64,000 bases of DNA, taken from contig NZ_FAOZ01000017.1 in assembly GCF_001536285.1 (NCBI RefSeq), positions 62,001 to 126,000 of the forward strand. The letters are read 5' to 3'. Below the pieces are notes generated by a model. That model was not told the origin of the DNA, did no database searches, and saw nothing but the letters and a program-made list of their open reading frames with translations. Positions 1-64,000 of the stretch are shown here, in pieces. How positions within the stretch are numbered: the first letter of the stretch is position 1; each line of letters opens with the position of its first letter. The stretch comes from Parafrankia irregularis. GTDB taxonomy: Bacteria > Actinomycetota > Actinomycetes > Frankiales > Frankiaceae. The translations under genes and the position numbers were made by a program.

Positions 1-1
1 G

Positions 2-928
2 ACGACGGCCGTGACCAGCTACCCGACCACGATCCCGGCCAACACCACGCTGCGCGTCGGCGACCAGAACCAGCTCAAGGCCACCCTCGACCTGGCCGGC
101 CAGAGCACCGGCACGCCGTACAAGGTCGACTGGTCGACGTTCGCCTCCGGACCGCTGCTGCTGGAGGCGTTCCGGGCGAGCGCGGTGGACATCGGCGTCG
201 TCGCCGACACGCCGCCGGTGATCGCCGCGGCCTCCGGGCAGGACCTCGCGGTGATCGCCGCCTGGAACAACCCGCCCGGGCAGCTGGCCCTCACCACCAA
301 GCCCGGCAGCCCCATCCGCTCGGTCGCGGACCTGAAGGGCAAGAAGGTCGCGATCACGACCGGGACAATCCTGCAGGCCTACCTGTTGCGGTCGCTGGAC
401 TCCGTGGGCCTGGAGCAGAAGGACGTCAGCATCGTCAATCTGGCGATCACCGACATCTCGGCCGCGCTGGCCCGCGGCGACGCCGACGCAGGTGTGACGG
501 TCGAGCCGCTCTCCACGGCCTACCTGCAGGCCAACCCGACCGCGCACAAGATCGACGGCGCCGATGCCTCGCCGATGGTGCAGTACCTGATCACCACCCG
601 CAGGGTGCTGTCCGACCCGGCGAAGCAGGCCGCGCTCGGTGATTTCATCCAGCGCTGGATGAAGGCCGTCGACTGGCGTGACAGCCACACCGAGGAATAC
701 ATCGACAAGTACTACGTGGAGCAGCTGAAGGTGCCGGTCAGCACTGCGAAGGTGCTGGTGGGAACGGGCGTCCCCTCCACCTTCGTCCCGATCGACGCGA
801 CCAGCATCAGCGGCGCGCAGAAGCTCGCCGACCTCTTCTACAGCAGCGGCGTCCTGCCCAAGAAGGTCGACATCTCGAAGGTTTTCGACGCCCGTTACAA
901 CTCGGCGGTCAAGGAGGCCCAGAAGTGA
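2..928 (+). CDS. ssuA: Sulfonate/taurine ABC transporter substrate-binding protein (5' end outside window)
   Basis: Binding protein that delivers aliphatic sulfonates, or a similar organosulfur or nitrate-like ligand, to the permease and ATPase encoded downstream. The frame is open to the window edge, so the true start and export signal lie upstream. The visible part has the NMT1/SsuA-like periplasmic fold: an early stretch resembling VDWSTFASGP, the ligand-pocket segment DIGVVADTPP, and the hinge text SVADLKGKKVAITTGT, all typical of SsuA/TauA. It overlaps the dioxygenase gene by four bases (GTGA), so the two are translationally coupled. The dioxygenase partner favours a sulfonate ligand. 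The exact substrate is inferred. Confidence 0.85.
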   Translation, partial: TTAVTSYPTTIPANTTLRVGDQNQLKATLDLAGQSTGTPYKVDWSTFASGPLLLEAFRASAVDIGVVADTPPVIAAASGQDLAVIAAWNNPPGQLALTTKPGSPIRSVADLKGKKVAITTGTILQAYLLRSLDSVGLEQKDVSIVNLAITDISAALARGDADAGVTVEPLSTAYLQANPTAHKIDGADASPMVQYLITTRRVLSDPAKQAALGDFIQRWMKAVDWRDSHTEEYIDKYYVEQLKVPVSTAKVLVGTGVPSTFVPIDATSISGAQKLADLFYSSGVLPKKVDISKVFDARYNSAVKEAQK

Positions 929-1860
929 CCATCACCAGCGAAACCGCGAACGTGGACGAATCCCGGTCGGAGGTCGGCCTGGACATCCGCCCGATGTCCG
1001 GCTACATCGGCGCCGAGATCTTCGGAATCGACCTGACCGGGCCGATCGAGCCCCAGGTCGTCGCCGAGGTCCGGGCCGCCCTGCTGAAGTGGAAGGTGGT
1101 GTTCTTCCGCGACCAGCACATCACCCCCGCCCAGCAGATCGCCTTCGGCCGGCTCTTCGGCCAGGTCACCCCGGGGCACCCGACCCTGCCGACGCTCGAA
1201 GGCCACCCGGAGGTCTTCCCGCTGGACTCCCGGGCCTACGCGGACGTCTCGTCCGAATACCAGGTCCGCAGCCTTTGGCACACCGACGTGACGTTCGTGC
1301 ACAACCCGCCGATGGGCTCCATCCTGCGCGGCGTGGTCATCCCGCCCTACGGTGGCGACACACAGTGGACGAACCTGGCCGTCGCCTACGAGACGCTGTC
1401 GAAGCCGATCCGGGACCTCATCGACGGTCTGCACGCGGTGCACGTCAACCAGATCATTCTGGAGCGTGGTGACGGCAGCAAACTGCAGAAAATGTTCACC
1501 AGGACGTCCTACGAGACGGTGCACCCGGTGGTGCGCGTTCATCCGGAGACCGGCGAGCGGGTCCTTTTCGTCAGCCCGAACTTCACCCAGCGGATCGTCG
1601 AGCTTTCCAACACCGAAAGCCAGCAGGTCCTCGACCTGCTGTTCAGCCACCTGGCGACACCGGCGTTCACCGTCCGGTTCCGGTGGCAGCCCGACAGCAT
1701 CGCCTTCTGGGACAACCGTGCCACCGCCCACCTGGTTCCGACCGACTACGGCCACCTCGGCTTCGACCGGGTGATGCACCGGATCACGATCGCCGGCGAC
1801 GTCCCGGTCGGTGTGGACGGCAGCCGGTCCGAGTCGCGTGAAGGCGAGTCCTTCGCGTGA
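925..1860 (+). CDS. TauD/TfdA-family alpha-ketoglutarate-dependent dioxygenase
   Basis: A 311-residue Fe(II)/2-oxoglutarate dioxygenase of the TauD/TfdA family. Such enzymes hydroxylate a sulfonate (taurine in the type member) so that sulfite is released. The iron ligands are visible as the HTD triad in LWHTDVTF near residue 120 and the distal His in TAHLVPTDYG near residue 272, followed by the 2-oxoglutarate-binding Arg in MHRITIAGD. Length is normal for the family. The GTG start overlaps the stop of the binding-protein gene, and its own stop overlaps the permease start, so it sits inside the transport operon. A second relative is at 48665-49612. Substrate could be another sulfonate or an alkylsulfate. 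Confidence 0.88.
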   Translation: MTITSETANVDESRSEVGLDIRPMSGYIGAEIFGIDLTGPIEPQVVAEVRAALLKWKVVFFRDQHITPAQQIAFGRLFGQVTPGHPTLPTLEGHPEVFPLDSRAYADVSSEYQVRSLWHTDVTFVHNPPMGSILRGVVIPPYGGDTQWTNLAVAYETLSKPIRDLIDGLHAVHVNQIILERGDGSKLQKMFTRTSYETVHPVVRVHPETGERVLFVSPNFTQRIVELSNTESQQVLDLLFSHLATPAFTVRFRWQPDSIAFWDNRATAHLVPTDYGHLGFDRVMHRITIAGDVPVGVDGSRSESREGESFA

Positions 1861-2849
1861 GCACCTCGCTCGTCCTCGGTGGCCGCGGCGGCAACGCCGA
1901 GGCCGGGAGCGGGACCGGGGCCGCCGGGACAGGGACCGGCCGGGCCACGGCCGGCGGAGACACGGCCGGCGGAGCCGGTGACGCTGTGGCGACGTCCGGG
2001 GTGGTCGTCGCCGCTCCGGCTCCCGGTGCGGCGGGGCCGGGCCGTGTCGCGCTCGCGCTCGCCGACCCGGACCGCGCCCGCCGCAGGCCGGTACCGAAAT
2101 GGCTGCGCCGGATGCTCGGGCCGGTGCTCCTGGTCGTCTTCTGGCAGATCGGCTCGTCGACCGGGCTGATCCAGGCTGACATCCTCGCCGGGCCGTGGAC
2201 CGTGCTGCACACCGGCTACGACCTGGCGGCGGACGGCACCCTGGGCGAGAACCTGGTGATCTCCCTGCGCCGGGTCGCGCTCGGGCTCGCGCTCGGGGTG
2301 GGTGTCGCCGTGGTGCTCGCCCTGGTGTCCGGGCTGTTCCAGCTCGGCGAGGACCTGGTGGACGCACCCGTGCAGATCCTGCGGGCGGTTCCCATCCTCG
2401 GCCTGGTGCCGCTGGCGATCGTCTGGTTCGGCATCGGCGAGCAGGTGAAGGTGTTCCTGGTCGCGCTCGGCACCGCGTTCCCGGTGTACATCAACACCTT
2501 CGCGGCGATCCGCGGCGTGGACAGCCGGTTCGTGGAGCTGGCCCGCACCGTCCGGCTCGGCCGCCTGGGACTGATCCGCCGGGTGGTGCTGCCCGGCGCG
2601 CTGCCCGGGTTCCTCGTCGGCCTGCGGTTCGCGTTCACGATCTCCTGGCTGATCCTCGTGGTGAGCGAGCAGATCAACGCCTCCAGCGGGATCGGCTACC
2701 TCATGGACCAGGCGCGCACGTTCGGCCAGACCGACGTCATCGTCGTCGGTCTCGCGGTCTACGGCGTCCTCGGTCTGCTCTCCGACGCCCTTGTCCGGCT
2801 ACTCGAACGCCGCGCGCTGGCCTGGCGCCGCGGCCTGGAGGCGACTTGA
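1857..2849 (+). CDS. ssuC: Sulfonate-type ABC transporter permease
   Basis: A 330-residue inner-membrane permease of the BPD_transp_1 family that forms the channel for the ligand captured by the upstream binding protein. About 75 N-terminal residues are Gly/Ala/Thr-rich low complexity and are not part of the usual family length; a start nearer the first membrane segment is possible. The core has about six hydrophobic helices and the EAA-like coupling loop near RTVRLGRLGLIRRVVLPGAL, which contacts the ATPase. The GTG start overlaps the dioxygenase stop by four bases. Downstream, the operon is interrupted by a decayed transposon before the ATPase gene. Confidence 0.87.
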   Translation: MSTSLVLGGRGGNAEAGSGTGAAGTGTGRATAGGDTAGGAGDAVATSGVVVAAPAPGAAGPGRVALALADPDRARRRPVPKWLRRMLGPVLLVVFWQIGSSTGLIQADILAGPWTVLHTGYDLAADGTLGENLVISLRRVALGLALGVGVAVVLALVSGLFQLGEDLVDAPVQILRAVPILGLVPLAIVWFGIGEQVKVFLVALGTAFPVYINTFAAIRGVDSRFVELARTVRLGRLGLIRRVVLPGALPGFLVGLRFAFTISWLILVVSEQINASSGIGYLMDQARTFGQTDVIVVGLAVYGVLGLLSDALVRLLERRALAWRRGLEAT

Positions 2850-3246
2850 CGTCCTCCTCCGTGTGAACACGGAGGATTTCGCTACACGAAAGTTGCTTCG
2901 CGTAGTCGAGGTTCACGGTTCACCAGCACCGGCAACCCAATGCCTCCCCGCGCAGTCACCGCGCGCCCCGCGGCGATGTTCGCTGTAACACTCACGCCCA
3001 CGTCGGCGCGTGTACTCGCAGTCAATACACCGGAACCACGCTTGGCTCTCGCGCAGCTCCGAAGCCACACCCTACCGAAGGGATGCCTGCATGCCTGCCA
3101 GGAAAACTGTGCCTCCCCGTGTCCTAAGTGTTTCCCCACCGGGCACGCTCTCCGCAAAGGCGATCCGGGCGGATCGGCTTTCCCTCCCCCACTCCGCGGG
3201 AGACCTGCTTCCTCCCCGGCCTGAAAGCCAGGGCATCTCCCAGGGG
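2850..3246 (-). mobile_element. Degenerate IS200/IS605-type (TnpB/IS1341-like) element inserted in the ssu operon
   Basis: About 400 bases between permease and ATPase with the layout of a deleted TnpB transposon. At the left edge is a perfect hairpin (2856-2875, CCTCCGTGT-GA-ACACGGAGG). At the right edge (3213-3233) is an imperfect CCCCGGC...GCCAGGG hairpin followed by gggcatctcc, the kind of subterminal palindrome I know from IS1341-type ends in actinobacteria. The minus strand next to the left hairpin still encodes a TnpB-like C-terminus. Most of the transposase/nuclease is gone, so the element cannot move by itself. Exact ends are not certain because these elements make no target duplication. 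Confidence 0.7.
2882..3037 (-). pseudogene. C-terminal remnant of a TnpB-family protein
   Basis: The minus strand reads through to TAG at 2882-2884 and encodes about 50 residues including GVSVTANIAAGRAVTARGG and VNREPRLREATFV. This matches the usual end of actinobacterial TnpB proteins, where a zinc-ribbon ending CGVSxDxDVNAARNIAAG is followed by AVTARGG and a basic tail. The cysteines and the catalytic Asp of the ribbon region are lost or shifted, and no RuvC-like nuclease core is present upstream in this frame. It is therefore a decayed fragment. In intact relatives the DNA around the tnpB 3' end and right end encodes the guide RNA; whether any of that RNA survives here cannot be told. Confidence 0.65.
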
Positions 3247-3251
3247 TTTCG

Positions 3252-4085
3252 ATGACCACTGCGGTCGCCACCAGCACCGGCACAGCTGCCGTCACGCCCA
3301 GGAGCAACGGTCCGTCCGGTCCGGCGGTCTGGGTTCGCGGGGTGCGTCGCGAGTTCGCCGGCAGGCAGGTGCTGGCCGGCGTCGATCTGGACATCGCGGC
3401 GGGTGAGTTCGTCGCGCTGCTCGGCCGGTCCGGCTCGGGCAAGAGCACCCTGCTGCGCATCCTCGCCGGTCTCGACACGGACGCCACCGGGAAGGCGATC
3501 GTCCCCGAGCGGGGCGCCGTCGTCTTCCAGGACCCGCGGCTGCTGCCGTGGGCTCGGGTGCTGGACAACGTGGTCCTGGGCCTGCGGGCCCGTGACGCAC
3601 GTGCCCAGGCCACCGCGGCACTGGCCGAGGTCGGCCTCGCCGGCAAGGAGCGGGCCTGGCCGGCGACGCTGTCCGGCGGCGAGGCCCAGCGGGCGGCGCT
3701 GGCCCGGGCCCTGGTCCGCTCCCCCGGCCTGCTGCTGCTCGACGAGCCGTTCGGCGCGCTCGACGCGCTCACCCGCATCCGGATGCACAGCCTGTTGCGC
3801 GACCTGTGCCGGCGCCACCGGCCGGCAGTGCTGCTGGTGACGCACGACGTCGACGAGGCGATCCTGCTCGCCGACCGGGTCGCCGTCCTCACCGACGGTC
3901 GGCTGTCGCTGGACGAGCCGGTCCGGCTCGGGGACGTGCGCACCCGCGCCAACCCCGAGTTCGCCGCCCTGCGGGCCCGCCTGCTGGCCGAGCTCGGTGT
4001 GGCCGACGACGAGGCCGAGCAGGTCGACACCGAGCAGCAGGACGGCTCTGGGCGGGGCGACATCGAGCGGGTCGAAGGCCGGTAG
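3252..4085 (+). CDS. ssuB: Sulfonate-type ABC transporter ATP-binding protein
   Basis: A 277-residue cytoplasmic ATPase that powers the upstream permease. Walker A is GRSGSGKST, the Q-loop follows as VFQDPRLLPW, the ABC signature is LSGGEAQR and Walker B is [12 protein letters not shown], with the switch His in LLVTHDVDEA. The DPRLLPW text after the Q-loop is characteristic of the SsuB/TauB/NrtD group. It lies about 400 bases after the permease because of the inserted TnpB remnant. The AGGGG sequence just before the ATG falls at the element's edge, so the insertion may have supplied or preserved this ribosome binding site. Confidence 0.9.
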   Translation: MTTAVATSTGTAAVTPRSNGPSGPAVWVRGVRREFAGRQVLAGVDLDIAAGEFVALLGRSGSGKSTLLRILAGLDTDATGKAIVPERGAVVFQDPRLLPWARVLDNVVLGLRARDARAQATAALAEVGLAGKERAWPATLSGGEAQRAALARALVRSPGLLLLDEPFGALDALTRIRMHSLLRDLCRRHRPAVLLVTHDVDEAILLADRVAVLTDGRLSLDEPVRLGDVRTRANPEFAALRARLLAELGVADDEAEQVDTEQQDGSGRGDIERVEGR

Positions 4086-4087
4086 CC

Positions 4088-4915
4088 GTGCCGCCGACAT
4101 CGCCGTCGGCTCCGCCCCCGGCCACGCCGGCAGGGCCGACGGCGCTCCCCTCGTCGCCGACCGCGGTGGAGGTCGACCCACGGACGGTCACCGCTGCGCC
4201 GCGGGCCCAGGACGCGCGGCTGAGGCTCCTGCTCGCGGCGGAGCGGCTCTACGCCGAGCAGGGGCTGGAAGCGGTTTCGCTGCGGCACATCTGCCGGGCC
4301 GCCGGCAACGGCAACAACAACGCCGTGCAGTACCACTTCGGCGGTGAGCGGGGCCTGCTCGCCGCGATCGTCGCCCACCGGGTCCCGCCGCTCGACCGGC
4401 GCCGAGCGGAACTGCTGGCCACGGCCCGATCCCGCGGCGAGGACCAGACCGTGCGGGGGCTGTTCGACGTCCTGATGCGCCCGCTCGCGGAGGAGGCACG
4501 CCGGCCGGACAGCCGGTACGTGGGCTTCCTCAGCCGGTTCAGCGCCCATCCACCGCAGCTGCACCCGTGGTGGGCCGGCGGACGGCCGGCGGGAGCGGTC
4601 GGGCACAAGGTGTCCCTGGCGATTCTGGAGCTGCTGTCGAGGGTTCCCGAATCGCTGCGGCCACTGCGGCTGTCGCACCTCGTCCGCCTGTGCCTGACCG
4701 CCCTGGCCGAGTACGGCCAGTTCCCCGCGCAGAACTCCGGACTCGCCGAGGACCCGAAAGGCCCGGGGAATCCATACCCGGGCGCCGGCGTCAACGTCTC
4801 CTACGAGATCTACGTCGCCGATCTGTTCGATCTGGCGGCCGCGGCGCTCACCGCACCCGCATCCACCATCTCCACCTCCTCCACCACCACCCGGAGCGCA
4901 TCCGGCCACGCCTGA
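4088..4915 (+). CDS. TetR/AcrR-family transcriptional regulator
   Basis: A 275-residue repressor-like protein, two bases after the ATPase stop and probably co-transcribed with the sulfonate operon. After a Pro/Ala-rich leader of about 40 residues comes a TetR helix-turn-helix (LLLAAERLYAEQGLEAVSLR followed by ICRAAGNGNNNAVQYHFGGE), ending with the usual YHFGxxxGL motif. The C-terminal ligand domain is generic. The GTG at 4088 is chosen for its position directly behind the ATPase; an internal start nearer the HTH is possible. It may control the operon or a neighbour, but no operator was identified. The stop is followed by a hexanucleotide repeat. Confidence 0.82.
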   Translation: MPPTSPSAPPPATPAGPTALPSSPTAVEVDPRTVTAAPRAQDARLRLLLAAERLYAEQGLEAVSLRHICRAAGNGNNNAVQYHFGGERGLLAAIVAHRVPPLDRRRAELLATARSRGEDQTVRGLFDVLMRPLAEEARRPDSRYVGFLSRFSAHPPQLHPWWAGGRPAGAVGHKVSLAILELLSRVPESLRPLRLSHLVRLCLTALAEYGQFPAQNSGLAEDPKGPGNPYPGAGVNVSYEIYVADLFDLAAAALTAPASTISTSSTTTRSASGHA

Positions 4916-4918
4916 CGT

Positions 4919-4991
<73 letters not shown>

Positions 4992-5009
4992 CGGATCATC
5001 GACTGGCGA

Positions 5010-5102
5010 GTCCGAGGAGCGAAGGATTTTGGTCGTCCCAACAGCCAAAATCCTTCCTTCTTGCGGATTGCCGGGTGACCCTGCACCCCTTTTGTCCTTC
5101 TT
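5010..5102 (-). repeat. Dispersed palindromic repeat, copy A (reverse orientation)
   Basis: One of four good copies of a roughly 100-base element. Here the hairpin (about 5012-5065) comes first on the plus strand: arms contain AGCGAAGGATTTTGG and CCAAAATCCTTCCTTCTTGC. It is followed by the conserved flank ggattgccgggtgacc and ccccttttgtccttctt. It lies between a plus-strand gene ending at 4915 and a minus-strand gene ending at 5348. The rest of 5103-5347 holds no recognisable gene. Confidence 0.85.
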
Positions 5103-5347
5103 AATGTGTATTTTTGATGCTGGACGACGGTGCGGGATTCCCGGCGGGTGGGCGGGCACGGACCGCCAGGCCAGTTTCAGGGGCTCCGAATCCACCGCTT
5201 CTCGGGATTTTGCCACACGCTCCAGCACGACCATAATCCTCAGATCTTCCGAGTTGACCGAACAACCCGCGTTCACCCGTCAGCGGCGATCTCAACCGCG
5301 CTCTCCCGATTACCGATCCCGGTCGGCGCGATTTCGCACCGGATCCC

Positions 5348-5887
5348 CTAGTCGAGGAACTGCCAGAAGGGATCATGCCCGGTGAACCGGTGCAGCAGGG
5401 GGAACGACTGATCCGAGATCGACAGGCCTGTTCTGCCGAGCGGGAACCCCCAGAACGATGGGCCGTCGAATCCCTTCAGGGTGAACCGGTCCAGATCCCA
5501 GTTGTCGGTGGTCTCGAACACGCCGTTGTGGGAGATCATGCGCACAGTGACGCCGGCGACGTCGCAGGAGTCGACGGGGATCGTCGGGCTGCCGTAGTCG
5601 AGTGTGATCAGGCGGTGCTCGTAACTGGGGACACCACCGGTGATGTGCGCGAGGTCGACACCGCCGCGGGACCTCGTGACCAGCGAGATGATCACCTCCG
5701 AGTTGCCCCGGAGGTCGTCCTCGCCCGAGCCGAGGTCGGCCTGGAACGAGCGCAACGGTGCGCACTCGCCGATCGGCCTTGCGAGCGCGGGTGACGAGCC
5801 CGCGAGCGCGAGAGCCGCCGCGAGCAGCGGCACACCGGTGGCGGCCCGCACGCACCGACGGAACCGGGAAGCCCTGATCAAGATCAT
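5348..5887 (-). CDS. Secreted hypothetical protein
   Basis: A 179-residue protein with a clear Sec signal peptide: basic start RASRFRRCVR, hydrophobic core VPLLAAALALAGSSPALA and a cleavage site after ALA. The mature part, about 145 residues, has two cysteines (one in GECAPLRSF, one in DSCDVAG) that could pair, and many aromatic and Gly residues near its end (GPSFWGFPLGRTGLS). I do not recognise the family. The ATG at 5887 follows a strong AGGAGAGGA ribosome site. It is divergent from the histidine kinase gene, so the two may share the promoter region 5888-6015. Confidence 0.7.
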   Translation of the reverse strand: MILIRASRFRRCVRAATGVPLLAAALALAGSSPALARPIGECAPLRSFQADLGSGEDDLRGNSEVIISLVTRSRGGVDLAHITGGVPSYEHRLITLDYGSPTIPVDSCDVAGVTVRMISHNGVFETTDNWDLDRFTLKGFDGPSFWGFPLGRTGLSISDQSFPLLHRFTGHDPFWQFLD

Positions 5888-6015
5888 GGGATGTCCTCTC
5901 CTTGACTGCGATCAACCAACGACAACAAGTCTCTGATCGATCACACTGGGCAACATCCGGGATCTCCGGACCCTCTCGGGAGGGGAACCTTCTAGGCGGT
6001 CGTAGGGGTAGCAGG

Positions 6016-7875
6016 ATGACGGCGTGCTCCGGGATCGGCGCAGTTCTGGGCGCGGAGCCGCCGATGAGCGAGCTGATGCCACGGCCACGGCCGTGTCCCG
6101 TCCGGGCACGGTGGCGCCGGGCTGTCGCCCCGCTCGGCGCCGCGCTGCTGCTCGCGACCATGCTCGGGTTGTCCGGCTCCCCCGGGGTGACCAGCCTGCC
6201 GCTGCGCGCCGGCGGCCTCTCACTGCTGTTGGCCGGCCTGCTCGCCCGCAGGCCCACCGTCACGCCCGCGGTCGCCCGGCTCCTGGTCGCCAGCGGCCTC
6301 AGCATGTTCCTCGGGGACCTGACCTACAGCGAGAACCCGGCCGTGTTCGCGGTGGGTGCCTGTCTCGCCTACCTCTACGCGGGGCTGATCGCCCATCTGG
6401 CGCTCGCCCTGCCGACCGGCCAGCTCCACGGCCGCCTCGACCGGATCCTCGTCGGCCTCTCCTACGCCGCCTGCGTGGGCACCCAGATCGCGTGCTACCT
6501 GGTCGACCACGCCGGCAGGCCCTGGCTGGAAGACGGACCGCGCAACTCACCGCTCGCACGGGCGTCAAGCCTGACCTACTGCGTACTCGCGTCGACGGTC
6601 GCGGCGCGGCTCGCCGTGCGGTGGGCCCGCGCCAGCAGGCCGCTGCGCCGGATGACCGCCGCGCTGTGGATCGTGCTGCTGCTGGGCACGGCCTTCGCTG
6701 TCGGCAGCGGCATCACCAGCCTGGTCGACGGCTCACCCGAACTGCGGCTCGGTCTTGTCGGCGTGGCCGCCCTCGCCGCTGCCACGTTGCCGGCGGCGGC
6801 ACTGGTCGGCCTCGGGCGAGTGCTGGTGGCACGTGGCCGCGTCGCCCGCCTCATCGTCGAGCTGGAGCGAGATCCGGACCCGCACCGGCTGCGGGACGCC
6901 ATGGCCGAGGTTCTCGGCGACCCCACACTCGAGGTCGCCTACCGGCTCCCGGACGCACCCGGCTGGGTGGACATCACCGGCCGGCCGCTCCCGTCTCCCA
7001 CCTGCGTCGCCACCGACGGGCACCGGCACCGCACCGTCGTGCACCGGCGAGGCCAGGACCTGGCCATCCTCACGCACGACCCCGCGCTCTCCCGGCAACG
7101 GCCGCTGCTCGACGCCGTCCTGGCCGCCGCCGGCCTGGCGCTGGACAACGCCCGCCTGCATGCCAGTGTGCAGGCGCAGATCACACATATCCGTGCTTCT
7201 CGCCGACGGCTCTCGCAGGCGGCGTTCGACGAACGCCGCCGAATACAACGTGATCTCCACGACGGTGCGCAACAGCAGCTGCTCGCCGGGCTGGTCCTGC
7301 TCGACAGCGCCCACCACGCGCTGTCCAGGGCGGACGCCCGCTGCCCGGCGACGAGCCTGGCCACGGAACTGGTGACCAGGGCACACCGGCAGACCTCGAC
7401 GGCGGTCACACAGCTCCGTGACCTCGCGCGGGGCATCTACCCGAGCATCCTCGTCGAGCACGGGCTCGCCGCTGCCGTGGAGGCGCTGGTCGACCACGCA
7501 CCGCTGCCCGTCACCGCGCGGATCCCGCCCGACCGGTGGAACCGCGACGTCGAGGTCAACGCGTACTTCGTCATTGCCGAGGCGCTGACGAACGTCGGGA
7601 AACACGCGCAGGCCACGCACGCGGAGGTCCAGGTCACTGTGGACGGCCTGGACGGATCCCTGTGCCTGCTCATCGCGGACGACGGCCGCGGCGGCGCCCG
7701 TCCCGGGGGCGGCTCGGGCCTGCGCAATCTGCAGGACCGGGTGGCGACCGTCGACGGGGACGTCCAGATGGACAGCCCGGCCGGAGCAGGCACCCGGGTA
7801 CGCGTTCGACTCCCCCTGAAAAAGCCGTACCCCCCGGAGAAGCCGTACCCATTGGAGAAACCGTGCGCGTCGTGA
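6016..7875 (+). CDS. NarL-type sensor histidine kinase, multi-pass membrane
   Basis: A histidine kinase of about 619 residues. The N-terminal half is a membrane sensor with about seven or eight hydrophobic segments. After a cytoplasmic linker come the HisKA_3 phospho-acceptor box RRRIQRDLHDGAQQQLL (His in RDLHDG) and a HATPase_c domain with NVGKHAQATHAEV (N box), ADDGRGG and GSGLRNLQDRV (G boxes). The ATG at 6016 has AGGGG seven bases upstream; ATG 6064 is a credible alternative, and the open frame extends upstream only to a TTG without a ribosome site. The 3' end overlaps the response regulator gene by 13 bases, so the pair is co-expressed. Signal unknown. Confidence 0.87.
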   Translation: MTACSGIGAVLGAEPPMSELMPRPRPCPVRARWRRAVAPLGAALLLATMLGLSGSPGVTSLPLRAGGLSLLLAGLLARRPTVTPAVARLLVASGLSMFLGDLTYSENPAVFAVGACLAYLYAGLIAHLALALPTGQLHGRLDRILVGLSYAACVGTQIACYLVDHAGRPWLEDGPRNSPLARASSLTYCVLASTVAARLAVRWARASRPLRRMTAALWIVLLLGTAFAVGSGITSLVDGSPELRLGLVGVAALAAATLPAAALVGLGRVLVARGRVARLIVELERDPDPHRLRDAMAEVLGDPTLEVAYRLPDAPGWVDITGRPLPSPTCVATDGHRHRTVVHRRGQDLAILTHDPALSRQRPLLDAVLAAAGLALDNARLHASVQAQITHIRASRRRLSQAAFDERRRIQRDLHDGAQQQLLAGLVLLDSAHHALSRADARCPATSLATELVTRAHRQTSTAVTQLRDLARGIYPSILVEHGLAAAVEALVDHAPLPVTARIPPDRWNRDVEVNAYFVIAEALTNVGKHAQATHAEVQVTVDGLDGSLCLLIADDGRGGARPGGGSGLRNLQDRVATVDGDVQMDSPAGAGTRVRVRLPLKKPYPPEKPYPLEKPCAS

Positions 7876-8579
7876 TCGCCGAGGACAACGGGCTGCTTCT
7901 CGACACCCTCAGCACGGCCCTGCGGCAACGCGGAGTCGACGTCGTCGGTCTCGCGGGCAGCCTGCCCGAGGTGCTCCAGGCCGTTGACCGGCGCCGGCCG
8001 GACGTGGTGGTGCTCGACATCCACCTGCCGCCGACGCTCACCGACGAGGGAATCCGTGCCGCGGAACAGATCCGCGCCGCGCATCCGGGCATCGGCCTTC
8101 TTGTCCTGTCCGAACACGCAGAGGCGGTCTACGCCGAACGCCTGCTGGGCCTGCAGGACGACACCCAGGCGATCGGCTATCTCCTGAAAGCCCGGGTCGC
8201 GACACTGTCCGGCCTGGTCGACGCCCTGGAGCAGGTACATCAGGGTGGCATCGTCATCGATCCCGCGGTGGTCCGCCGGCTGCTGGACCGCCGCCGCCGC
8301 GACAACCCTCTCGACCGGCTCACCCCCCACGAGCAGCGGGTCCTGTCCCTCGTCGCCGAAGGACGAGCGAACCGGGGCGTCGCCGCCGCCCTCGGATGCA
8401 GCGTCGCCACCGTGGAGAAGCATCTCTCGGCGATCACCGCGAAGCTGCAGCTGCGCGGCGCGGACGACCCGGGCCATCTCAACCTGCGTGTTCTCGCCGT
8501 GCTGACCTACCTGCGCAACACCACCACCGAGGCCCGCCCAGGCCAGGGTCAACGCGTCCCGCCGCCGACAACGGTCTGA
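7863..8579 (+). CDS. LuxR/NarL-family response regulator
   Basis: A 238-residue regulator paired with the preceding kinase. The receiver domain starts VRVVIAEDN and carries the phospho-acceptor Asp in VVVLDIHLPP and the conserved Lys in YLLKARV. The C-terminal LuxR helix-turn-helix is seen as LTPHEQRVLSLVAEGRANRG and ALGCSVATVEKHLSAI. The GTG at 7863 lies inside the kinase gene (13-base overlap), giving translational coupling. The stop is only 31 bases from the converging end of the defence-like operon. Targets are unknown. Confidence 0.9.
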   Translation: MRVVIAEDNGLLLDTLSTALRQRGVDVVGLAGSLPEVLQAVDRRRPDVVVLDIHLPPTLTDEGIRAAEQIRAAHPGIGLLVLSEHAEAVYAERLLGLQDDTQAIGYLLKARVATLSGLVDALEQVHQGGIVIDPAVVRRLLDRRRRDNPLDRLTPHEQRVLSLVAEGRANRGVAAALGCSVATVEKHLSAITAKLQLRGADDPGHLNLRVLAVLTYLRNTTTEARPGQGQRVPPPTTV

Positions 8580-8610
8580 CCTTCCGGCCGGCCGGCGGGC
8601 GCCAACGCGC

Positions 8611-9891
8611 CTACCGCAAGGCTTCCAAGGACCGCAGCTGCGCGGTGGCGCCCGACTCCGCGGCATGTTCGAGCAGCTCGTCGAAGGTGGGAACCAGGAC
8701 CTCCAGCAGGTTCGCCACGGCGGCGACCGAGTCGTCGAACTCCGTGCGGGTGATCCCGTACCGGCGGGAGATCGCCAGGGCGCGACGGCGTACCGCGTTC
8801 GCCCGAGTCTGCTCGTCGTCGCACCACAGCTGCAGGAAACGGGTGTCCTTCACCTGGAAGGAGCCGAGCCGGTGCAGAGGCTGCAGGGGCGGCTGGCCGA
8901 ACATACGGGCCGGGAGCGTCGCCCGCCAGACGCCGTTGGGAAGCTCGGCCAGCATGCCCTGCCCCAGACCGTGGGCCCGTAGCCATTCCACCCAGGTCTG
9001 GCGTGCGTCGACGCCACGCTCGCCCAGGAGGGTGTGCACGACCTGGGGCGTCTGACCACACAGCTCCTCGACGAACCGGTCGCGCTCCTGGGCCGCCTGG
9101 GTGAAGGCCAGCACCGCGCCACCTTCCACGAGGACGAGGTGGGCCGGCAGCCAGGCCGCCGCGGCGCCGACCGGATGCAGGTTCCGCAACCTGCTCGGCA
9201 CGTTGAACCGCTCCCGGTCCGGCCGTGACCCCAACGCCCACACCGCGTCGAACTCGAACGGGCGCACGGAGGTCAGCGGCCTGAACCAGGCACGCCGGTC
9301 TCCCGCATTCGGTTCCGCGTCGGCGACGACGCGCACCGCCGGGTCGTAGTGGACCCGGGGGAACGGGCGATGGGTGAAGGCGTCGAACATCAGCAGCTGA
9401 CGGCTCTCCTTCAGGACGTAGCGCACCCCGTCCCGGACCGAAGCGCTGCCCAGCTCCGTGGGCCGCAGAACACCCGGCTCCGGGCCGTCCGCCACGAGAT
9501 GGCCGATGTGAACGAGATGTTCGACCCCTCGGGTCACGAGCGACCGGGACAGCCCGAGGAAACGGGCAAGCTCGTCCGTCGTGCGTAGCAGGCCGTCGAC
9601 GATGCCTCGCAGCAGAAAGTGGTCGACGACGTCGAAGGGCTGGCTGTCCTCGAAGGTCGCCTGTGCCTCGACCTGCCACAGCGGCCAGCGCACCGAGAAG
9701 ACACGCAGCGGGCGGATCTCCGGCATCGCCATGACCAGCTCGAGGGCCCGGTAGTCGGGGAACACCAGCCACTCGCCGGCCCCGCCCAGGCCGGCCCCGC
9801 CCAGGCCGGCTCCGCCCAGGCCTGCTCCGCCCGCGCCGGGGGTGCGGGCGCCGGGTATGCGGGCCGACGCGCCGGTGGACGGGCGGCTCAC
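8611..9891 (-). CDS. Winged-helix protein of a putative defence operon
   Basis: A 426-residue protein, third gene of the minus-strand operon; its ATG overlaps the helicase stop by four bases. After a Gly/Ala/Leu tandem repeat (GGAGL units, about residues 18-38) there is a segment leading into a winged helix: FDVVDHFLLRGIVDGL, then TTDELARFLGLSRSLVTRGV and the wing ending in LRPTELG (about residues 85-155). The C-terminal 260 residues are unassigned; I see no HKD phospholipase-D motif, no nucleotide-binding loop and no membrane segment. It could be the sensor, DNA-binding adaptor or effector of the system. Function is not known to me. Confidence 0.75.
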   Translation of the reverse strand: MSRPSTGASARIPGARTPGAGGAGLGGAGLGGAGLGGAGEWLVFPDYRALELVMAMPEIRPLRVFSVRWPLWQVEAQATFEDSQPFDVVDHFLLRGIVDGLLRTTDELARFLGLSRSLVTRGVEHLVHIGHLVADGPEPGVLRPTELGSASVRDGVRYVLKESRQLLMFDAFTHRPFPRVHYDPAVRVVADAEPNAGDRRAWFRPLTSVRPFEFDAVWALGSRPDRERFNVPSRLRNLHPVGAAAAWLPAHLVLVEGGAVLAFTQAAQERDRFVEELCGQTPQVVHTLLGERGVDARQTWVEWLRAHGLGQGMLAELPNGVWRATLPARMFGQPPLQPLHRLGSFQVKDTRFLQLWCDDEQTRANAVRRRALAISRRYGITRTEFDDSVAAVANLLEVLVPTFDELLEHAAESGATAQLRSLEALR

Positions 9892-12800
9892 TGCGTGCGC
9901 CCGGCGGTGTCATGCAGCCACGTCTCGATCTCCCGGGAACCACGCAGGTCACCCACCCTCGACAGGGTGACCCGCAGCTCGCCGATGAGGGCGCGGAAGC
10001 CCTCATCCTGAGATCTCCCGAGGGTTTCGAGATCGCCGACGAGTACGAGCTGCCTGCGAGTCCGCGTCATCGCGACGTTGAGGCGGCGTAGCTCGCTGAG
10101 GAATCCGACCGTGCCGTTGCGGTTGCTTCGCGTGAAGCCATAGATGATCAGGTCGCGTTCGTTGCCCTGGAAGGCGTCCACCGTGCCGATGTTGTCCTCG
10201 ACACTCACGGGGCCACCCAGCCGCCGGACGAGCGTCTGCCGCAGGAGCTGGACCTGCTCCCGATAGGGGACGATCACCGCCCAGTCACGATGGTGGCCGC
10301 CGTAGCTGGCGAGCAGCGCCGCGATGAGATCCGCCTCCAGCCGGTTGCTGATTCCCCCGTTCGCGCCGGCACGGCTTTCGCCGCGCCGTGCCGGCGGCTG
10401 ATCGGAGGTGTCGACGAACGCCAGCGGGCTGGTGAACAGCGGGTCGGGCCCGGAGCCGGGATGGATCGTGGCGAGCACCCCGCCGTAGAAGGCGTTCGAG
10501 ATGAACGTTGCGACCGTTTCCGGCATTCGGCGCTGCGTCGTCAACGTCACCCCGTGTTCCGCCCCGATCCGCTCGAAGAGCCGCTCGAACTCGCTGCGCC
10601 CGACGATGTCCCGGGTCTCGGCCACGGCCGAGGCGGAGATCTCCGTTCCCGGGACGAGCTCCCGCGACCACTGGGCGACGTCGTTGTCCAGATAGGGCGG
10701 CAGCTGTTTGTGATCGCCGACGAGCACCGCGCGGCGTGCCCGGACGAGCGGCACCAGCAGGTCGGGCAGGGCGATCTGGCCCGCTTCGTCGACGATGGCG
10801 AGATCGAAGTCCAGCCCACCGACCAGCTTCTTCGTCGAGACCCCGATACAGGTCGCGGCGATGACATCGGCGTAGCTGACCAGTTCGTGTTTGAGCTCCT
10901 CGTCCGCGCTGGGGATCCGGCCACGCCAGTCGTCCAGCAGGGCCGCACGGGTGCGCGCGAGACCGACCGCGTCGAGCAGCTTCCGCTCCCGCTGCTCCCA
11001 CCCCGCGACGTCGTCGGTCTCGCCGTCCGGACGGGTGAGGCCGCACCCGGCCAGCTCAAGCTCGGCGTACAGCGGCTCCGCGGTCCGCGCGGTGTGGGTG
11101 AGCGCCCGTTCACGGCGTCCCCACGCGTGCTCCCGTTCCGCCAGGAGCCGCCCGCCGACGCTGTCCTGGGTCACGAGCAGTGCGACCTGTTCCAGCAGGC
11201 CGCCATGCCACGCCCGAGCGGTGGCGAGTTCCTGCTCCGCGGCGTCGACCCGTTCGGCGGCAGCCCGTACCGCCCGGTCGCGCCGGTCGAGGCCGCGGCG
11301 GCGGATCCCTGCCCACCATCTGGGAACACGCCGAGCCGCTGCCTTCTCGTACCGGTCCCGGGCCCGGGCGTGACGATCCCGCTGCCGCTCCGCCACCACG
11401 TTCAGCCGATCGATCTCGGCCTGGGCCTGGGCGATCTCCGGTTCGAGCGGCGCCCGAAGCCGCCGGGTGATGTCGTCCAGCTCGGCGTCCCGGGCTCGGA
11501 CGTCCCGGTCTGCCTGCCGCGCCTCGGCGAGATGCGCGCCCAGCAGCCCAAGCCGGGCTCCGGCGTCGTCCTGGGTGGCGCCGACGTCGGCGAACGGTGC
11601 CAGGGCCGACATGATCGGCTCGGTGTTGCGCAGGACGTCATCCTTCAGCGCCTCTACCTGGACCTCGGCGGTGAGTTCGCGCGCTGGCCCGGTCAGCGCC
11701 TCCGGGTTGCCGACGCGAACGCACCGCAGCTGGCCGGCCAGGCCCCGCAGGACGTTGTCCACGGCCCGGTTGCTCTGTGACGTGACCAGGACACGGCGTG
11801 CCCGGACCTCACCCGCCCGGCCCTCGCCCGCCCGGCCAGCCGCCGCCTCGGCAATGGCCATCTCGGTGATCGTCCAGGTCTTGCCGGTTCCCGGGGGCCC
11901 CAGCACGAGCAGCAGATCGGGCTCGCCCCGTGCGCGCTGGAACGCGTCAAGCTGACTGCGCTCCAGGTCACGGCCCGGGACCGCCGACCGGTCCGGCGGA
12001 GCGGAGCGCTGGATGCGGTGCTCGGCCAGCGTCGCCAGCAGACGGGGGCTGACCGCCTCGCCCGCGCGCAGGGCCGCCACCGCCCCCAGCTGAGCCCGGT
12101 AGACGACGTCGCTCGGCAGCACCGTCAGCGCACCCTGTGCCGGGATGCGGGCGAAGTCCGGAACGTCGTCGAACCGGATCGTCATGTCCAGGTTCTCGCT
12201 CCGCAGAACCACACCGCGCAGGCCTCGGTCGCCGTTGACCTGAACCTGCGTCCCTTCGGCGATCTGACATCTCTCGACCAGCCGGAACTCGTAGACCCCG
12301 CGGGCGGAGAAGCGCTGTTCCCGGGTTGCCCGGCGGGCGCGGTAGAGAATCGGCGTGACGGCGAGCCGGTCCCGTTCGAGATCCCTGGTCCGCAGGATTA
12401 TACGTTCGACCGTGTCGAGGTATTCCTGGTGCCGCCCGGGTATTCGGCCGGCCGGCGATCCGGACGTCCGAAGCGTCGTCCAGGCATCGGTCAGCACCCC
12501 GATATGGCTGCTGCTGCCCGCCGGGATGTTCCTGACCTGTGAATGAACGGTCCATCGCGGGCAGCGGACACTCAGGAAACCCTGGGCGAGGCTTCGGTGG
12601 TCCTGGAACGACCACCGGCCGACATGATTCAGAAAATAACCGTCGTTGCGGTTCGTGGGGCGCAGCAGAGCGATATGGGTATCGGTGTACAGCCGCAGCG
12701 TGGCTGTGGCCTGCCCGGTTTTCGTCTCCAGCCGGGCGGGGACGCCGGCGGACATTCTCCGGAGCTGGTCGACGAAACCTTCGGGATCGAGGTCGTCCTC

Positions 12801-12893
12801 GCCCCGGACGCGGGCACTCGCCATCTTCTCGACCATTCGCGCGCTCGGCACGAGGGCGATCCCTGCGGGCAGCGTGACCGCACCGGTCGCCAT
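9888..12893 (-). CDS. SF1 DNA2/NAM7 (Upf1)-like helicase
   Basis: A 1001-residue superfamily 1 helicase of the COG1112 type. Walker A is GPPGTGKT (residues 332-339), Walker B is IVDEAGQIALPDL (about residue 697), motif III is GDHKQLPP, and motifs V and VI are VDAFQGNERD and LRRLNVAMTRTRRQL. Between motifs Ia and II is a long charged, probably coiled-coil insert (about residues 440-620). The first 300 residues are an unassigned N-terminal region with a possible OB-like barrel near 210-260. It overlaps the nuclease/kinase gene by one base and the winged-helix gene by four. COG1112 helicases occur in defence systems such as Mokosh; that role here is inference. Confidence 0.88.
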   Translation of the reverse strand: MATGAVTLPAGIALVPSARMVEKMASARVRGEDDLDPEGFVDQLRRMSAGVPARLETKTGQATATLRLYTDTHIALLRPTNRNDGYFLNHVGRWSFQDHRSLAQGFLSVRCPRWTVHSQVRNIPAGSSSHIGVLTDAWTTLRTSGSPAGRIPGRHQEYLDTVERIILRTRDLERDRLAVTPILYRARRATREQRFSARGVYEFRLVERCQIAEGTQVQVNGDRGLRGVVLRSENLDMTIRFDDVPDFARIPAQGALTVLPSDVVYRAQLGAVAALRAGEAVSPRLLATLAEHRIQRSAPPDRSAVPGRDLERSQLDAFQRARGEPDLLLVLGPPGTGKTWTITEMAIAEAAAGRAGEGRAGEVRARRVLVTSQSNRAVDNVLRGLAGQLRCVRVGNPEALTGPARELTAEVQVEALKDDVLRNTEPIMSALAPFADVGATQDDAGARLGLLGAHLAEARQADRDVRARDAELDDITRRLRAPLEPEIAQAQAEIDRLNVVAERQRDRHARARDRYEKAAARRVPRWWAGIRRRGLDRRDRAVRAAAERVDAAEQELATARAWHGGLLEQVALLVTQDSVGGRLLAEREHAWGRRERALTHTARTAEPLYAELELAGCGLTRPDGETDDVAGWEQRERKLLDAVGLARTRAALLDDWRGRIPSADEELKHELVSYADVIAATCIGVSTKKLVGGLDFDLAIVDEAGQIALPDLLVPLVRARRAVLVGDHKQLPPYLDNDVAQWSRELVPGTEISASAVAETRDIVGRSEFERLFERIGAEHGVTLTTQRRMPETVATFISNAFYGGVLATIHPGSGPDPLFTSPLAFVDTSDQPPARRGESRAGANGGISNRLEADLIAALLASYGGHHRDWAVIVPYREQVQLLRQTLVRRLGGPVSVEDNIGTVDAFQGNERDLIIYGFTRSNRNGTVGFLSELRRLNVAMTRTRRQLVLVGDLETLGRSQDEGFRALIGELRVTLSRVGDLRGSREIETWLHDTAGRTQ

Positions 12894-14368
12894 CAGCGCC
12901 CGACCCGGCCGAGGTGGTCGGAACCGGCCCGCAACGCCGTGACGAGCGGGCCCGCCACGGCGGGCCGCCGGCCCGGATCCGGATCCAGCGCCGCGCTCAG
13001 GATCTCCTCCAGGTCATCCGGCAGGTCGAGACCGAAGGCGCGCAACGGCAGCGGGCTCCCGAGAGCCGGAGGTCGTCCGGTCAGACAGTGGTACGTCATG
13101 GCGGCGAGGCGACAGGCGTCGGTGCGGAAACCGACCTCGGCTCCGTGGAACCCGAGCCGCTCCTGCTCGGGCGCACGGTACTCGGCAGGGCCCTCGTCCG
13201 GCTGGCGCGCGACGGCGGCCAGTCCGAGGTCACGCAGCGCGGCGCCACCCCCGGGTCCGGGGAGCACCACCGCGTCCGGGGTGAGCGCGCGATGGCTGTG
13301 CCCCGTGTCGTGCAGCCTGGTCAGGACGTCCGCCGCCGCCGCGGCGACAGCGAGAAGCGCGGCGGCGGTCACCCGGTCCAGCGGCCGCGCTCGGGCCGGA
13401 GCCACCGGGCCGAACACGTCCCGCCAGGTCCGGCCAGCCGGCCGAGCCGAGACGACCGCGGCCTCGCCTGGACCCACCCGGCCCGCGGCCTTCCGTGGCA
13501 GGCCGTTACGGCCGCCGATCCGGTCGAGCAGGCGCAGCTGGATCTCGATCGCCGCGGCCTGCTCGTCCGCCTGCGGGTCGTGCCGGCGGATCAGCACCTG
13601 ACGGAACCAGGCCGGGCCGGGCCGTGCGGACATCACCACCGCCGCGCCTGTTCGCAGCACCCAGCCGTCGCCCCGCGACTCCTGCGGGTCGCCCTGGAGA
13701 AGGCAGTCGCATCCGGCGATCCGAGCTGTCTCGCCGGCGCGTGGACGCCGGTCGGCCGAGAAGGGGTCCGTCGTGAGCGGGGCTTCCGGCGCGTCGCAAG
13801 CCCCGCGGACGGAAGCCGGGATGCCTTCTCCTGCCTCCGTGCCCGGAGGCGATGTGCGCGACCTGGTGTACGCCGGGTAGTACGCCGCGAGCACCGCACC
13901 CGCCGCGGGCCGGGCGAGCCTGCTCCGCAGACCGGTCTCGTCCCAGATATCGATCCTGGTCGACGTCTCGGCCTCCTGCGCGCGGCGCCATCCATCCCAC
14001 CACAGCGTAGTCGGATGATCCATGGAGCTGGGGACGCACAGTATCCACTCGTCGATCACATAGCCGTGCGCGCGAGCATTCTTCTGCGCGGAAGCAAATG
14101 ACTCCCTGATCTGGTCGCGATGCGACCGCACCACCTGCGGCATGAAGTATTTGGACTGCCAGACGATGATCCGGCCGTCGAGCCGACCGTGGAAGACATC
14201 GATGCCGCCGTCCCCCGGGTTGGCACTCACCTGCCGGGCACCGGGGTAAAAAACGTCCACCAGCTGGGCGACCATCTGCTCGAAGTCAGCCCGGGCGCCC
14301 GCCGCGCTGCCGGTGTTCAGCTCATGCGCACGAAAGTTGACCACAAGGTTCTCACGCGGTCCTGACAC
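12893..14368 (-). CDS. PD-(D/E)XK nuclease-pseudokinase fusion
   Basis: A 491-residue two-domain protein and first gene of the operon. Residues 15-165 look like an Mrr-type restriction nuclease: an acidic helix with E30, then PGDGGIDV (D57) and the WQSKY motif (Q71, K73), equivalent to the D-(Q/E)xK active site. Residues about 237-480 have a protein-kinase fold but lack key residues: the catalytic loop reads HRALTPDAV where active enzymes have HRDLKPxNI, and DFG is DLG, while APE (399-401) remains. So the kinase is probably inactive. The GTG start at 14368 is preceded by GGAGGA at a good distance. Alternative: a weakly active divergent kinase. Confidence 0.82.
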   Translation of the reverse strand: MSGPRENLVVNFRAHELNTGSAAGARADFEQMVAQLVDVFYPGARQVSANPGDGGIDVFHGRLDGRIIVWQSKYFMPQVVRSHRDQIRESFASAQKNARAHGYVIDEWILCVPSSMDHPTTLWWDGWRRAQEAETSTRIDIWDETGLRSRLARPAAGAVLAAYYPAYTRSRTSPPGTEAGEGIPASVRGACDAPEAPLTTDPFSADRRPRAGETARIAGCDCLLQGDPQESRGDGWVLRTGAAVVMSARPGPAWFRQVLIRRHDPQADEQAAAIEIQLRLLDRIGGRNGLPRKAAGRVGPGEAAVVSARPAGRTWRDVFGPVAPARARPLDRVTAAALLAVAAAAADVLTRLHDTGHSHRALTPDAVVLPGPGGGAALRDLGLAAVARQPDEGPAEYRAPEQERLGFHGAEVGFRTDACRLAAMTYHCLTGRPPALGSPLPLRAFGLDLPDDLEEILSAALDPDPGRRPAVAGPLVTALRAGSDHLGRVGR

Positions 14369-14681
14369 GCCGGTCGCTCCTCCTCGGGCCAGGGAGCAGG
14401 ATGCCGCGATAAATCGTACACATCATCCCCCTGGCGGGAATCAACCACGCGCCAGAGCACCGTTCGGGCTGCCCAGACCGGAGGCGCCCGCGTTCCCCTT
14501 TGCGACCAGGCGCGCCGAAAGAGATGCCAGTGGCTCAGCCTGACGCGCGCCTGGGGCCGCAAAGGCACCTGCGACACGGAAACCGCCGCCCACCCTGCTC
14601 CGACCACACGCGGCCCTCGTCACCCGCCCGGATGGCTGCTGTCCTTCCGCCCGGCCTCCGGTTGGTCATACGCTGAACGGC
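14369..14681. other. Divergent intergenic region of defence operon and mhuD
   Basis: No gene is supported. It must hold promoters for both the minus-strand operon and mhuD. An AT-richer stretch at about 14406-14425 (cgataaatcgtacacatcat) is the best place for the minus-strand promoter, but no confident -35/-10 pair was found. Confidence 0.4.
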
Positions 14682-14993
14682 GTGAGCGTCGTGAAGATCA
14701 ATGCCATCGAGGTTCCCGAGGGCGCCGGCCCCGAGCTGGAGAAGCGGTTCGCCAACCGGCTGCACGCCGTGGACGGCCAGCCCGGCTTCGAGTCGTTCGA
14801 GCTGCTGCGCCCGGTGGCCGGCGACAACCGGTACTTCGTCGTGACGCACTGGGACAGCGAGGAGTCCTTCCAGGCATGGCTCAAGGGCCCGGCCATGGAG
14901 GCACACGCCGGGGAGCGTGCCCGTCCCGTGGCCTCCGGCGCGTCCCTGCTGGAGTTCGAGGTCGTCCACCGTTCGGTCGCCGGCGGCTCCTGA
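14682..14993 (+). CDS. mhuD: MhuD-type heme-degrading monooxygenase
   Basis: A 103-residue ABM-fold enzyme that, as in mycobacteria, opens heme to mycobilins and frees iron without releasing CO. The sequence follows M. tuberculosis MhuD almost throughout as I recall it (VVKINAIEVPEGAGPELEKR, ERARPVASGASLLEFEVV), and its functional residues sit at the same numbers: Asn7, Trp66 and heme ligand His75. It is likely a cytosolic dimer with two hemes. The GTG start at 14682 gives the same N-terminus as the mycobacterial protein. No heme-uptake genes are adjacent; the next gene converges from the other strand. Confidence 0.92.
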   Translation: MSVVKINAIEVPEGAGPELEKRFANRLHAVDGQPGFESFELLRPVAGDNRYFVVTHWDSEESFQAWLKGPAMEAHAGERARPVASGASLLEFEVVHRSVAGGS

Positions 14994-15131
14994 CCGACCT
15001 GACCACCGCTGGCCCGGCCTGCCCCGCCGGCCGGAGCCAGGTCAGGGCAGAACACGCATCCGGGCGGCGGGGCGCCGCGCACAGGGCGCGGCACGCACCC
15101 GCCGTCCGATCAGGCAGGCACCACCGTCGGA

Positions 15132-15830
15132 TCAGGCGGACACCGCCGCCACGGCCTTCCTGATCAGGTCGGCCACCTCGGCCGGACGCGAGAACATCAC
15201 CAGGTGCGAGGAGTCGACCTCGATCGTGTCGGCTCCCGCCCGCTGGTAGCCGAAACGCTGCACCTCCGGGTTGATGGTGTGGTCCGCGGTGGCGACGAGA
15301 CCCCACGCCGGGGTGGTCTGCCAACCGGCCGCGGGTGCCTTCTCCCCGAAGGCCGCCGCGGACAGCGGCCGTTGCGTTACGGCGAGCACCGCGGCGGCGG
15401 CCGGGTCGACGTCGTGCGCGAAGACCGCCGGGAACCGCTCGACGTCGACCGTCAGATCGACGCCGCCGGGGAACGGTGTGGCGATCAGCGCCGGACCCAG
15501 GTCGGAGTCGGGGAACCGGCCCTGGAGCTCGCCGAGGTCCTCACCCTGCGCGGGAACGAAACCAGCGAGATAGACCAGCGCCTGAACATTCGGGGCCGCT
15601 CCGACCACCGTGGCCACCGCGCAGCCGTACGAATGGCCGACGAGGACCACGGGGCCGTCGATCGCCGCGAGGACCGACCCAACGTACTCGGCGTCACCGA
15701 CCAGCGAGCGGTTCGGCACTGCCGGCGCCACCACACGCAGGCCGTCGGCGAGCAGCTCGGGAATCACCCGGGCGAAGCTGGACGCGTCGGCGAACGCACC
15801 GTGGACGAGGACGACAGTGGGCTGCGGCAT
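15132..15830 (-). CDS. Alpha/beta hydrolase, cytosolic (EstC-like)
   Basis: A 232-residue alpha/beta hydrolase. The oxyanion-hole motif is VVLVHGAFADAS, the nucleophile elbow is GHSYG, the acid is expected near VATADHTINPE and the His is in DSSHLVMFSRP. The ATG at 15830 is preceded by AGGGGAG; the frame is open further upstream but without a better start. It has no signal peptide, unlike its paralogue at 21181-22017, which shares VVLVHGAFADAS, the serine elbow and the final SHVxM motif. Relatives are often annotated as salicylate or macrolide esterases; the substrate here is unknown. Confidence 0.85.
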   Translation of the reverse strand: MPQPTVVLVHGAFADASSFARVIPELLADGLRVVAPAVPNRSLVGDAEYVGSVLAAIDGPVVLVGHSYGCAVATVVGAAPNVQALVYLAGFVPAQGEDLGELQGRFPDSDLGPALIATPFPGGVDLTVDVERFPAVFAHDVDPAAAAVLAVTQRPLSAAAFGEKAPAAGWQTTPAWGLVATADHTINPEVQRFGYQRAGADTIEVDSSHLVMFSRPAEVADLIRKAVAAVSA

Positions 15831-16384
15831 GCTCTTCGGGCTCCCCTGATCGGTGGTGTGAGGGCCGAGTACATCACCGGCTAGTTGACGATCTGTGTAG
15901 TACCACTGTTCCCGTGGCCGGGCCTTACGTCGCACGTCAGGCGCCGCCGTCTCGGTCCGCTTTCCGTGGCCGCCGCGCCCCGGCCCCCCCCGGTTGGGAA
16001 TCCGCCGGGCAGACGGCCGGCGACGTGCGAGCCCTTTCCGTCTCAAGGGCCATCGGTCAGGGATCCGCACGTCTGAGCCGACGACGGAGAAGGCTCGATC
16101 CACTGGACGTCCACTTCCCGTCAAGAACGTGGCCCTAATGTGGCCCGAAGCAAGCGGGCGCACCCGGGTGTGGTTCGCCGCCGCGGATCCGTCCTGCCAA
16201 CGGCTCCGTGGCAGCCGGAAACGGCCGACGGCCAACAGCCAGCGGCCGGCAGACGCACCCACGAAGACCGGGCGAGCGCATTTTCGCGCTCCGCATCGCG
16301 GTCACGAGTCACCAGCGACAGGTAACCGGCCATGAGCCATGTGCCATGGGTCAGGCGCCACGCGGAATGCCCGAGGGAGCAGTG
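15831..16384. other. Intergenic region without a recognisable gene
   Basis: About 550 bases between the divergent hydrolase and MMPL-like genes. Open frames here look like shadows. TTGAC at about 15892, in a locally less GC-rich stretch, could belong to a promoter, but no partner hexamer is convincing. A GAGGGA ribosome site precedes the MMPL-like start. Confidence 0.4.
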
Positions 16385-17017
16385 ATGTTCGAGCGGCTGG
16401 GGCGGACGGTGTTCCGTCGCCGGTGGTGGGTGCTCGGCCTGGCCGGGGCGTTCTTCGTGTTCGGCGGTGTCTGGGGCACCCAGGTGTTCGGCGAGCTGAC
16501 CACGAGCGGCTTCGACGACCCGGCCAGTGAGAGCTCCCGGGCCCTCGAACGCGCCGAGGCGGCGCTCGGGCGAACCGGCAACGACCTCGTCGTGCTCTAC
16601 CGCAGCACGAGCATGACGGTCGACGACCCGGCCTACGAGCAGGCCGTGACCGAGAGGCTGGACGCGCTCCCCCACGACGTCGTGACCAGGACGATCACCT
16701 ACTGGGTCGTGATCGGACTGTTCTCGATCTCCGGCATCACGTTCATCAAGCTGATCGGCGTGGCGATGATCATCGCGATCGTGGTGGACGCGACGATCGT
16801 CCGGGCACTGCTCGTACCGGCCACCATGCGCCTGCTCGGCAACACGAACTGGTGGGCACCGGCGCCGCTGCGGCGTTTCCACGCCCGGCACGGCCTCCAC
16901 GAGACGCCGGAGGCGCCGGAAGCACCGAACGGCCCGTACCCATCGCCTGATCCGCCCGACCCGCCCGATCCGCGTCCCGCGCCGACGACCGGCACACAAT
17001 CCGACAGCGCGGCGTAA
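16385..17017 (+). CDS. Internally deleted MMPL-family transporter
   Basis: A 210-residue product made of the two ends of an MMPL/RND exporter joined in frame. Residues 1-100 match the family N-terminus: basic start, membrane helix WWVLGLAGAFFVFGGVWGTQ, then SSRALERAEAALGRTGNDLVVLY of the first periplasmic domain. From about residue 100 it switches to the last membrane helices (TYWVVIGLFSISGITFIKLI and IIAIVVDATIVRALLVPATM) and the family tail LLGNTNWWAPAPLRRFH. Normal members have more than 700 residues, so about 500 are missing, including nearly all transport helices. It is probably a non-functional deletion derivative. The ATG at 16385 follows GAGGGAGCAG. Confidence 0.8.
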   Translation: MFERLGRTVFRRRWWVLGLAGAFFVFGGVWGTQVFGELTTSGFDDPASESSRALERAEAALGRTGNDLVVLYRSTSMTVDDPAYEQAVTERLDALPHDVVTRTITYWVVIGLFSISGITFIKLIGVAMIIAIVVDATIVRALLVPATMRLLGNTNWWAPAPLRRFHARHGLHETPEAPEAPNGPYPSPDPPDPPDPRPAPTTGTQSDSAA

Positions 17018-17090
17018 CCACCCGAACATCGGGGACCGAAATATTAGGATTTCGCGGAGGACGCCGGGCGCGGCGTTCATCCCTTCGGGA

Positions 17091-20000
17091 ATGGGAACAG
17101 GCGTGGCAGTACGGCCGTCCTCCGGTGGGCAGCTGTGTCTTCAGATCCTCGGCCCGCTGCGGATCTGGCGCGGTGGCGTCGAGCTGGACGCCGGCCCCCG
17201 GCAGCAGGCGTACCTGCTCGCGCTGCTCCTCGTCCGCGCCGGCCGGCCGATCAGCACCAGCGAGCTGATCGACCTGATCTGGGGCGACGACATCCCGGCA
17301 TCGGCCGTGAACATCCTCCAGAAGTACGTCGGTACGCTGCGGCGCCTGCTGGAACCCGCGCTACCCACCCGCGGAGCCGGGTCGTACCTGCTGCGCCACG
17401 GTGGCGGCTACCTGTTCGCGGCCGGCCCCGGCATGCTGGACGCCGCCGCGTTCCGGGAGCTCGTCGAGACGGCGCGGGCAGGCCTCGCCCAGCAGCACCA
17501 CGACGTGGCGCTCGACCGCTACCTGGAGGCGCTGGCGCTCTGGCACGGCCCCGCGGGTGGCGGGCTGGCGCACGGTTCGGGCGCCATGCCCGTGTTCGCG
17601 GCGCTGGACGGCGAGTTCTTCGACGCGTGCGTGGCGGCGGCCGAGCTCGCGGTGGCCCGCGACCAGCCCGCGCGGGTCCTGCCGCCGCTGCGGCTGGCGG
17701 CGGGGATGGCGCCACTGCACGAACCCGTCCAGGCGAGTCTCATCCGTGCGCTGGCTGCCGCCGGCCAGCAGGCTGCGGCACTGTCCGTGTTCGAGACGGT
17801 CCGGTCCCGGCTCGCCGAGGATCTCGGCATCGATCCGGGACCGGCCTTGCGGGCCGCGCAGCTGGAGGTCCTGGGCCAGCCGCTGCCGGTCGCCGCCGCG
17901 TCCAGCGCAGGCGCCGCCACCAGCGCAGGCGCCGCCACCAGCGCGGGCGGCGACGGTCCCGCGGCGCCGGCGGCGGGCCGAGCGGCGGCAGCACAGCCAT
18001 CGGCAGCGGATGCGGCACCGACGGCACCTACGGCACTGCAAGCGGCGGCGGCGGATTCGGCGGCGCCGGCATCGACCGAGCCGCCCGCGCTGATCGGTCG
18101 CACCGTGCCGGCATTCGTCGAGCAGCCACGGCCGCCTGCCGTCGGAGCACTCGGGATGCCGTCCTCCGACGGTCTGATCGGTCGGGCCGAGGAACTCACG
18201 GTGCTGCGCCACGCGGTCGACTCGGCGTTCACCGGGGACGCGGGGCTCGTCCTCGTCGAAGGTGAGCCGGGCGCGGGCAAGACCTGTCTGCTGGAGCACG
18301 GCAGCTCCGAGGCGAGTCGGCGTGGTGCGCTCGTCGTCTGGGGCCGCTGCCTCGAAGGCGACGGGACGCCTTCCATGTGGCCGTGGGTACAGGCGGTCGG
18401 CACACTGCTCGACGAGCTGCCGCCCACGGCCCGGGACGAATGGCTGGCGAGCGAGCTGGGCCGTCTGGTGGAACGCCGCAGTGCCACCCCCGCGGTGCCG
18501 CTCCCACCGGACGCACCGCACTCACCTGATGCACCGTTCGCACCGGATACGACGTTCCCACCTGATGCGCCGGCCATGTCGGACACCGTGGTGCTGCCCA
18601 ACAGCGGCGCCCAGTTCCGGCTGTTCGAGCGAGCTGTCGCGCTCGTCAGCCAGGCCGCGGCGCGGCGGCCGGTGGTGATCGTCGTCGACGACCTGCAGTG
18701 GGCCGACCTCGCCTCGCTGCAGATGTTCAGCCACCTCGCCGCCCGGATGCCGCACGGCAGCGCGATCCTGGGGGCGCTGCGGGACCGCGCGCCCGTACCC
18801 GGCTCCGAGCTGGCCCGGTTGCTGGCCGCGGCCAGCCGACTCCCCCAGCACCGCCGCATCCGCCTCGGCCCGTTCAACCCGGCCGAGGTCGCCGAGCTCG
18901 TCCGGATCGAGACCGGCCAGACCCCAGGCACCGATGTCACCCACAGCATCCACACCCGTACCGCGGGCAACCCGTTCTTCGTTCGGGAACTGTCCCGGCT
19001 GCTCGCCGACGGCGGGGATCTCACCGAGGAGGCCGCGGCCCGGGCCGCGGTGCCGTCCAGCGTCCGCGACATCGTCCGGGACCGGATGGCCGGCCTCGAC
19101 ACCGGCACCCGGGACCTGCTGCAGCTCGCCGCGCTGATCGGACGGGACGTCGACTTCGGCCTGCTCACCCGCGCGGCCGACCTCGACGTCCAGACCTGCA
19201 TCGACCGGCTCGAACCCCTGGAGGCACTCGGCCTGCTCGAACACCAGCCCGCGGACCCGTTCTCGTACCGCTTCGCCCACGACCTGGTCCGCGAGTCGGT
19301 CGTCCGGACGACGACCCCGTCACGGGCCACCCGGCTGCACCTGCGCATCGCCGACGCACTGGAATGCTCCGGCGCGGACAGCGAGTCCATCGCCGAACGT
19401 CTCGCCCATCACCTGTGGGCCGCCGGCCCGCTCGCCGATCCGGCGCGTACCGCCGACGCGCTGGAACGCGCCGGTCGACGCGCCGCGGCCAAGTCCGCGT
19501 TCGACGCCGCCGCGCGACAGCTGGTGTCAGCCGCCCGGGTGGCGCGGACGGCGAGTCTGGCGGAGCTGGAACTGTCCGCGTTGTCGCAGCTCACCGCGGC
19601 GGTGGGGATGCAGTCCGGGTACGTCGGCTCCGCGGCGGACCTGCTGGAGCGCGCCGAGTACCTGGCGCGCCTGCTCGGCCGGGAGCGGGAGGCGGCCGAC
19701 TTCCTCTTCTCCCGATGGGCCGCGAACTCGCAGGGCATTCAGCTCGACCGCGGCGGCCGGCTGGCCCGCCAGCTGCTCGAGGAGGGCGAGATGTCCACCG
19801 ACCCCGTCATCCGCGCCTACGGTCGGCACGCGTGGGGCATCCACCAGTGGGACGTGGGCAACATCGGCGAGGCGGTGCGGTACCTGGGCCAGTCCAGCTC
19901 GACCAGCTCCGACGGCGCCGCCGCCGATGGCGCGGCCGCCGGTTGCGCCGCCGCCGATGGCGCCGCTTCGCCCGTGCGCGAGGAGGATCCGCTCCGGCAC

Positions 20001-20672
20001 GACCTGCAGCTGCTCTCGCCGGTGATGTTCGCGCTGAACACCGCGCTGCACGGGGACATCGAGCAGGCACGGCACCTGTTCGACAAGCTGGAGGCAGCCG
20101 CGGGCGACGACCCCTACGCGATCACGGTCTGGGCCGCCTTCGCCGTCACCGCGGCGGCACTTGCCGGCGACCCGCCCTGGGCACTGCGCGCGGCAGAGCG
20201 GGGAATCGCGGTGGACCCGGAGTTCTCCTACCTCTTCCTCGGCAGCTACCAGCGGCTGGCTCGCTGCTGGGCACGGGCCGTGACCGGCCATGACCCGGTC
20301 GGCGCGGCGAGCGAGGCACGCGAGGCTCAGCGGATCATCGACGCGGCGCTGCTCGACCCCCCGCGCTCGGGCCTGGCCACCTGGTACGGGCTGCTCGCCG
20401 AGATGTGGCTGGCGGCCGGGCTGCTGGCCGAGACCACCACCGCCCTCGACCGGGCCGAGCAGGTTCTCGACGCCTACGGCCAGCGCTACCCCGAGAGCCT
20501 GATCCTGCTGGTGCGAGCACAGCTGATGCAGGCATGCGACGAGCCCGCGGCCGACGTCCGGGCCATCGCCGAGCGTGCTCGCGCGCTGGCCATCGAACGC
20601 GAGGCCCATCTGTTCGCCCGCCGCGCCGACGAACTGCTCGCCGACCTGCCGCGGACGCCAGCCGGAACCTGA
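17091..20672 (+). CDS. SARP-family regulator with BTAD, AAA ATPase and TPR-like region (AfsR-like)
   Basis: A 1193-residue regulator. Residues 15-100 form an OmpR-type winged helix (ISTSELIDLIWGDD, VLQKYVGTLRRLL-like), 105-250 the bacterial transcriptional activation domain ending DLGIDPGPALR, then an Ala-rich linker with SAGAAT repeats. A STAND-like ATPase follows with Walker A GEPGAGKT (about 394) and Walker B VVIVVDDLQWAD (about 528). The C-terminal 500 residues are helical, TPR-like repeats. There is no C-terminal LuxR domain, so DNA binding is N-terminal. SARPs usually activate nearby secondary-metabolite or catabolic genes; no such large cluster lies beside it. The ATG at 17091 was chosen; GTG 17103 is possible. 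Confidence 0.88.
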   Translation: MGTGVAVRPSSGGQLCLQILGPLRIWRGGVELDAGPRQQAYLLALLLVRAGRPISTSELIDLIWGDDIPASAVNILQKYVGTLRRLLEPALPTRGAGSYLLRHGGGYLFAAGPGMLDAAAFRELVETARAGLAQQHHDVALDRYLEALALWHGPAGGGLAHGSGAMPVFAALDGEFFDACVAAAELAVARDQPARVLPPLRLAAGMAPLHEPVQASLIRALAAAGQQAAALSVFETVRSRLAEDLGIDPGPALRAAQLEVLGQPLPVAAASSAGAATSAGAATSAGGDGPAAPAAGRAAAAQPSAADAAPTAPTALQAAAADSAAPASTEPPALIGRTVPAFVEQPRPPAVGALGMPSSDGLIGRAEELTVLRHAVDSAFTGDAGLVLVEGEPGAGKTCLLEHGSSEASRRGALVVWGRCLEGDGTPSMWPWVQAVGTLLDELPPTARDEWLASELGRLVERRSATPAVPLPPDAPHSPDAPFAPDTTFPPDAPAMSDTVVLPNSGAQFRLFERAVALVSQAAARRPVVIVVDDLQWADLASLQMFSHLAARMPHGSAILGALRDRAPVPGSELARLLAAASRLPQHRRIRLGPFNPAEVAELVRIETGQTPGTDVTHSIHTRTAGNPFFVRELSRLLADGGDLTEEAAARAAVPSSVRDIVRDRMAGLDTGTRDLLQLAALIGRDVDFGLLTRAADLDVQTCIDRLEPLEALGLLEHQPADPFSYRFAHDLVRESVVRTTTPSRATRLHLRIADALECSGADSESIAERLAHHLWAAGPLADPARTADALERAGRRAAAKSAFDAAARQLVSAARVARTASLAELELSALSQLTAAVGMQSGYVGSAADLLERAEYLARLLGREREAADFLFSRWAANSQGIQLDRGGRLARQLLEEGEMSTDPVIRAYGRHAWGIHQWDVGNIGEAVRYLGQSSSTSSDGAAADGAAAGCAAADGAASPVREEDPLRHDLQLLSPVMFALNTALHGDIEQARHLFDKLEAAAGDDPYAITVWAAFAVTAAALAGDPPWALRAAERGIAVDPEFSYLFLGSYQRLARCWARAVTGHDPVGAASEAREAQRIIDAALLDPPRSGLATWYGLLAEMWLAAGLLAETTTALDRAEQVLDAYGQRYPESLILLVRAQLMQACDEPAADVRAIAERARALAIEREAHLFARRADELLADLPRTPAGT

Positions 20673-20728
20673 TCGACACCGCGGACCCCAGGTCCTACTC
20701 GGCAGCGGCGGCAGCGGCGGCGGCCTGA

Positions 20729-20776
20729 AGATCCGAGGATCCGAGGATCCGAGGATTTCGGTCGTTCCGGCGACCA
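20729..20776 (+). repeat. Partial dispersed palindromic repeat, copy E, with 8-base tandem units
   Basis: Three tandem copies of ATCCGAGG run into gatttcggtcgttccggcgacc, which equals the left arm and loop of the palindromic repeat family; the right arm is missing. As with three full copies, it lies between convergent genes. Confidence 0.55.
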
Positions 20777-20782
20777 CGGACC

Positions 20783-20995
20783 TCAGGTCCTGCCAGGCAG
20801 CAACCGAGAGCGCACGGCCCAGACGTGAAATCCCAGCCCGATTCCCCAGGCCACTATCGACCACAGCGGCCAGAAAAAGATGTCGGGAGTCAGCAGCGCC
20901 CACAGCACAATCTGCACCAGAACAATCACGACATAGGAGATGACATGGCTCCAAAGGCCCCACTTAACGGCCGCCGCGCTCTTGTTCGCCTTCAT
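20783..20995 (-). CDS. Small 2TM-domain membrane protein
   Basis: A 70-residue protein with two hydrophobic helices (SHVISYVVIVLVQIVLWALL and WPLWSIVAWGIGLGFHVWAV) joined by a short TPDIFF turn and ending in basic residues. This is the layout of the 2TM domain family, found alone or fused to sensor kinases. Function is unknown; it may be a membrane accessory or stress protein. It converges on the SARP gene. Confidence 0.75.
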   Translation of the reverse strand: MKANKSAAAVKWGLWSHVISYVVIVLVQIVLWALLTPDIFFWPLWSIVAWGIGLGFHVWAVRSRLLPGRT

Positions 20996-21180
20996 TGAAG
21001 CAGACTAGGTCAATGTACTTGATGAGAAGTTGACAGTCGCTCATACCCGCGCCAAAAACACCCGATCCTGTTCAGTGCCCGTCAAGTATCCCACCCTAGG
21101 CTGGCCGTCGGTCGCGACCAGGCAAAGAGGACGCGGTCGAGATTGACATACATCGACGGTTCCAGATCGAAGGATCTTCA

Positions 21181-22017
21181 TTGACGACGGCAACTCGCCG
21201 GACGCTGCTGGCCGGATCGGCCGCTGTCGCGACCGGCTCCGCATTCGCGGCCGGCTCGGTCCTCACTGCCAGCGCGGCGCTCGCAGCGTCCGCCGCGCAG
21301 GCACACACCCGCGGCGACGGCGGGCAGAAGCCCACCGTGGTCCTCGTGCACGGCGCGTTCGCCGACGCCTCCGGCTGGAACGACGTCGCCACCCGGCTGA
21401 TTCGCGACGGCTACCCGGTCATCGCCCCGCCGAACCCGCTGCGCGGCGTGGCCGCCGACTCCGCCTACCTGGCCAGCATCCTGGCCACCCTCGAGGGTCC
21501 GCTCGTCGTCGCCGCGCACTCCTACGGCGGGATCCTCGCCACGAACGCCGCGACCGGCAACGCGAACGTGAAAGCACTGGTCTACGTAGCCGCGTTCGCC
21601 CCCGACCAGGGCGAGACGCTGCTGGGCCTGCAGACGAAGTACCCCGGAAGCCGGCTCGACGAGTCCGCCCTGGACTTCCGTCCCCACGGTGACGGCGTCG
21701 ACGGGTACATCAGGAAGGAGGTCTTCCGGGACGTGTTCGCCGGCGACGTGCCGAAGGCGACCACCGATCTGATGTGGGCCGGCCAGCGGCCCGGTGACGT
21801 GCGCACGCTGCAGGAGCCGTCCGGCGCCCCGGCCTGGCGGAGCATTCCCTCCTGGTACCTCGTCGCCCGCGACGACAGGGTGCTGCCCGCCGCGGCGCAG
21901 CGGTTCATGGCCCAGCGGGCCGGTGCGCGCACCGTCGAGGTCGGTGCCTCGCACGTTGCGATGATCGCGCAGCCCGCCGCGACGGCCGACCTCATCAGAC
22001 GCGCCGCCGCGCGCTGA
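21181..22017 (+). CDS. Alpha/beta hydrolase with Tat-like signal
   Basis: A 278-residue hydrolase. The N-terminus TTATRRTLLAGSAAVATGSA is a twin-Arg-type signal followed by an Ala-rich h-region and likely cleavage near AQAHT, so the enzyme is probably exported folded. Catalytic features are VVLVHGAFADASG, the elbow AHSYGG (Ser nucleophile), the acid near VARDDRVLP and the His in GASHVAM. The TTG start has GAAGGAT upstream at good spacing. It is a paralogue of 15132-15830. The MFS gene follows after 22 bases and may share the transcript. Confidence 0.85.
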   Translation: MTTATRRTLLAGSAAVATGSAFAAGSVLTASAALAASAAQAHTRGDGGQKPTVVLVHGAFADASGWNDVATRLIRDGYPVIAPPNPLRGVAADSAYLASILATLEGPLVVAAHSYGGILATNAATGNANVKALVYVAAFAPDQGETLLGLQTKYPGSRLDESALDFRPHGDGVDGYIRKEVFRDVFAGDVPKATTDLMWAGQRPGDVRTLQEPSGAPAWRSIPSWYLVARDDRVLPAAAQRFMAQRAGARTVEVGASHVAMIAQPAATADLIRRAAAR

Positions 22018-22039
22018 CGCGCCCGCCGAGCCCGATCCC

Positions 22040-23281
22040 ATGCATAGACGCGCCTACAAAGCTCAGTGCACTGCCGAGGAGAATCGGCGCACCCCCGAGA
22101 GCCCATCTGTCGGCAATCCGAGGCTGGCATTGTTCGCGCTGGCGCTGGGCACCTTCGCGATCGGCACCGGCGAGTTCGGCAGCAATGGCGTCATCCAGTT
22201 GTTCGCCGCCGACCTGAACGTGTCGATTCCGGTCGCGACCTATGCGATCACCGCCTACGCCGTCGGGGTGATCATCGGTTCGCCGATGATCACCCTGTTC
22301 GCCGCCCGGGCCAACCGGCGCACTCTCCTGCTCGGCCTGATCGGGCTTTTCCTGATCGGTAACGGGCTTTCCGCGGTCGCACCGAACATCGCGCTGCTCG
22401 TCCTCTTCCGGTTCGTCGCCGGCAGCGTGCAGGGTGCGTTCTTCGGTGCCGGGGCGGTCGTCGCCGCCTACGTGTACGGCCCGGGGCGCGCCGGCTTGGC
22501 GTTCGCGACCGTGATGGGTGGGCTCACCGTCGCGACCATCGCCGGGTCGCCGCTGGGCACCCTCATCGGCCAGCACGCCGGCTGGCGGGCCCTGTACTGG
22601 ACGGTGGTTGCCGTCGGCCTGCTCGCCGGCACCGCCCTGGTCGCCTGGCTGCCCCGCACGGACGACCTGCGCGGCGGTTCCGTCGCGGACGAGCTGGCCG
22701 GCCTGCGCCGACGGGGCGTCTGGGTGATGGTCACCGTCGCGGCGCTGGGTATCTCCAGCATCTTCGCGGTCTACACGTTCATCGGCCCGTTCATCACCGA
22801 CGCGGCGCGACGCGACGAGTCCCTCATCCCGGTCGCACTGGCGATCTTCGGTCTCGGCATGGCCGTCGGCAACCACCTCGGCGGACGCATCGCGGACCGT
22901 TATGAGAACCGCGGCCTGCTCTGGGGCTACGGCGGCGTTCTGGTCTTCCTGACCCTGATCGGCGTGGCCGGCGACGACCTGGTGGTCCTGCTGCCGTGCC
23001 TGTTCGGCGTCGGTGCCACCATGATGGCCGCGATCCCCACCATCCAGGTCCGGCTGACCAGCTTCGCGCCGGACGCGCCGACGCTGATGGGCGCGCTCAA
23101 CCTGGCCGCCCTCAACCTGGCCAACTCGCTCGGCGCGATCGGCGGCGCGGTAGCCCTCGACGCCGGCTGGGGAACCCTCTCCACGGTCTGGGCCGGTTTC
23201 GCGCTCACCACGGCCGGGCTGTTCCTGTACGCCGCGACCGTCGCTCGGGCGAAGCCGGTACCGGTCCCGCGTTCCGCCTGA
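22040..23281 (+). CDS. MFS transporter, DHA1 (drug efflux) type
   Basis: A 413-residue exporter with about 12 membrane helices. Its start region FALALGTFAIGTGEFGSNGV is typical of the AraJ/CmlA/PurP branch of proton-driven drug and sugar exporters, and motif A-like loops appear at FAARANRRTLL and GGRIADRYENRG. The C-terminal helices keep the usual GGAVALDAGWG pattern. It lies 22 bases behind the exported hydrolase. The gene is followed by a strong hairpin terminator. Substrate unknown. Confidence 0.88.
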   Translation: MHRRAYKAQCTAEENRRTPESPSVGNPRLALFALALGTFAIGTGEFGSNGVIQLFAADLNVSIPVATYAITAYAVGVIIGSPMITLFAARANRRTLLLGLIGLFLIGNGLSAVAPNIALLVLFRFVAGSVQGAFFGAGAVVAAYVYGPGRAGLAFATVMGGLTVATIAGSPLGTLIGQHAGWRALYWTVVAVGLLAGTALVAWLPRTDDLRGGSVADELAGLRRRGVWVMVTVAALGISSIFAVYTFIGPFITDAARRDESLIPVALAIFGLGMAVGNHLGGRIADRYENRGLLWGYGGVLVFLTLIGVAGDDLVVLLPCLFGVGATMMAAIPTIQVRLTSFAPDAPTLMGALNLAALNLANSLGAIGGAVALDAGWGTLSTVWAGFALTTAGLFLYAATVARAKPVPVPRSA

Positions 23282-23322
23282 GCCTGCTCCGCCTCGACTC
23301 ACCCCTGCGCCCTGCGCACCCT

Positions 23323-23350
23323 GCGCCCCGGCTGTCGGCAGCCGGGGCGC
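23323..23350 (+). terminator. Hairpin terminator after the MFS gene
   Basis: Perfect 12-base-pair stem GCGCCCCGGCTG / CAGCCGGGGCGC with a four-base TCGG loop, 41 bases after the MFS stop. There is no long U tract, as is usual in such GC-rich genomes. Confidence 0.75.
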
Positions 23351-23504
23351 TTCCGCGTGCTCCCGCGACCGCTCGCGTAGACAGACGACTGGGTCAACTA
23401 TATTGTTCCGTCCGACGGCGGCCGGCATCACGCCGCCGGGATTCTTCGGCCCCACCGGGCCACAGGCCGCCGGGCCGATCGGTCTGACGGACAAGGAGCG
23501 GAGA

Positions 23505-24779
23505 ATGGTTGACGACTTAGCCCGCGACGGTGGGTCCGTCGAAGGCGGCACCGTCGGCGGCACCGCGGCCTCGGGTGGCGCCTATGGCGGAAGCATCGTC
23601 GAACTGATGACCATCGACGTCGCGAGGGATCCGAAGCCGACCTACCAGGCTCTGCGGGACGCCGGTCGGGCCCGACGGACGGTCGGCATGTTCGGCTCGG
23701 CGGTCATCGCCTCCGGGCGGCAGGCGGTCGACGAGATCTTCAGGTATCCGGAGGTCTACTCCTCCGCGGCGCATGCCGGCCGCCTCGGCAATGTGCGGCC
23801 CCTCATCCCGATCGAGTACGACCCGCCGGAGCAGCGCAAGTACCGCAAGCTCATCAATCCGATCTTCACCCCGCAGGCGATCGAACGGTGGGAGGAGCCG
23901 GTCCGGAAACTCGTCCACGACCTCATCGACGGTTTCGCCGGCGCCGAGGAGATCGACTTCTCCCGGCAGTTCTCGATTCCGCTGCCGTCCCAGATCTTCC
24001 TCACCCTGCTGGGGCTGCCGCTCGACGACCTCCCCACGTTCCTCCGGCTCAAGGACGGCATCGTCCGCCCGTCCGTGCTGCTCGACCTGCCGGTGAACCA
24101 TCCGGACGTCGCCGCGCTCAAGACGAGGACCGCGCAGGAGATCTACGCCTACTACGACAAGGTGCTCGACGAGCGGGAGCGGGAACCTCGGGACGACCTC
24201 CTGAGCCATCTGCTCTCGACCGAGGTCGACGGGGAGACGCTGACCCGCGAGGAGCTCCTCGACATCTGCTTCCTGTTCCTGACCGCCGGCCTCGACACCG
24301 TCTCCGCGTCCCTCGACACGTTCATGGCCTACCTCGCGGAGAACCCCGAGCGCCGCGCCGAGGTCGTCGCAGACCCCGGCAACATCGACAACGTCGTCGA
24401 GGAGCTGCTCCGGTGGGAGTCGCCGGTCATGCTCGTCTCCCGGGTCGCCATGGCTGACACCGATCTCGTCGGCTGCCCGGTGCACCGGGGCGACGAGATC
24501 TACGTGTACATCGGCTCGGCGAACCTCGACGAGGAGGAGCTCGCCGACGCCGGCGAGGTCCGTTTCGACCGCACGGCCAACCGCCACATCGCCTTCGGTG
24601 GCGGGGTACACCGCTGCCTCGGCTCCCATCTGGCCCGCATGGAGCTGCGCGTCGCGCTCCGTGAATGGCATGCACGTATCCCGCACTACCGGATCAGGCC
24701 GGGAACCCGGCTCGATTTCACGCCGGGTGTCCGGTCCATCGGCTCCTTCCCCATGCTGCTGGGAAAGGGCGACGACTGA
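23505..24779 (+). CDS. Cytochrome P450
   Basis: A 424-residue class I bacterial P450 monooxygenase. The oxygen-binding I helix reads LFLTAGLDTVSAS (about residue 258), the K-helix ExxR is EELLRW, and the heme loop is FGGGVHRCLGSHLA with the proximal Cys near residue 370. The ATG at 23505 has AAGGAG at the right distance; the open frame begins earlier at a TTG with no ribosome site. It is followed within 130 bases by an SDR and then two more catabolic genes, so it probably starts a degradative pathway by hydroxylation. No ferredoxin gene is adjacent, so redox partners must come from elsewhere. Substrate unknown. Confidence 0.92.
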   Translation: MVDDLARDGGSVEGGTVGGTAASGGAYGGSIVELMTIDVARDPKPTYQALRDAGRARRTVGMFGSAVIASGRQAVDEIFRYPEVYSSAAHAGRLGNVRPLIPIEYDPPEQRKYRKLINPIFTPQAIERWEEPVRKLVHDLIDGFAGAEEIDFSRQFSIPLPSQIFLTLLGLPLDDLPTFLRLKDGIVRPSVLLDLPVNHPDVAALKTRTAQEIYAYYDKVLDEREREPRDDLLSHLLSTEVDGETLTREELLDICFLFLTAGLDTVSASLDTFMAYLAENPERRAEVVADPGNIDNVVEELLRWESPVMLVSRVAMADTDLVGCPVHRGDEIYVYIGSANLDEEELADAGEVRFDRTANRHIAFGGGVHRCLGSHLARMELRVALREWHARIPHYRIRPGTRLDFTPGVRSIGSFPMLLGKGDD

Positions 24780-24904
24780 GCCCTTTCCGCCGTCGACCCC
24801 GGCCCGTGGCCACAGCGCTCGACAGACGTGCGACGGAAAAGGCTCGCCGAGGACGGCGCCGCCGTCCGAAACTCTCCCGGTACTGGCTGTGAGGAGGATT
24901 CACC

Positions 24905-25666
24905 ATTTCCGAGGGCGCCGCATTGCAGGGAAAGGTCGCGATCGTCACCGGCGCGGGCGGTGGTATCGGCAAGGCCTACGCGAAGGGACTGGCCGAGGCC
25001 GGTGCCGCGGTGGTCCTGGCCGACATCAACCTCGACAACGCCGATACCGCCGCGAAGGAACTGACCGCGGCCGGGCACCAGGCGTTCGCGGTGCGGGCCG
25101 ACGTCGCCGACGAGGCGAGCGTGAACGCCATGGCGTCCGCGGCGGCGGAACGCTTCGGGTCCGTGGACATCCTGGTGAACAACGCGGCGCTGATGGCCGA
25201 GGTCGTCGGACGGGGAACGCTCACCACGATGCCGCTGGACCTGTGGGAGCGCACGATGGCGGTGAACCTCACCGGCCCGCTGCTGTGCGTCCGCGCGGTG
25301 CTGCCCCACATGAAGGAACGGGGCTACGGGAAGATCGTGAACCAGTCGTCGGGCGGTGCGTTCATGGGTGCGAACGCCTACGGCATCTCCAAGCTGGGCG
25401 TGGTCAGTATGACCCTGTCGTTGGCCCGTGAGCTCGCGCCGTTCGGCATCCGGGTGAACGCCATCGCGCCGGGCTATGTCAACACCGAGGCCGGCGCGAT
25501 CGTCGCACCGCCGGCCGTGCGGGCGGTGATCGAGAAGTCGATCCCGTTCCCGTTCGGCGACCCCGAGGAGCTGGTCCCCGGCCTGCTCTACCTGGTCGGT
25601 CCCGGCAGCGACTGGGTGACCGGCCACACCCTCAACATCGACGGCGGCTGGATCCCCCGCACCTGA
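24905..25666 (+). CDS. SDR-family NAD(P)-dependent oxidoreductase
   Basis: A classical short-chain dehydrogenase: cofactor loop VTGAGGGIGKAY, structural NNAA, catalytic Ser in NQSSGG, YxxxK as YGISK, and the closing NIDGGWIPRT. It probably oxidises an alcohol made by the P450. The only good ribosome site, GAGGAGG (24891-24897), sits eight bases before an in-frame ATT at 24905, whereas the first usual start (TTG at 24923) is 25 bases away; I therefore prefer the rare ATT start (253 residues), with TTG (247 residues) as the alternative. The gene belongs to the P450-amidohydrolase cluster. Confidence 0.88.
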   Translation: MSEGAALQGKVAIVTGAGGGIGKAYAKGLAEAGAAVVLADINLDNADTAAKELTAAGHQAFAVRADVADEASVNAMASAAAERFGSVDILVNNAALMAEVVGRGTLTTMPLDLWERTMAVNLTGPLLCVRAVLPHMKERGYGKIVNQSSGGAFMGANAYGISKLGVVSMTLSLARELAPFGIRVNAIAPGYVNTEAGAIVAPPAVRAVIEKSIPFPFGDPEELVPGLLYLVGPGSDWVTGHTLNIDGGWIPRT

Positions 25667-25733
25667 CGCATCACCCACACCCACACCCACACCCGCACCC
25701 GTGTCCGCAGCCGAGCCGAGAAACGAGGAGATC

Positions 25734-26081
25734 GTGGCGACCGAGCAGCTCCCCCGCTGGATCCTGCACATCGAGTCGAGTCCGGTGAACCGGGATCCGG
25801 AGACATTGGCCGAGTTCAACCGCTGGTACGACGAGGAGCACGTTCCGGAGATGGTCGCGTTCGAGGGCTATCTCTCGGGTCGACGGCTTGAGCCGGTCGG
25901 CGACGACGGCCCGTACATCGCGCAGTACGTGATCGAGGGAGATCCGGAGGTGATCCTCGATCGGGTGAAGGCCGCCTCGGCCGCCGGTGAGCTGAAGATG
26001 TCCGAGACCCTGCAGATGAACCCGACCCCGAAGATGCGCCTCATGCGGGTCTCGTTCGAATACGAGAAGCCGAGGAGATAG
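25734..26081 (+). CDS. Small dimeric alpha/beta-barrel protein (EthD/DUF4286-like)
   Basis: A 115-residue protein. The FNRWYDEEHVPEMVAFEGYLSG segment is the hallmark of small ferredoxin-like dimeric barrels (EthD, DUF4286 and related), which act as accessory enzymes or isomerases in degradation of aromatics and ethers. The GTG at 25734 is preceded by GAGGAG with short spacing; an earlier in-frame GTG at 25701 would add 11 residues but follows only a CCCACA microsatellite (about 25671-25700). The amidohydrolase starts four bases after its stop, so they are almost surely co-translated. Confidence 0.75.
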   Translation: MATEQLPRWILHIESSPVNRDPETLAEFNRWYDEEHVPEMVAFEGYLSGRRLEPVGDDGPYIAQYVIEGDPEVILDRVKAASAAGELKMSETLQMNPTPKMRLMRVSFEYEKPRR

Positions 26082-26085
26082 TGCC

Positions 26086-27390
26086 ATGAATCTCGACGAC
26101 ATGATTCTGGTCAGTGTCGACGACCACGTCATAGAGCCGCCGGACATGTTCGTCGGCCGGCTCCCGAAGAAGTATGAGGAAGACGCACCCCAGCTGGTGC
26201 ACCGTGACGACGGGACCGATGTCTGGAAGTTCCGTGACACGGTGATCCCGAACGCCGCGCTCAATGCGATCGCCGGTCGACCCAAGGAGGAGTACGGCCT
26301 CGAGCCGCAGGGCCTCGACGAAATCCGCCCCGGCTGCTACGACGTGCACGAACGAGTGAAGGACATGAACGCTGGCGGCCTGCTGGCCCAGATGAACTTC
26401 CCGTCATTCCCGGGCTTCGCCGGCCGACTGTTCGTCACCGAGGACGTCGACTTCTCGCTGGCGCTGGTGCGGGCGTACAACGACTGGCACGTCGAAGGCT
26501 GGTGCGCCGCCTATCCGGGCCGGTTCATCCCGATGACGATCCCGGTGATCTGGGACGCCCAGCTGTGCGCGGCCGAGGTCCGCCGCAACGCCGCGCGCGG
26601 CGTCCACTCGCTGACGTTCAGCGAGAACCCCGCCGTCATGGGCATGCCGAGCTTTCACGACGAGTTCTGGAACCCGCTGTGGGAGGCACTGTGCGACACG
26701 AACACAGTGCTGTCGATCCACATCGGCTCGTCCGGGCGGATCGCCGTGCCAGCGGTCGACTCACCGCCCGACGTCATGATCACGCTGCAGCCGATGAACA
26801 TCGTCTCGGCCGCGGCGGACCTTCTGTGGTCCCGGGTCCTCAAGGACTTTCCGGGGCTGCGGATCGCGCTGTCCGAGGGCGGCACGGGCTGGATCCCGTA
26901 CTTCCTGGAGCGGGCCGACAGGACGTTCGAGACGCACGCCACCTGGACCATGCAGGACTTCGGCGGCAGGAAACCGTCGGAGGTCTTCCGTGAGCATTTC
27001 CTGACCTGCTTCATCACCGACTCGCTGGGGGTCGGGCTGCGGCACGAGATCGGCATCGACAACATCACCTGGGAGTGCGACTACCCGCACAGCGACTCGG
27101 CCTGGCCGACCGCTCCCGAGGGGCTGTGGGCCGATTTCCAGAAGTGGAACGTCCCGGCCGACGAGATCAACAAGATCACGTACGAGAACGCCATGCGCTG
27201 GTACTCGTTCGATCCCTTCGCGCATATCAGGAAGGAGGACGCGACCGTCGGCGCGCTGCGCCGGGCGGCCGAGGGGCACGACATCAGCGTCCAGCCGCGC
27301 AGCCATCAGATCGTCCAGCCGCAGGACAAGCTCGAGCAGTTCCGCCAGCGCGCCCGGGCCGCCGTCGCCGGAGCCACCACGGGTCGGTAG
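26086..27390 (+). CDS. Amidohydrolase-2 family metal-dependent hydrolase
   Basis: A 434-residue TIM-barrel hydrolase of the amidohydrolase_2 (decarboxylase/ACMSD-like) group. The N-terminus has the metal-binding VDDHVIEPP (the first His is replaced by Asp, as in many relatives), and the C-terminal part has WECDYPHSDSAWP, whose Asp and His complete the site. Members perform decarboxylation or C-C and C-N bond hydrolysis. Placed last in the P450-SDR-EthD-like cluster, it may cleave a ring-opened or hydroxylated product. The ATG is close behind the previous gene. The exact reaction is unknown. Confidence 0.85.
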   Translation: MNLDDMILVSVDDHVIEPPDMFVGRLPKKYEEDAPQLVHRDDGTDVWKFRDTVIPNAALNAIAGRPKEEYGLEPQGLDEIRPGCYDVHERVKDMNAGGLLAQMNFPSFPGFAGRLFVTEDVDFSLALVRAYNDWHVEGWCAAYPGRFIPMTIPVIWDAQLCAAEVRRNAARGVHSLTFSENPAVMGMPSFHDEFWNPLWEALCDTNTVLSIHIGSSGRIAVPAVDSPPDVMITLQPMNIVSAAADLLWSRVLKDFPGLRIALSEGGTGWIPYFLERADRTFETHATWTMQDFGGRKPSEVFREHFLTCFITDSLGVGLRHEIGIDNITWECDYPHSDSAWPTAPEGLWADFQKWNVPADEINKITYENAMRWYSFDPFAHIRKEDATVGALRRAAEGHDISVQPRSHQIVQPQDKLEQFRQRARAAVAGATTGR

Positions 27391-27515
27391 ACCTACCTGG
27401 TCCCGCCAACGCGGGTGTGCTCAGGCCTGCCGCCCTCGTCTGAGCGCACCCGACCGCTGGCCTACCGATCTCGCGCCCACCGCCCAGGCGGACGAGGTCG
27501 GTACCCGCCCGTCTC

Positions 27516-27812
27516 CTATGCGGCGGAACGCGGGACGACCCGCACGTCAAGGTCGGCGTCAAGAGCCTCGGCAAGCCGTTCCAGCACCGGCAGCGTCGGT
27601 ACGGTGCCCCCGGCCTCGAAGCGCGCCACCGCCGACTGTGTCATGCCCGCCGCGCGAGCGAGCTCTTCCTGGCTCCAGCCGCGCCGCTGGCGTAGCTCCC
27701 GCACCGACCGGCCCAGCTCGAACGCCAACCTTGCCGCCTGATACGCCTCACGCGCACCCGGCTCGCCCATCCGCCGGTCCCGCAGCTCCGCCCAGCCCTC
27801 CCGCTCATCCAT
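27516..27812 (-). CDS. XRE-family antitoxin (HigA-like)
   Basis: A 98-residue DNA-binding protein. The Cro/C1 helix-turn-helix is LRQRRGWSQEELARAAGMTQ followed by SAVARFEAGGTVPTLPVLERLAEALD; about 40 residues precede it and probably contact the toxin. The ATG at 27812 has a GGAGGGG ribosome site and lies within the end of the toxin gene (8-base overlap). Toxin-first order with an XRE antitoxin is the HigBA arrangement. It likely neutralises the toxin and represses the operon through the palindrome at 28166-28181. Confidence 0.87.
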   Translation of the reverse strand: MDEREGWAELRDRRMGEPGAREAYQAARLAFELGRSVRELRQRRGWSQEELARAAGMTQSAVARFEAGGTVPTLPVLERLAEALDADLDVRVVPRSAA

Positions 27813-28167
27813 CGCCGCCCCCTTCCCCTCCTGCCACCGTGTGCGACTCGGCCATGCAACGCGCCAAGGCACGCCGCGCCCGGGACACCTCGGCGACCTC
27901 CCTCATCCGCGTCTTGGCGAACACCGTCAACAGCACCACCCGCCGCCCCGGCGCGATCCAGTAAGTCACCCGGACCGCCTGGCTGTCCAGGTGAAAGCGC
28001 AGCTCCCGCAGCTTGCCATCGAGCTGCCGCGTGTAGGGCTCGCCCAACAACGGACCCTGCTCCGCGAGCAGATCGACATAGAAGGCGACCGTCGCGAACT
28101 GCGCGGTCGGCAGCCGCCCCAGCCAGTCCCGGACTTCCGGTTCCAGCTCGACGGTACCCCAGATCAT
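27805..28167 (-). CDS. RelE/HigB-type toxin (Gp49-like)
   Basis: A 120-residue toxin-like protein: VELEPEVRDWLGRLP, then YVDLLAEQGPLLGEPYTRQLDGKLRELRF and VRVTYWIAPGRRVVLLTVFAKTR. This order (Leu-rich helix, LxGKLxELRF, basic strand, FxKK-like end) is that of the Gp49/HigB RNases, which cut mRNA on ribosomes. The ATG at 28167 fits the family length; a longer frame to 28224 exists. The operator-like palindrome overlaps the start. It overlaps the antitoxin gene by eight bases. Confidence 0.87.
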   Translation of the reverse strand: MIWGTVELEPEVRDWLGRLPTAQFATVAFYVDLLAEQGPLLGEPYTRQLDGKLRELRFHLDSQAVRVTYWIAPGRRVVLLTVFAKTRMREVAEVSRARRALARCMAESHTVAGGEGGGDG

Positions 28168-28181
28168 AGCGTTGACGCTAT
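28166..28181. promoter_or_regulatory. Candidate operator of the toxin-antitoxin operon
   Basis: ATAGCGT-TG-ACGCTAT: seven-base inverted arms with a two-base centre, covering the start codon of the toxin gene. Size and place fit an XRE antitoxin autorepression site. Confidence 0.5.
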
Positions 28182-28362
28182 ATTCCGCCAGTCGCGACCA
28201 GGCGGTCCCGCGCGACGCGGCCACCGGTCAGACCACTACATGTCGCGAGCATCCGGAGCGACTCGACCGCGCCACGAGCCCCGTCTACCTGCGGAGGGTC
28301 CACCGCGGATCGGGCGGTTAGGCTGCATACCGCCCTGATTGTCCGTCGTGTGAGGAGCCCGG

Positions 28363-30147
28363 ATGCTGGCGGCGCTCGTCGCTTCCGACCCAGCCGTCGT
28401 CGGGCGGTACCGACTCGAGGCACGGCTCGGCTCCGGCGGCATGGGAACCGTCTACCTGGGGCGCGACGCGGGCGGGCGGCCGGCCGCGGTCAAGGTGATC
28501 CGGCCCGACCTGGTCAGCGACGCCGAGCTCCGCGAGCGGTTCCGGCGCGAGGTCACCGCCGCCCGCCGGCTGCGCGGCCCGTTCGTCGCCGAGTTCCTGG
28601 ACGCCGACGTCGATGCCGCATCCCCGTGGCTGGCGATGGAGTACGTCCCGGGGGTGAGCCTCGCCGCCGAGATCGGCGCCCATGGCAGCCTGGCGGAGGC
28701 CCGGCTCGTCGCCATCGGCAGCGGCCTGGCGGCCGCCCTGCTCTCAGCCCATTCCGCCGGCCTGGTGCACCGTGACCTCAAACCGTCGAACATCCTGCTC
28801 GGCCCGACCGGACCCAAGATCATCGATTTCGGCATCGCGCGGGCGCTCGACGGCACCGCCCACACCGGCACCGGCGCGGTACTCGGCACCGTCGCCTGGA
28901 TGGCTCCCGAGCAGCTGCTGGGCGAGCGGGCCGGGCCCGCGGCGGACATCTTCGCCTGGGCCATGTGCCTGGTCTACGCGGCACGCGGCCGGCATCCGTT
29001 CCCCGCCGAGGCACCCGCCGCGACGGCCATCAGGATGCTGCGGGACTCCCCCGACCTGACGGGTGTGCCGACTCGTCTCCTCGGGCTGCTCACCCGCGCG
29101 CTCGACAAGGATCCGTCCCGCCGGCCCAGCGCGGACGAGGCACTCACCGCGATCCTCGGCGCCGAGATCACCAGCCTCGCGGCGGCCGAGGACCTCACCC
29201 AGCACACCGTGGACCGGCTCTGGTCGCCGGCCACATCCGCGCTGCTCCGCACATCGCCGCTGCCCGGCCCACCACAGCAGCCGCCCGCACCGCCGCAGCC
29301 GCCCGCGCCCGTACGGACGTCCTCGCCCATGCCTCCGCGCTGGTCCGCCGATGGCGTCCCGGCGATGGCGCGCACCGGTGTGGAGGCCGCTGACCCAGCC
29401 GCCGGACCGCTGGACCCGACCCAGGTCGATCCCGGTCAGCCGGCCGGCCGGCGCCGAGCCCGCCGGCCCGCCATCACCGCCGGGGCCGCCCTGGCCGCGG
29501 TACTCCTCGCCGGCGCGATCGCCGCCGGCACGGTCGCCGCGAACCGCGACGGCGCGGACCAGCAGGCGGAGAGTGCCGCCCTCAGCTCGCCACAGCCCGG
29601 GACGGCCACCCCACCGACAGCGACGACGTCCGACGCGGCCGCGTCGCCGACAGGCACCGAGAGCGCGGCCACTCCGTCGGAGCCCCCCGGATCGGCCACC
29701 GCGACGAACCAGGCCGGCGGGTCACCGGCCGCCACCACGGCGCCGTCGCCCGACCCCGCTCCCACCGCCGCTCCCGCCCCTGCGACGGTCGCCCTCGTCC
29801 GCTACTACAACGGCGCGGATCACACCGTGCTGACCGGGCCCGCGCCAGCCGGCTACTGGGCTGAGAGCACCCTCGGATCCATCTACCAGTCGGGTGACGT
29901 TCCTGGCACCTCCCCGCTGTACGCCTGCCTGATCGGCAGCGACTCGTTCACCTCGGGCAGCGCGAACTGCGAGGGACAGCAGGTCGTGGGCGTCCTCGGC
30001 TGGGTCCTCGGTTCCCAGCCGCCGGCACCGGCCACGAGGGCGATCATCCGCTGCAGGACGTCCGCCGGAGAGCACTTCGTCTCCCCGGACGCCGCCTGCG
30101 AAGGCCAGACCGTCGAGGGCGCGCAGGGCTACGTCCTCACCGGCTGA
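28363..30147 (+). CDS. Membrane Ser/Thr protein kinase with extracellular DUF5648-like domain
   Basis: A 594-residue Hanks-type kinase. Residues 15-275 form a complete catalytic domain: GSGGMGTVY glycine loop, AAVKVI lysine, HRDLKPSNILL, DFG, and APE in WMAPEQ. A Pro/Ser-rich linker leads to one membrane helix (AITAGAALAAVLLAGAIAAG, about residue 370), a Thr/Pro/Ala-rich stalk, and an exported C-terminal domain of about 115 residues beginning RYYNGADHTVLTG with two CEGQ repeats, resembling DUF5648. The outer domain would be the sensor. The ATG has GAGGAG upstream. No phosphatase or substrate gene is adjacent. Confidence 0.9.
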   Translation: MLAALVASDPAVVGRYRLEARLGSGGMGTVYLGRDAGGRPAAVKVIRPDLVSDAELRERFRREVTAARRLRGPFVAEFLDADVDAASPWLAMEYVPGVSLAAEIGAHGSLAEARLVAIGSGLAAALLSAHSAGLVHRDLKPSNILLGPTGPKIIDFGIARALDGTAHTGTGAVLGTVAWMAPEQLLGERAGPAADIFAWAMCLVYAARGRHPFPAEAPAATAIRMLRDSPDLTGVPTRLLGLLTRALDKDPSRRPSADEALTAILGAEITSLAAAEDLTQHTVDRLWSPATSALLRTSPLPGPPQQPPAPPQPPAPVRTSSPMPPRWSADGVPAMARTGVEAADPAAGPLDPTQVDPGQPAGRRRARRPAITAGAALAAVLLAGAIAAGTVAANRDGADQQAESAALSSPQPGTATPPTATTSDAAASPTGTESAATPSEPPGSATATNQAGGSPAATTAPSPDPAPTAAPAPATVALVRYYNGADHTVLTGPAPAGYWAESTLGSIYQSGDVPGTSPLYACLIGSDSFTSGSANCEGQQVVGVLGWVLGSQPPAPATRAIIRCRTSAGEHFVSPDAACEGQTVEGAQGYVLTG

Positions 30148-30189
30148 CCCGGCCCGGCATGAACCCGGGCTTCGCGACGGTCGCCGCGG

Positions 30190-32919
30190 GTGACGGCCGC
30201 CAGGTTCGGTAAACCGGGGACCGGAGGCCGCGAGGTCCCCAGCATGGGCTGTGTGGACAAACAGGCGGAACCGGAACCGGAACCGGCACCGGCACCGGCA
30301 CCGGCACCGGCACCGCAACCGAAGCCGGAACCGGCGGCGGCCCGGTCGGGCGGGGCGTCGCCGGGGATCGTCGCGCCGTACCTGTTCGGCCCGGACGACC
30401 TGGCGGCGCCGCGGCTGGACACCGGGGTCCGCCGGACTCTGGACGACTACTACCGCTGGCGTGACCGCAACCCGGACCGGGTCGCCGAACATGTGAACGC
30501 CTGCACCCGTGAGCTGGAACGCGTCGCCGACCGCCACCGCCGCCACCACCTCGTCCGCGCACCGCAGGCCCTGGTGCCGGAGCGGTGGTCGACGCGGCCG
30601 TCCGCGCGCCGGCGCGCCGACGAACGGGAGCGGCTGACCCACGAGGTGAACTACTTCGCCGTCTACAACCTCGCCGAGGTGCCCTCCGCCGAGGTCATGG
30701 CATGCATCGTCAACGGGACGCACGTCCGCCTGCCCAGTGCGCGCCGCATCGTCGCGGACATCGACGAGCGGCATGGAGTTCACGGCGTGGCCCGGTCACT
30801 CGTACGCCACCTGCCCGAGCTCGACCGGGTCCCGGAGGTCGACTGGCTCACCGAACGGCTGAACCGGCTTCAGCACGCGCTGCCCGAGGATGTCGTCGCG
30901 GCCGGGGCGATGGGCAAGGTGGTGCGGACGCTCGCAGGGGTGCTGGCCATCGGCGCCTACGACACCCTGGACGCGGACCAGCCTGTCCGCGTCGCCCACC
31001 TGACCCGGCTGCTGGCCGCCGGCTACGCCTACGGTGCGGCGTACGCGATCGTCGACGACTCGTTCCACGACGTGCCACACGACCGGCTCCCCTCGTCCGA
31101 CCGCGAGCGCTACCACCGGCTGCTGACCCACGCCCTGGCCACCGGGGAGGACGTCGACAGCGCCACCCTGCCCGACCATCCGCTCGCTGAGGAACTGTGC
31201 GGCCTCTACGACCTGATGCGTACGCACTATCCCTTCGACCGACACCGGAATCTCTACCGCGCCGCCCAGGCCATGTATCTGGCCCAGGACCGCGACGCCG
31301 CCCGCACCGCGGACGACGTCCGCGCCCAGGGGATACGCGTCCTGTATCCGGACATCTTCATCAAGGCTGGCATGAGCCGGATCGTGGCGAACATTCTGGG
31401 CCGCCGCGAGCTGCCGGACGGTTTCTACACGCGGGCCCTGCTCCTGAAGTTCCTCAGCCAGTTCAGCGACGACCTGCGGGACGTCGAACAGGACACGGCG
31501 GCCGGCCGGCTGACCCCGTTCACCGCGCCGCCGGAGGTGACCGACAGCGATCCGTTGTACGACCTTTTCGCCTACCGGGCCTATGTCGCCGCCGAGGTGT
31601 TCCAGGCCGATCCGGGGGTTTGCGACGCGCTCGAGCATTTCGGCGCCGGCAAGTTCGCCGAGTACTTCGCCGCCGATCCGGCTCGTGCCGCCCGGCTCCT
31701 GCGCCGCTACGACGTCACCGCCGAGATCGCCCGGTTCCTGCGCACCGCGACCGGCCTGCGGGCCTCCGCTGTGCGTGCGCTGGAGACGAGCGACACCCGG
31801 CTGCGGCTACGCAGCGAGCAGATCCTGAGCCGGCGGGATCCTTCGGCTGTCGACGTCCGTACCTTCACCGCCGACCGGCTCGGCCACATCAACCGCATCG
31901 TGCGCCGAGCCAACCAGCCCGCGAGCACCGGTCAGCCCGGCGGCCCAGGTCAGCCAGGCGGTACCAGCCAGCCGAGCGTTACCAGCCAGCCGAGCGTTAC
32001 CAGCCAGCCGAGCGGTACCAGTCAGCCAGGCGATACCAGCCAACCCTCCGACACACGCGAGCCCACCGACACACGCGAGCCCACCGACACCGGCCAGCCC
32101 GCCGAGGCGCCACCCCACGACCTGGACGCCATCCGGGCCTACGCGCTCGGCGGGCATGCCAAGCGGCTACGCCCCGTGCTCACCCTCATGCTGGCCGAGG
32201 GGCTGCGGGTGCCGACCGGCGCCATCGAGCCTCTCCTGGTGGCGTCGGAGCTGTTCCACACCGCCAGCCTCCTGCTCGACGACCTGCCCGCCCAGGACGA
32301 CGCGACGACCCGGCGCGGACGGCCCACCGCGCACCGGGTCTTCGACGAGGGCAGCGTGCAGCTCGCCGCCGTGTCGATGATCTCCTCGGGGTTCGGTCAG
32401 CTCGCCCGCCTTCACGAGCACTTCCCGCCGGTGCGGGTCGTCGAGGTCGTCGCCTACGCCGGCTCCACCCTCGGCCCCGAGCGCCTGTGCCGCGGCCAGA
32501 ACCTGGATCTGCATCTCGCCCGCCGTGCCGACGACCGCCCGATCACCGGCACGGACATCCTGGAGATGTACCGGCTGAAGAGCTCGACGTCGATCGAGGC
32601 GGCGCTGGTCCCGCTGATGATGCTGCTGGGCCGGTCGGATCGGGAGATCGGCCTGGTCGAGCGGTACGCCCGCCACGCCGGCATCGTCTTCCAGATCCGC
32701 GACGACCTGCTCGACCTCACCGCCACCGACGCCCTGCTCGGCAAGGACACCGGCCACGACACCGACAAGGTCAACGCCGTACGCGCCTTCGGCCGGGCGG
32801 AGGCGGAGCGGCTCATGCACCACCACCTCACCGAGGCCGTCGGGGCCTGCGCCGACCTGCGGTTCGACACCCGCCTGCTCGAGGCCATGGCCCACCACTT
32901 CGCCACCCGCCGCCGCTGA
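30190..32919 (+). CDS. Two-domain isoprenoid synthase: class I synthase-like domain fused to polyprenyl synthetase
   Basis: A 909-residue protein. The C-terminal domain (about 640-905) is a trans-prenyl diphosphate synthase with DDLPAQD as first aspartate-rich motif, FQIRDDLLDL as the second and RPVLTLM before them. The N-terminal domain (about 60-560) also looks like an all-helical class I isoprenoid enzyme, with VDDSFHD and FSDDLRDVEQD as possible metal-binding motifs. They are joined by a TSQP-rich tandem-repeat linker. The first 40 residues contain EPEP/APAP repeats. GTG 30190 lacks a clear ribosome site; ATG 30244 (MGCVDK) is a plausible start. It may make and then use a prenyl diphosphate; the product is unknown. 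Confidence 0.8.
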   Translation: MTAARFGKPGTGGREVPSMGCVDKQAEPEPEPAPAPAPAPAPQPKPEPAAARSGGASPGIVAPYLFGPDDLAAPRLDTGVRRTLDDYYRWRDRNPDRVAEHVNACTRELERVADRHRRHHLVRAPQALVPERWSTRPSARRRADERERLTHEVNYFAVYNLAEVPSAEVMACIVNGTHVRLPSARRIVADIDERHGVHGVARSLVRHLPELDRVPEVDWLTERLNRLQHALPEDVVAAGAMGKVVRTLAGVLAIGAYDTLDADQPVRVAHLTRLLAAGYAYGAAYAIVDDSFHDVPHDRLPSSDRERYHRLLTHALATGEDVDSATLPDHPLAEELCGLYDLMRTHYPFDRHRNLYRAAQAMYLAQDRDAARTADDVRAQGIRVLYPDIFIKAGMSRIVANILGRRELPDGFYTRALLLKFLSQFSDDLRDVEQDTAAGRLTPFTAPPEVTDSDPLYDLFAYRAYVAAEVFQADPGVCDALEHFGAGKFAEYFAADPARAARLLRRYDVTAEIARFLRTATGLRASAVRALETSDTRLRLRSEQILSRRDPSAVDVRTFTADRLGHINRIVRRANQPASTGQPGGPGQPGGTSQPSVTSQPSVTSQPSGTSQPGDTSQPSDTREPTDTREPTDTGQPAEAPPHDLDAIRAYALGGHAKRLRPVLTLMLAEGLRVPTGAIEPLLVASELFHTASLLLDDLPAQDDATTRRGRPTAHRVFDEGSVQLAAVSMISSGFGQLARLHEHFPPVRVVEVVAYAGSTLGPERLCRGQNLDLHLARRADDRPITGTDILEMYRLKSSTSIEAALVPLMMLLGRSDREIGLVERYARHAGIVFQIRDDLLDLTATDALLGKDTGHDTDKVNAVRAFGRAEAERLMHHHLTEAVGACADLRFDTRLLEAMAHHFATRRR

Positions 32920-32945
32920 CGGTCCGGCACCGTCGCGCCGCACCG

Positions 32946-33048
32946 GCAATACAGCTCAAGAGGGACAAACGGGGCGCCGAGTCATTTGACGACCCGCAAG
33001 AGTGGAGGATTTCGGCTGTCGGAACGACCAAAATCCTCCACTCTTGCT
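32946..33048 (+). repeat. Dispersed palindromic repeat, copy B
   Basis: The best-preserved hairpin of the family: perfect 17-base arms at 32996-33012 and 33031-33047 (GCAAGAGTGGAGGATTT and its complement) around an 18-base loop. It is preceded by the shared flank with agctcaagagggacaaac and tgacgacccgc. It lies between two convergent genes. Confidence 0.88.
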
Positions 33049-33087
33049 CTGCCGCAACCAAAGTCCGAGGAAGCAGACCCGCCAGGC

Positions 33088-33423
33088 TCAGAAGCTGGCG
33101 ACGGCCTCCTTCTCGTCGTCGTGGATCTCGAACACGGTCATCAGCTTGGTGATGACCAGAAGATCACCGGCCTTCTGGGTCAGGTTGAGCAGTTTGAGAC
33201 TCCCGCCATGTTTCTGGGCCGTGGTGTACGAGCTGACGAGCCCGCCGATACCGGAGCTGTCGATGCCGGTCACGCTGGCACAGTTGAGCAGGAGGTTGCG
33301 GGTGCCGTTCTCCATCTCGTCGTTGACGGCCTCACGAAGCACAATGTCCCCCTCCCCGATAGTGATCGCGCCGGACAGGTCGAGGATCGTGACGCCGTTC
33401 TGCTGGCGACGGTTGATCTTCAT
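33088..33423 (-). CDS. STAS-domain anti-sigma factor antagonist
   Basis: A 111-residue single-domain STAS protein of the RsbV/SpoIIAA type. The phosphorylatable Ser is in GIDSSGIGGL, in the usual loop after the NCASVT strand. When unphosphorylated, such proteins bind the anti-sigma kinase and free a sigma factor. The ATG at 33423 (MKINRRQQ) is preferred over a longer frame. It lies five bases after the anti-sigma kinase-like gene, forming an operon; no sigma factor gene is beside them. Confidence 0.88.
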   Translation of the reverse strand: MKINRRQQNGVTILDLSGAITIGEGDIVLREAVNDEMENGTRNLLLNCASVTGIDSSGIGGLVSSYTTAQKHGGSLKLLNLTQKAGDLLVITKLMTVFEIHDDEKEAVASF

Positions 33424-33428
33424 GGGTA

Positions 33429-33926
33429 TCAGGGCTGCCCTTCCGGTAGATGTTTCACCAGGACCACGTCGCATCCCGGTGGATCGGTGCGGCGAATGAC
33501 GTCCAGGGCATCGACGCCGTGGGCGATGAGGATCATCCCCCGGCCCGAAGGCGTGAGGTTCACCTCGCGATCACTCGCCACGCAAGGGGTGAAACCCGAG
33601 CCCCGGTCGCTGACAGTCACGGTGATCCGGCGTTCGGCGCGGTCGAGGAGCAGACGAACCGGCAGGTCCGGATCGAGACGATTCCCGTGGATCACCGCGT
33701 TGACCACGGCCTCGCGCACCGCCAGCGCCAGCCACTCGCAGTCGTCGGCAGCCAGGCCGGACTCCACCGCCAGCCGGCACACCCATCGCTCGGCAACGTC
33801 AGCACTGGTTACGACGGACGGCAGCCGCAGCACATCGCTCTCCCCGCCCAGCACCGCACCCGCCGCCGGCCATCCCACGGGCGCGAGACTAGTAACCGAT
33901 GCGCCACCGCGCATGACGACCGGCAT
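33429..33926 (-). CDS. RsbW-like anti-sigma factor Ser kinase (HATPase_c)
   Basis: A 165-residue GHKL ATPase of the RsbW/SpoIIAB group. The N box is LAVREAVVNAVIHGN, the G1 box VSDRGSGF and the later G box LTPSGRGMIL. About 30 N-terminal residues are extra. It would bind a sigma factor and phosphorylate the STAS partner encoded directly downstream. The ATG at 33926 is used; a second ATG at 33911 is possible. The pair is probably a partner-switching module of general stress or development. Confidence 0.85.
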   Translation of the reverse strand: MPVVMRGGASVTSLAPVGWPAAGAVLGGESDVLRLPSVVTSADVAERWVCRLAVESGLAADDCEWLALAVREAVVNAVIHGNRLDPDLPVRLLLDRAERRITVTVSDRGSGFTPCVASDREVNLTPSGRGMILIAHGVDALDVIRRTDPPGCDVVLVKHLPEGQP

Positions 33927-34344
33927 CCAACGTGATCACTCGAAGTCCGGGACCGCCCTGTCCCTTCATGCCGCTCGATATCCTTCCATATTGACCGCGG
34001 TCGAAATCGAGATGACCGAGGCTCGATTTAATTGTGAGACTTTCCGGATGCTCACGTCCCACTTTTCTTCCCGATGGGACGCACTACCGCCTGTTCGCAC
34101 CGAAGTAGACATGCAGCAAGCTCCGCCATGCTTGCAAGAATTCAGGCACCAACGGGTAGTTGGTGTTGACGATAAAATTTCGGCGGTAATAGCTTCCATG
34201 CCGGACGCGGGGATGGTGAAACGGAGCATCCCCGGCCGTTGGCATGGTTGTTCGGCCCACTAGCCCTTGCGCTCCGGACGCGGCTGGCGGCCATCAAACA
34301 GCCTTCGCCCATCAGACGGCAGGCGCGAGAAGGAGACAGTGAGC
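33927..34344. other. Lower-GC intergenic region with a small hairpin
   Basis: About 420 bases between divergent genes, visibly less GC-rich than the surroundings. It holds a perfect hairpin CACCAAC-GGGTA-GTTGGTG at 34147-34165, directly followed by TTGACG that could be a -35 element. An 87-codon minus-strand frame (33966-34229) resembles nothing I know and is not annotated. AAGGAGA at 34329-34335 serves the next gene. Confidence 0.4.
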
Positions 34345-35664
34345 ATGCGCATGAGGTCACGAAAGGCCGCCATCGTCGTGGCGGCCCTCGGATTAGCCGT
34401 AGCGGGAACCGGACTGGCGGCCACCGGTGCCGGCGCCACGTCGGTCTCCGCTGCCCCCGCCGGCACCTGCGGGGCCGAGCAGTGGGTGGCCAGCTGGGCC
34501 GCCAGCCCCACCGACGCCTCGTCGTTCGTCGACCCGTCCCTCGGGATCATTCCCGAGCGACTGACCAGGCAGACGCTGCGGACGGTGATCACACCGCACC
34601 TGAGCGGGTCATCGGCCCGGATCCACCTGAGCAACCGGTTCGGCACCAGTCCGCTGACCTTCGCGCACGTGACAGCCGCGCGGCAGCAGAGCGGCGCCGC
34701 GATCGGGACTCCGGTGGAGGTCACGTTCGGTGGCGCGGCCTCGGTGACCGTGCCCGCGGGCCAGGAGATCGTCAGCGACCCGGTCGCGTTGGCGGTCGAG
34801 ACGTTCACACCGCTGACGATCAGCATGTACCTGCCCGCCACCACCAGCCCGCCGACCCGGCACTGGAACGCGAACGCGACCTCCTATTACACAAGGGCGG
34901 GTGCTGGCGACCTCACGATCCAGACCAGCGACTCGCGTTTCACCGAGAAGACGCTCAGCTGGTTCTACGTCAGTGGGCTCGACGTGCAGGCCAGCGCCCG
35001 GTCGGTCGTGGCGTTCGGTGACTCCATCACGGACGGCTTCGTCGGCGGAAGCCCGGTGAGCATTCCGGCGGACAAGAGCGTGGCCGACAAGAACGGCCGT
35101 TACCCCGACTATCTGCAGCGCCGGGTGAACGCGGCCGGCCTGCCCGTCTCGGTCGTCAACGCCGGAATCGGCTCCAACCAGCTCCTCGGCACCCTGATCT
35201 CCTTCGCCGGGCCCAGCGGACTGTCACGTTTCCAGGCCGACGCACTGGACATCCCCGGTGTCGCCGGAGTCCTGGTGCTGGAGGGCATCAACGACCTCGG
35301 GCTCGGCAACGGCGTCACCCCCCAGCAGATCACGGACGCCTACACCGAGCTGATCACAAAGGCGCACGCCGCCGGCCTCAAGATCTGGCTGGGCACGATC
35401 ACGCCCGCGGCCAACGCGATCGTCGACGGCACGTTCCTCGCGCCGAACAGCGAGAACTACCGGCAGCAGATCAACACCTGGGTCCGGACCCAGACCCTGG
35501 CGGACGGCGTGGTCGACTTCGACGCCGCCGTGCGCGACCCGGCGAAGCCGTCCCAGCTGCTGCCCGCCTACGCCTCGCCGGACAACCTGCACCCCAGCCT
35601 CGCCGGCTACCAGGAGATGGCGGAAGCCGTCTCGCTCGACCTGCTCGCCGCGACCAGCTGCTGA
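34345..35664 (+). CDS. Secreted SGNH/GDSL hydrolase
   Basis: A 439-residue exported esterase-like enzyme. A signal peptide (RMRSRKAAIVVAALGLAVAG, cleavage near VSAAPAG) is followed by an N-terminal beta-rich domain of about 170 residues, then the SGNH domain: block I GDSITDG, block II Gly in NAGIGSN, block III Asn in LEGINDLG and block V DNLHPS with catalytic Asp and His. This two-part build is common in actinobacterial GDSL lipases. AAGGAGA lies ten bases before ATG 34345 and four before GTG 34339. It ends just before a strong hairpin shared with ung. Confidence 0.9.
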   Translation: MRMRSRKAAIVVAALGLAVAGTGLAATGAGATSVSAAPAGTCGAEQWVASWAASPTDASSFVDPSLGIIPERLTRQTLRTVITPHLSGSSARIHLSNRFGTSPLTFAHVTAARQQSGAAIGTPVEVTFGGAASVTVPAGQEIVSDPVALAVETFTPLTISMYLPATTSPPTRHWNANATSYYTRAGAGDLTIQTSDSRFTEKTLSWFYVSGLDVQASARSVVAFGDSITDGFVGGSPVSIPADKSVADKNGRYPDYLQRRVNAAGLPVSVVNAGIGSNQLLGTLISFAGPSGLSRFQADALDIPGVAGVLVLEGINDLGLGNGVTPQQITDAYTELITKAHAAGLKIWLGTITPAANAIVDGTFLAPNSENYRQQINTWVRTQTLADGVVDFDAAVRDPAKPSQLLPAYASPDNLHPSLAGYQEMAEAVSLDLLAATSC

Positions 35665-35682
35665 CCTGGTCTGACCTGACAG

Positions 35683-35717
35683 CCTGGCCTGCCTCGGATC
35701 CACCGAGGCAGGCCAGG
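35683..35717. terminator. Bidirectional hairpin terminator between SGNH hydrolase and ung
   Basis: A perfect 15-base-pair stem, CCTGGCCTGCCTCGG / CCGAGGCAGGCCAGG, with an ATCCA loop. It fills most of the 54 bases between the two convergent stop codons, so it can end both transcripts. Confidence 0.85.
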
Positions 35718-35718
35718 A

Positions 35719-36396
35719 TTACGGCAGGCGCCAGTCGACGGGCTGTGCGCCCTGCCGGAGCAGCAGGTCGTTGGCCCGGCTGAACGGCCGGGACCCGAAG
35801 AAGCCACGGTCAGCCGAGCGGGGCGACGGGTGCGTGGACTCGATCACCGCCGCACCGTCCAGGAACGGCCGCAGGCTACGTGCGTCCTGACCCCACAGGA
35901 TCGCGACGAGCGGCTTGCCCCGCCCGGCCAGCGCCCGGATCGCCTGCTCGGTGACCTGCTCCCAGCCCTTGCCCCGGTGCGAGCCGGGCTGGCGCGGCGC
36001 GGTCGTCAGCGCCCTGTTCAGCAGCAGGACGCCCTGACTCGTCCAGGGGGTCAGGTCGCCGTTGGCGGGCCTGGGCAGATCGAGATCCGCGCTCAGCTCC
36101 TGGAAGATGTTCTGCAGGCTGCCGGGAAGCCTGCGCACCTCGGGGGACACCGCGAAGCTGTAGCCGATGGCCATCCCCGGCGTCGGGTAGGGATCCTGCC
36201 CGACGATCAGCACCCGCACCTCGTCGAACGGCTGCTGGAAGGCCCGCAGCACATGTGGTCCGGCCGGCAGGTAGGTGCGGCCCGCGGCGATCTCGGCGCG
36301 TAGGAAGTCACCCATGGCCGCGATCTGGTCGGCGACCGGTTCGAGAGCCTGGGCCCAGCCTGGTTCGACAAGTTCCTGCAGTGGTTGCGCCGACAT
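35719..36396 (-). CDS. ung: Uracil-DNA glycosylase, family 1
   Basis: A 225-residue base-excision repair enzyme that removes uracil from DNA. The catalytic motif [11 protein letters not shown] has Asp68, LLNRALTT forms the uracil pocket with its Asn, and the DNA-intercalation loop is [18 protein letters not shown] with catalytic His. Length is normal. The ATG at 36396 is followed by the usual N-terminal Trp-containing region. It converges on the SGNH hydrolase gene with a shared terminator. Confidence 0.95.
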
Positions 36397-36476
36397 GGCT
36401 GATCAGCCTACGTCGCACCGCCTCCCGTCACGGGACCGGGCCGGGCGGGGCCGGGCGGGGCCGGGCCGGCATCCGC

Positions 36477-36496
36477 GAGTAGGGAAATCCCTACTC
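36477..36496. promoter_or_regulatory. Perfect palindrome upstream of the DesK/LuxR/DUF4097 operon
   Basis: GAGTAGGGA-AA-TCCCTACTC, nine-base arms around two bases, 57 bases before the kinase start. A half-site TCCCTAC recurs nearer the start codon (about 36538-36545). The dyad is the right size for a dimeric LuxR-type response regulator, so autoregulation by the operon's own regulator is likely but inferred. Confidence 0.6.
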
Positions 36497-36553
36497 CCAT
36501 GACGGCGGCAGGCGGGATGGCGTGGTGGTGAGCGTTTTCCCTACGGTGAGCAC

Positions 36554-37834
36554 ATGGTCAGGAAGCTGCTCTCGCCGTGGCGAACGGTGCGTACGTGGTA
36601 CGGCGTCGTGCACGGCGTGCTCGACCTGTTCATCGGCACGGTCTCGTTCGTCCTTGTGATCACGCTTCTGGCGGTCTCCGCCTCGCTGCTGATCATTTTT
36701 CCGGTGGCACTGCCGTTCATCTGGTCGCTGTTCGTCAGCGCCAGCGTCATCGGAGCACTGGAGCGGTCGCGGGCCGCCGCCCTGCTCGACATCCATCTAC
36801 CGTCACCGCACGCGCCGTTCACCAGCCGCAACTGGTTGAGTCGCCTCGGTCAGCGATCCAGGTCCGCCAGCCGCTGGCGCGAGATCGCCTACTGCCTGTT
36901 GCTGATGCCCATCGGAGTGATCAGGCTCGCGGTGCTGACCACGGTGTGGAGCGGATCCTTCGCGCTGCTGATCCTGCCGCTCTACCTCGGTGCGTTGCCG
37001 GGTGACAGCGCCGAGTTCGGCCTGTTCGAGCTGTCTGGTGTCAGTGGTGCGCTCGCCGGCAGCGTCACCGGGGCCATCGGGCTGCTCGTCGCCGCACCCT
37101 GGGCAACCGTCGCGCTCACGACGGCCAGTGGTCTGATCGTTCGCGCGCTCCTCGGTCCCTCTCCCGAGACCGAGCTGCGCGAGCAGGTCACCCGGCTCGA
37201 GGCCAGCCGCACCTCGGCCGAGGCCGGGCGGTCCGCCGCGGTTGACAGCGCCGAGGCCGAACGGCGACGCATCGAGCGTGACCTGCACGACGGGGCGCAG
37301 CAACGACTCGTCGCGCTGGCGATGGACCTCGGCATGGTCCGGGAGAAGTTCGACCGGGACCCCGAACGCGCCCGCCAGCTCGTCACCAACGCACACCAGG
37401 AAGCCAAGGCCGCGCTGGCCGAGCTGCGTGATCTCGTCCGGGGCTTCCACCCGGCGATCCTTGAGGACCGCGGCCTCGACGCGGCACTGTCCGCGGTGGT
37501 GGCCCGCTGCCCGATCCCCGTTCAACTCGACATCACGGTCGACCCCCGACCACCGTCCACCGTCGAGAGCGCGGCGTACTTCATCGTCGCCGAAGCACTC
37601 ACCAACGTCACGAAACACTCGCAGGCCTCGGCGGCGAAGGTTTCCATAGCCCGGCGCGGCGACCTGCTCGTGATCGACATCAGCGACAACGGCCGCGGTG
37701 GCGCCACCCTGGCCGGGGGAACCGGCCTGCAGGGCCTCGACGAACGGGTGCGCGGGCTCGGCGGATGGATGCAGGTGCTGAGCCCGCCAGGCGGGCCGAC
37801 CTCGGTTCTGGTCGAGCTGCCATGCGGATCGTGA
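36554..37834 (+). CDS. DesK-like sensor histidine kinase with membrane sensor domain
   Basis: A 426-residue kinase. The first 220 residues form a four-helix membrane sensor domain (helices such as LFIGTVSFVLVITLLAVSAS and SFALLILPLYLGALPG). A coiled linker leads to HisKA_3 with RRRIERDLHDGAQQRLVAL (His in RDLHDG) and a HATPase_c domain with NVTKHSQASAAKV, DNGRGG and GTGLQGLDERV. The 3' end overlaps the response regulator gene by 13 bases. A perfect palindrome lies upstream. With the DUF4097-like third gene this resembles cell-envelope stress modules of actinobacteria. Confidence 0.9.
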   Translation: MVRKLLSPWRTVRTWYGVVHGVLDLFIGTVSFVLVITLLAVSASLLIIFPVALPFIWSLFVSASVIGALERSRAAALLDIHLPSPHAPFTSRNWLSRLGQRSRSASRWREIAYCLLLMPIGVIRLAVLTTVWSGSFALLILPLYLGALPGDSAEFGLFELSGVSGALAGSVTGAIGLLVAAPWATVALTTASGLIVRALLGPSPETELREQVTRLEASRTSAEAGRSAAVDSAEAERRRIERDLHDGAQQRLVALAMDLGMVREKFDRDPERARQLVTNAHQEAKAALAELRDLVRGFHPAILEDRGLDAALSAVVARCPIPVQLDITVDPRPPSTVESAAYFIVAEALTNVTKHSQASAAKVSIARRGDLLVIDISDNGRGGATLAGGTGLQGLDERVRGLGGWMQVLSPPGGPTSVLVELPCGS

Positions 37835-38469
37835 TCGCGGAGGACTCGGTGCTGCTGCGCGCCGGTCTCGTCCGCCTGCTGGCAGACGCCGGCGAGGACG
37901 TGATCGCCGCGGTGGGAGACGCCGCGCAGCTGATCGAGGCGGTCGAGCGGCACGCCCCCGATCTGGCCATCGTCGATGTGCGCATGCCGCCGACGTTCGC
38001 CGACGAAGGCGTTCGTGCCGCGATCGAGGTCCGTCGCCGCTGGCCCGGCGTGGGCATCCTCCTGCTGTCGCAGTACGTCGAGGAGCGCTACGCCACCGAC
38101 CTGCTCACGGGCGACAACGGGAAGCTCGGCTATCTCCTGAAGGATCGGGTGGCCGACGTGGGCGACTTCGTCGAAGCGGTGCGGCGGGTCGGTGACGGCG
38201 ACACGGTCCTCGACCCCGAGGTCGTCGCGCAGCTGCTGGCGCGCAGCCGCCGCCGCGATCCGCTCGACCGGCTCACCGCCCGCGAGCGCGAGGTGCTGCA
38301 GCTCATGGCCGAGGGCCGCACCAACAGCGCCATCGCTCATCACCTCGTCGTCAGCGACGGTGCGGTCGAGAAGCACGTTCGCGGCATCTTCGCGAAGCTC
38401 GACCTCGCACCCACCGACCACGACCATCGCCGTGTGCTCGCCGTACTCCAGTGGCTGGGGGCCCCGTGA
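37822..38469 (+). CDS. LuxR-family response regulator
   Basis: A 215-residue regulator of the kinase encoded just before it. Receiver: MRIVIAEDSVLL, phospho-Asp in LAIVDVRMPP, Lys in GYLLKDRV. Output: LuxR HTH with LTAREREVLQLMAEGRTNSA and HHLVVSDGAVEKHVRGIFAK. The ATG lies inside the kinase gene, and its stop overlaps the next start (GTGA). A likely target is the palindrome at 36477-36496. Confidence 0.92.
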   Translation: MRIVIAEDSVLLRAGLVRLLADAGEDVIAAVGDAAQLIEAVERHAPDLAIVDVRMPPTFADEGVRAAIEVRRRWPGVGILLLSQYVEERYATDLLTGDNGKLGYLLKDRVADVGDFVEAVRRVGDGDTVLDPEVVAQLLARSRRRDPLDRLTAREREVLQLMAEGRTNSAIAHHLVVSDGAVEKHVRGIFAKLDLAPTDHDHRRVLAVLQWLGAP

Positions 38470-39293
38470 TCACAGAAACACGACCAGTGCCGGCGCCGCG
38501 ACCTCCGCATCGCTCCGGTGCACGCGCGGCGTGGATCGCGTTCGGCAGCGTCGTCGCCGTCACGACGCTCGTCTACGGCGCCGTCTCGTTCATGCAGCTG
38601 TGGGCCTTCGACCGCTCGAACACGCGTGGCGTGTTCACTCAGGATGTCCGCTCGCTCGACGTGCACAACGGCGCGGGAAGCACGCGCATCGTGGCAACCG
38701 ACGCCGATGAGATCGTGGTCGAGGCGAAGGTCACCTACGGCCTGCGGAAACCGAGGAACGAGTCGTGGGTCGACGGTGAGAAGCTCGTGGTCCAGGCCTC
38801 GTGTCACCCTTTCCTCAGCCAGTGGTGCGGCGTCGACTACACGATCCGGGTGCCCGCCGACGTCGCGGTCCACGTCCGCGGCTCTGGTGGTGGGGTACGT
38901 GTCGAGGGGATCGACTCCGCGATCGACGTGTCGTCGTCCGGCGGTGGGGTGCGGGTCGACGATGTGGGTGGGCCGTTGCGCCTACGCTCCAGTGGCGGCG
39001 GGATCACCGGCCAGCGCCTGCGGTCCGAGATGGTCGACGTGTCGTCGAGCGGCGGCGGTGTGCGCCTCACCTTCGCCTCGGCCCCGAGCGACGCGGTGGT
39101 GCGGTCGTCGGGCGGAGGGGTCACCGTGGTGGTGCCCGACACCGGCGAGCCGTACAACATCCGCGCCTCGTCGAGCGGTGGATCGGTGCGCACCAGCGAG
39201 GTTCGCCATGATCCGTCCAGCCCGAGCCGGATCGACGTCGGTTCGAGCGGTGGTGGCGTGACCGTGCGCTACCCGGACGACGCGCGCGACTGA
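38466..39293 (+). CDS. DUF4097-like membrane-anchored beta-helix protein
   Basis: A 275-residue protein. A basic N-terminus and one membrane helix (AAWIAFGSVVAVTTLVYGAV) anchor an extracytoplasmic domain built from repeats centred on SSGGGVRV or SSGGGI, about every 20 residues from 145 to 270, as in DUF4097 beta-helix or adhesin-like proteins. Two Cys (SCHPFLSQWCG) may form a disulfide. The GTG start overlaps the response regulator stop by four bases, so it is made together with the two-component pair, perhaps as its output or a signal-modifying surface protein. Function unknown. Confidence 0.8.
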   Translation: MITETRPVPAPRPPHRSGARAAWIAFGSVVAVTTLVYGAVSFMQLWAFDRSNTRGVFTQDVRSLDVHNGAGSTRIVATDADEIVVEAKVTYGLRKPRNESWVDGEKLVVQASCHPFLSQWCGVDYTIRVPADVAVHVRGSGGGVRVEGIDSAIDVSSSGGGVRVDDVGGPLRLRSSGGGITGQRLRSEMVDVSSSGGGVRLTFASAPSDAVVRSSGGGVTVVVPDTGEPYNIRASSSGGSVRTSEVRHDPSSPSRIDVGSSGGGVTVRYPDDARD

Positions 39294-39407
39294 CGACCTG
39301 CCGGGAGGCGAAACGAGGCTGCCGTCGGAGATCCGTCCCGTTCTCACCCGATACTGGCATCAGGCGCCGGGCTGCCTGCGCGAGGCTGACGGGAGAACGG
39401 TGAGATC

Positions 39408-40286
39408 GTGACGACGAACCTGCCGGGCACGCCGGACTTCCCGCAGACGGCTCCCCCGCCCCTGGCGCCGCCCGCTGGTTGGCCAGCTGACGATCTCCCG
39501 CTGAGCCGGGAGGACCTGCAACGGTTCCGGACGGCGCTGGCAGCCGTGGCGCCGGACCGGACGTCGGCGGAGATGCTGCTCGGCGAGATCGACGTCCCGC
39601 GGACACGCCTGCCGTCGTTCCACAGCACCCCGGAGCACGCCTGGTTCGAGGTTTTCCAGACGCTTGAGGCCGGAGTGGTCGCCCAGCCCTGCCGGCGCCT
39701 GCTGGCGGCTGTCCTCGTCCGCTACCCGGCCAATCGCGTCTTCCTCGATCTTCACGACCGCCATGTGGCCGGGCGGCGAGCGGACGCCACCGGGTCACGA
39801 CCCGTCCCGGCCGGGGCGTCCACACCGCTGCCAGCGCCGACGCCGTCCCCGCCGACGGTGTTCCTGTCGCATGACCGGGCGGACCAGGGCAAGGTCCAGG
39901 CGTTGGCCAACCTGCTGACGGACGCAGGCCTCACCCCGTGGCTCGGGTCCGAGCAGGTGACCGGAGGCTCTCGGCGGGATCTGGCCGTTCGCCGGGCGGT
40001 GCTGGACTGCGACTTCTTCGTGCCGTGCCTGTCAGCCACCGCGCTGGCCCGGCCCAGCCAGCTCCACCGGGAGATCAGGATCGCGCTCGATCACGCGGAC
40101 GAACTCCCCGACCACGAGGTGTTCATCGTGCCCGCACGGCTCGACGAGTGCGACCCCCCATCGGCTCTACAGGAGTACCGGTGGGTCGACCTGTTCACGG
40201 CGGATGGGTTCCGTCAACTGACCCGGGCACTGCGCGCGCCGACACCGAGCGCCCGCAACAGGCGTTCCGGGCCGTCGGGCCGGTAG
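39408..40286 (+). CDS. EAD1-TIR domain protein (putative immune effector)
   Basis: A 292-residue protein. Residues about 30-120 (LSREDLQRFRTALAAVAP onwards, with the W-V-x-x-L and YPANRVFLDL pattern) resemble effector-associated domain 1, a death-like adaptor of bacterial conflict systems. Residues about 143-275 are a TIR domain: VFLSHDRADQGKVQALANLL, GLTPWLGSEQVTGG and QLHREIRIAL, where E222 aligns with the catalytic Glu of NAD-cleaving TIRs such as SARM1 (WVHKEIVTAL). It would destroy NAD+ when recruited. Its last 73 bases overlap the end of the opposite-strand TIR gene. The EAD1 call is from pattern memory. Confidence 0.72.
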   Translation: MTTNLPGTPDFPQTAPPPLAPPAGWPADDLPLSREDLQRFRTALAAVAPDRTSAEMLLGEIDVPRTRLPSFHSTPEHAWFEVFQTLEAGVVAQPCRRLLAAVLVRYPANRVFLDLHDRHVAGRRADATGSRPVPAGASTPLPAPTPSPPTVFLSHDRADQGKVQALANLLTDAGLTPWLGSEQVTGGSRRDLAVRRAVLDCDFFVPCLSATALARPSQLHREIRIALDHADELPDHEVFIVPARLDECDPPSALQEYRWVDLFTADGFRQLTRALRAPTPSARNRRSGPSGR

Positions 40287-41737
40287 AACCGAACCGGTTC
40301 GAGATGGTCGAGCCGGACGGGCAGCGCGCAGTGCTCGTCCAGCAGGACCGGTATGACGAAGATCCGGCCTTCCGGCATCTCCTCGGCCACGTCGAGTGCC
40401 AGGCGGAGCTGCCGATGCAGATCCCCGGCCCGGTCGACGGATCTCGTGGACAGGCACACCAGGACGAAGCCGCTCTGCCGGATCGTCCGCCGCATCTCGA
40501 GCCGGCGATCCGCCCCTGCGAGCAGATCGACGTTCGCCCGCCACGGGTGGAGACCCGCCAGCGTCAGGTGCCCTTCGACGAGACTGGCCGCCCGCTCGTC
40601 GGACTCGTCGTGGGCGATGACCACGGTGAAGGGAGCGCCGACGCCTTCGGCCGCCGCCCGGCGCCGAAGCGGCCCGTCGAACAGCGGGCGGCGGCCAGCG
40701 GCCTCGTGCGGCAACCGGAACACGGCCGCGGTCTCGGTCAGGTCGGCGATCTCCGTGAGGAAGCGCTCCCCCGAGGCCATGGTGCCCGGCGGGACACCCA
40801 GGTCATAGGTGCGGTTCAGCCAGTCGAGGCTCATAGTCGTGATGTTGGTCCATGCTGTGTGCAGCTCGTCGCCCAGCGGGCGGGCGACCGCCGCCCCGCC
40901 GGCGAAACCGGTGCCCGCCACCGCCGGAGTGATGGCCGCGGCAGCCCGCTCGCCCAGGTCCGAGCCGATCGGCGCGGCGGACGCCAGTGAGATCCGGACG
41001 CGAAAGACCTGGTCCACGTAGCGGCGCACCGCCGCTTCGTACAGCGGCCGCGCCGCCACGGCGAACTGGTCCGCGGGGAACGGCCGCGGACTCACCGGCG
41101 ACGTGGCGTCCCGGGAGAGGGCGGCGTACTGGCCGGCCAGTGTCGTCAACGCCGCCTTCTCGCCCGGCTTCAGCCGGTACGGCTCGATACAGACGCCCAG
41201 CAGCGTGCCTTCCGGCCTGGCCAGCAGCTGTTCCCAGACCGCCTGCCAGTCGCCGCCGCCGGTGTAGGGCGAGACGGCGACACACACCCTGCGCTCCGCC
41301 CGCCGCGACCAGGACCAGGCGACAGCCTTGCGGATCTCGACCATTCCCTCGCCGCACGGGTGCAGTGGAGCAAGCAGGTACGCGACCGCGGCCGGGTCGA
41401 GCACCGGCGTGACGCGGACATGGGCCGGCGCGCCGGCCAGCCGGTCCCGCAGCGTCAGTGCCCGGCGGACGGCGGAGCGCCGGTCAAGGTCGTAGGTCTG
41501 CGCGAGCAGAACACAGGTCAGCCACTCCGAGCCCGGGAAGGCTATGTACCGGACCTCGAAACGCATGGGGCCGGCGACATCCCACAGCCCGGCCAGCCAC
41601 ACCTGTTCCGCCGCAGCCGCCTCTGCGGCGCCGACCCCCACCGGCCTGACCGGCTCGACCTCCGCGGCGGCCCAGGCCCAGTGGCCACCCGCGGCGCCGG
41701 AGACCACGTGGACGCCGTCATCTCGTCCGGTAGTCAT
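40214..41737 (-). CDS. TIR-domain protein with unassigned N-terminal region
   Basis: A 507-residue protein. The C-terminal 135 residues form a TIR domain: FTVVIAHDESDERAASLVEG, GLHPWRANVDLLAGADRR and DLHRQLRLALDVAEEM. At the catalytic position the residue is Gln443, not Glu, so this TIR may be a scaffold. The N-terminal 360 residues lack motifs I know. The ATG at 41737 (MTTGRDDG) lies 20 bases inside the end of the upstream membrane-protein gene, so they form an operon. Its 3' end overlaps the plus-strand EAD1-TIR gene by 73 bases, meaning the two mRNAs can pair. A role in a conflict system is inferred. Confidence 0.72.
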   Translation of the reverse strand: MTTGRDDGVHVVSGAAGGHWAWAAAEVEPVRPVGVGAAEAAAAEQVWLAGLWDVAGPMRFEVRYIAFPGSEWLTCVLLAQTYDLDRRSAVRRALTLRDRLAGAPAHVRVTPVLDPAAVAYLLAPLHPCGEGMVEIRKAVAWSWSRRAERRVCVAVSPYTGGGDWQAVWEQLLARPEGTLLGVCIEPYRLKPGEKAALTTLAGQYAALSRDATSPVSPRPFPADQFAVAARPLYEAAVRRYVDQVFRVRISLASAAPIGSDLGERAAAAITPAVAGTGFAGGAAVARPLGDELHTAWTNITTMSLDWLNRTYDLGVPPGTMASGERFLTEIADLTETAAVFRLPHEAAGRRPLFDGPLRRRAAAEGVGAPFTVVIAHDESDERAASLVEGHLTLAGLHPWRANVDLLAGADRRLEMRRTIRQSGFVLVCLSTRSVDRAGDLHRQLRLALDVAEEMPEGRIFVIPVLLDEHCALPVRLDHLEPVRFYRPDGPERLLRALGVGARSARVS

Positions 41738-42893
41738 CGCCGTCGTTCCCGCGACCGAACACGTTGCCGGTATCCGGCCCGGCCGGGGCGCTCGGCGGCC
41801 AGCTGGAGGCACGCTCGAAAGCCCACCCGGGCCCGCCTTCCGGTACCTCGCTCGGAGGCTGGGACGGAGGCGGCGGGAACGGCGGCGGTGGGAAGGCCTG
41901 CTGGTCAGCCGTGACGGGATCATGCTGCGGCAGCGGAGCGTACGTCGCCGCCTGGTGTGATGTGCCCGGCCAGCTCGGCCCCGACTGGTGGGCCTGCTGT
42001 GACGGTCGAGGCGCCGGCTGGACCAGAGGCGGCTGGACGAGAGGCGGCTGGAAGGGCGACGGTGCCATGCTCGGCGCCGTCGGAATGCCGCTGCGTTCCT
42101 GCGGGTGCGGGAAGCCGAACTCGAGCGGCACGTCGCGCTGCTCGTAGGCGACGAACAGCCCTTCCCGGCAGGCGGCGTGCACAGCCTCCCGCATGGCCCG
42201 TGGGCGCTCGGTGCGCAGCATGCGCAGTTCGGGACTGATGCGCCCGAGCACGCCAGCGAGGAGATCGGAATAGAACTGCCAGATCAACTGCCCGCCGCGG
42301 CGCGAGCGCCACATCATCCAGCCGAGATACAGGCTCGTGCCGTAGGCGAAGACCGAGACGTATGTGACGTAGAAGTTCTCCTGCAGCACGAGACGGTAGC
42401 GCACACCGTCACGCGGCGAACCGGTTTCGAACGGCCTCACCTCAAGACCGATCGGCATCCTGCGCATCCGAAGCGCGCCGGCGATCTGACTGTAGGTGGA
42501 CGCCGCGCTGTCGGCCCGGTCAGCGAGAAGAACCCGCCATTCCGCGACCGGCTCGGGAACACGCATTCCCAGCAGCACCACAGCGAAGCTGACAACGGAA
42601 ACCAGCGCTCCGAAGAGCATGAGGCCCGCGGCCGTGCTCTCGCTGCCAGCAACCGCCACGAACACCGCGAAAGCAAGGAAGATCAGGTAGATAATTGCGC
42701 TCGCGACGGCGGCGTTCAGCCCCATCCATACCAGCACCCGAACGCTCACGCTCTCGTCCAGAGCGGTTTCGACATCGCCATACCTGAGCGTCTTGTCGAG
42801 ATATGCGACGTCAGAATTGCCGCCGTCCCAGCCTGGGACCGGCACCGCCCACCGTGGCGGCACATCCGACTGCGAACCCTGCTGATCGACCAT
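41718..42893 (-). CDS. Membrane protein with Pro-rich tail, partner of the TIR gene
   Basis: A 391-residue protein. Two close membrane helices (VLVWMGLNAAVASAIIYLIF and the segment around LMLFGALVSVVSFAVVLLGM) are followed by a cytoplasmic domain, another hydrophobic stretch (FYVTYVSVFAYGTSLYLGWM) and a 110-residue Pro/Gln/Ser-rich disordered tail. I do not recognise the family. The ATG at 42893 (MVDQQG) is chosen; the stop overlaps the TIR gene by 20 bases. It could anchor or sense for the TIR protein. No enzymatic motif is visible. Confidence 0.65.
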   Translation of the reverse strand: MVDQQGSQSDVPPRWAVPVPGWDGGNSDVAYLDKTLRYGDVETALDESVSVRVLVWMGLNAAVASAIIYLIFLAFAVFVAVAGSESTAAGLMLFGALVSVVSFAVVLLGMRVPEPVAEWRVLLADRADSAASTYSQIAGALRMRRMPIGLEVRPFETGSPRDGVRYRLVLQENFYVTYVSVFAYGTSLYLGWMMWRSRRGGQLIWQFYSDLLAGVLGRISPELRMLRTERPRAMREAVHAACREGLFVAYEQRDVPLEFGFPHPQERSGIPTAPSMAPSPFQPPLVQPPLVQPAPRPSQQAHQSGPSWPGTSHQAATYAPLPQHDPVTADQQAFPPPPFPPPPSQPPSEVPEGGPGWAFERASSWPPSAPAGPDTGNVFGRGNDGDDYRTR

Positions 42894-43420
42894 TGTGGCC
42901 CCGTTCCACGTCAGTCGCTCCACCTGCGATCAGGCGATCCGGCCGCTGACGGACCGATCGCCGATGTCGCGACCTTACGTCCCTTTCTGAACACACTCGC
43001 CACGAGGGCCGGGTGAGCGGATTCGCACCGCCGGAAATTGTCAGACCGAGCACGGTCGAGGCCACCACCAAATACACCCGCGCGTTGCCGGCGGCGGACC
43101 CGAATGCCCGAAGCCCCACGCGGCGGCCCCGATCGGCGGCTTCCGTCCGTCGAACGCATGCCCGCAGGTCGCAGGCCCGGTAACCATCAAGGCCCTACGC
43201 ACCCACGCCGAGCCGACACCCGAGCCGATCCGATGACGCCGCACAGCAACACCTGACCGGGGCAGAGCGCACCACGTTTGCCGAGTAGCTACCGGTAGGC
43301 CGCCGCGAGGGTTTCCGGTGGAGTTCGCAGGATATTCTCGCCGGCCTCCGGGTGGGTACGCCACGACGGATACTCCGCCGGCAGACAGGTGCAGGGCCCC
43401 GCCGACAGCTGCAGGGCCCG
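42894..43420. other. Intergenic region without a recognisable gene
   Basis: About 525 bases upstream of the TIR operon and downstream of the ABC exporter. Open frames here do not resemble known proteins. A short direct repeat, GCAGGGCCC, occurs twice near 43390-43420. Confidence 0.4.
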
Positions 43421-44137
43421 TCAGACATCGCGGCGTTCCAGGAGCGCCGCGCCGGCGAGCAGTGCGCCGGCGGCCCACAGTGCCAGGACCCCGAGGCCCG
43501 TCCAGGGGCCGATGTCGAGGTCGGCGCCGGTCGCCTGCACCGCGAGCCCGGCGCTCGCCGGGCCGATCTGGCGCAGGTGCCGTTGCCAGGCCGGGTCGGC
43601 GACCGCGGCGGTGACGACCGGCAGCACGTACAGGAGCGCGAGGACGGAGCCCACCCCGGCGGCGGAGCTGCGTACGCAGGTCACGATGCCGAGGCTCAGC
43701 AGTCCGATGAGAACCAGGTAGAGCACCGAGCCGACGGCCGGGCGCGCGGCGACGGCGTCCGCGGGCAGCGCCAGCCGGGCGGCCAGGAGGCAACCGGCCA
43801 CCGCGATGGTCGCCGCGGCTGCCAGCACGCCGGCGACGACCACCGCCTTGGCGGCCAGCACACAGCTGCGCCGGGGAACAGCCGTCAACGTCACCGTGAC
43901 CAGGCCGGTGGCGTACTCGTCGCCCATCACCAGCACCCCGAAGACCGCCACCAGTGCCTGGCCGAGCAGCACCCCGGTGAGGCCCAGCTTCGGCAGGTCG
44001 GTGCCGGGCAGCGGGTCGGTGGCCGCGGCCACCGCCGCGCTGAGCGCGACCATGCTCACGACCATCGTGACGAGCAGCGCGGGCAGGCCGGGTGATGTGC
44101 ACGCCTTGGTCCACTCGGCGCGCAGCGCGTACCTCAT
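43421..44137 (-). CDS. ABC-2 type transporter permease
   Basis: A 238-residue permease with six hydrophobic segments. Its start MRYALRAEWTKACT matches the RxEWxK(L/F) opening of actinobacterial ABC-2 permeases, also seen in the neighbour (LRAEWTKFRTVRGW). GDEYATGLVTVTLTAVPRR is the coupling-helix region. The ATG overlaps the neighbour's stop by four bases. It is the last gene of the three-gene exporter operon, probably forming a heterodimeric channel with the larger permease. Confidence 0.85.
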   Translation of the reverse strand: MRYALRAEWTKACTSPGLPALLVTMVVSMVALSAAVAAATDPLPGTDLPKLGLTGVLLGQALVAVFGVLVMGDEYATGLVTVTLTAVPRRSCVLAAKAVVVAGVLAAAATIAVAGCLLAARLALPADAVAARPAVGSVLYLVLIGLLSLGIVTCVRSSAAGVGSVLALLYVLPVVTAAVADPAWQRHLRQIGPASAGLAVQATGADLDIGPWTGLGVLALWAAGALLAGAALLERRDV

Positions 44138-45753
44138 GCGTCCCGCCAGCGCAGCGCGACCGCGGCCACGGCGAGTGCCACCACCGCCCAACCGGCGAGA
44201 ACCGCCAGACCCGCCCACGGCGCGAGTGGGAAGTACCCGTCCGCCGGCGTGTAGAGATTCGCGACCTGCGGGTACTCCGGTGCCGACTGCTGCAGCGCGA
44301 ACCCCGCGGCCGGGGTGACCCGCAGCAGCCACCGCGCCGCGTCGACGGGCAGGATCGTCACGGCGAGCAGGTACGGCAGCACGACGAGGACCACCGCCGC
44401 CGTGATGGCCGTGACGCCGCGTCGCAGCAACGTGCCGAGGCCGAGCGCCAGGATCGCGGCGAGGGCGAGCAGGGCGGCGGTGCCGGCCACGACGCGCAGC
44501 TCCGTCAGCATCGGCACCGGGTGGACGTACACGCCGTTGCCCCGCAGCACCCGCTGCCCGAGGGTGACGACGGCCGCGGCGGCGGCGAGGCCCGTCACGA
44601 ACATGGCCCCGCTGACGACAGCCGCCTTCGCGGCCAGCACCCGCCCCCGGCCGGGACTGGCCAGGAACGTCGTCCGCAGCAGCCCGCGGCGGTACTCGGC
44701 GGTGACGAAGACGCAGCCCACGACAACCGCCACGATCAGCCCGACGAACGTGCCGACCAGGGTCTGGCTGATCGACACGCCGAGCCCCGCCGCACCCGCG
44801 ACGGCGGGGGCGATGTCGCCGGAGCCTCTCAGGCGCAGGGTGTCGCCGTCGCGTTCGAAGCCCTCGGCACCGCTCGTCGGCCCGTCACCGGGGTCGCCAG
44901 CACCGCCAGGGTCGCCGGCCGCACCGATGACGTCCGGCTGCCAGGCGGTGCCGGTCCAGCCGTCCCCGGTCGAGAGGTGGTCGAAGGTTCCCGTCGCCTG
45001 GCTCGGCCCGCCCATGGCACCGGACGCCAGCCCCGCGTGGACCGCCTCGGTGTACTGCGGCGACGTGACGAACAGCCCCACCTGGGCGGTCGCCGGCAGG
45101 CCGGGCAGCCGGGCGGTGCCGATGGTGACCCACCGGACGCCGTCGGCCGACTCGGAACCCGTGACGGTGTCCCCGGCCCGGCTCAGCCGCAGCCAGCGCG
45201 GGTGGTCAGCGGTGGCGGCATCCGGCCCGCCGGCGAGGTCGTGGGTGTAGTCGTACTGCATCCGGGCGCCATGGGCACCGGTCATCATGACCGCGGCGTA
45301 GGTCGAGCCCTGGCCGGTGTCCGCCCTGACGATCAGGCCGGCCTTGGCCCACGGCGCGACCCCGTGCCTCGGCCCGTCCGCGCCGCCTCGGCCGCTGGGG
45401 CTGCCCGGGTCCCCGGTGCCGTTCCCGCTGTTCGGATCCCCCCTGTCATCGCGGCCGTTCGGGCCACCGCCGGGGAGGATGCCCGTCATGCCGGTCACCC
45501 GGACGGTGATGCTGCCGTCCCCGGCGAGTGCCTGGTGAAGGAACGTGAAGCTGTCCGTCACCTCCTCGCCGCCGGGACCCAGCGGAAGCTCGCACCCGGA
45601 GCCGGGGCCGTGTCTTCCACACGTCCCCTCCATCCCGGGCATCACCCCGAGCGCCACGATGAGCCCGGCGGCGGCGACGGTGGCGAGTACCCAGCCACGG
45701 ACGGTCCGGAACTTCGTCCACTCGGCGCGCAGCGTGTTCGCGAAGCCGTTCAC
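44134..45753 (-). CDS. ABC-2 type permease with large inserted extracellular domain
   Basis: A 539-residue permease. After helix 1 (WVLATVAAAGLIVALGVMPG) an insert of about 300 residues separates it from helices 2-6. The insert begins SFTFLHQALAGDGSITVRVT and contains WAKAGLIVRADTGQGSTYAA and WLRLSRAGDTVTGSESADG, a pattern of DUF1349-like concanavalin-A-fold domains, and would face outside. Coupling text AEYRRGLLRTTFLASPGRGR and helices typical of ABC-2 follow. The GTG at 45753 overlaps the ATPase stop. An extracytoplasmic ligand-binding or peptide-sensing role is inferred. Confidence 0.82.
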   Translation of the reverse strand: MNGFANTLRAEWTKFRTVRGWVLATVAAAGLIVALGVMPGMEGTCGRHGPGSGCELPLGPGGEEVTDSFTFLHQALAGDGSITVRVTGMTGILPGGGPNGRDDRGDPNSGNGTGDPGSPSGRGGADGPRHGVAPWAKAGLIVRADTGQGSTYAAVMMTGAHGARMQYDYTHDLAGGPDAATADHPRWLRLSRAGDTVTGSESADGVRWVTIGTARLPGLPATAQVGLFVTSPQYTEAVHAGLASGAMGGPSQATGTFDHLSTGDGWTGTAWQPDVIGAAGDPGGAGDPGDGPTSGAEGFERDGDTLRLRGSGDIAPAVAGAAGLGVSISQTLVGTFVGLIVAVVVGCVFVTAEYRRGLLRTTFLASPGRGRVLAAKAAVVSGAMFVTGLAAAAAVVTLGQRVLRGNGVYVHPVPMLTELRVVAGTAALLALAAILALGLGTLLRRGVTAITAAVVLVVLPYLLAVTILPVDAARWLLRVTPAAGFALQQSAPEYPQVANLYTPADGYFPLAPWAGLAVLAGWAVVALAVAAVALRWRDA

Positions 45754-46685
45754 CGTCCCTCCCCCGCCACGGTGGCCCGGTACTCGACCGCGTCCCGGGT
45801 GAGGTTCAGGTAGGCGTCCTCCAGCGTCGCCCGGTGGGCGGTGAGCTCGGAGAACGGCACGTCGTGCCGGCCGAGCAGCCCGGCGATCTCCTCGGCCGAC
45901 AGACCGGCCACCACAAGGGCGTCTGGCCCGGCCGGCGTGACGGAGCCGCCGCCGGCCGCCAGGACCGCCGCCTCCAGGACCGCAGCCGCCGGGCCGCCCG
46001 CGGTCGTCCGCACCGTGACCCGGCCGTCCGACACCGCGGCCAGCAGCTCCGCGACGCCGGCGTCCGCGAACACCTTGCCGCGGCCGACGACGACCACCCG
46101 GTCGGCGATGTCCTCCAGCTCGTTCATCAGATGGCTGGAGACCAGGACCGCACGCCCGGCGTCGGCGAGTGCCCGGGTGAAGCGGCGCATCCAGATGATT
46201 CCTTCGGGGTCCATGCCGTTGAACGGCTCGTCGAGCATGAGCGCGGGCGGGTCGCCGATCAGCGCGGCGGCGATGCCGAGCCGCTGCCGCATGCCGAGGG
46301 AGAATCCGCCGACCCGGCGACGGGCGACTGATGTCAGCCCCGCCTCCTGGAGAACCTCGTCGACGCGGCGCGCGCCGAGCCCCTGGGAGTGCGCGAGCCA
46401 CAGCAGGTGGTTGCGAGCGGTGCGGCTGGGGCCGACGGCGGAGGCGTCGAGGAGCGCGCCGACGTGCCGCAGCGGGTTGCGCAGCTCGCGGTAGGGGCGC
46501 CCGCCGATGAGGGCCTCGCCGGAGTCGGCGGTGTCGAGGCCGAGGATGACCCGCATCGTGGTCGACTTACCTGCGCCGTTGGGCCCGACGAAGCCGGTGA
46601 CCTGCCCCGCCGGGACGGTGAAGGTCATCCCGTCGAGCGCGGTGACCGCACCGAACCGTTTCCGTAGGCCGTTCACGTTGATCAT
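45750..46685 (-). CDS. ABC-2 exporter ATP-binding protein
   Basis: A 311-residue ATPase of the CcmA/DrrA-type export group. Walker A is GPNGAGKST, signature FSLGMRQRLGIA, Walker B LMLDEPFNGMDPEG and the switch His VLVSSHLMNELE. A C-terminal extension of about 90 residues is usual for this group. The ATG at 46685 follows the regulator's divergent promoter region. It energises the two permeases downstream; likely substrates are antibiotics or peptides. Confidence 0.9.
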   Translation of the reverse strand: MINVNGLRKRFGAVTALDGMTFTVPAGQVTGFVGPNGAGKSTTMRVILGLDTADSGEALIGGRPYRELRNPLRHVGALLDASAVGPSRTARNHLLWLAHSQGLGARRVDEVLQEAGLTSVARRRVGGFSLGMRQRLGIAAALIGDPPALMLDEPFNGMDPEGIIWMRRFTRALADAGRAVLVSSHLMNELEDIADRVVVVGRGKVFADAGVAELLAAVSDGRVTVRTTAGGPAAAVLEAAVLAAGGGSVTPAGPDALVVAGLSAEEIAGLLGRHDVPFSELTAHRATLEDAYLNLTRDAVEYRATVAGEGR

Positions 46686-46771
46686 AGAGGGAGTTCTAGC
46701 CACCCCGCGGTGTCAGGCCGGTGCCGCCGGACGACACCGGGCTGACACCGCCCGCCTGGGATGGTGGTGCG

Positions 46772-47434
46772 ATGCGCGTCCTGGTGGTGGAGGACTTCGA
46801 GATCCTGGCCCGTGCGATCCAGAGCGGGCTGCGGCGCGAGGGGATGGCGGTCGACGTCGCGCCCGACGGCGACGACGCGCTGGCGCGCCTCGCGTCCACC
46901 CGGTACGACGTGGTGGTGCTCGACCGCGACCTTCCCGGTACGCACGGCGATGACGTGTGTCGGCGGATCGTCGTCACGTGCCCGGCCAGCCGGGTCCTCA
47001 TGCTGACCGCGTCGAGCACGGTCCGGGACCGGGTCGACGGGCTCGGTCTGGGTGCCGACGACTACCTGACGAAGCCGTTCGACTTCGCGGAGCTGGTGGC
47101 CCGGGTCCGCGCGCTGGCCCGCCGGCCGACCGCACTGGTTCCGCCGGTGCTGGAACACGGGGATCTGACCCTCGACCCGGGCCGGCGGGTCGCGTCGCGA
47201 GCAGGGCGGCGCCTCGACCTCAGCCCCAAGGAGCTCGCGCTGCTGGAGTGCCTGCTCGCCGCGGCGGGACGTCCGGTGCCTGCCGAGGAGCTGCTGGAAC
47301 GGGTGTGGGACGAGGCGGCGGACCCGTTCACGACGGCGGTGAAGACGACGGTCCGCCGGCTGCGGGCGAAACTCGGTGATCCGCCGGTGGTCCACACGGT
47401 GCGCGAGGGCGGCTACCGGATCGGCGAGCCCTGA
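46772..47434 (+). CDS. OmpR/PhoB-family response regulator
   Basis: A 220-residue regulator divergent from the ABC exporter. Receiver: MRVLVVEDFEIL, phospho-Asp in VVVLDRDLPG, Lys in DDYLTKPFDF. Winged helix: LDLSPKELALLECLLAAAGR, then TTAVKTTVRRLRAKLGD and VREGGYRIG. The ATG at 46772 is preferred over a longer frame. Together with the kinase and exporter it looks like a drug- or peptide-responsive detoxification module that probably controls the shared 86-base promoter region. Confidence 0.9.
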   Translation: MRVLVVEDFEILARAIQSGLRREGMAVDVAPDGDDALARLASTRYDVVVLDRDLPGTHGDDVCRRIVVTCPASRVLMLTASSTVRDRVDGLGLGADDYLTKPFDFAELVARVRALARRPTALVPPVLEHGDLTLDPGRRVASRAGRRLDLSPKELALLECLLAAAGRPVPAEELLERVWDEAADPFTTAVKTTVRRLRAKLGDPPVVHTVREGGYRIGEP

Positions 47435-48576
47435 TGACCCGGCGCCGGCGGCTGTGGGCACCGTTGATACGGACACAGCGGTTGCGGACACAGCTGATGC
47501 TGCTCTACGCCGTCCCTTTCTTCGTGTCCGGGGCGACGTTGCTGACCGCGGCGCTGGTCGGGACGAGGGTGTCGGTGCCCGCGCCCGCGGCGGGTGAGCC
47601 GGTCGGGGTCGGGCCCGCGGCGCGGCCGGACACGACGACACAGTTCCCGTTCCTCGTCTGGCTGGTGATCATGATCGTGCTGGCCGTGGCCTCCATCGGG
47701 GTGGGCTGGCTGGTGTCGGCACGGTTCCTGCGGCCCCTGCGCGCGATCACCACGGCCGCAAGGGACATCTCGGCGAGCAACCTGCATCGCCGGCTGGGGC
47801 CCACCGGCCGCACCGACGAGTTCGCGGAGCTCGCCGCGACCCTCGACGACCTCTTCGCACGCCTGGAGGCCTCGTTCGCGTCACAGCGGCGCTTCGTCGC
47901 GCACGCGTCGCACGAGCTGCGCACGCCGCTGGCAGCGCAACGTACCGTGCTCCAGGTCGCCCTCGCCGACCCCGGCACGACCGTCGACTCGCTGCGCGCC
48001 ACCTGCGAGGAGGTGCTGGGACTGGGCACCGTCCAGGAGCAGCTGATCGGCTCGCTGCTCACCCTGGCCAGCGGTCAGCAGGGCGTGGAGCGGCCGGAGT
48101 CGTTCGACCTGGCCGACCTCGCCCGGCAGGTGCTCTCCCGCCGGCCGGCGATCCGGCCCGCCGAGCTGACTGTCACCGCGTCCCTGGGCTCGGCACTGGT
48201 CTCGGGCGACCCGAGGCTCGTGGAGAGCCTGCTGGCGAACCTCGTCGACAACGCGATCCGCTACAACCGGCCGGGCGGCCTGGTCGAGGTGAGGACGTCC
48301 ACCACCGCGGGCGGGGCCAGCCTGATCGTCCGCAACTCGGGGCCGGTCGTGCCGCCGACGGAGGTGGGCCGGCTCTTCGAGCCGTTCCAGCAGCTGGACG
48401 GCCGGCGGATCCGGCACGGCGACGGGCACGGCCTGGGCCTCGCGATCGTGCGGGCCGTCGCCGACGCGCACGGAGCGACCCTGGTCGCGACGGCCCGGCC
48501 GACCGGCGGGCTGGACATCGAGACCACGTTCCCCGACCGCGGGGCCGGCGGCGAGGACGTCGCGCGGAACGACTAG
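47434..48576 (+). CDS. HAMP-containing sensor histidine kinase
   Basis: A 380-residue EnvZ-type kinase. Two membrane helices (LMLLYAVPFFVSGATLLTAA and FLVWLVIMIVLAVASIGVGW) flank a short outer loop of about 30 residues; a HAMP linker (ARFLRPLRAITTAARDISAS) leads to HisKA with VAHASHELRTPLAAQR and a HATPase_c domain with LVDNAIRYN and GHGLGLAIV. The short sensor loop suggests intramembrane sensing or cooperation with the exporter's extracellular domain. The ATG overlaps the regulator stop by one base. Confidence 0.92.
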   Translation: MTRRRRLWAPLIRTQRLRTQLMLLYAVPFFVSGATLLTAALVGTRVSVPAPAAGEPVGVGPAARPDTTTQFPFLVWLVIMIVLAVASIGVGWLVSARFLRPLRAITTAARDISASNLHRRLGPTGRTDEFAELAATLDDLFARLEASFASQRRFVAHASHELRTPLAAQRTVLQVALADPGTTVDSLRATCEEVLGLGTVQEQLIGSLLTLASGQQGVERPESFDLADLARQVLSRRPAIRPAELTVTASLGSALVSGDPRLVESLLANLVDNAIRYNRPGGLVEVRTSTTAGGASLIVRNSGPVVPPTEVGRLFEPFQQLDGRRIRHGDGHGLGLAIVRAVADAHGATLVATARPTGGLDIETTFPDRGAGGEDVARND

Positions 48577-48577
48577 C

Positions 48578-48612
48578 TGCTGTTGACCCGCCGGTTGCTG
48601 TTGACCCGCCGG
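48578..48612. repeat. Two-copy 18-base tandem repeat
   Basis: TGCTGTTGACCCGCCGG occurs twice with an 18-base period directly after the kinase stop, between convergent genes. Probably a slippage duplication. Confidence 0.8.
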
Positions 48613-48664
48613 GTCCGCCCGCTGCCGCCCGGTATCTCGCCCGGCCGGCATCGTCGCGCGGGGA

Positions 48665-49612
48665 TCAACGAGGTTCGTCGCCGCGCAGCGTGACGCGCTG
48701 GATCACGCGGTGCGCGTCGCCGAAGTCGCCGGCGACGGCGTGCTGGGTCGCCCGGTTGTCCCAGAAGCCGATGGTCCCCTCCTGCCAGTGGTAGCGCACC
48801 GTGAACTCCGGACGCACCGAGTGCTGGTAGAGGAACGCGAGCAGGGCATCGCTCTCCGCGCGGTCGAGCTCGGCGATGTGCGAGGTGAAGCCCGGGTTCA
48901 CGAACAGCGACTTCTTCCCGGTCTCCGGATGCGTGCGCACGACGGGGTGCGTGGCCGGCTCGAGCCTGACGAAGGTCTCGCCTTCCCAGCGCCCTTCGCC
49001 GACGAGGTCGAGGATGCCCTTGAACTGGGCCTCGCCATTGTGCACGGCGGTCAGCGTGCCCAGGAACTCCTGCAGCGCGGGGCTGAGGGCGGCGAAGGCG
49101 GCTTCCTGGTTGGAGAACAGCGTGTCGCCGCCGGCCGGGGGCACCACGACCGCCCGCAGGATCGAGCCGAGCGGCGGGCGCTTCACAAAGGTGACGTCGG
49201 TGTGCCAGTCCAGTCCGCGCGAGACGGTGCCGACCCTGCCGTAGGCCGCGGCCAGCTCCCTGGCCTTGCTGTAGTCGATCTCGAACACCTCGGGCTGCCC
49301 GTCCAGACCGGGGATGACCGGGTGGCCCTCGGTCGGCTCACCGAAGCGCCGCGCGAACGCGAGGTGCTCCGCCGGCGTCAGGTGCTGGCCCGGGAAGAAC
49401 ACGACCTTGTAGTGCAGCCAGGCCGCCCGCACCGCGGCGACCTCCCGCTCGTCGAGCGCGCGGACGTCGAGGCCCCGGATCTCGGCGCCGATGTTGCCCG
49501 AGAGCGGGACGATCTCGAACAGCGGCTCGGCCACCGCGGTCGCGGCCGCGGCCTGCTCCTGGCCCGCGGTGTCCGTGCCTGCGCCGGTGCCTGTGTCAGC
49601 TGTGAGAGTCAT
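48665..49612 (-). CDS. TauD/TfdA-family alpha-ketoglutarate-dependent dioxygenase
   Basis: A 315-residue dioxygenase related to the one at 925-1860 (shared GAEIxGxDV, VVFFPGQHLTP-like, WHTDVTFVxxPPxGSIL and GFWDNRATxH text). Iron ligands are the HTD triad in LDWHTDVTF and the His in RATQHAVAGD, with the 2-oxoglutarate Arg in VIQRVTLRG. It probably desulfonates an organosulfonate or hydrolyses an alkyl sulfate. Its position, divergent from an Rrf2 regulator and near the sulfate transporter, supports a sulfur-starvation role. A candidate operator lies about 60 bases upstream. Confidence 0.9.
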   Translation of the reverse strand: MTLTADTGTGAGTDTAGQEQAAAATAVAEPLFEIVPLSGNIGAEIRGLDVRALDEREVAAVRAAWLHYKVVFFPGQHLTPAEHLAFARRFGEPTEGHPVIPGLDGQPEVFEIDYSKARELAAAYGRVGTVSRGLDWHTDVTFVKRPPLGSILRAVVVPPAGGDTLFSNQEAAFAALSPALQEFLGTLTAVHNGEAQFKGILDLVGEGRWEGETFVRLEPATHPVVRTHPETGKKSLFVNPGFTSHIAELDRAESDALLAFLYQHSVRPEFTVRYHWQEGTIGFWDNRATQHAVAGDFGDAHRVIQRVTLRGDEPR

Positions 49613-49672
49613 GGCTTGATCTCCTTGGTCGGCCGGCCGGGGACCGGGTCGGAAAATATTCCGCTATCTCGA

Positions 49673-49687
49673 TCGGATTAGTCAAGA
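49673..49687. promoter_or_regulatory. Candidate sulfur-regulon operator, site 1
   Basis: TCGGATTAGTCAAGA, similar to two other sites in this locus. On the minus strand it includes TTGACT, which could be the -35 element of the dioxygenase promoter. Assignment to the Rrf2 regulator is inference. Confidence 0.35.
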
Positions 49688-49876
49688 TTGCGCCACCACC
49701 GTCGACGGGCCGCGAGCCGTCCACACCGGCACCGATGGGCCATACCCGTGCGCACCGGGCCGACACCGTCGACGACGAGGTCCGGGAGGTCACGGACCCC
49801 TGGCCGTCACAGGACTGCAGCAACCTGCGGGTTGACAGGCGGGACACCGACGGGTCAGCAATATTTAGTATATGCA

Positions 49877-49891
49877 TCGAATAAGTAGACA
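49877..49891. promoter_or_regulatory. Candidate sulfur-regulon operator, site 2
   Basis: TCGAATAAGTAGACA, 65 bases before the Rrf2 start, in an AT-rich patch (aatatttagtatatgcat precedes it). It could mediate autoregulation. Confidence 0.35.
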
Positions 49892-49955
49892 AGGCTGGCG
49901 GCCATGCCAGCCTGATCACCGGTGATCATGAACAACCCACGCGAGGAGTACAGCC

Positions 49956-50366
49956 GTGTACATCTCCGCTCGCGCCGAGTACGCCATCAGGGCGATGCTG
50001 GCCCTCGCTGTCGCGCACCCGGACCGGGTCGCCGCCCCCGCACTGGCCGCGAGCGAGGAGATCTCGCTCGCCTACCTGCAGGCGATCCTGCTGGATCTAC
50101 GTCGAGCCGGGCTGCTGTTCAACCGACGGGGAGTGGACGGCGGATACAGCCTGGCCCGCCCGACCGACAGCATCACCGTGGGTGACATCCTGCGGGCCAC
50201 CGGCGGAGCCCTGACGAGCGTTCGCGGCGAGCCGGCCGAGCGAGCCACCTACGACGGGGCCGCCCGCGGGCTCAGCCGGGTCTGGCTGGCCGTGGATGCC
50301 GCCATCCACGACGTTCTCGATCGAGCCACCCTCGCCGACGTGCTGGCCGACAAGGTCTCCATCTAG
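49956..50366 (+). CDS. Rrf2-family transcriptional regulator without cysteines
   Basis: A 136-residue Rrf2 protein. The winged helix is ISARAEYAIRAMLALAVAHP, then ISLAYLQAILLDLRRAGLL and the wing RRGVDGGYSLARP; a dimerisation helix follows. It has no Cys at all, so unlike IscR or NsrR it cannot hold an Fe-S cluster; it resembles CymR-like Rrf2 proteins that sense sulfur status through a partner or metabolite. GAGGAG precedes the GTG. Flanked by a sulfonate-type dioxygenase and a sulfate transporter, it is the likely local sulfur regulator. Confidence 0.87.
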   Translation: MYISARAEYAIRAMLALAVAHPDRVAAPALAASEEISLAYLQAILLDLRRAGLLFNRRGVDGGYSLARPTDSITVGDILRATGGALTSVRGEPAERATYDGAARGLSRVWLAVDAAIHDVLDRATLADVLADKVSI

Positions 50367-50817
50367 GCGAAGTCGCCGCACGCCAGACACCTGGCGCCAA
50401 GGCCACCCGAACGGGGTCGGATCGCCGCCATGGTGGTCTAATCACTACCGAACACGATCTCGCCCCATCAAATGGCGGGGTTGCATCACCCACAGCACCC
50501 GACTCGCCACCACTGGAAACCTAGCTTCACATCCTTACCGACCAACTCTTGAAAGTCGGTCGATTAAGTGGGATATGTAGTCCTGGTCAGCGCACGCGAG
50601 CCGATCTGTCACGCAGGTACACCGCGAGGTGCACCTGCGCGGCACCGTCATCTCGCCTGTCGCTCCACCAGCGCGGGCCGCGGCAACGCGGCCCTACGGA
50701 CAGCTCCCCGTGTCCATCCACACCATCATGATCCAGTTTCTGCCGAGCCTCGGGCTCGGAGATTCGCACGCGCGCAGACAGGTGCCACAGCAGGCGCCAG
50801 AGGAGGCCAGGTTTCCC
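50367..50817. other. Long leader region of the sulfate transporter operon
   Basis: About 450 bases with no supported gene. It contains candidate operator site 3 and, downstream, several short frames, one with closely spaced Cys codons (within about 50605-50645), which could be a Cys-responsive leader peptide. This is speculative. I found no SAM-riboswitch-like sequence. AGGAGG ends the region before the transporter ATG. Confidence 0.35.
50560..50574. promoter_or_regulatory. Candidate sulfur-regulon operator, site 3
   Basis: TCGATTAAGTGGGAT, the third similar site, about 245 bases upstream of the sulfate-binding protein start and preceded by TTGAAA, a possible -35. Confidence 0.35.
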
Positions 50818-51861
50818 ATGAAGAACCGGTTCAGAGCGGTGGCGGCTCTGGCCCTAGTCGCCAGCCTGGCGATCTCCGCCTGCGGAGGAGGCGATGACGA
50901 CGAAGCAGGCAGCGGCGGCGGTTCGGGCTCGTCCACGACGCTGCACATCGTCGGCTTCGCGGTGCCGGAGGCGGCGAACAAGGCCATCGCCACCGAGTGG
51001 AACAAGACCGAGGCCGGCAAGGGCGTGAAGTTCGAGACGTCCTACGGTGCCTCCGGCGACCAGAGCCGCGCGGTGGTGTCAGGCCTGAAGGCCGACTACG
51101 TCCACTTCTCCGTCGCCAGTGACGTCACCCGGCTGGTGGACGCCGGGCTCGTCGCCGACACCTGGGACGACGGCCCCACCAAGGGCATCGTGTCGTCGTC
51201 GGTCGTCGTGCTCGCCGTGCGCAAGGGCAACCCGAAGAACATCAAGGGCTGGGATGACCTGATCAAGCCGGGCATCGGCATCGTCACCCCCAACCCGGCC
51301 TCCTCCGGCTCCGCCCGGTGGAACGCGCTGGCCGCCTGGGGGCACATCGCCGCGAACGGCGGAACCGACGCCCAGGCCGAGGAGTACCTGACCAAGCTCT
51401 TCGCGAACGTGGTTTCGCTGCCCAGCAGCGGCCGTGACGCCACCACCGCCTTCCTGGGCGGCACCGGCGACGTGCTGCTCGCCTACGAGAACGAGGCCAT
51501 CCTGGCCCGCCAGAGCGGCGAGGAACTCGACTGGGTCGTCCCTGACACCACCATCCTCATCGAGAACCCCGGCGCCGTCCTCACCAAGGCCGACCCGAAG
51601 GCCAAGGAGTGGTACGACTTCGTGCTGAGCCCGGAGGGCCAGCGCCAGTTCGCGCTCAAGGGCTTCCGCCCGGTCATCGACGGAGTCAAGGTCGACGAGG
51701 TCGAAGGCGCGCTCGATCCGAAGAACCCGTTCCCGACGCCGAAGAAACTGCTCACCGTCAAGGACGACTTCGAGAGCTGGTCGGCCCTGTCGAAGAAGTT
51801 CTTCGCCGAGGACACCGGCATCGTGGTCAAGGTGATCGCCGCCTCGGGCAAGGCCAAGTAG
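50818..51861 (+). CDS. Sulfate ABC transporter substrate-binding lipoprotein
   Basis: A 347-residue sulfate (or thiosulfate) binding protein. A lipoprotein signal (MKNRFRAVAALALVASLAIS then ACGGG) anchors it outside the membrane. The ligand motifs SYGASGDQSRAV and NPASSGSARWN are those of the Sbp/CysP family, where Ser and Gly backbone groups bind the anion. AGGAGG lies upstream of the ATG. It is the first gene of the sulfate transport operon. Confidence 0.92.
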   Translation: MKNRFRAVAALALVASLAISACGGGDDDEAGSGGGSGSSTTLHIVGFAVPEAANKAIATEWNKTEAGKGVKFETSYGASGDQSRAVVSGLKADYVHFSVASDVTRLVDAGLVADTWDDGPTKGIVSSSVVVLAVRKGNPKNIKGWDDLIKPGIGIVTPNPASSGSARWNALAAWGHIAANGGTDAQAEEYLTKLFANVVSLPSSGRDATTAFLGGTGDVLLAYENEAILARQSGEELDWVVPDTTILIENPGAVLTKADPKAKEWYDFVLSPEGQRQFALKGFRPVIDGVKVDEVEGALDPKNPFPTPKKLLTVKDDFESWSALSKKFFAEDTGIVVKVIAASGKAK

Positions 51862-51865
51862 CACT

Positions 51866-52714
51866 GTGACATCGACAACCGTCACCGGGCGCCGATCCGC
51901 GGGAGACCGCGGGTCGGCGCCCGGCGGGCTGCCGCTGACCCGGGTGTCCGGTGTGGGCCTCGGTGTGGCGATGCTGTGGTTCAGCCTGCTCGTTCTCATC
52001 CCGCTGGCGGCGGTCGCGGTGACGGCGTCGGAAGGTGGCTGGAGCCAGTTCTGGCGCACGGTCACCCAGGAACAGACCGCCGCCGCGATCGAGCTCACCG
52101 TCGGGACCGCCTTCCTCGTCACCCTGGTCAACATCGTGATGGGCACGGCGATCGCCTGGGTGCTGGTGCGGGACAGGTTCACCGGCAAGCGTGTCCTGGA
52201 AATCCTCATCGACATCCCGTTCGCCCTGCCGACAATCGTCGCCGGGCTGGTGCTGCTTTCCCTCTACGGCCCGAAGAGCCCACTGGGTGTGAACGTGGCC
52301 AACACCCGCACCGCGGTTTTCCTCGCCTTCCTGTTCGTCACTCTGCCGTTCGTCGTCCGCACCGTGCAGCCGGTGCTGGCCGAGCTCGACCGGGAGGCCG
52401 AAGAGGCGGCGGCCTCGCTGGGCGCGCGGCGGTTCACCATCTTCCGACGGATCATTCTGCCGGGCCTGACCCCGGCCATCGCGGCCGGAGCCGCGCTGTC
52501 GTTCGCCCGCGGCGTCAGCGAATACGGCTCACTGGTGCTGTTGTCCGGCAACCTGCCGATGCATACCGAGGTGGCGTCGGTGCGCATTCTCAGCAGCATC
52601 GAGAACGACAATCCCGAGAACGCGGCGGCGGTCGCGGTCGTCCTGCTGGCGATCTCGTTCGTCGTGATCGTCGCGGTGGACGTCCTGCAGCGGAGGATGG
52701 TGCGCCGTGGCTGA
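51866..52714 (+). CDS. cysT: Sulfate ABC transporter permease CysT
   Basis: A 282-residue inner-membrane permease (also called CysU) with six helices. The coupling loop reads EAAASLGARRFTIFRRIILP, and FARGVSEYGSLVLLSGN is typical of CysT. It pairs with CysW. The GTG start is four bases after the binding-protein stop, and its end overlaps the cysW start by eight bases. Confidence 0.93.
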   Translation: MTSTTVTGRRSAGDRGSAPGGLPLTRVSGVGLGVAMLWFSLLVLIPLAAVAVTASEGGWSQFWRTVTQEQTAAAIELTVGTAFLVTLVNIVMGTAIAWVLVRDRFTGKRVLEILIDIPFALPTIVAGLVLLSLYGPKSPLGVNVANTRTAVFLAFLFVTLPFVVRTVQPVLAELDREAEEAAASLGARRFTIFRRIILPGLTPAIAAGAALSFARGVSEYGSLVLLSGNLPMHTEVASVRILSSIENDNPENAAAVAVVLLAISFVVIVAVDVLQRRMVRRG

Positions 52715-53600
52715 CACACCCACGATCGAAGCGACCGCCGACCACCCGGCCGAGCACACGCCGCGGCCCGGCCGGGCCCGGCGGCGCGGCCGGCCGCCCG
52801 TGGGCCGGTACGCACTGCGGCTGGTCGTGATCGCCTATCTGTTCCTGCTCGTGGCGTGGCCGCTCTACCTCGTCGGGAAGAACACCTTCAACGACGGCTT
52901 CGACGACCTGCGCGCCATCCTGGACGACCCCGACACCGTCCACGCGCTGCGGCTCACCCTCACGATCGCGGTCGTCTCGGTGATCATCAACACGGTGTTC
53001 GGGGTGGGCATCTCGTTCCTCCTGGTCCGCTACCGGTTCCCAGGCAAGCGGCTGCTCAACGCCCTGCTGGACGTCCCGCTGTCGGTGTCGCCGATCGTGG
53101 TCGGGCTCGCGCTGATCCTGGTCTACGGCGGCCGGGACGGCTGGTTCGGGCCGACCCTCGAAGATGCCGGTCTCCAGGTCATCTTCGCCACCCCGGGCAT
53201 GATCCTGGCCACCACCTTCATCGCCCTGCCGCTGATGATCCGGGAGGTGGTCCCCGTCCTCGAGGAGATCGGGGACGACCAGGAGCAGGCCGCCCGCAGC
53301 CTCGGCGCGAACGCCGTCCAGACGTTCCGCCGCATCACCCTGCCCGCCATCAAATGGGGCGTGGTCTACGGCGTCGTGCTGAGCCTGGCCCGTGCCCTCG
53401 GCGAGTTCGGCGCGGTCAAGGTCGTCTCCGGCAATGTCTCCGGCGACACCCGCACCGCCACCCTCGTCGTCGAGGAGAAATACCTGAACTTCGACCGGGG
53501 CGGCGCCTACGCCACCGCCTTCCTGCTGGCACTCGTCGCGGTGGCCTGCATCGTCGTCGTGTCCCTCATTCGTCCGAAGGATCCGAAGGAAAAGCGGTGA
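52707..53600 (+). CDS. cysW: Sulfate ABC transporter permease CysW
   Basis: A 297-residue permease, partner of CysT. Six helices, coupling loop [20 protein letters not shown], and the CysW-typical [20 protein letters not shown], then [13 protein letters not shown]. About 30 extra basic N-terminal residues are present. The end overlaps the cysA start by four bases. Confidence 0.93.
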
Positions 53601-54619
53601 GCATCGAGATCACCAATGTCAACAAGCGCTTCGGCGACTTCGTGGCGCTCGACGACGTTTCCGTGAGCATTCCGACCGGCCAGCTCACGGCACTGCTCGG
53701 CCCGTCCGGCGGCGGCAAGTCCACGCTGCTGCGCATCATCGGCGGCTTGGAGCAGGCCGACACCGGACGGGTCGTGATCGAGGGCGTCGACGCGACGAAC
53801 CTGCCGCCGCAGAAACGCAACGTCGGTTTCGTCTTCCAGCACTACGCCGCGTTCAAGCACCTGTCGGTGCGGCGCAACGTGGCCTTCGGCCTGGAGATCC
53901 GCAAACGGCCGAAGGCCGAGATCCGCTCGCGGGTGGACGAGCTGCTCGCCCTCGTCCACCTGGAGCAGTTCGCCGAGCGGCTGCCCTCGCAGCTTTCCGG
54001 TGGGCAGCGGCAGCGGATGGCCCTGGCCCGCGCGCTGGCCATCGAGCCGACGGTGCTGCTGCTCGACGAGCCGTTCGGCGCGCTCGACGCCAAGGTCCGC
54101 CGGGAGCTGCGCGACTGGCTGCGCCGCCTGCACGACGAGGTGCACGTCAGCACCGTGTTCGTCACCCACGACCAGGAGGAGGCCCTCGAGGTCGCCGACG
54201 AGATCGTGGTCATCAACGAGGGGCGGATCGAGCAGATCGGGTCCCCGGACGACCTGTACGACCGGCCGGCGAACGACTTCGTCATGAGCTTCCTCGGCCC
54301 GGTCACCCAGCTCGGGGACAGGCTCGTCCGGCCACACGACCTGCAGTTGCACACCGGGGATCCGGCCGCGGGCGACATCGGCGGGCAGATCGCCCGCATC
54401 AACCGGATCGGCTTCGAGATCCGCGTCGACGTCGCCACCACCGGCCAGCCGAGCCAGGACGTCGTCGTGACACTGACCCGCAACGAGTTCCGCGCGCTGG
54501 GGCTCGACGTCGGCGCCGCGGTCAACCTCCGGCTCGCCCCGGAAAGCCACACCACCCCGGCGCCCCCCAGGCAGCCCACCCCGGCCGACACAGCGAAAAG
54601 CCTCACGCCCTCGCACTGA
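53597..54619 (+). CDS. cysA: Sulfate ABC transporter ATP-binding protein CysA
   Basis: A 340-residue ATPase. Walker [11 protein letters not shown]-loop [13 protein letters not shown] (characteristic of CysA), signature [15 protein letters not shown], Walker [16 protein letters not shown], switch [11 protein letters not shown]. The C-terminal region [12 protein letters not shown] with RPHDLQL is the CysA/TOBE-like regulatory domain. It overlaps cysW by four bases. The operon has no obvious terminator hairpin directly after it. Confidence 0.94.
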
Positions 54620-54902
54620 GCCGCACGCCGCAGCGGGGCACGGCGGGTGCGGCGCAGCGGGCGCGGCGCGGCGGGTCTGCCTCGGGCCCGCCCGCCAAGC
54701 CCCCCCCCCGGCGCAGCCCACCTCGCCGGCTGCGCATTTGCGAGTCCGCAAGCCCCGAGGGTTTTGGTCGCCCCGAGCCTGTAGCGGAATCCCGAGACGC
54801 GGCGGATCCGGGCCACCGGCCTGGGCTTGGCGGAGCCGCGCCGATGGAAGGCGAACCCCACCCGCACGGCCACCCTCATCGAGGATCCCGCACCGCTGCA
54901 CA
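54620..54902. other. Intergenic region after the sulfate operon with partial repeat copy F and a C tract
   Basis: No gene. A run of ten C lies at 54700-54709. At about 54742-54775, gagtccgcaagccccgaggg followed by ttttggtcg matches the left arm of the palindromic repeat family, without its right arm. Confidence 0.5.
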
Positions 54903-55020
54903 GCAATAGCATTTCACCTCAAGAGCGACAAAAAGGGCGAAGATGCACCTGGCGACCCGCAAGAAGTAAGGGTTTCGGTCGTTCCGACGACCAAAATCCT
55001 TCACTCTTGCGACTCGTCAA
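54903..55020 (+). repeat. Dispersed palindromic repeat, copy C
   Basis: Full copy: flank with tttcacctcaagagcgacaa and cacctggcgacccgc, then a hairpin at 54959-55010 whose arms start GCAAGAAGTAAGGG and end CCTTCACTCTTGC, with GGTCGT...ACGACC inside the loop. It lies between genes in the same direction, unlike the other copies. Confidence 0.85.
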
Positions 55021-55624
55021 CCCGGGCCACCGGGCTCTCGGGTATCCGGCCGCGTTCTCGGAGCGGGAACCTCCCCGCCCACCCACTTGTCGATCTTGAC
55101 TGGCGCCACCACGCGACAGGCCGTCCGGCGGTCAGGATCCCCAACTCTCTTGCGCCGCAGCAGCGGCGACCCGAGGCCCGGGATTCGGCCGCGGACTCCC
55201 TGTCGACCGAACCACTCAACCCCGCGCGGTTGCGGGCCAGGGCGAGCTTGGCATGGTTCGAGGCAGCTTGACGGCGACCCGCTTCAACCGGGCCCGAAAG
55301 ACGCCCGCGAGAGCACGCCAACGCTTCAACCGCAGGCGTCGGCGCACAGGCGGGGCTGACAGCGATCCACACGCGCGGCACGCGACAGCAATTCACCAAA
55401 ATGTCGACCGAAAAAGTGGGAAATTGCTGTCGAGCGGGCACGGATCATGGGAGAGTCCGAGCATGCGCTCGTGTCTCCTCGTGGGTCGGCCGTACGTCGA
55501 CTTCGGACGGGTGACGAGCGCGGCCTGTCACGGCCTCTGACGCACCTCGCCGTTCCCCATCAGCTCCGGCCTTCGATGCCGGCTGCCCGAAGACGCATTC
55601 GTTCCTGCCTTCACGGAGACGACC
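55021..55624. other. Intergenic region with a long-loop inverted repeat
   Basis: No gene is supported. An 11-base perfect inverted repeat, CGACAGCAATT / AATTGCTGTCG, at 55383-55393 and 55422-55432 encloses a 28-base, AT-richer loop. It may be a regulatory hairpin or operator for the haloperoxidase-sulfatase genes. GGAGA precedes the next GTG. Confidence 0.5.
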
Positions 55625-56962
55625 GTGCCTTTGTCGCGCGCCCGTACCCGCCCGCTCGCGCGGGCCCTCCTCCTCACCGCCACGCTGGCCGCCGCCACGC
55701 TCGCCAGCACCACCACGACCGGAGCCGTCGCCGCACCGGCACCCACCGGCTCCACCAGCAGCACCGGGCCAGGCGCGGATGTCGTGCTCGACTGGTACGA
55801 CATCACCGCGCAGACGGTCGCCGCGGCGGCCCTGCCAGCCCAGGTCACCAACAGCCGGATCTGGGCCGTGAGCTGGCTGGCCGCCGACCGGGCCATCGCC
55901 AGCCGCCCCGGTGGCCCCGGTGGCTCCGGCGGGCACGGCGGCCCCGGCCGGAATGACGCGGACTTCGCGGCGGCGGCTTTCGCGACCGCCATCCACGACG
56001 GGCTCGCCGCACAGGTTCCCGCCCGTACCGCCGAGCTGGACGCGGCGCTGACCGCCACGCTGGCGGAGGTCCCCGACGGGAAGGACGAAACCGCCGGGAT
56101 CTCCGCGGGGCGCCGCGCCGCCCGGGCCCTGCTCGCCGAGCGGGCCGGTGACGGGCTGGACGTCGCCTCGGTGAACGCCCCCTACACCCCGCCGGCGGAG
56201 GCGCCGGGCATCTGGCGGCCGACGCCGCCGGCCTACGCTCCCGCCGTCGGATCCGGGCAGGGCAAGGGGCGGACGTTCCTGCTCGGCCCGGCGAACCGGT
56301 TCCGTCCCGGGCCGCCGGACCCGCTCGGTTCGCCGGCCTACCAGCGTGACCTCGCCGAGGTCCGGGCCGTCGGGTCCGTCGACAGCACGGTGCGCACCGC
56401 CGAGCAGACCGACGTCGCGAAGTTCTGGGCCCAGTCGTCCCTCGCCGGCTACACCGCGATCCTGCGCGGGCTCGTCGAGCAGGAGGGCACGCGGCCGCTG
56501 GCCTGGCAGACGCATCTGGTCGCCACCTTCCACCAGGTGACCATCGACGCCCAGATCGCCGGTTACGAGGCGAAGTACGTCTACACCCGCTGGCGCCCCG
56601 TCACCGCCATCCGCTTCGCCGACACCGACGGCGACCCGACGACCGTCGCGGACCCGAACTGGACGCCGCTCATCGCGACCCCGGCACACCCCGAGTACCC
56701 GAGTGGCCACGCCACCTATGCCGGTGCCGCGCAGCGGGTGCTGGAGGCGTTCACCGGCTCGGGCCCGGCGCGGCCGATCGCCGTCACCAGCGCCACCGCA
56801 CCCGGCGTCACCCGGACCTACAGCTCGTGGCGGCAGGCGACCCAGGACAACATCGACGCCCGGGTCTGGGAAGGCGTCCATTTCCGCCACACCGACGAGA
56901 TCGGCGCCCAGCTCGGCCGGACCGTCGCCGCCTACGACCTGCGCCGGATCGACCTCCGCTAG
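55625..56962 (+). CDS. Secreted vanadium haloperoxidase-like (PAP2 superfamily) protein
   Basis: A 445-residue exported protein with a signal peptide (RARTRPLARALLLTATLAAA, cleavage near VAAPAP). The C-terminal half carries the vanadate/phosphate site of the haloperoxidase-PAP2 fold: KYVYTRWRPVTAIR, HPEYPSGHATYAGAA and the final WEGVHFRHTDEIG with a His. Members oxidise halides or act as acid phosphatases; which applies here is open. The GTG start is taken for its signal peptide. The sulfatase gene follows after 69 bases. Confidence 0.85.
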   Translation: MPLSRARTRPLARALLLTATLAAATLASTTTTGAVAAPAPTGSTSSTGPGADVVLDWYDITAQTVAAAALPAQVTNSRIWAVSWLAADRAIASRPGGPGGSGGHGGPGRNDADFAAAAFATAIHDGLAAQVPARTAELDAALTATLAEVPDGKDETAGISAGRRAARALLAERAGDGLDVASVNAPYTPPAEAPGIWRPTPPAYAPAVGSGQGKGRTFLLGPANRFRPGPPDPLGSPAYQRDLAEVRAVGSVDSTVRTAEQTDVAKFWAQSSLAGYTAILRGLVEQEGTRPLAWQTHLVATFHQVTIDAQIAGYEAKYVYTRWRPVTAIRFADTDGDPTTVADPNWTPLIATPAHPEYPSGHATYAGAAQRVLEAFTGSGPARPIAVTSATAPGVTRTYSSWRQATQDNIDARVWEGVHFRHTDEIGAQLGRTVAAYDLRRIDLR

Positions 56963-57031
56963 TCGGCGCGGGCGCGAAATCGCCCGTTGGAGCGGCCGAC
57001 GGGCCCGAGCATCCCAGGAAGGGACGCGAAA

Positions 57032-58459
57032 ATGAACGAGGGAAATCCGGAGAGCTCCGGACGCGAGCCGGGATCGACCAGCCGTCGAGGTTTTCTCGCC
57101 GGGTCGTTGGCGGCGGCGACCGCGGCGGCGACAGCCGGCCTGTCGACGATCCCGGGGCTCGTCTCGCCGGCGTCGGCGGCCACCCGGCCGAACATCCTGG
57201 TCATCGTCACGGATGACCAGCCCAAGGCGACGCAGTGGGCGACGCAGAAGACCTACGACTGGATTGCCGAGCAGGGTGTCCGGTTCACCAACGCCCACTG
57301 CACGACCCCGCTGTGCGCGCCCTCACGCTCGTCGATCTTCTCTGGTCGTTACGCCCACAACCACGGGGTGCGGGTCAACGCGAACCCCGGAAACCTGGGC
57401 CAGAACACCACCGTCCAGCGCTACCTGACCCAGGCCGGCTACCGCACCGGGCTGTTCGGCAAGTACCTCAACGGCTGGGACATCAACGCCAGCCCGCCGC
57501 ATTTCGAGGAATGGGCGCTGCTGAAGCCGAGCTACGTCGACGGCACCTACAACGTCAACGGCACGGTCCAGACGATCAATGGCTATACCACCAACGTCCT
57601 CAGGAACCGGACGCTGAGCTTCCTCGACAAGGCCGCGACCGACACGCGGCCGTGGTTCGCCTACGTTGCTCCGTACGCCCCGCACGGGCCCAACACACCG
57701 GCCGCCCAGTACGCCGACACGGTCGTGCCGGAGTGGAACGGCCGGCCGGCGGTGCACGAGACCGACAAGAGCGACAAGCCGCCCTACGTGCAGAACTCGA
57801 CCAGCACCCTCGCCGACGGCCAGGCGGTGCGGGAGCGGCAGCTGCGCACGCTGCTGTCCGTGGACGACGCGGTGCAGGCCTTCCGGGACAAGCTGGTGGC
57901 CCTCGGGCAGCTGGAGAACACGCTGGTCTTCTACGTCCCCGACAACGGGTACCTGTGGGGCGACCACGGCCGGGTCGCCAAGTCGGTTCCCTACACGCCG
58001 GCCCACGAGCTGCCGTTCTACGTGTCCTGGCCGGGCGGCGGCCTGGGTTCCGGAACGGTCGACAACCGCATCGTCGGGCACATCGACATCGCCCCGACGA
58101 TCCTCGACGCCGCGGGAATCACGCCGAACACCCCGCAGAACGGCTTCTCGCTGCTCTCCTCCTCCAGCCGCGACCACATCCTGACCGAGTTCTGGAAGAA
58201 GGGCACCGCTGCCGGTGGTGTACCCACCTGGGCCTCCTATGTCAGCACCACCAGGCAGTACGTCGAGTACTACGACCTGCACGCCAATGCCAGCGGCCAG
58301 CAGGCCGGGACGGGGCAGGTGCTGTTCCGTGAGTACTACGACCTGGTGAACGACCCGGGCCAGCTGGTGAATCTCCTTTACAACGCGACGCCGGCGCAGG
58401 AGCAGGCTCTCGGCATCCCCGCCCTCGCCGCCCAGCTCACCGCCGACCGCGCGGCCTGA
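57032..58459 (+). CDS. Exported type I sulfatase
   Basis: A 475-residue arylsulfatase-like enzyme. A Tat signal (SRRGFLAGSLAAATAAATAG) exports it folded. The catalytic motif CAPSRSSIFSGRY has Cys95, which must be converted to formylglycine; the metal site begins ILVIVTDDQ, and later VPDNGYLWGDHG and HELPFYVSWPG complete it. It releases sulfate from organic sulfate esters. The activating enzyme is encoded 97 bases downstream. The ATG at 57032 follows GGAAGGGA. Confidence 0.92.
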   Translation: MNEGNPESSGREPGSTSRRGFLAGSLAAATAAATAGLSTIPGLVSPASAATRPNILVIVTDDQPKATQWATQKTYDWIAEQGVRFTNAHCTTPLCAPSRSSIFSGRYAHNHGVRVNANPGNLGQNTTVQRYLTQAGYRTGLFGKYLNGWDINASPPHFEEWALLKPSYVDGTYNVNGTVQTINGYTTNVLRNRTLSFLDKAATDTRPWFAYVAPYAPHGPNTPAAQYADTVVPEWNGRPAVHETDKSDKPPYVQNSTSTLADGQAVRERQLRTLLSVDDAVQAFRDKLVALGQLENTLVFYVPDNGYLWGDHGRVAKSVPYTPAHELPFYVSWPGGGLGSGTVDNRIVGHIDIAPTILDAAGITPNTPQNGFSLLSSSSRDHILTEFWKKGTAAGGVPTWASYVSTTRQYVEYYDLHANASGQQAGTGQVLFREYYDLVNDPGQLVNLLYNATPAQEQALGIPALAAQLTADRAA

Positions 58460-58556
58460 CGGCCCGCGCAGGGCTCACTGATGGCGGTGGCCCGGCCCGA
58501 CCCCACGGGACGGGCCACCGCGACCGGTCCGACGACGAGAAAACGAAGAGAAACCC

Positions 58557-59486
58557 ATGTCTGCTTCCTGCTGCACCCCCGGCCGCGATCCCGGCACCGC
58601 CGGAGGCGTGGCGGCGCCCATCCGAGCAGCCGGCGCCCGCACGACGCGGATGATCAGGCTTCCCGGTGGGCGTTTCCTCATGGGTACCGAGGACGAGGAG
58701 GGCTACCCCGCGGACGGCGAAGGGCCGGTCCGGGAGATCGACCTGAGCCCCTTCGCGATCGAGGCGACGACGGTGACCAACACCCAGTTCGCCACGTTCG
58801 TCAAGGCGACCGGGTACGCCACCGACGCGGAGCGTCACGATTTCTCCTTCGTCTTCGAGGGCTTCCTTTCCGAAGAGGTCGCCACGAGCTCACCGGTCGT
58901 CCACGAGGTGCCCTGGTGGCATGCGGTGGCCGGGGCGTTCTGGAAACACCCCGAAGGGCCCGGCTCGTCCATCGCGTCCCGCCAGAACCATCCCGTCGTG
59001 CATGTCTCGTGGAACGACGCGCAGGCCTACTGCGCCTGGGCGGGCACCCGCCTGCCCTCCGAGGCCGAGTGGGAGTACGCCGCACGCGGCGGCCTGGAGC
59101 AGCGCCGTTACCCGTGGGGTGATGAGCTGATGCCGAAGGGCCGGCACCAGTGCAACATCTGGCAGGGCGTCTTCCCAACGGTGAACACGGGGGCGGGCGG
59201 CTATCTGGGCACCGCCCCGGCCAAGGCATACCGCCCCAACGGCCATGGGCTCTACAACGTCGTCGGCAATGTCTGGGAATGGTGCGGGGACTGGTTCAGC
59301 GCCGACTTTCACACCACCGGCCCGCGTTCGGATCCGACCGGGCCGCCCAGTGGCCTCGCCAAGGTCATGCGCGGCGGCTCGCACATGTGTCACTCGTCCT
59401 ACTGCAACCGGTATCGCGTCGCCGCGCGCAGCTCGAACACCCCCGACAGCTCAGCCGGCAACATCGGATTCCGGGTGGCATTCTAG
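58557..59486 (+). CDS. Formylglycine-generating enzyme
   Basis: A 309-residue FGE-sulfatase domain protein that oxidises the sulfatase Cys to formylglycine using copper and oxygen. Features are IRLPGGRFLMGTEDE, FAIEATTVTNTQFATFV, RLPSEAEWEYAARGG, NVWEWCGDWF and the active-site RGGSHMCHSSYCNRYR, where Cys278 and Cys283 have the same spacing as the copper ligands of known FGEs. No signal peptide is seen, which fits modification before Tat export of its partner. Confidence 0.95.
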   Translation: MSASCCTPGRDPGTAGGVAAPIRAAGARTTRMIRLPGGRFLMGTEDEEGYPADGEGPVREIDLSPFAIEATTVTNTQFATFVKATGYATDAERHDFSFVFEGFLSEEVATSSPVVHEVPWWHAVAGAFWKHPEGPGSSIASRQNHPVVHVSWNDAQAYCAWAGTRLPSEAEWEYAARGGLEQRRYPWGDELMPKGRHQCNIWQGVFPTVNTGAGGYLGTAPAKAYRPNGHGLYNVVGNVWEWCGDWFSADFHTTGPRSDPTGPPSGLAKVMRGGSHMCHSSYCNRYRVAARSSNTPDSSAGNIGFRVAF

Positions 59487-59564
59487 GCCACCCGACCGCG
59501 CGCATCCGCCATATGGCGGCCCACCGGGGATCCCGCGCCGGCGCGCCGCGCCGCGCCGCACCGC

Positions 59565-59672
59565 GCAAGCAATTCACGCCAACCACGGCAAACGAGGCAC
59601 AGAGTCACCTGGCGATCCGCAAGAAGCGAAGATTTTGGTTGTTGTCGCAGCCGAAATCCTCGCTTCTTGCTC
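59565..59672 (+). repeat. Dispersed palindromic repeat, copy D
   Basis: Full copy: flank with gcaattcacgccaaccacgg and gtcacctggcgatccgc, then a hairpin at 59619-59670 with arms GCAAGAAGCGAAGATTTTGG and CCGAAATCCTCGCTTCTTGC. It lies between convergent genes. Confidence 0.88.
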
Positions 59673-59700
59673 AGCAGCAATGGCTGCGCGCCCCGGGCGG

Positions 59701-60330
59701 CTATCCGACGGGACGCGGGACCCGCTGCGAAGCTGGGAACAGGACGGGACCCACCCAGCGACGGAGGTAGTCGCGCAGCTCCTGACCCATCCGGGGCGGG
59801 TCGGGCGGGACCAGGATCAGTGACTGCATGATCCGAAGCATGTGCTCGACGAGCTGATCGAGCATCTCGTCGTCGTAGCCGAGTTCCGCCCAGTTCACGC
59901 GCCGGTTGACCAGGATCGTGCGCACGCGGGCGATCTGGGCGGGTGCCATCATCCGCCGACTGAACGTGGTGGGATAGCCGCCGGCGAGCAGCAGCATGAG
60001 CAGCGGCTCGTCCGGAAAGCGCTCGATGATGAACGCCATCGCCTCGACGACGAAATCGGCGATGTCGTCGACGTCCGTGGGAAAAGTCGCCTCGAACTGT
60101 GCCACGAAGCGTTCCGCCGCGGCGTCTGACACGGCGGCGAAGAGTTCCTCGGTGCTCGTGAAGTAGCGGTAGACGGTCTTGCGGATGACACCGAGGTCGG
60201 TGGCGACGTTGGACAGGGTGGTTCCCGCCGCCCCGCGTAGCGCCACGCTCTGGATCGCGGCGTCGATGATGCGTTCGCGCGCCTGGGCGTCGTCGGCCGG
60301 CGGTACTCCGGCCCACCCTCTGCGACCCAT
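59701..60330 (-). CDS. TetR-family transcriptional regulator
   Basis: A 209-residue TetR protein. The helix-turn-helix is ARERIIDAAIQSVALRGAAG, then TLSNVATDLGVIRKTVYRYF; the ligand domain has YDDEMLDQLVEHMLRIMQSL. The ATG at 60330 (MGRRGW) is preferred over a longer frame. It converges on the FGE gene and is divergent from the dehydrogenase 770 bases away, which it may control. Ligand unknown. Confidence 0.87.
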   Translation of the reverse strand: MGRRGWAGVPPADDAQARERIIDAAIQSVALRGAAGTTLSNVATDLGVIRKTVYRYFTSTEELFAAVSDAAAERFVAQFEATFPTDVDDIADFVVEAMAFIIERFPDEPLLMLLLAGGYPTTFSRRMMAPAQIARVRTILVNRRVNWAELGYDDEMLDQLVEHMLRIMQSLILVPPDPPRMGQELRDYLRRWVGPVLFPASQRVPRPVG

Positions 60331-61101
60331 GCCTGCCACTCCCTGCTGCCTGACCACGGCGCTGTGCCCTGACCGTCCGGACTGTCCTACCCGCCCTGGG
60401 CGGCCCCGCGGGTCAAGAAGTGTTCTTGCACTCTGTACCCCGGCCGCGCCCGCCCGTTGCCACGCGCCCCTCCGGGCCCCGAGACGCGGAGCGCCACCGA
60501 GCCGCCCGGGCGGCACCGGTCATCCCACCATCCTCCAGACGACCGGATCCGAAAACCACTACGCACAGCGATCGATCGATCTCCGGATTGGACGTTGCCC
60601 CAGAAGAAACATCGATCCATCATATGTGTCATTGTCCCCTCTGGAAGCTGGTGATGAGTGACTGCCCTGCCGGCACAGCACGTCAGGGGCGATCTCGACC
60701 GCGACGGGGGCAGTGACGGCGACATGCGGAACGGCGGCCGGGGCGGCGACCGGTACAGCGACGGCGACGCGCGGGCAGCGCGTGGCACGCCGCGAGGCTC
60801 GCCGTGGCGCGGGCCTCGCCCCGCCACGGCCACCCACCCCGAGCGCTCTCGTTCCCGCGCACCCACGACTGTGCTTCCCGATTTCTCCCGTTCCACATTT
60901 CCGTTATCCGCCGGCCCGAGGTGGTGATTCAACGCGATGCGCAGATGTTCCTGGACCGGCCGTCAGCGGGTCTCACAGGGCGGCAGGGCGGCACGGGGCG
61001 GATCTGTCGGGTGCCGTTTCCATCGTCGACTCGCGCCGGCGGCGCCACTGACGCTCCCGCGCCGCGAGAAGGAAAAGACCCTGAGGGTTCCGAGGAGACC
61101 G
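60331..61101. other. Long divergent intergenic region without a recognisable gene
   Basis: About 770 bases between the TetR gene and mscR. Open frames are Arg-rich and resemble shadows. A less GC-rich patch around 60590-60635 (with atcatatgtgtcatt) is the likeliest promoter area. GAGGAG serves mscR. Confidence 0.4.
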
Positions 61102-62187
61102 ATGATGCAGGAAGTCCGTGGTGTGATCGCCCGCGGAAAAGGTGGGCCGGTAGAACTGACCACCATTCTGGTGCCCGATCCCGGCCCGGGCGAGGCGGTC
61201 GTCAGAATCCAGGCCTGCGGGGTCTGTCACACCGATCTGCACTACCGCGACGGTGGCATCAACGACGACTTTCCCTTTCTCCTGGGGCACGAGGCCGCCG
61301 GAGTGGTCGAGTCGGTCGGCGCCGGCGTGACGGACGTGGCCCCCGGCGACTTCGTGGTGCTCAACTGGCGGGCGGTCTGCGGCACCTGCCGTGCCTGTCT
61401 GCGAGGCCGGCCCTGGTACTGCTTCGCCACCCACAACGCCTCCGTTCCCATGACGCTGCCCGACGGGACGGCGCTGTCACCCGCCCTGGGCATCGGCGCC
61501 TTCGCCGAGAAGACCCTGGTACACGCCGGCCAGTGCACGAAGGTCTCCCCCGCCGCACGCCCGGCCGTGGCCGGGCTCCTCGGCTGTGGGGTGATGGCCG
61601 GTATCGGGGCGGCGGTCAACACCGGCGGGGTCACCCGCGGTGACAGCGTCGCGGTGATCGGCTGTGGCGGTGTCGGAGACGGCGCGGTTGCCGGCGCCCA
61701 TCTCGCCGGCGCGGCGAAGATCATCGCGGTGGACACCGATCCCCGCAAGCTCGAGTGGGCGAAGGGCTTCGGCGCGACCCACACCGTCAACGCGAAGGAA
61801 GTCGATCCGGTCGCCGCCATCCGGGAGATCACCGACGGCTTCGGTGCCGATGTCGTGATCGACGCCGTCGGCCGCCCGGAAACCTACCGGCAGGCCTTCT
61901 ACGCCCGCGACCTGGCGGGCACCGTCGTCCTGGTCGGCGTCCCCACGCCGGACATGACTCTCGAACTGCCACTGCTCGACGTGTTCGGTCGCGGCGGCGC
62001 ACTGAAGTCGTCCTGGTACGGCGACTGCCTGCCGTCCCGCGACTTTCCCATGCTGATCGATCTCTATCTTCAGGGCCGGCTCGGCCTCGACGCCTTCGTC
62101 ACCGAGGAGATCTCGCTGGACGGCGTCGAATCGGCGTTCTCCCGGATGCACACCGGAGACGTCCTACGTTCGGTGGTCATCCCCTGA
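61102..62187 (+). CDS. mscR: S-(hydroxymethyl)mycothiol dehydrogenase
   Basis: A 361-residue zinc alcohol dehydrogenase closely following the MscR/AdhE2 family: [75 protein letters not shown] (structural zinc), [24 protein letters not shown] (NAD loop) and [18 protein letters not shown]. It oxidises the mycothiol adduct of formaldehyde and is linked to nitrosothiol detoxification. GAGGAG precedes the ATG. It lies 104 bases before a binding-protein gene. Confidence 0.92.
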
Positions 62188-62291
62188 CCATTACGGCTCG
62201 CGCCGGGAAAACCGGTGCCGCGGGCACCTTAGCCCTCGACGGGCAGGGCCCTGACACACGATGTCCGGTTTCACAGAAGAGAGGAAACCAG

Positions 62292-63635
62292 GTGCGAAGG
62301 TTATTCAGGAAATCGGTGCTGATCCTGACTGTGGCGGGCGTTGTCGGAATCGCCGGATGCGGCGGCGGGGACAGCACCAACGACACCGCCGCCGTGGACC
62401 CGGCCCTGCTCAAGCTCGGCGCGGACCACGGCTGGAACCAGACCGACGTCACCGTCGACGCGGCCTCGCTGGACTGTCAGGGCAAGGCCTCGAACCCCAC
62501 TCGCGGTGTCACCGACACGTCCATCAAGATCGGTGGACTGGCGACGGTGACAAGCCCCAGCGGCATCGCGTTCGGTGACGCCGACGCGGGCGCGAAGGCG
62601 CGGTTCGCCCGCGCCAACGCCGAGGGCGGAATAGCCGGCCGCACGATCGACTACGTCGGCGTGCGCGACGACGGCTCGGATCCGGCGCGCAACTCCGCCC
62701 AGGCCACCGCCCTCGTGTCGCGGGATGAGGTCTTCGCCGCGGCTCCGGTGCTCACCACGACCTCCAGCTACATTGACACGTTCTGCAAGGACGTCACGCC
62801 CTTCTTCGGCTGGGGAACCGAAAGCGGCTTCTGCGGAAACGCCATCGGCTTCAGCATCGTCGGGTGCCAGACGCCCACCGCCGAGCAGCGGGCCTCGGTG
62901 AACACCGGGCCGCCCGCGATGGTGAACGCCCTCATCCCGGCGGGATCCCCGAAGAGCATCGCGATGATCGGCATCGACAACGACGCCGCCCGCCAGGGCA
63001 ACATCACCGTGTCCCAGGGATTCCAGGCCGCCGGATTCAACGTCGTCTACGAGAAGACACCGATCCCCGTCTCCGGCCTTTCCGACCCGACGCCGATCGT
63101 CCAGGCGGTCATGACCGCCGACCAGGGCGCGCCGCCGGCGGCGGTGTTCATGGTCACGCCGGTCGGTGACGCCGTGAAGCTGCTCGGTGCCCTCCGCGCG
63201 GCAGGGTACGACGGAATCCTGCTCACCCCCTTCTACGACCCGCGCCTGGCCGGGGCAAAGGAGCTCGCGGACACCTACGCGGTCATGCAGTGGCAGCCCG
63301 GTCTGTCCACGGACGTCCCCGGCATCAAGCAGATGATGGCGGACTTCAAGGCCTACGCCCCTGACCTGCCGGACAGCCTGCCCGCGATGGCCGGCTACTG
63401 GGCGGCCGACATGCTCGTCACGGCCCTGCAGAAGGTCGGGCGTGACCTGACCGTCGACGCGCTGCTGAAGACCCTCAACGGCGACTACACCAACTACGTC
63501 GCCGGGGCGGTACCGGAGACCCGCTGGCCGCTGAACCATGTCGCCGCGTCACCCTGCGGCACGCTCGCCCACCTCAAGGACGGCAAGTGGAGCGCGCCGG
63601 CTCTCTCCTGCGGCGCCATCGCGAAGATCTCGTAG
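62292..63635 (+). CDS. Branched-chain-type ABC transporter substrate-binding lipoprotein
   Basis: A 447-residue Leu-binding-protein-like (Peripla_BP_6) lipoprotein. Signal RLFRKSVLILTVAGVVGIAG ends in the lipobox AGC. The ligand fold begins TDTSIKIGGLATVTSPSGI, with ARFARANAEGGIAGRTI and VSRDEVFAAAPVLTTTSS typical of type I binding proteins. No permease or ATPase gene follows before the window end; a perfect hairpin terminator does, so it may serve a transporter encoded elsewhere. The GTG at 62292 follows GAGAGGAAA. Confidence 0.88.
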   Translation: MRRLFRKSVLILTVAGVVGIAGCGGGDSTNDTAAVDPALLKLGADHGWNQTDVTVDAASLDCQGKASNPTRGVTDTSIKIGGLATVTSPSGIAFGDADAGAKARFARANAEGGIAGRTIDYVGVRDDGSDPARNSAQATALVSRDEVFAAAPVLTTTSSYIDTFCKDVTPFFGWGTESGFCGNAIGFSIVGCQTPTAEQRASVNTGPPAMVNALIPAGSPKSIAMIGIDNDAARQGNITVSQGFQAAGFNVVYEKTPIPVSGLSDPTPIVQAVMTADQGAPPAAVFMVTPVGDAVKLLGALRAAGYDGILLTPFYDPRLAGAKELADTYAVMQWQPGLSTDVPGIKQMMADFKAYAPDLPDSLPAMAGYWAADMLVTALQKVGRDLTVDALLKTLNGDYTNYVAGAVPETRWPLNHVAASPCGTLAHLKDGKWSAPALSCGAIAKIS

Positions 63636-63640
63636 TGCCC

Positions 63641-63671
63641 GGGGCGACCACGGACTGTCCGTGGTCGCCCC
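63641..63671 (+). terminator. Hairpin terminator after the binding-protein gene
   Basis: A perfect 14-base-pair stem GGGGCGACCACGGA / TCCGTGGTCGCCCC with a CTG loop, five bases after the stop codon. Confidence 0.85.
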
Positions 63672-63814
63672 CATCCAAGGCCTCAGGCGGTCTCCATCAG
63701 CCCGACCACGGGCTCGCGCTCGTCGGCGTGGCGGTGACCGACATCCGACTCTTTCCCCCGTGGTCGATCATCGGTTGTTAACCTCCGCCGACCGTGCTTT
63801 TCGAGGGGGTTCAG

Positions 63815-64000
63815 GTGACGCGTAAACGCATGGCGGCGCTGACAAGGCCCGCGGTGGTGGTCGCGGCGGTCGTCAGCCTGACCGTCGGCCTGGGCGGATG
63901 CAATGGCAGTGACCAGGATGAAACCGTGTCCGCGCCGGTCAGCACCGGTGTCGCCGGGTCTCCGGCACCCGCCACCTCCACATCCCCGGCTCAGCCTGCC
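63815..64000 (+). CDS. N-terminus of a lipoprotein (cut by window end)
   Basis: A GTG start with GAGGGGG upstream opens a frame that runs off the window. It encodes VTRKRMAALTRPAVVVAAVV, then SLTVGLGGC, a lipoprotein signal with lipobox LGGC, and a Ser/Thr/Pro/Ala-rich spacer. It is probably another solute-binding or sensor lipoprotein, but the family cannot be told. Confidence 0.65.
   Translation, partial: MTRKRMAALTRPAVVVAAVVSLTVGLGGCNGSDQDETVSAPVSTGVAGSPAPATSTSPAQPA

Follow-up and report, generated by a model that had tools for sequence, protein, structure and literature searches.

A bacterial fusion of a putative class I isoprenoid-synthase-like domain with a trans-prenyl diphosphate synthase in Parafrankia irregularis

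The chimeric gene and its surroundings

The window (that is, the whole stretch of 64,000 nucleotides that was analysed) comes from the actinobacterium Parafrankia irregularis, a relative of the root-nodule Frankia. Positions 30190..32919 of its forward (+) strand, the strand of all chimera features given below, form a single open frame of 909 aa when read from GTG 30190, and the GC content by codon position of this frame (0.76/0.50/0.90) matches that of coding genes of the same genome. No clear ribosome-binding site accompanies GTG 30190, while a GAGG lies 8 nt 5' of ATG 30244 (residue 19); hence, ATG 30244 looks the likelier start and the protein may be 891 aa long.

The encoded protein begins with a Pro/Glu/Ala-rich low-complexity extension (30268..30333), which is shorter in the orthologue from Parafrankia sp. 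EUN1f (94% identity to the window protein, full length). It continues with an N-terminal domain of no known family (N-domain; residues 57-572, 30358..31905), a TSQP-repeat linker of variable length (residues about 573-640, 31906..32109), and a C-terminal trans-prenyl diphosphate synthase domain (C-domain; residues 641-909, 32110..32916; PF00348). The initial annotation of this DNA had quoted four Asp-rich motifs, all of which are present, i.e., VDDSFHD (288-294) and FSDDLRDVEQD (425-435) in the N-domain and DDLPAQD (697-703) and IRDDLLDL (836-843) in the C-domain. The TSQP repeat that it described as joining the two halves is likewise borne out as an 18-bp tandem repeat encoding TSQP-like units, and the EUN1f linker is of a different length. 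The dN/dS between the window gene and its EUN1f orthologue was 0.18 (N-domain) and 0.17 (C-domain); therefore, both halves are constrained.

The gene ending 42 bp upstream of the chimera encodes a Ser/Thr kinase and is retained in EUN1f, and a STAS protein and an anti-sigma-type ATPase are encoded downstream on the other strand, followed by a GDSL lipase. Genes for MFS, P450, and SDR proteins are found at 22.0-25.7 kb, with ends 4.5-7 kb upstream of the chimera. We rejected a link between this block and the chimera: within 15.0-27.3 kb, the EUN1f locus alignment covers 23105-23656 alone, and no terpene-tailoring neighbour of the chimera is kept in EUN1f. There is thus no convincing terpene cluster around the chimera, since most of the block does not lie beside the gene in EUN1f. 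Elsewhere in the genome, three PF00494 and three PF00348 matches were counted (the chimera being one of the latter), and PF19086 matches are confined to a single site (C7: 36673-38532). For comparison, the gene of the non-canonical synthase PeuTPS also lies away from terpene genes (PMC11234867).

The C-terminal half is a prenyl diphosphate synthase

The C-domain passed the curated cut-off of PF00348 with a wide margin (9e-37; 127 bits against 27), aligned over nearly its full length to GGPP and FPP synthases of solved structure (about 1e-30), and carries a complete motif set, i.e., KRLRP (residues 658-662, 32161..32175), the first Asp motif DDLPAQD (residues 697-703, 32278..32298), and the second Asp motif DDLLD (residues 838-842, 32701..32715). 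The reading of this half as a prenyl diphosphate synthase, already proposed in the initial annotation, is thereby confirmed. In its motifs and approximate full length the C-domain resembles bacterial GGPP/FPP synthases (PF00348; CrtE, IspA) but differs from them in being fused and in scoring below the NCBIfam prenyl-synthase cut-offs. For instance, an FPP-synthase subfamily model matched at 1.3e-43, which is below its cut-off (145 of 275 bits), the CrtE model reached 126 of 460 bits, and the same held for every NCBIfam prenyl-synthase model among the matches listed. A match to an encapsulin cargo model (f2_encap_cargo4; 90 of 450 bits) was attributed to general prenyl-synthase similarity.

Chain length is commonly read from the residue five positions ahead of the first Asp motif, where the C-domain has a small Ala; the two solved enzymes, GGPP and FPP synthase alike, have Met there. 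Judging from the small Ala, the product would be GGPP or possibly FPP.

The N-domain was met only in fusion and in few genomes

The N-domain was found in seven genomes, namely those of the window organism and EUN1f, which belong to one family, and five members of another family, i.e., G507 (genus g82) and G348, G474, G480, and G495 (all of genus g40). A synthase-type domain follows in the same frame in all seven, and the genomes searched yielded no N-domain standing alone. N-domain identity to the window was 48% in G507 and 35% at the lowest. Within its own genus, the domain was present in two of six genomes.

These counts come from several genome sets, which overlap, and most of the profile searches scored few candidates per genome, so that weaker relatives were possibly missed. 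Searching 58 relatives with the N-domain gave four matches, two of them true. A profile search of 393 genomes of the class gave three matches under 1e-5 and, at E up to 0.1, matches in 25 of the 393; the 22 beyond the window genome, EUN1f, and G348 were dropped, the best of these being G050 (1.2e-4), the one among them that was inspected. A full-length profile matched seven of 341 genomes of the family of G348 (E up to 1e-20), five of them with the N-domain. Matches numbered one among 296 genomes of the phylum (the window genome itself), four among 200 genomes of the order of G507, two among 35 genomes of the window organism's own order, and none among 297 genomes of the family of G051. The matches in G396 and G421 covered the synthase part only and were set aside as ordinary synthases. 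Those of the first genome search in G050 (3.7e-5) and G056 (1.3e-4) were judged to be due to chance, being short and located in a frame that holds beta-lactamase-like sequence or in one lacking the motif pair. Plasmid records gave no match, and 34 candidate stretches from viral contigs held no relative.

Motif-bearing and motif-poor copies

The seven copies fall into two kinds. Those of the window, EUN1f, and G507 bear DDxxHD and DDL[RK]DxE[QE]D in the N-domain, as well as the synthase motifs (DDLPAQDN and DDVLD in EUN1f). In the four g40 copies, an in-frame deletion has removed the 10-residue stretch D290-R299 from the N-domain, leaving D289, and in the second motif D427 has become His and, in two of the four, D431 has become Asn, while D428 and D435 stay. 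Their synthase domains have lost the stretches of both Asp motifs in-frame, together with the K-R of KRLRP. We counted 39 polar residues common to the three motif-bearing copies and absent from the other four, including D290, H293, D294, K392, R397, and D427; the K392-R397 segment (31363..31380) is bounded by two residues that are invariant in the former and altered in the latter.

The g40 frames are nevertheless open (708-718 aa), and pairwise dN/dS among them was below 1 in all six pairs for each domain (0.52-0.66 for the N-domain and 0.34-0.47 for the C-domain), i.e., relaxed compared to the window pair. In all three g40 neighbourhoods compared (G348, G474, and G480), the gene has ftsK as its neighbour on the opposite strand; rimO- and pgsA-like genes lie farther out and, in G348 and G480, a RodZ-like gene stands between the chimera and ftsK. 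Pfam identified ftsK, rimO, and pgsA in G348 and RodZ in G480, the remainder being assigned by likeness. With most of their metal-binding residues lost, the g40 proteins are probable pseudoenzymes, and their persistence means that catalysis is not the sole possible role of the protein.

These copies bear on the possibility that the N-domain is non-catalytic and serves the prenyl synthase in regulation, in setting chain length, or as a scaffold. Four of seven copies remain open, with N-domain dN/dS as above, although their first N-domain motif is largely gone, which fits such a role, as does the lack of any known enzyme family for the domain. However, the same four copies have also lost the synthase motifs and are therefore probably dead overall, whereas both N-domain motifs, as well as K392 and R397, are preserved wherever the synthase is intact (three copies), and the dN/dS of the window pair (0.18) speaks against such a role as well. 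Hence, we regard a purely non-catalytic N-domain as unlikely.

The N-domain carries paired Asp motifs outside the known families

Neither alone nor as a seven-sequence set did the N-domain credibly match Pfam, NCBIfam, or PDB sequences, and a profile scan of the seven N-domains (E up to 5, filters on) included no isoprenoid family among its matches. The best of four PDB profile matches up to E 10, obtained with the seven N-domains as the query, was a C-type lectin neck repeat (0.0096), which we judged to be due to chance; its stretches taken alone gave E 1.9 and 11.

What the domain does have is a pair of Asp motifs. The first (residues 289-294, 31054..31071) is DDSFHD in the window and EUN1f and DDCLHD in G507, matching the pattern DDxx(x)D/E, and the second (residues 427-435, 31468..31494) is DDLRDVEQD in the window and DDLKDREED in G507, of the pattern DDxxDxxxD. 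The two motifs are spaced 138 residues apart, compared to 141 in the C-domain. When the residue order of the N-domain was shuffled 20,000 times, 177 of the shuffles contained a DDxx(x)[DE] with a [ND]Dxx[STGD]xxx[ED] 120-160 residues behind it; therefore, the pair by itself is about a 1% event. It is also retained in the G507 homologue at 48% N-domain identity.

The motifs of established groups were absent from the N-domains of both the window and G507. That is, there is no NSE/DTE pattern (DDxxDxxxD stands in its place), no WxxxxxRY, and no K[RK]xRP, nor are there the class ID motifs RXXKD and ND (as defined in PMC11234867) or the class IB motifs DYLDNLxD and DY(F,L,W)IDxxED (as given in PMC7839719). 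Among families, PF10776 (class IB, DUF2600/BalTS), PF00494 (squalene/phytoene synthase), and PF00348 gave no match within the N-domain; no DUF2600 sequence for direct comparison occurred among 198 genomes of the phylum. A UbiA prenyltransferase was also rejected, the two sequences tested (window and G507) being without a transmembrane stretch (no 19-residue Kyte-Doolittle window over 1.6). Because their defining motifs were not found, we file the N-domain under none of canonical class I, IB, or ID, although it may work like them.

Predicted fold of the N-domain

AlphaFold2 with the seven sequences gave, in its best model, a core (30604-31782) with pLDDT 68.5 and pTM 0.68, the other four models having a mean pLDDT of 57-63; a run on the whole N-domain with two near-identical sequences (pLDDT 39.4) was discarded. 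Within the core, the pLDDT blocks were 84 and 63 at the first motif and low (52 and 44) at the second-motif helix.

Among the best 50 of 174 Foldseek rows against the PDB (E up to 10), 49 were terpene or prenyl diphosphate synthases (16 of them epi-isozizaene synthase), the lone exception being TMEM175. The best Foldseek E was 0.19 (probability 0.98), none was below 0.001, and, among the matches listed, TM was at most 0.45 and rmsd at least 8.5. VIA-align returned isoprenoid synthases in all 50 of the matches listed, with plant sesquiterpene synthases (tobacco 5-epi-aristolochene synthase made up 11 rows), BjKS, class IB enzymes (5yo8, 6loo), and FPP synthases side by side; of these rows, SVS_A2 and TPT3 were taken, by entry name, to be isoprenoid synthases, and Sat1646 was assigned as one from PMC11234867. 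Z was 10.8 at best, with 5eat, and 10.7 with 5yo8, a class IB synthase aligned over 259 residues. These values are below the Z of about 13 advised for helical models, in which a common arrangement alone can reach that figure. Because of this, and because the VIA list is a re-examination of Foldseek's own matches, we place the evidential weight on the uniformity of the list rather than on Z.

In class I folds, the first motif ends a long helix and the second lies in a later long helix, with further helices between them. The predicted model places DDSFHD at the end of a 30-residue helix and the second motif inside the helix of model residues 274-299, with K392 and R397 in a helix between both Asp motifs. 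Hence, the modelling suggests that the N-domain probably adopts an all-helical, class I isoprenoid-synthase-like fold. The structure prediction that had been recommended for this half thus yielded lists dominated by isoprenoid synthases but modest scores, and an N-half without the isoprenoid synthase fold, named beforehand as the refuting outcome, did not appear in the AlphaFold2, Foldseek, or VIA results.

Profile comparisons and the alternative prenyl-transfer chemistries

With hhalign, profiles of the three motif-bearing N-domains or of all seven were compared to the 13 of 16 listed SQS/PSY sequences that fitted a pattern, to 14 prenyl synthases, and to 17 PF19086 synthases. As a yardstick, the comparison of SQS/PSY with these prenyl synthases, two groups of one fold, reached P 0.0015, and neither SQS/PSY nor a 15-sequence prenyl-synthase set was linked to PF19086. 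Hence, hhalign has little power here and little weight attaches to a missing match, such as that of the three-sequence profile with the PF19086 synthases, whose score was reached by 27 of 100 column shuffles.

The clearest match linked the three-sequence profile with SQS/PSY at the second motif, where SDDLRDVEQDTAAGRL is paired with NFLRDVGEDLRRGRV (score 26.9, P 0.009, reached by 0/60 and 0/100 column shuffles). It would fit a head-to-head condensing enzyme of the squalene/phytoene synthase type, with the chimera making a C30 or C40 hydrocarbon from its own FPP or GGPP. The match has, however, a probability of 4.4% over 38 columns around that motif, and the seven-sequence score (22.5) was equalled by 2/60 shuffles. 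Further, besides the lack of a PF00494 match, DDSFHD is by eye of the terpene-synthase type, the position of the first Asp in the phytoene synthase DxxxD not being Asp, and the structure rows are mostly terpene synthases, with no squalene/phytoene synthase by title among the matches listed. Head-to-head condensation therefore seems improbable to us.

The comparison with the 14 prenyl synthases suggests a weakly supported link. The three-sequence profile scored 20.5, reached by 5/200 shuffles (0/60 + 5/140), in an alignment that is not collinear (the first motif of the N-domain is set on the second synthase motif), and the seven-sequence profile scored 20.1 (2/200 shuffles, 0/60 + 2/140), aligning second motif on second motif over 12 columns. 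The latter alignment, the presence of FPP synthases (4k10, 2i19, 8wd5) among the structure rows listed, and the segment FIKAG before the second motif, which by eye recalls the K-T/S segment of prenyl synthases, would be consistent with an isoprenoid-fold prenyltransferase that passes a prenyl group to another acceptor (a second elongation, an aromatic compound, or other) rather than a cyclase. Yet the hhalign probability was 0.6-0.8%, the N-domain lacks both K[RK]xRP (window and G507) and a PF00348 match, and the top structure rows are terpene synthases, which leaves a prenyltransferase, in our judgement, with a low probability too.

Taken together, the claim of the initial annotation that the N-half is a class I isoprenoid enzyme stands in part. 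The predicted fold, the placement of motifs on helices, and the weak profile matches favour it, whereas confidence in the model is moderate, no known terpene-synthase family of the libraries searched includes the domain, and the second motif of the domain is not NSE/DTE.

Comparison with known systems

Fungal chimeric terpene synthases (PTTS) have the terpene synthase at the N-terminus and the prenyl synthase at the C-terminus. Such enzymes (e.g., PaFS and its relatives), about 700 aa long, are stated in PMC8307374 to occur only in fungi. The resemblance noted in the initial annotation extends to the domain order and the PT domain, i.e., a trans-prenyl synthase at the C-terminus of one polypeptide, the terpene synthase nature of the N-domain being a prediction. 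It does not extend to the rest: the chimera is bacterial, and its N-domain has neither a family match nor an NSE/DTE motif. Hence, the likeness to the fungal chimeras is one of domain order only, and nothing in the sequences compared supports a common origin. No bacterial PT-TS chimera was recognised, from titles and the beginnings of abstracts, among the papers listed by a literature search mostly outside subscription journals.

Parallels for the N-domain may be the non-canonical class I synthases (IB BalTS/YtpB, ID, IE, and IF), which, according to PMC11234867 and PMC7839719, have a class I-like fold without recognisable sequence, as predicted here. The window DDLRDVEQD and G507 DDLKDREED resemble the class IB pattern DYxIDxxED, and the class IB structures 5yo8 and 6loo are among the top structure rows. 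The N-domain differs, however, in lacking the published class IB and class ID motifs, and no fused prenyl synthase is seen in the descriptions available from the same two sources. PMC11574762 describes another fusion, EutB, a bacterial diterpene cyclase joined to a truncated HMBPP reductase. EutB likewise combines an actinobacterial cyclase and an isoprenoid-pathway domain in one protein, but its partner is a reductase without most catalytic residues and its cyclase has canonical motifs.

A model for the chimera

We favor, with a probability of roughly 55%, the reading that the protein is a bacterial chimera in which the C-half makes GGPP (or FPP) and a non-canonical class I N-half ionises, and probably cyclises, this product. 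Specifically, the C-domain would join IPP to an allylic diphosphate and so yield GGPP or perhaps FPP. The DDxxxD and DDxxDxxxD motifs of the N-domain would hold Mg2+, and the N-domain would remove the diphosphate from the prenyl diphosphate made by the neighbouring C-domain. The product would be a diterpene or sesquiterpene, most likely cyclic, built from C5 units, and the repeat linker may, as a flexible tether, hold the two active sites together in a single molecule.

More tentatively, and at somewhat less than even odds, the N-domain may represent a new class of class I terpene synthases, met only in fusion, and the chimera the first bacterial one-protein terpene factory, independent of the fungal chimeras, with the related g40 clade being a doubly inactivated pseudoenzyme fixed beside ftsK.

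If the chimera is what we propose, this would suggest that the assembly-line layout evolved more than once, and a class of terpene synthases would exist that is invisible to sequence-based mining. It would also provide a bacterial chimera for work on substrate channelling, and its motif-poor relatives constitute a natural set of variants pointing to the residues that matter.

Genes around the chimeric gene

Within the approximately 12 kb at window positions 15009-27301, only the part at 23105-23656 aligned with the corresponding locus of Parafrankia sp. EUN1f, a close relative, and, judged from this alignment, the segment appears to be an insertion or replacement relative to EUN1f. An AAA_11/AAA_12 helicase gene and its two neighbours (8611-14368, minus strand) aligned in EUN1f and are possibly a defence island; the gene at 12893-14368 had no Pfam match. 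A TIR-domain protein of 569 aa is also encoded in the window (40214-41923, minus strand), as are a sulfatase with a formylglycine-generating enzyme close behind it (56987-59486, plus strand) and, apart from this pair, two TauD-type dioxygenases (925-1860 and 48665-49612).

Outside the window, a PF19086 terpene synthase was found at one locus only of the same genome (contig C7, 36673-38532), which we take to be of the two-domain, geosmin-synthase-like type. This locus appears fragmented, with one match containing an internal TAA, and could be a broken gene or reflect a sequencing error.

Fused homologues in related genomes

At locus L102 of genome G507 (2242-8514), the motif-bearing homologue has in its vicinity a gene for a TOTE-type primase/helicase as well as a phage-type integrase, which suggests a mobile region. 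In the motif-poor fused homologues of G348, G495, G474 and G480 (loci L011, L031, L032 and L033, respectively), in-frame deletions removed most metal-binding residues in both domains, while the reading frames are still open and some constraint is retained; these proteins are probably pseudoenzymes.
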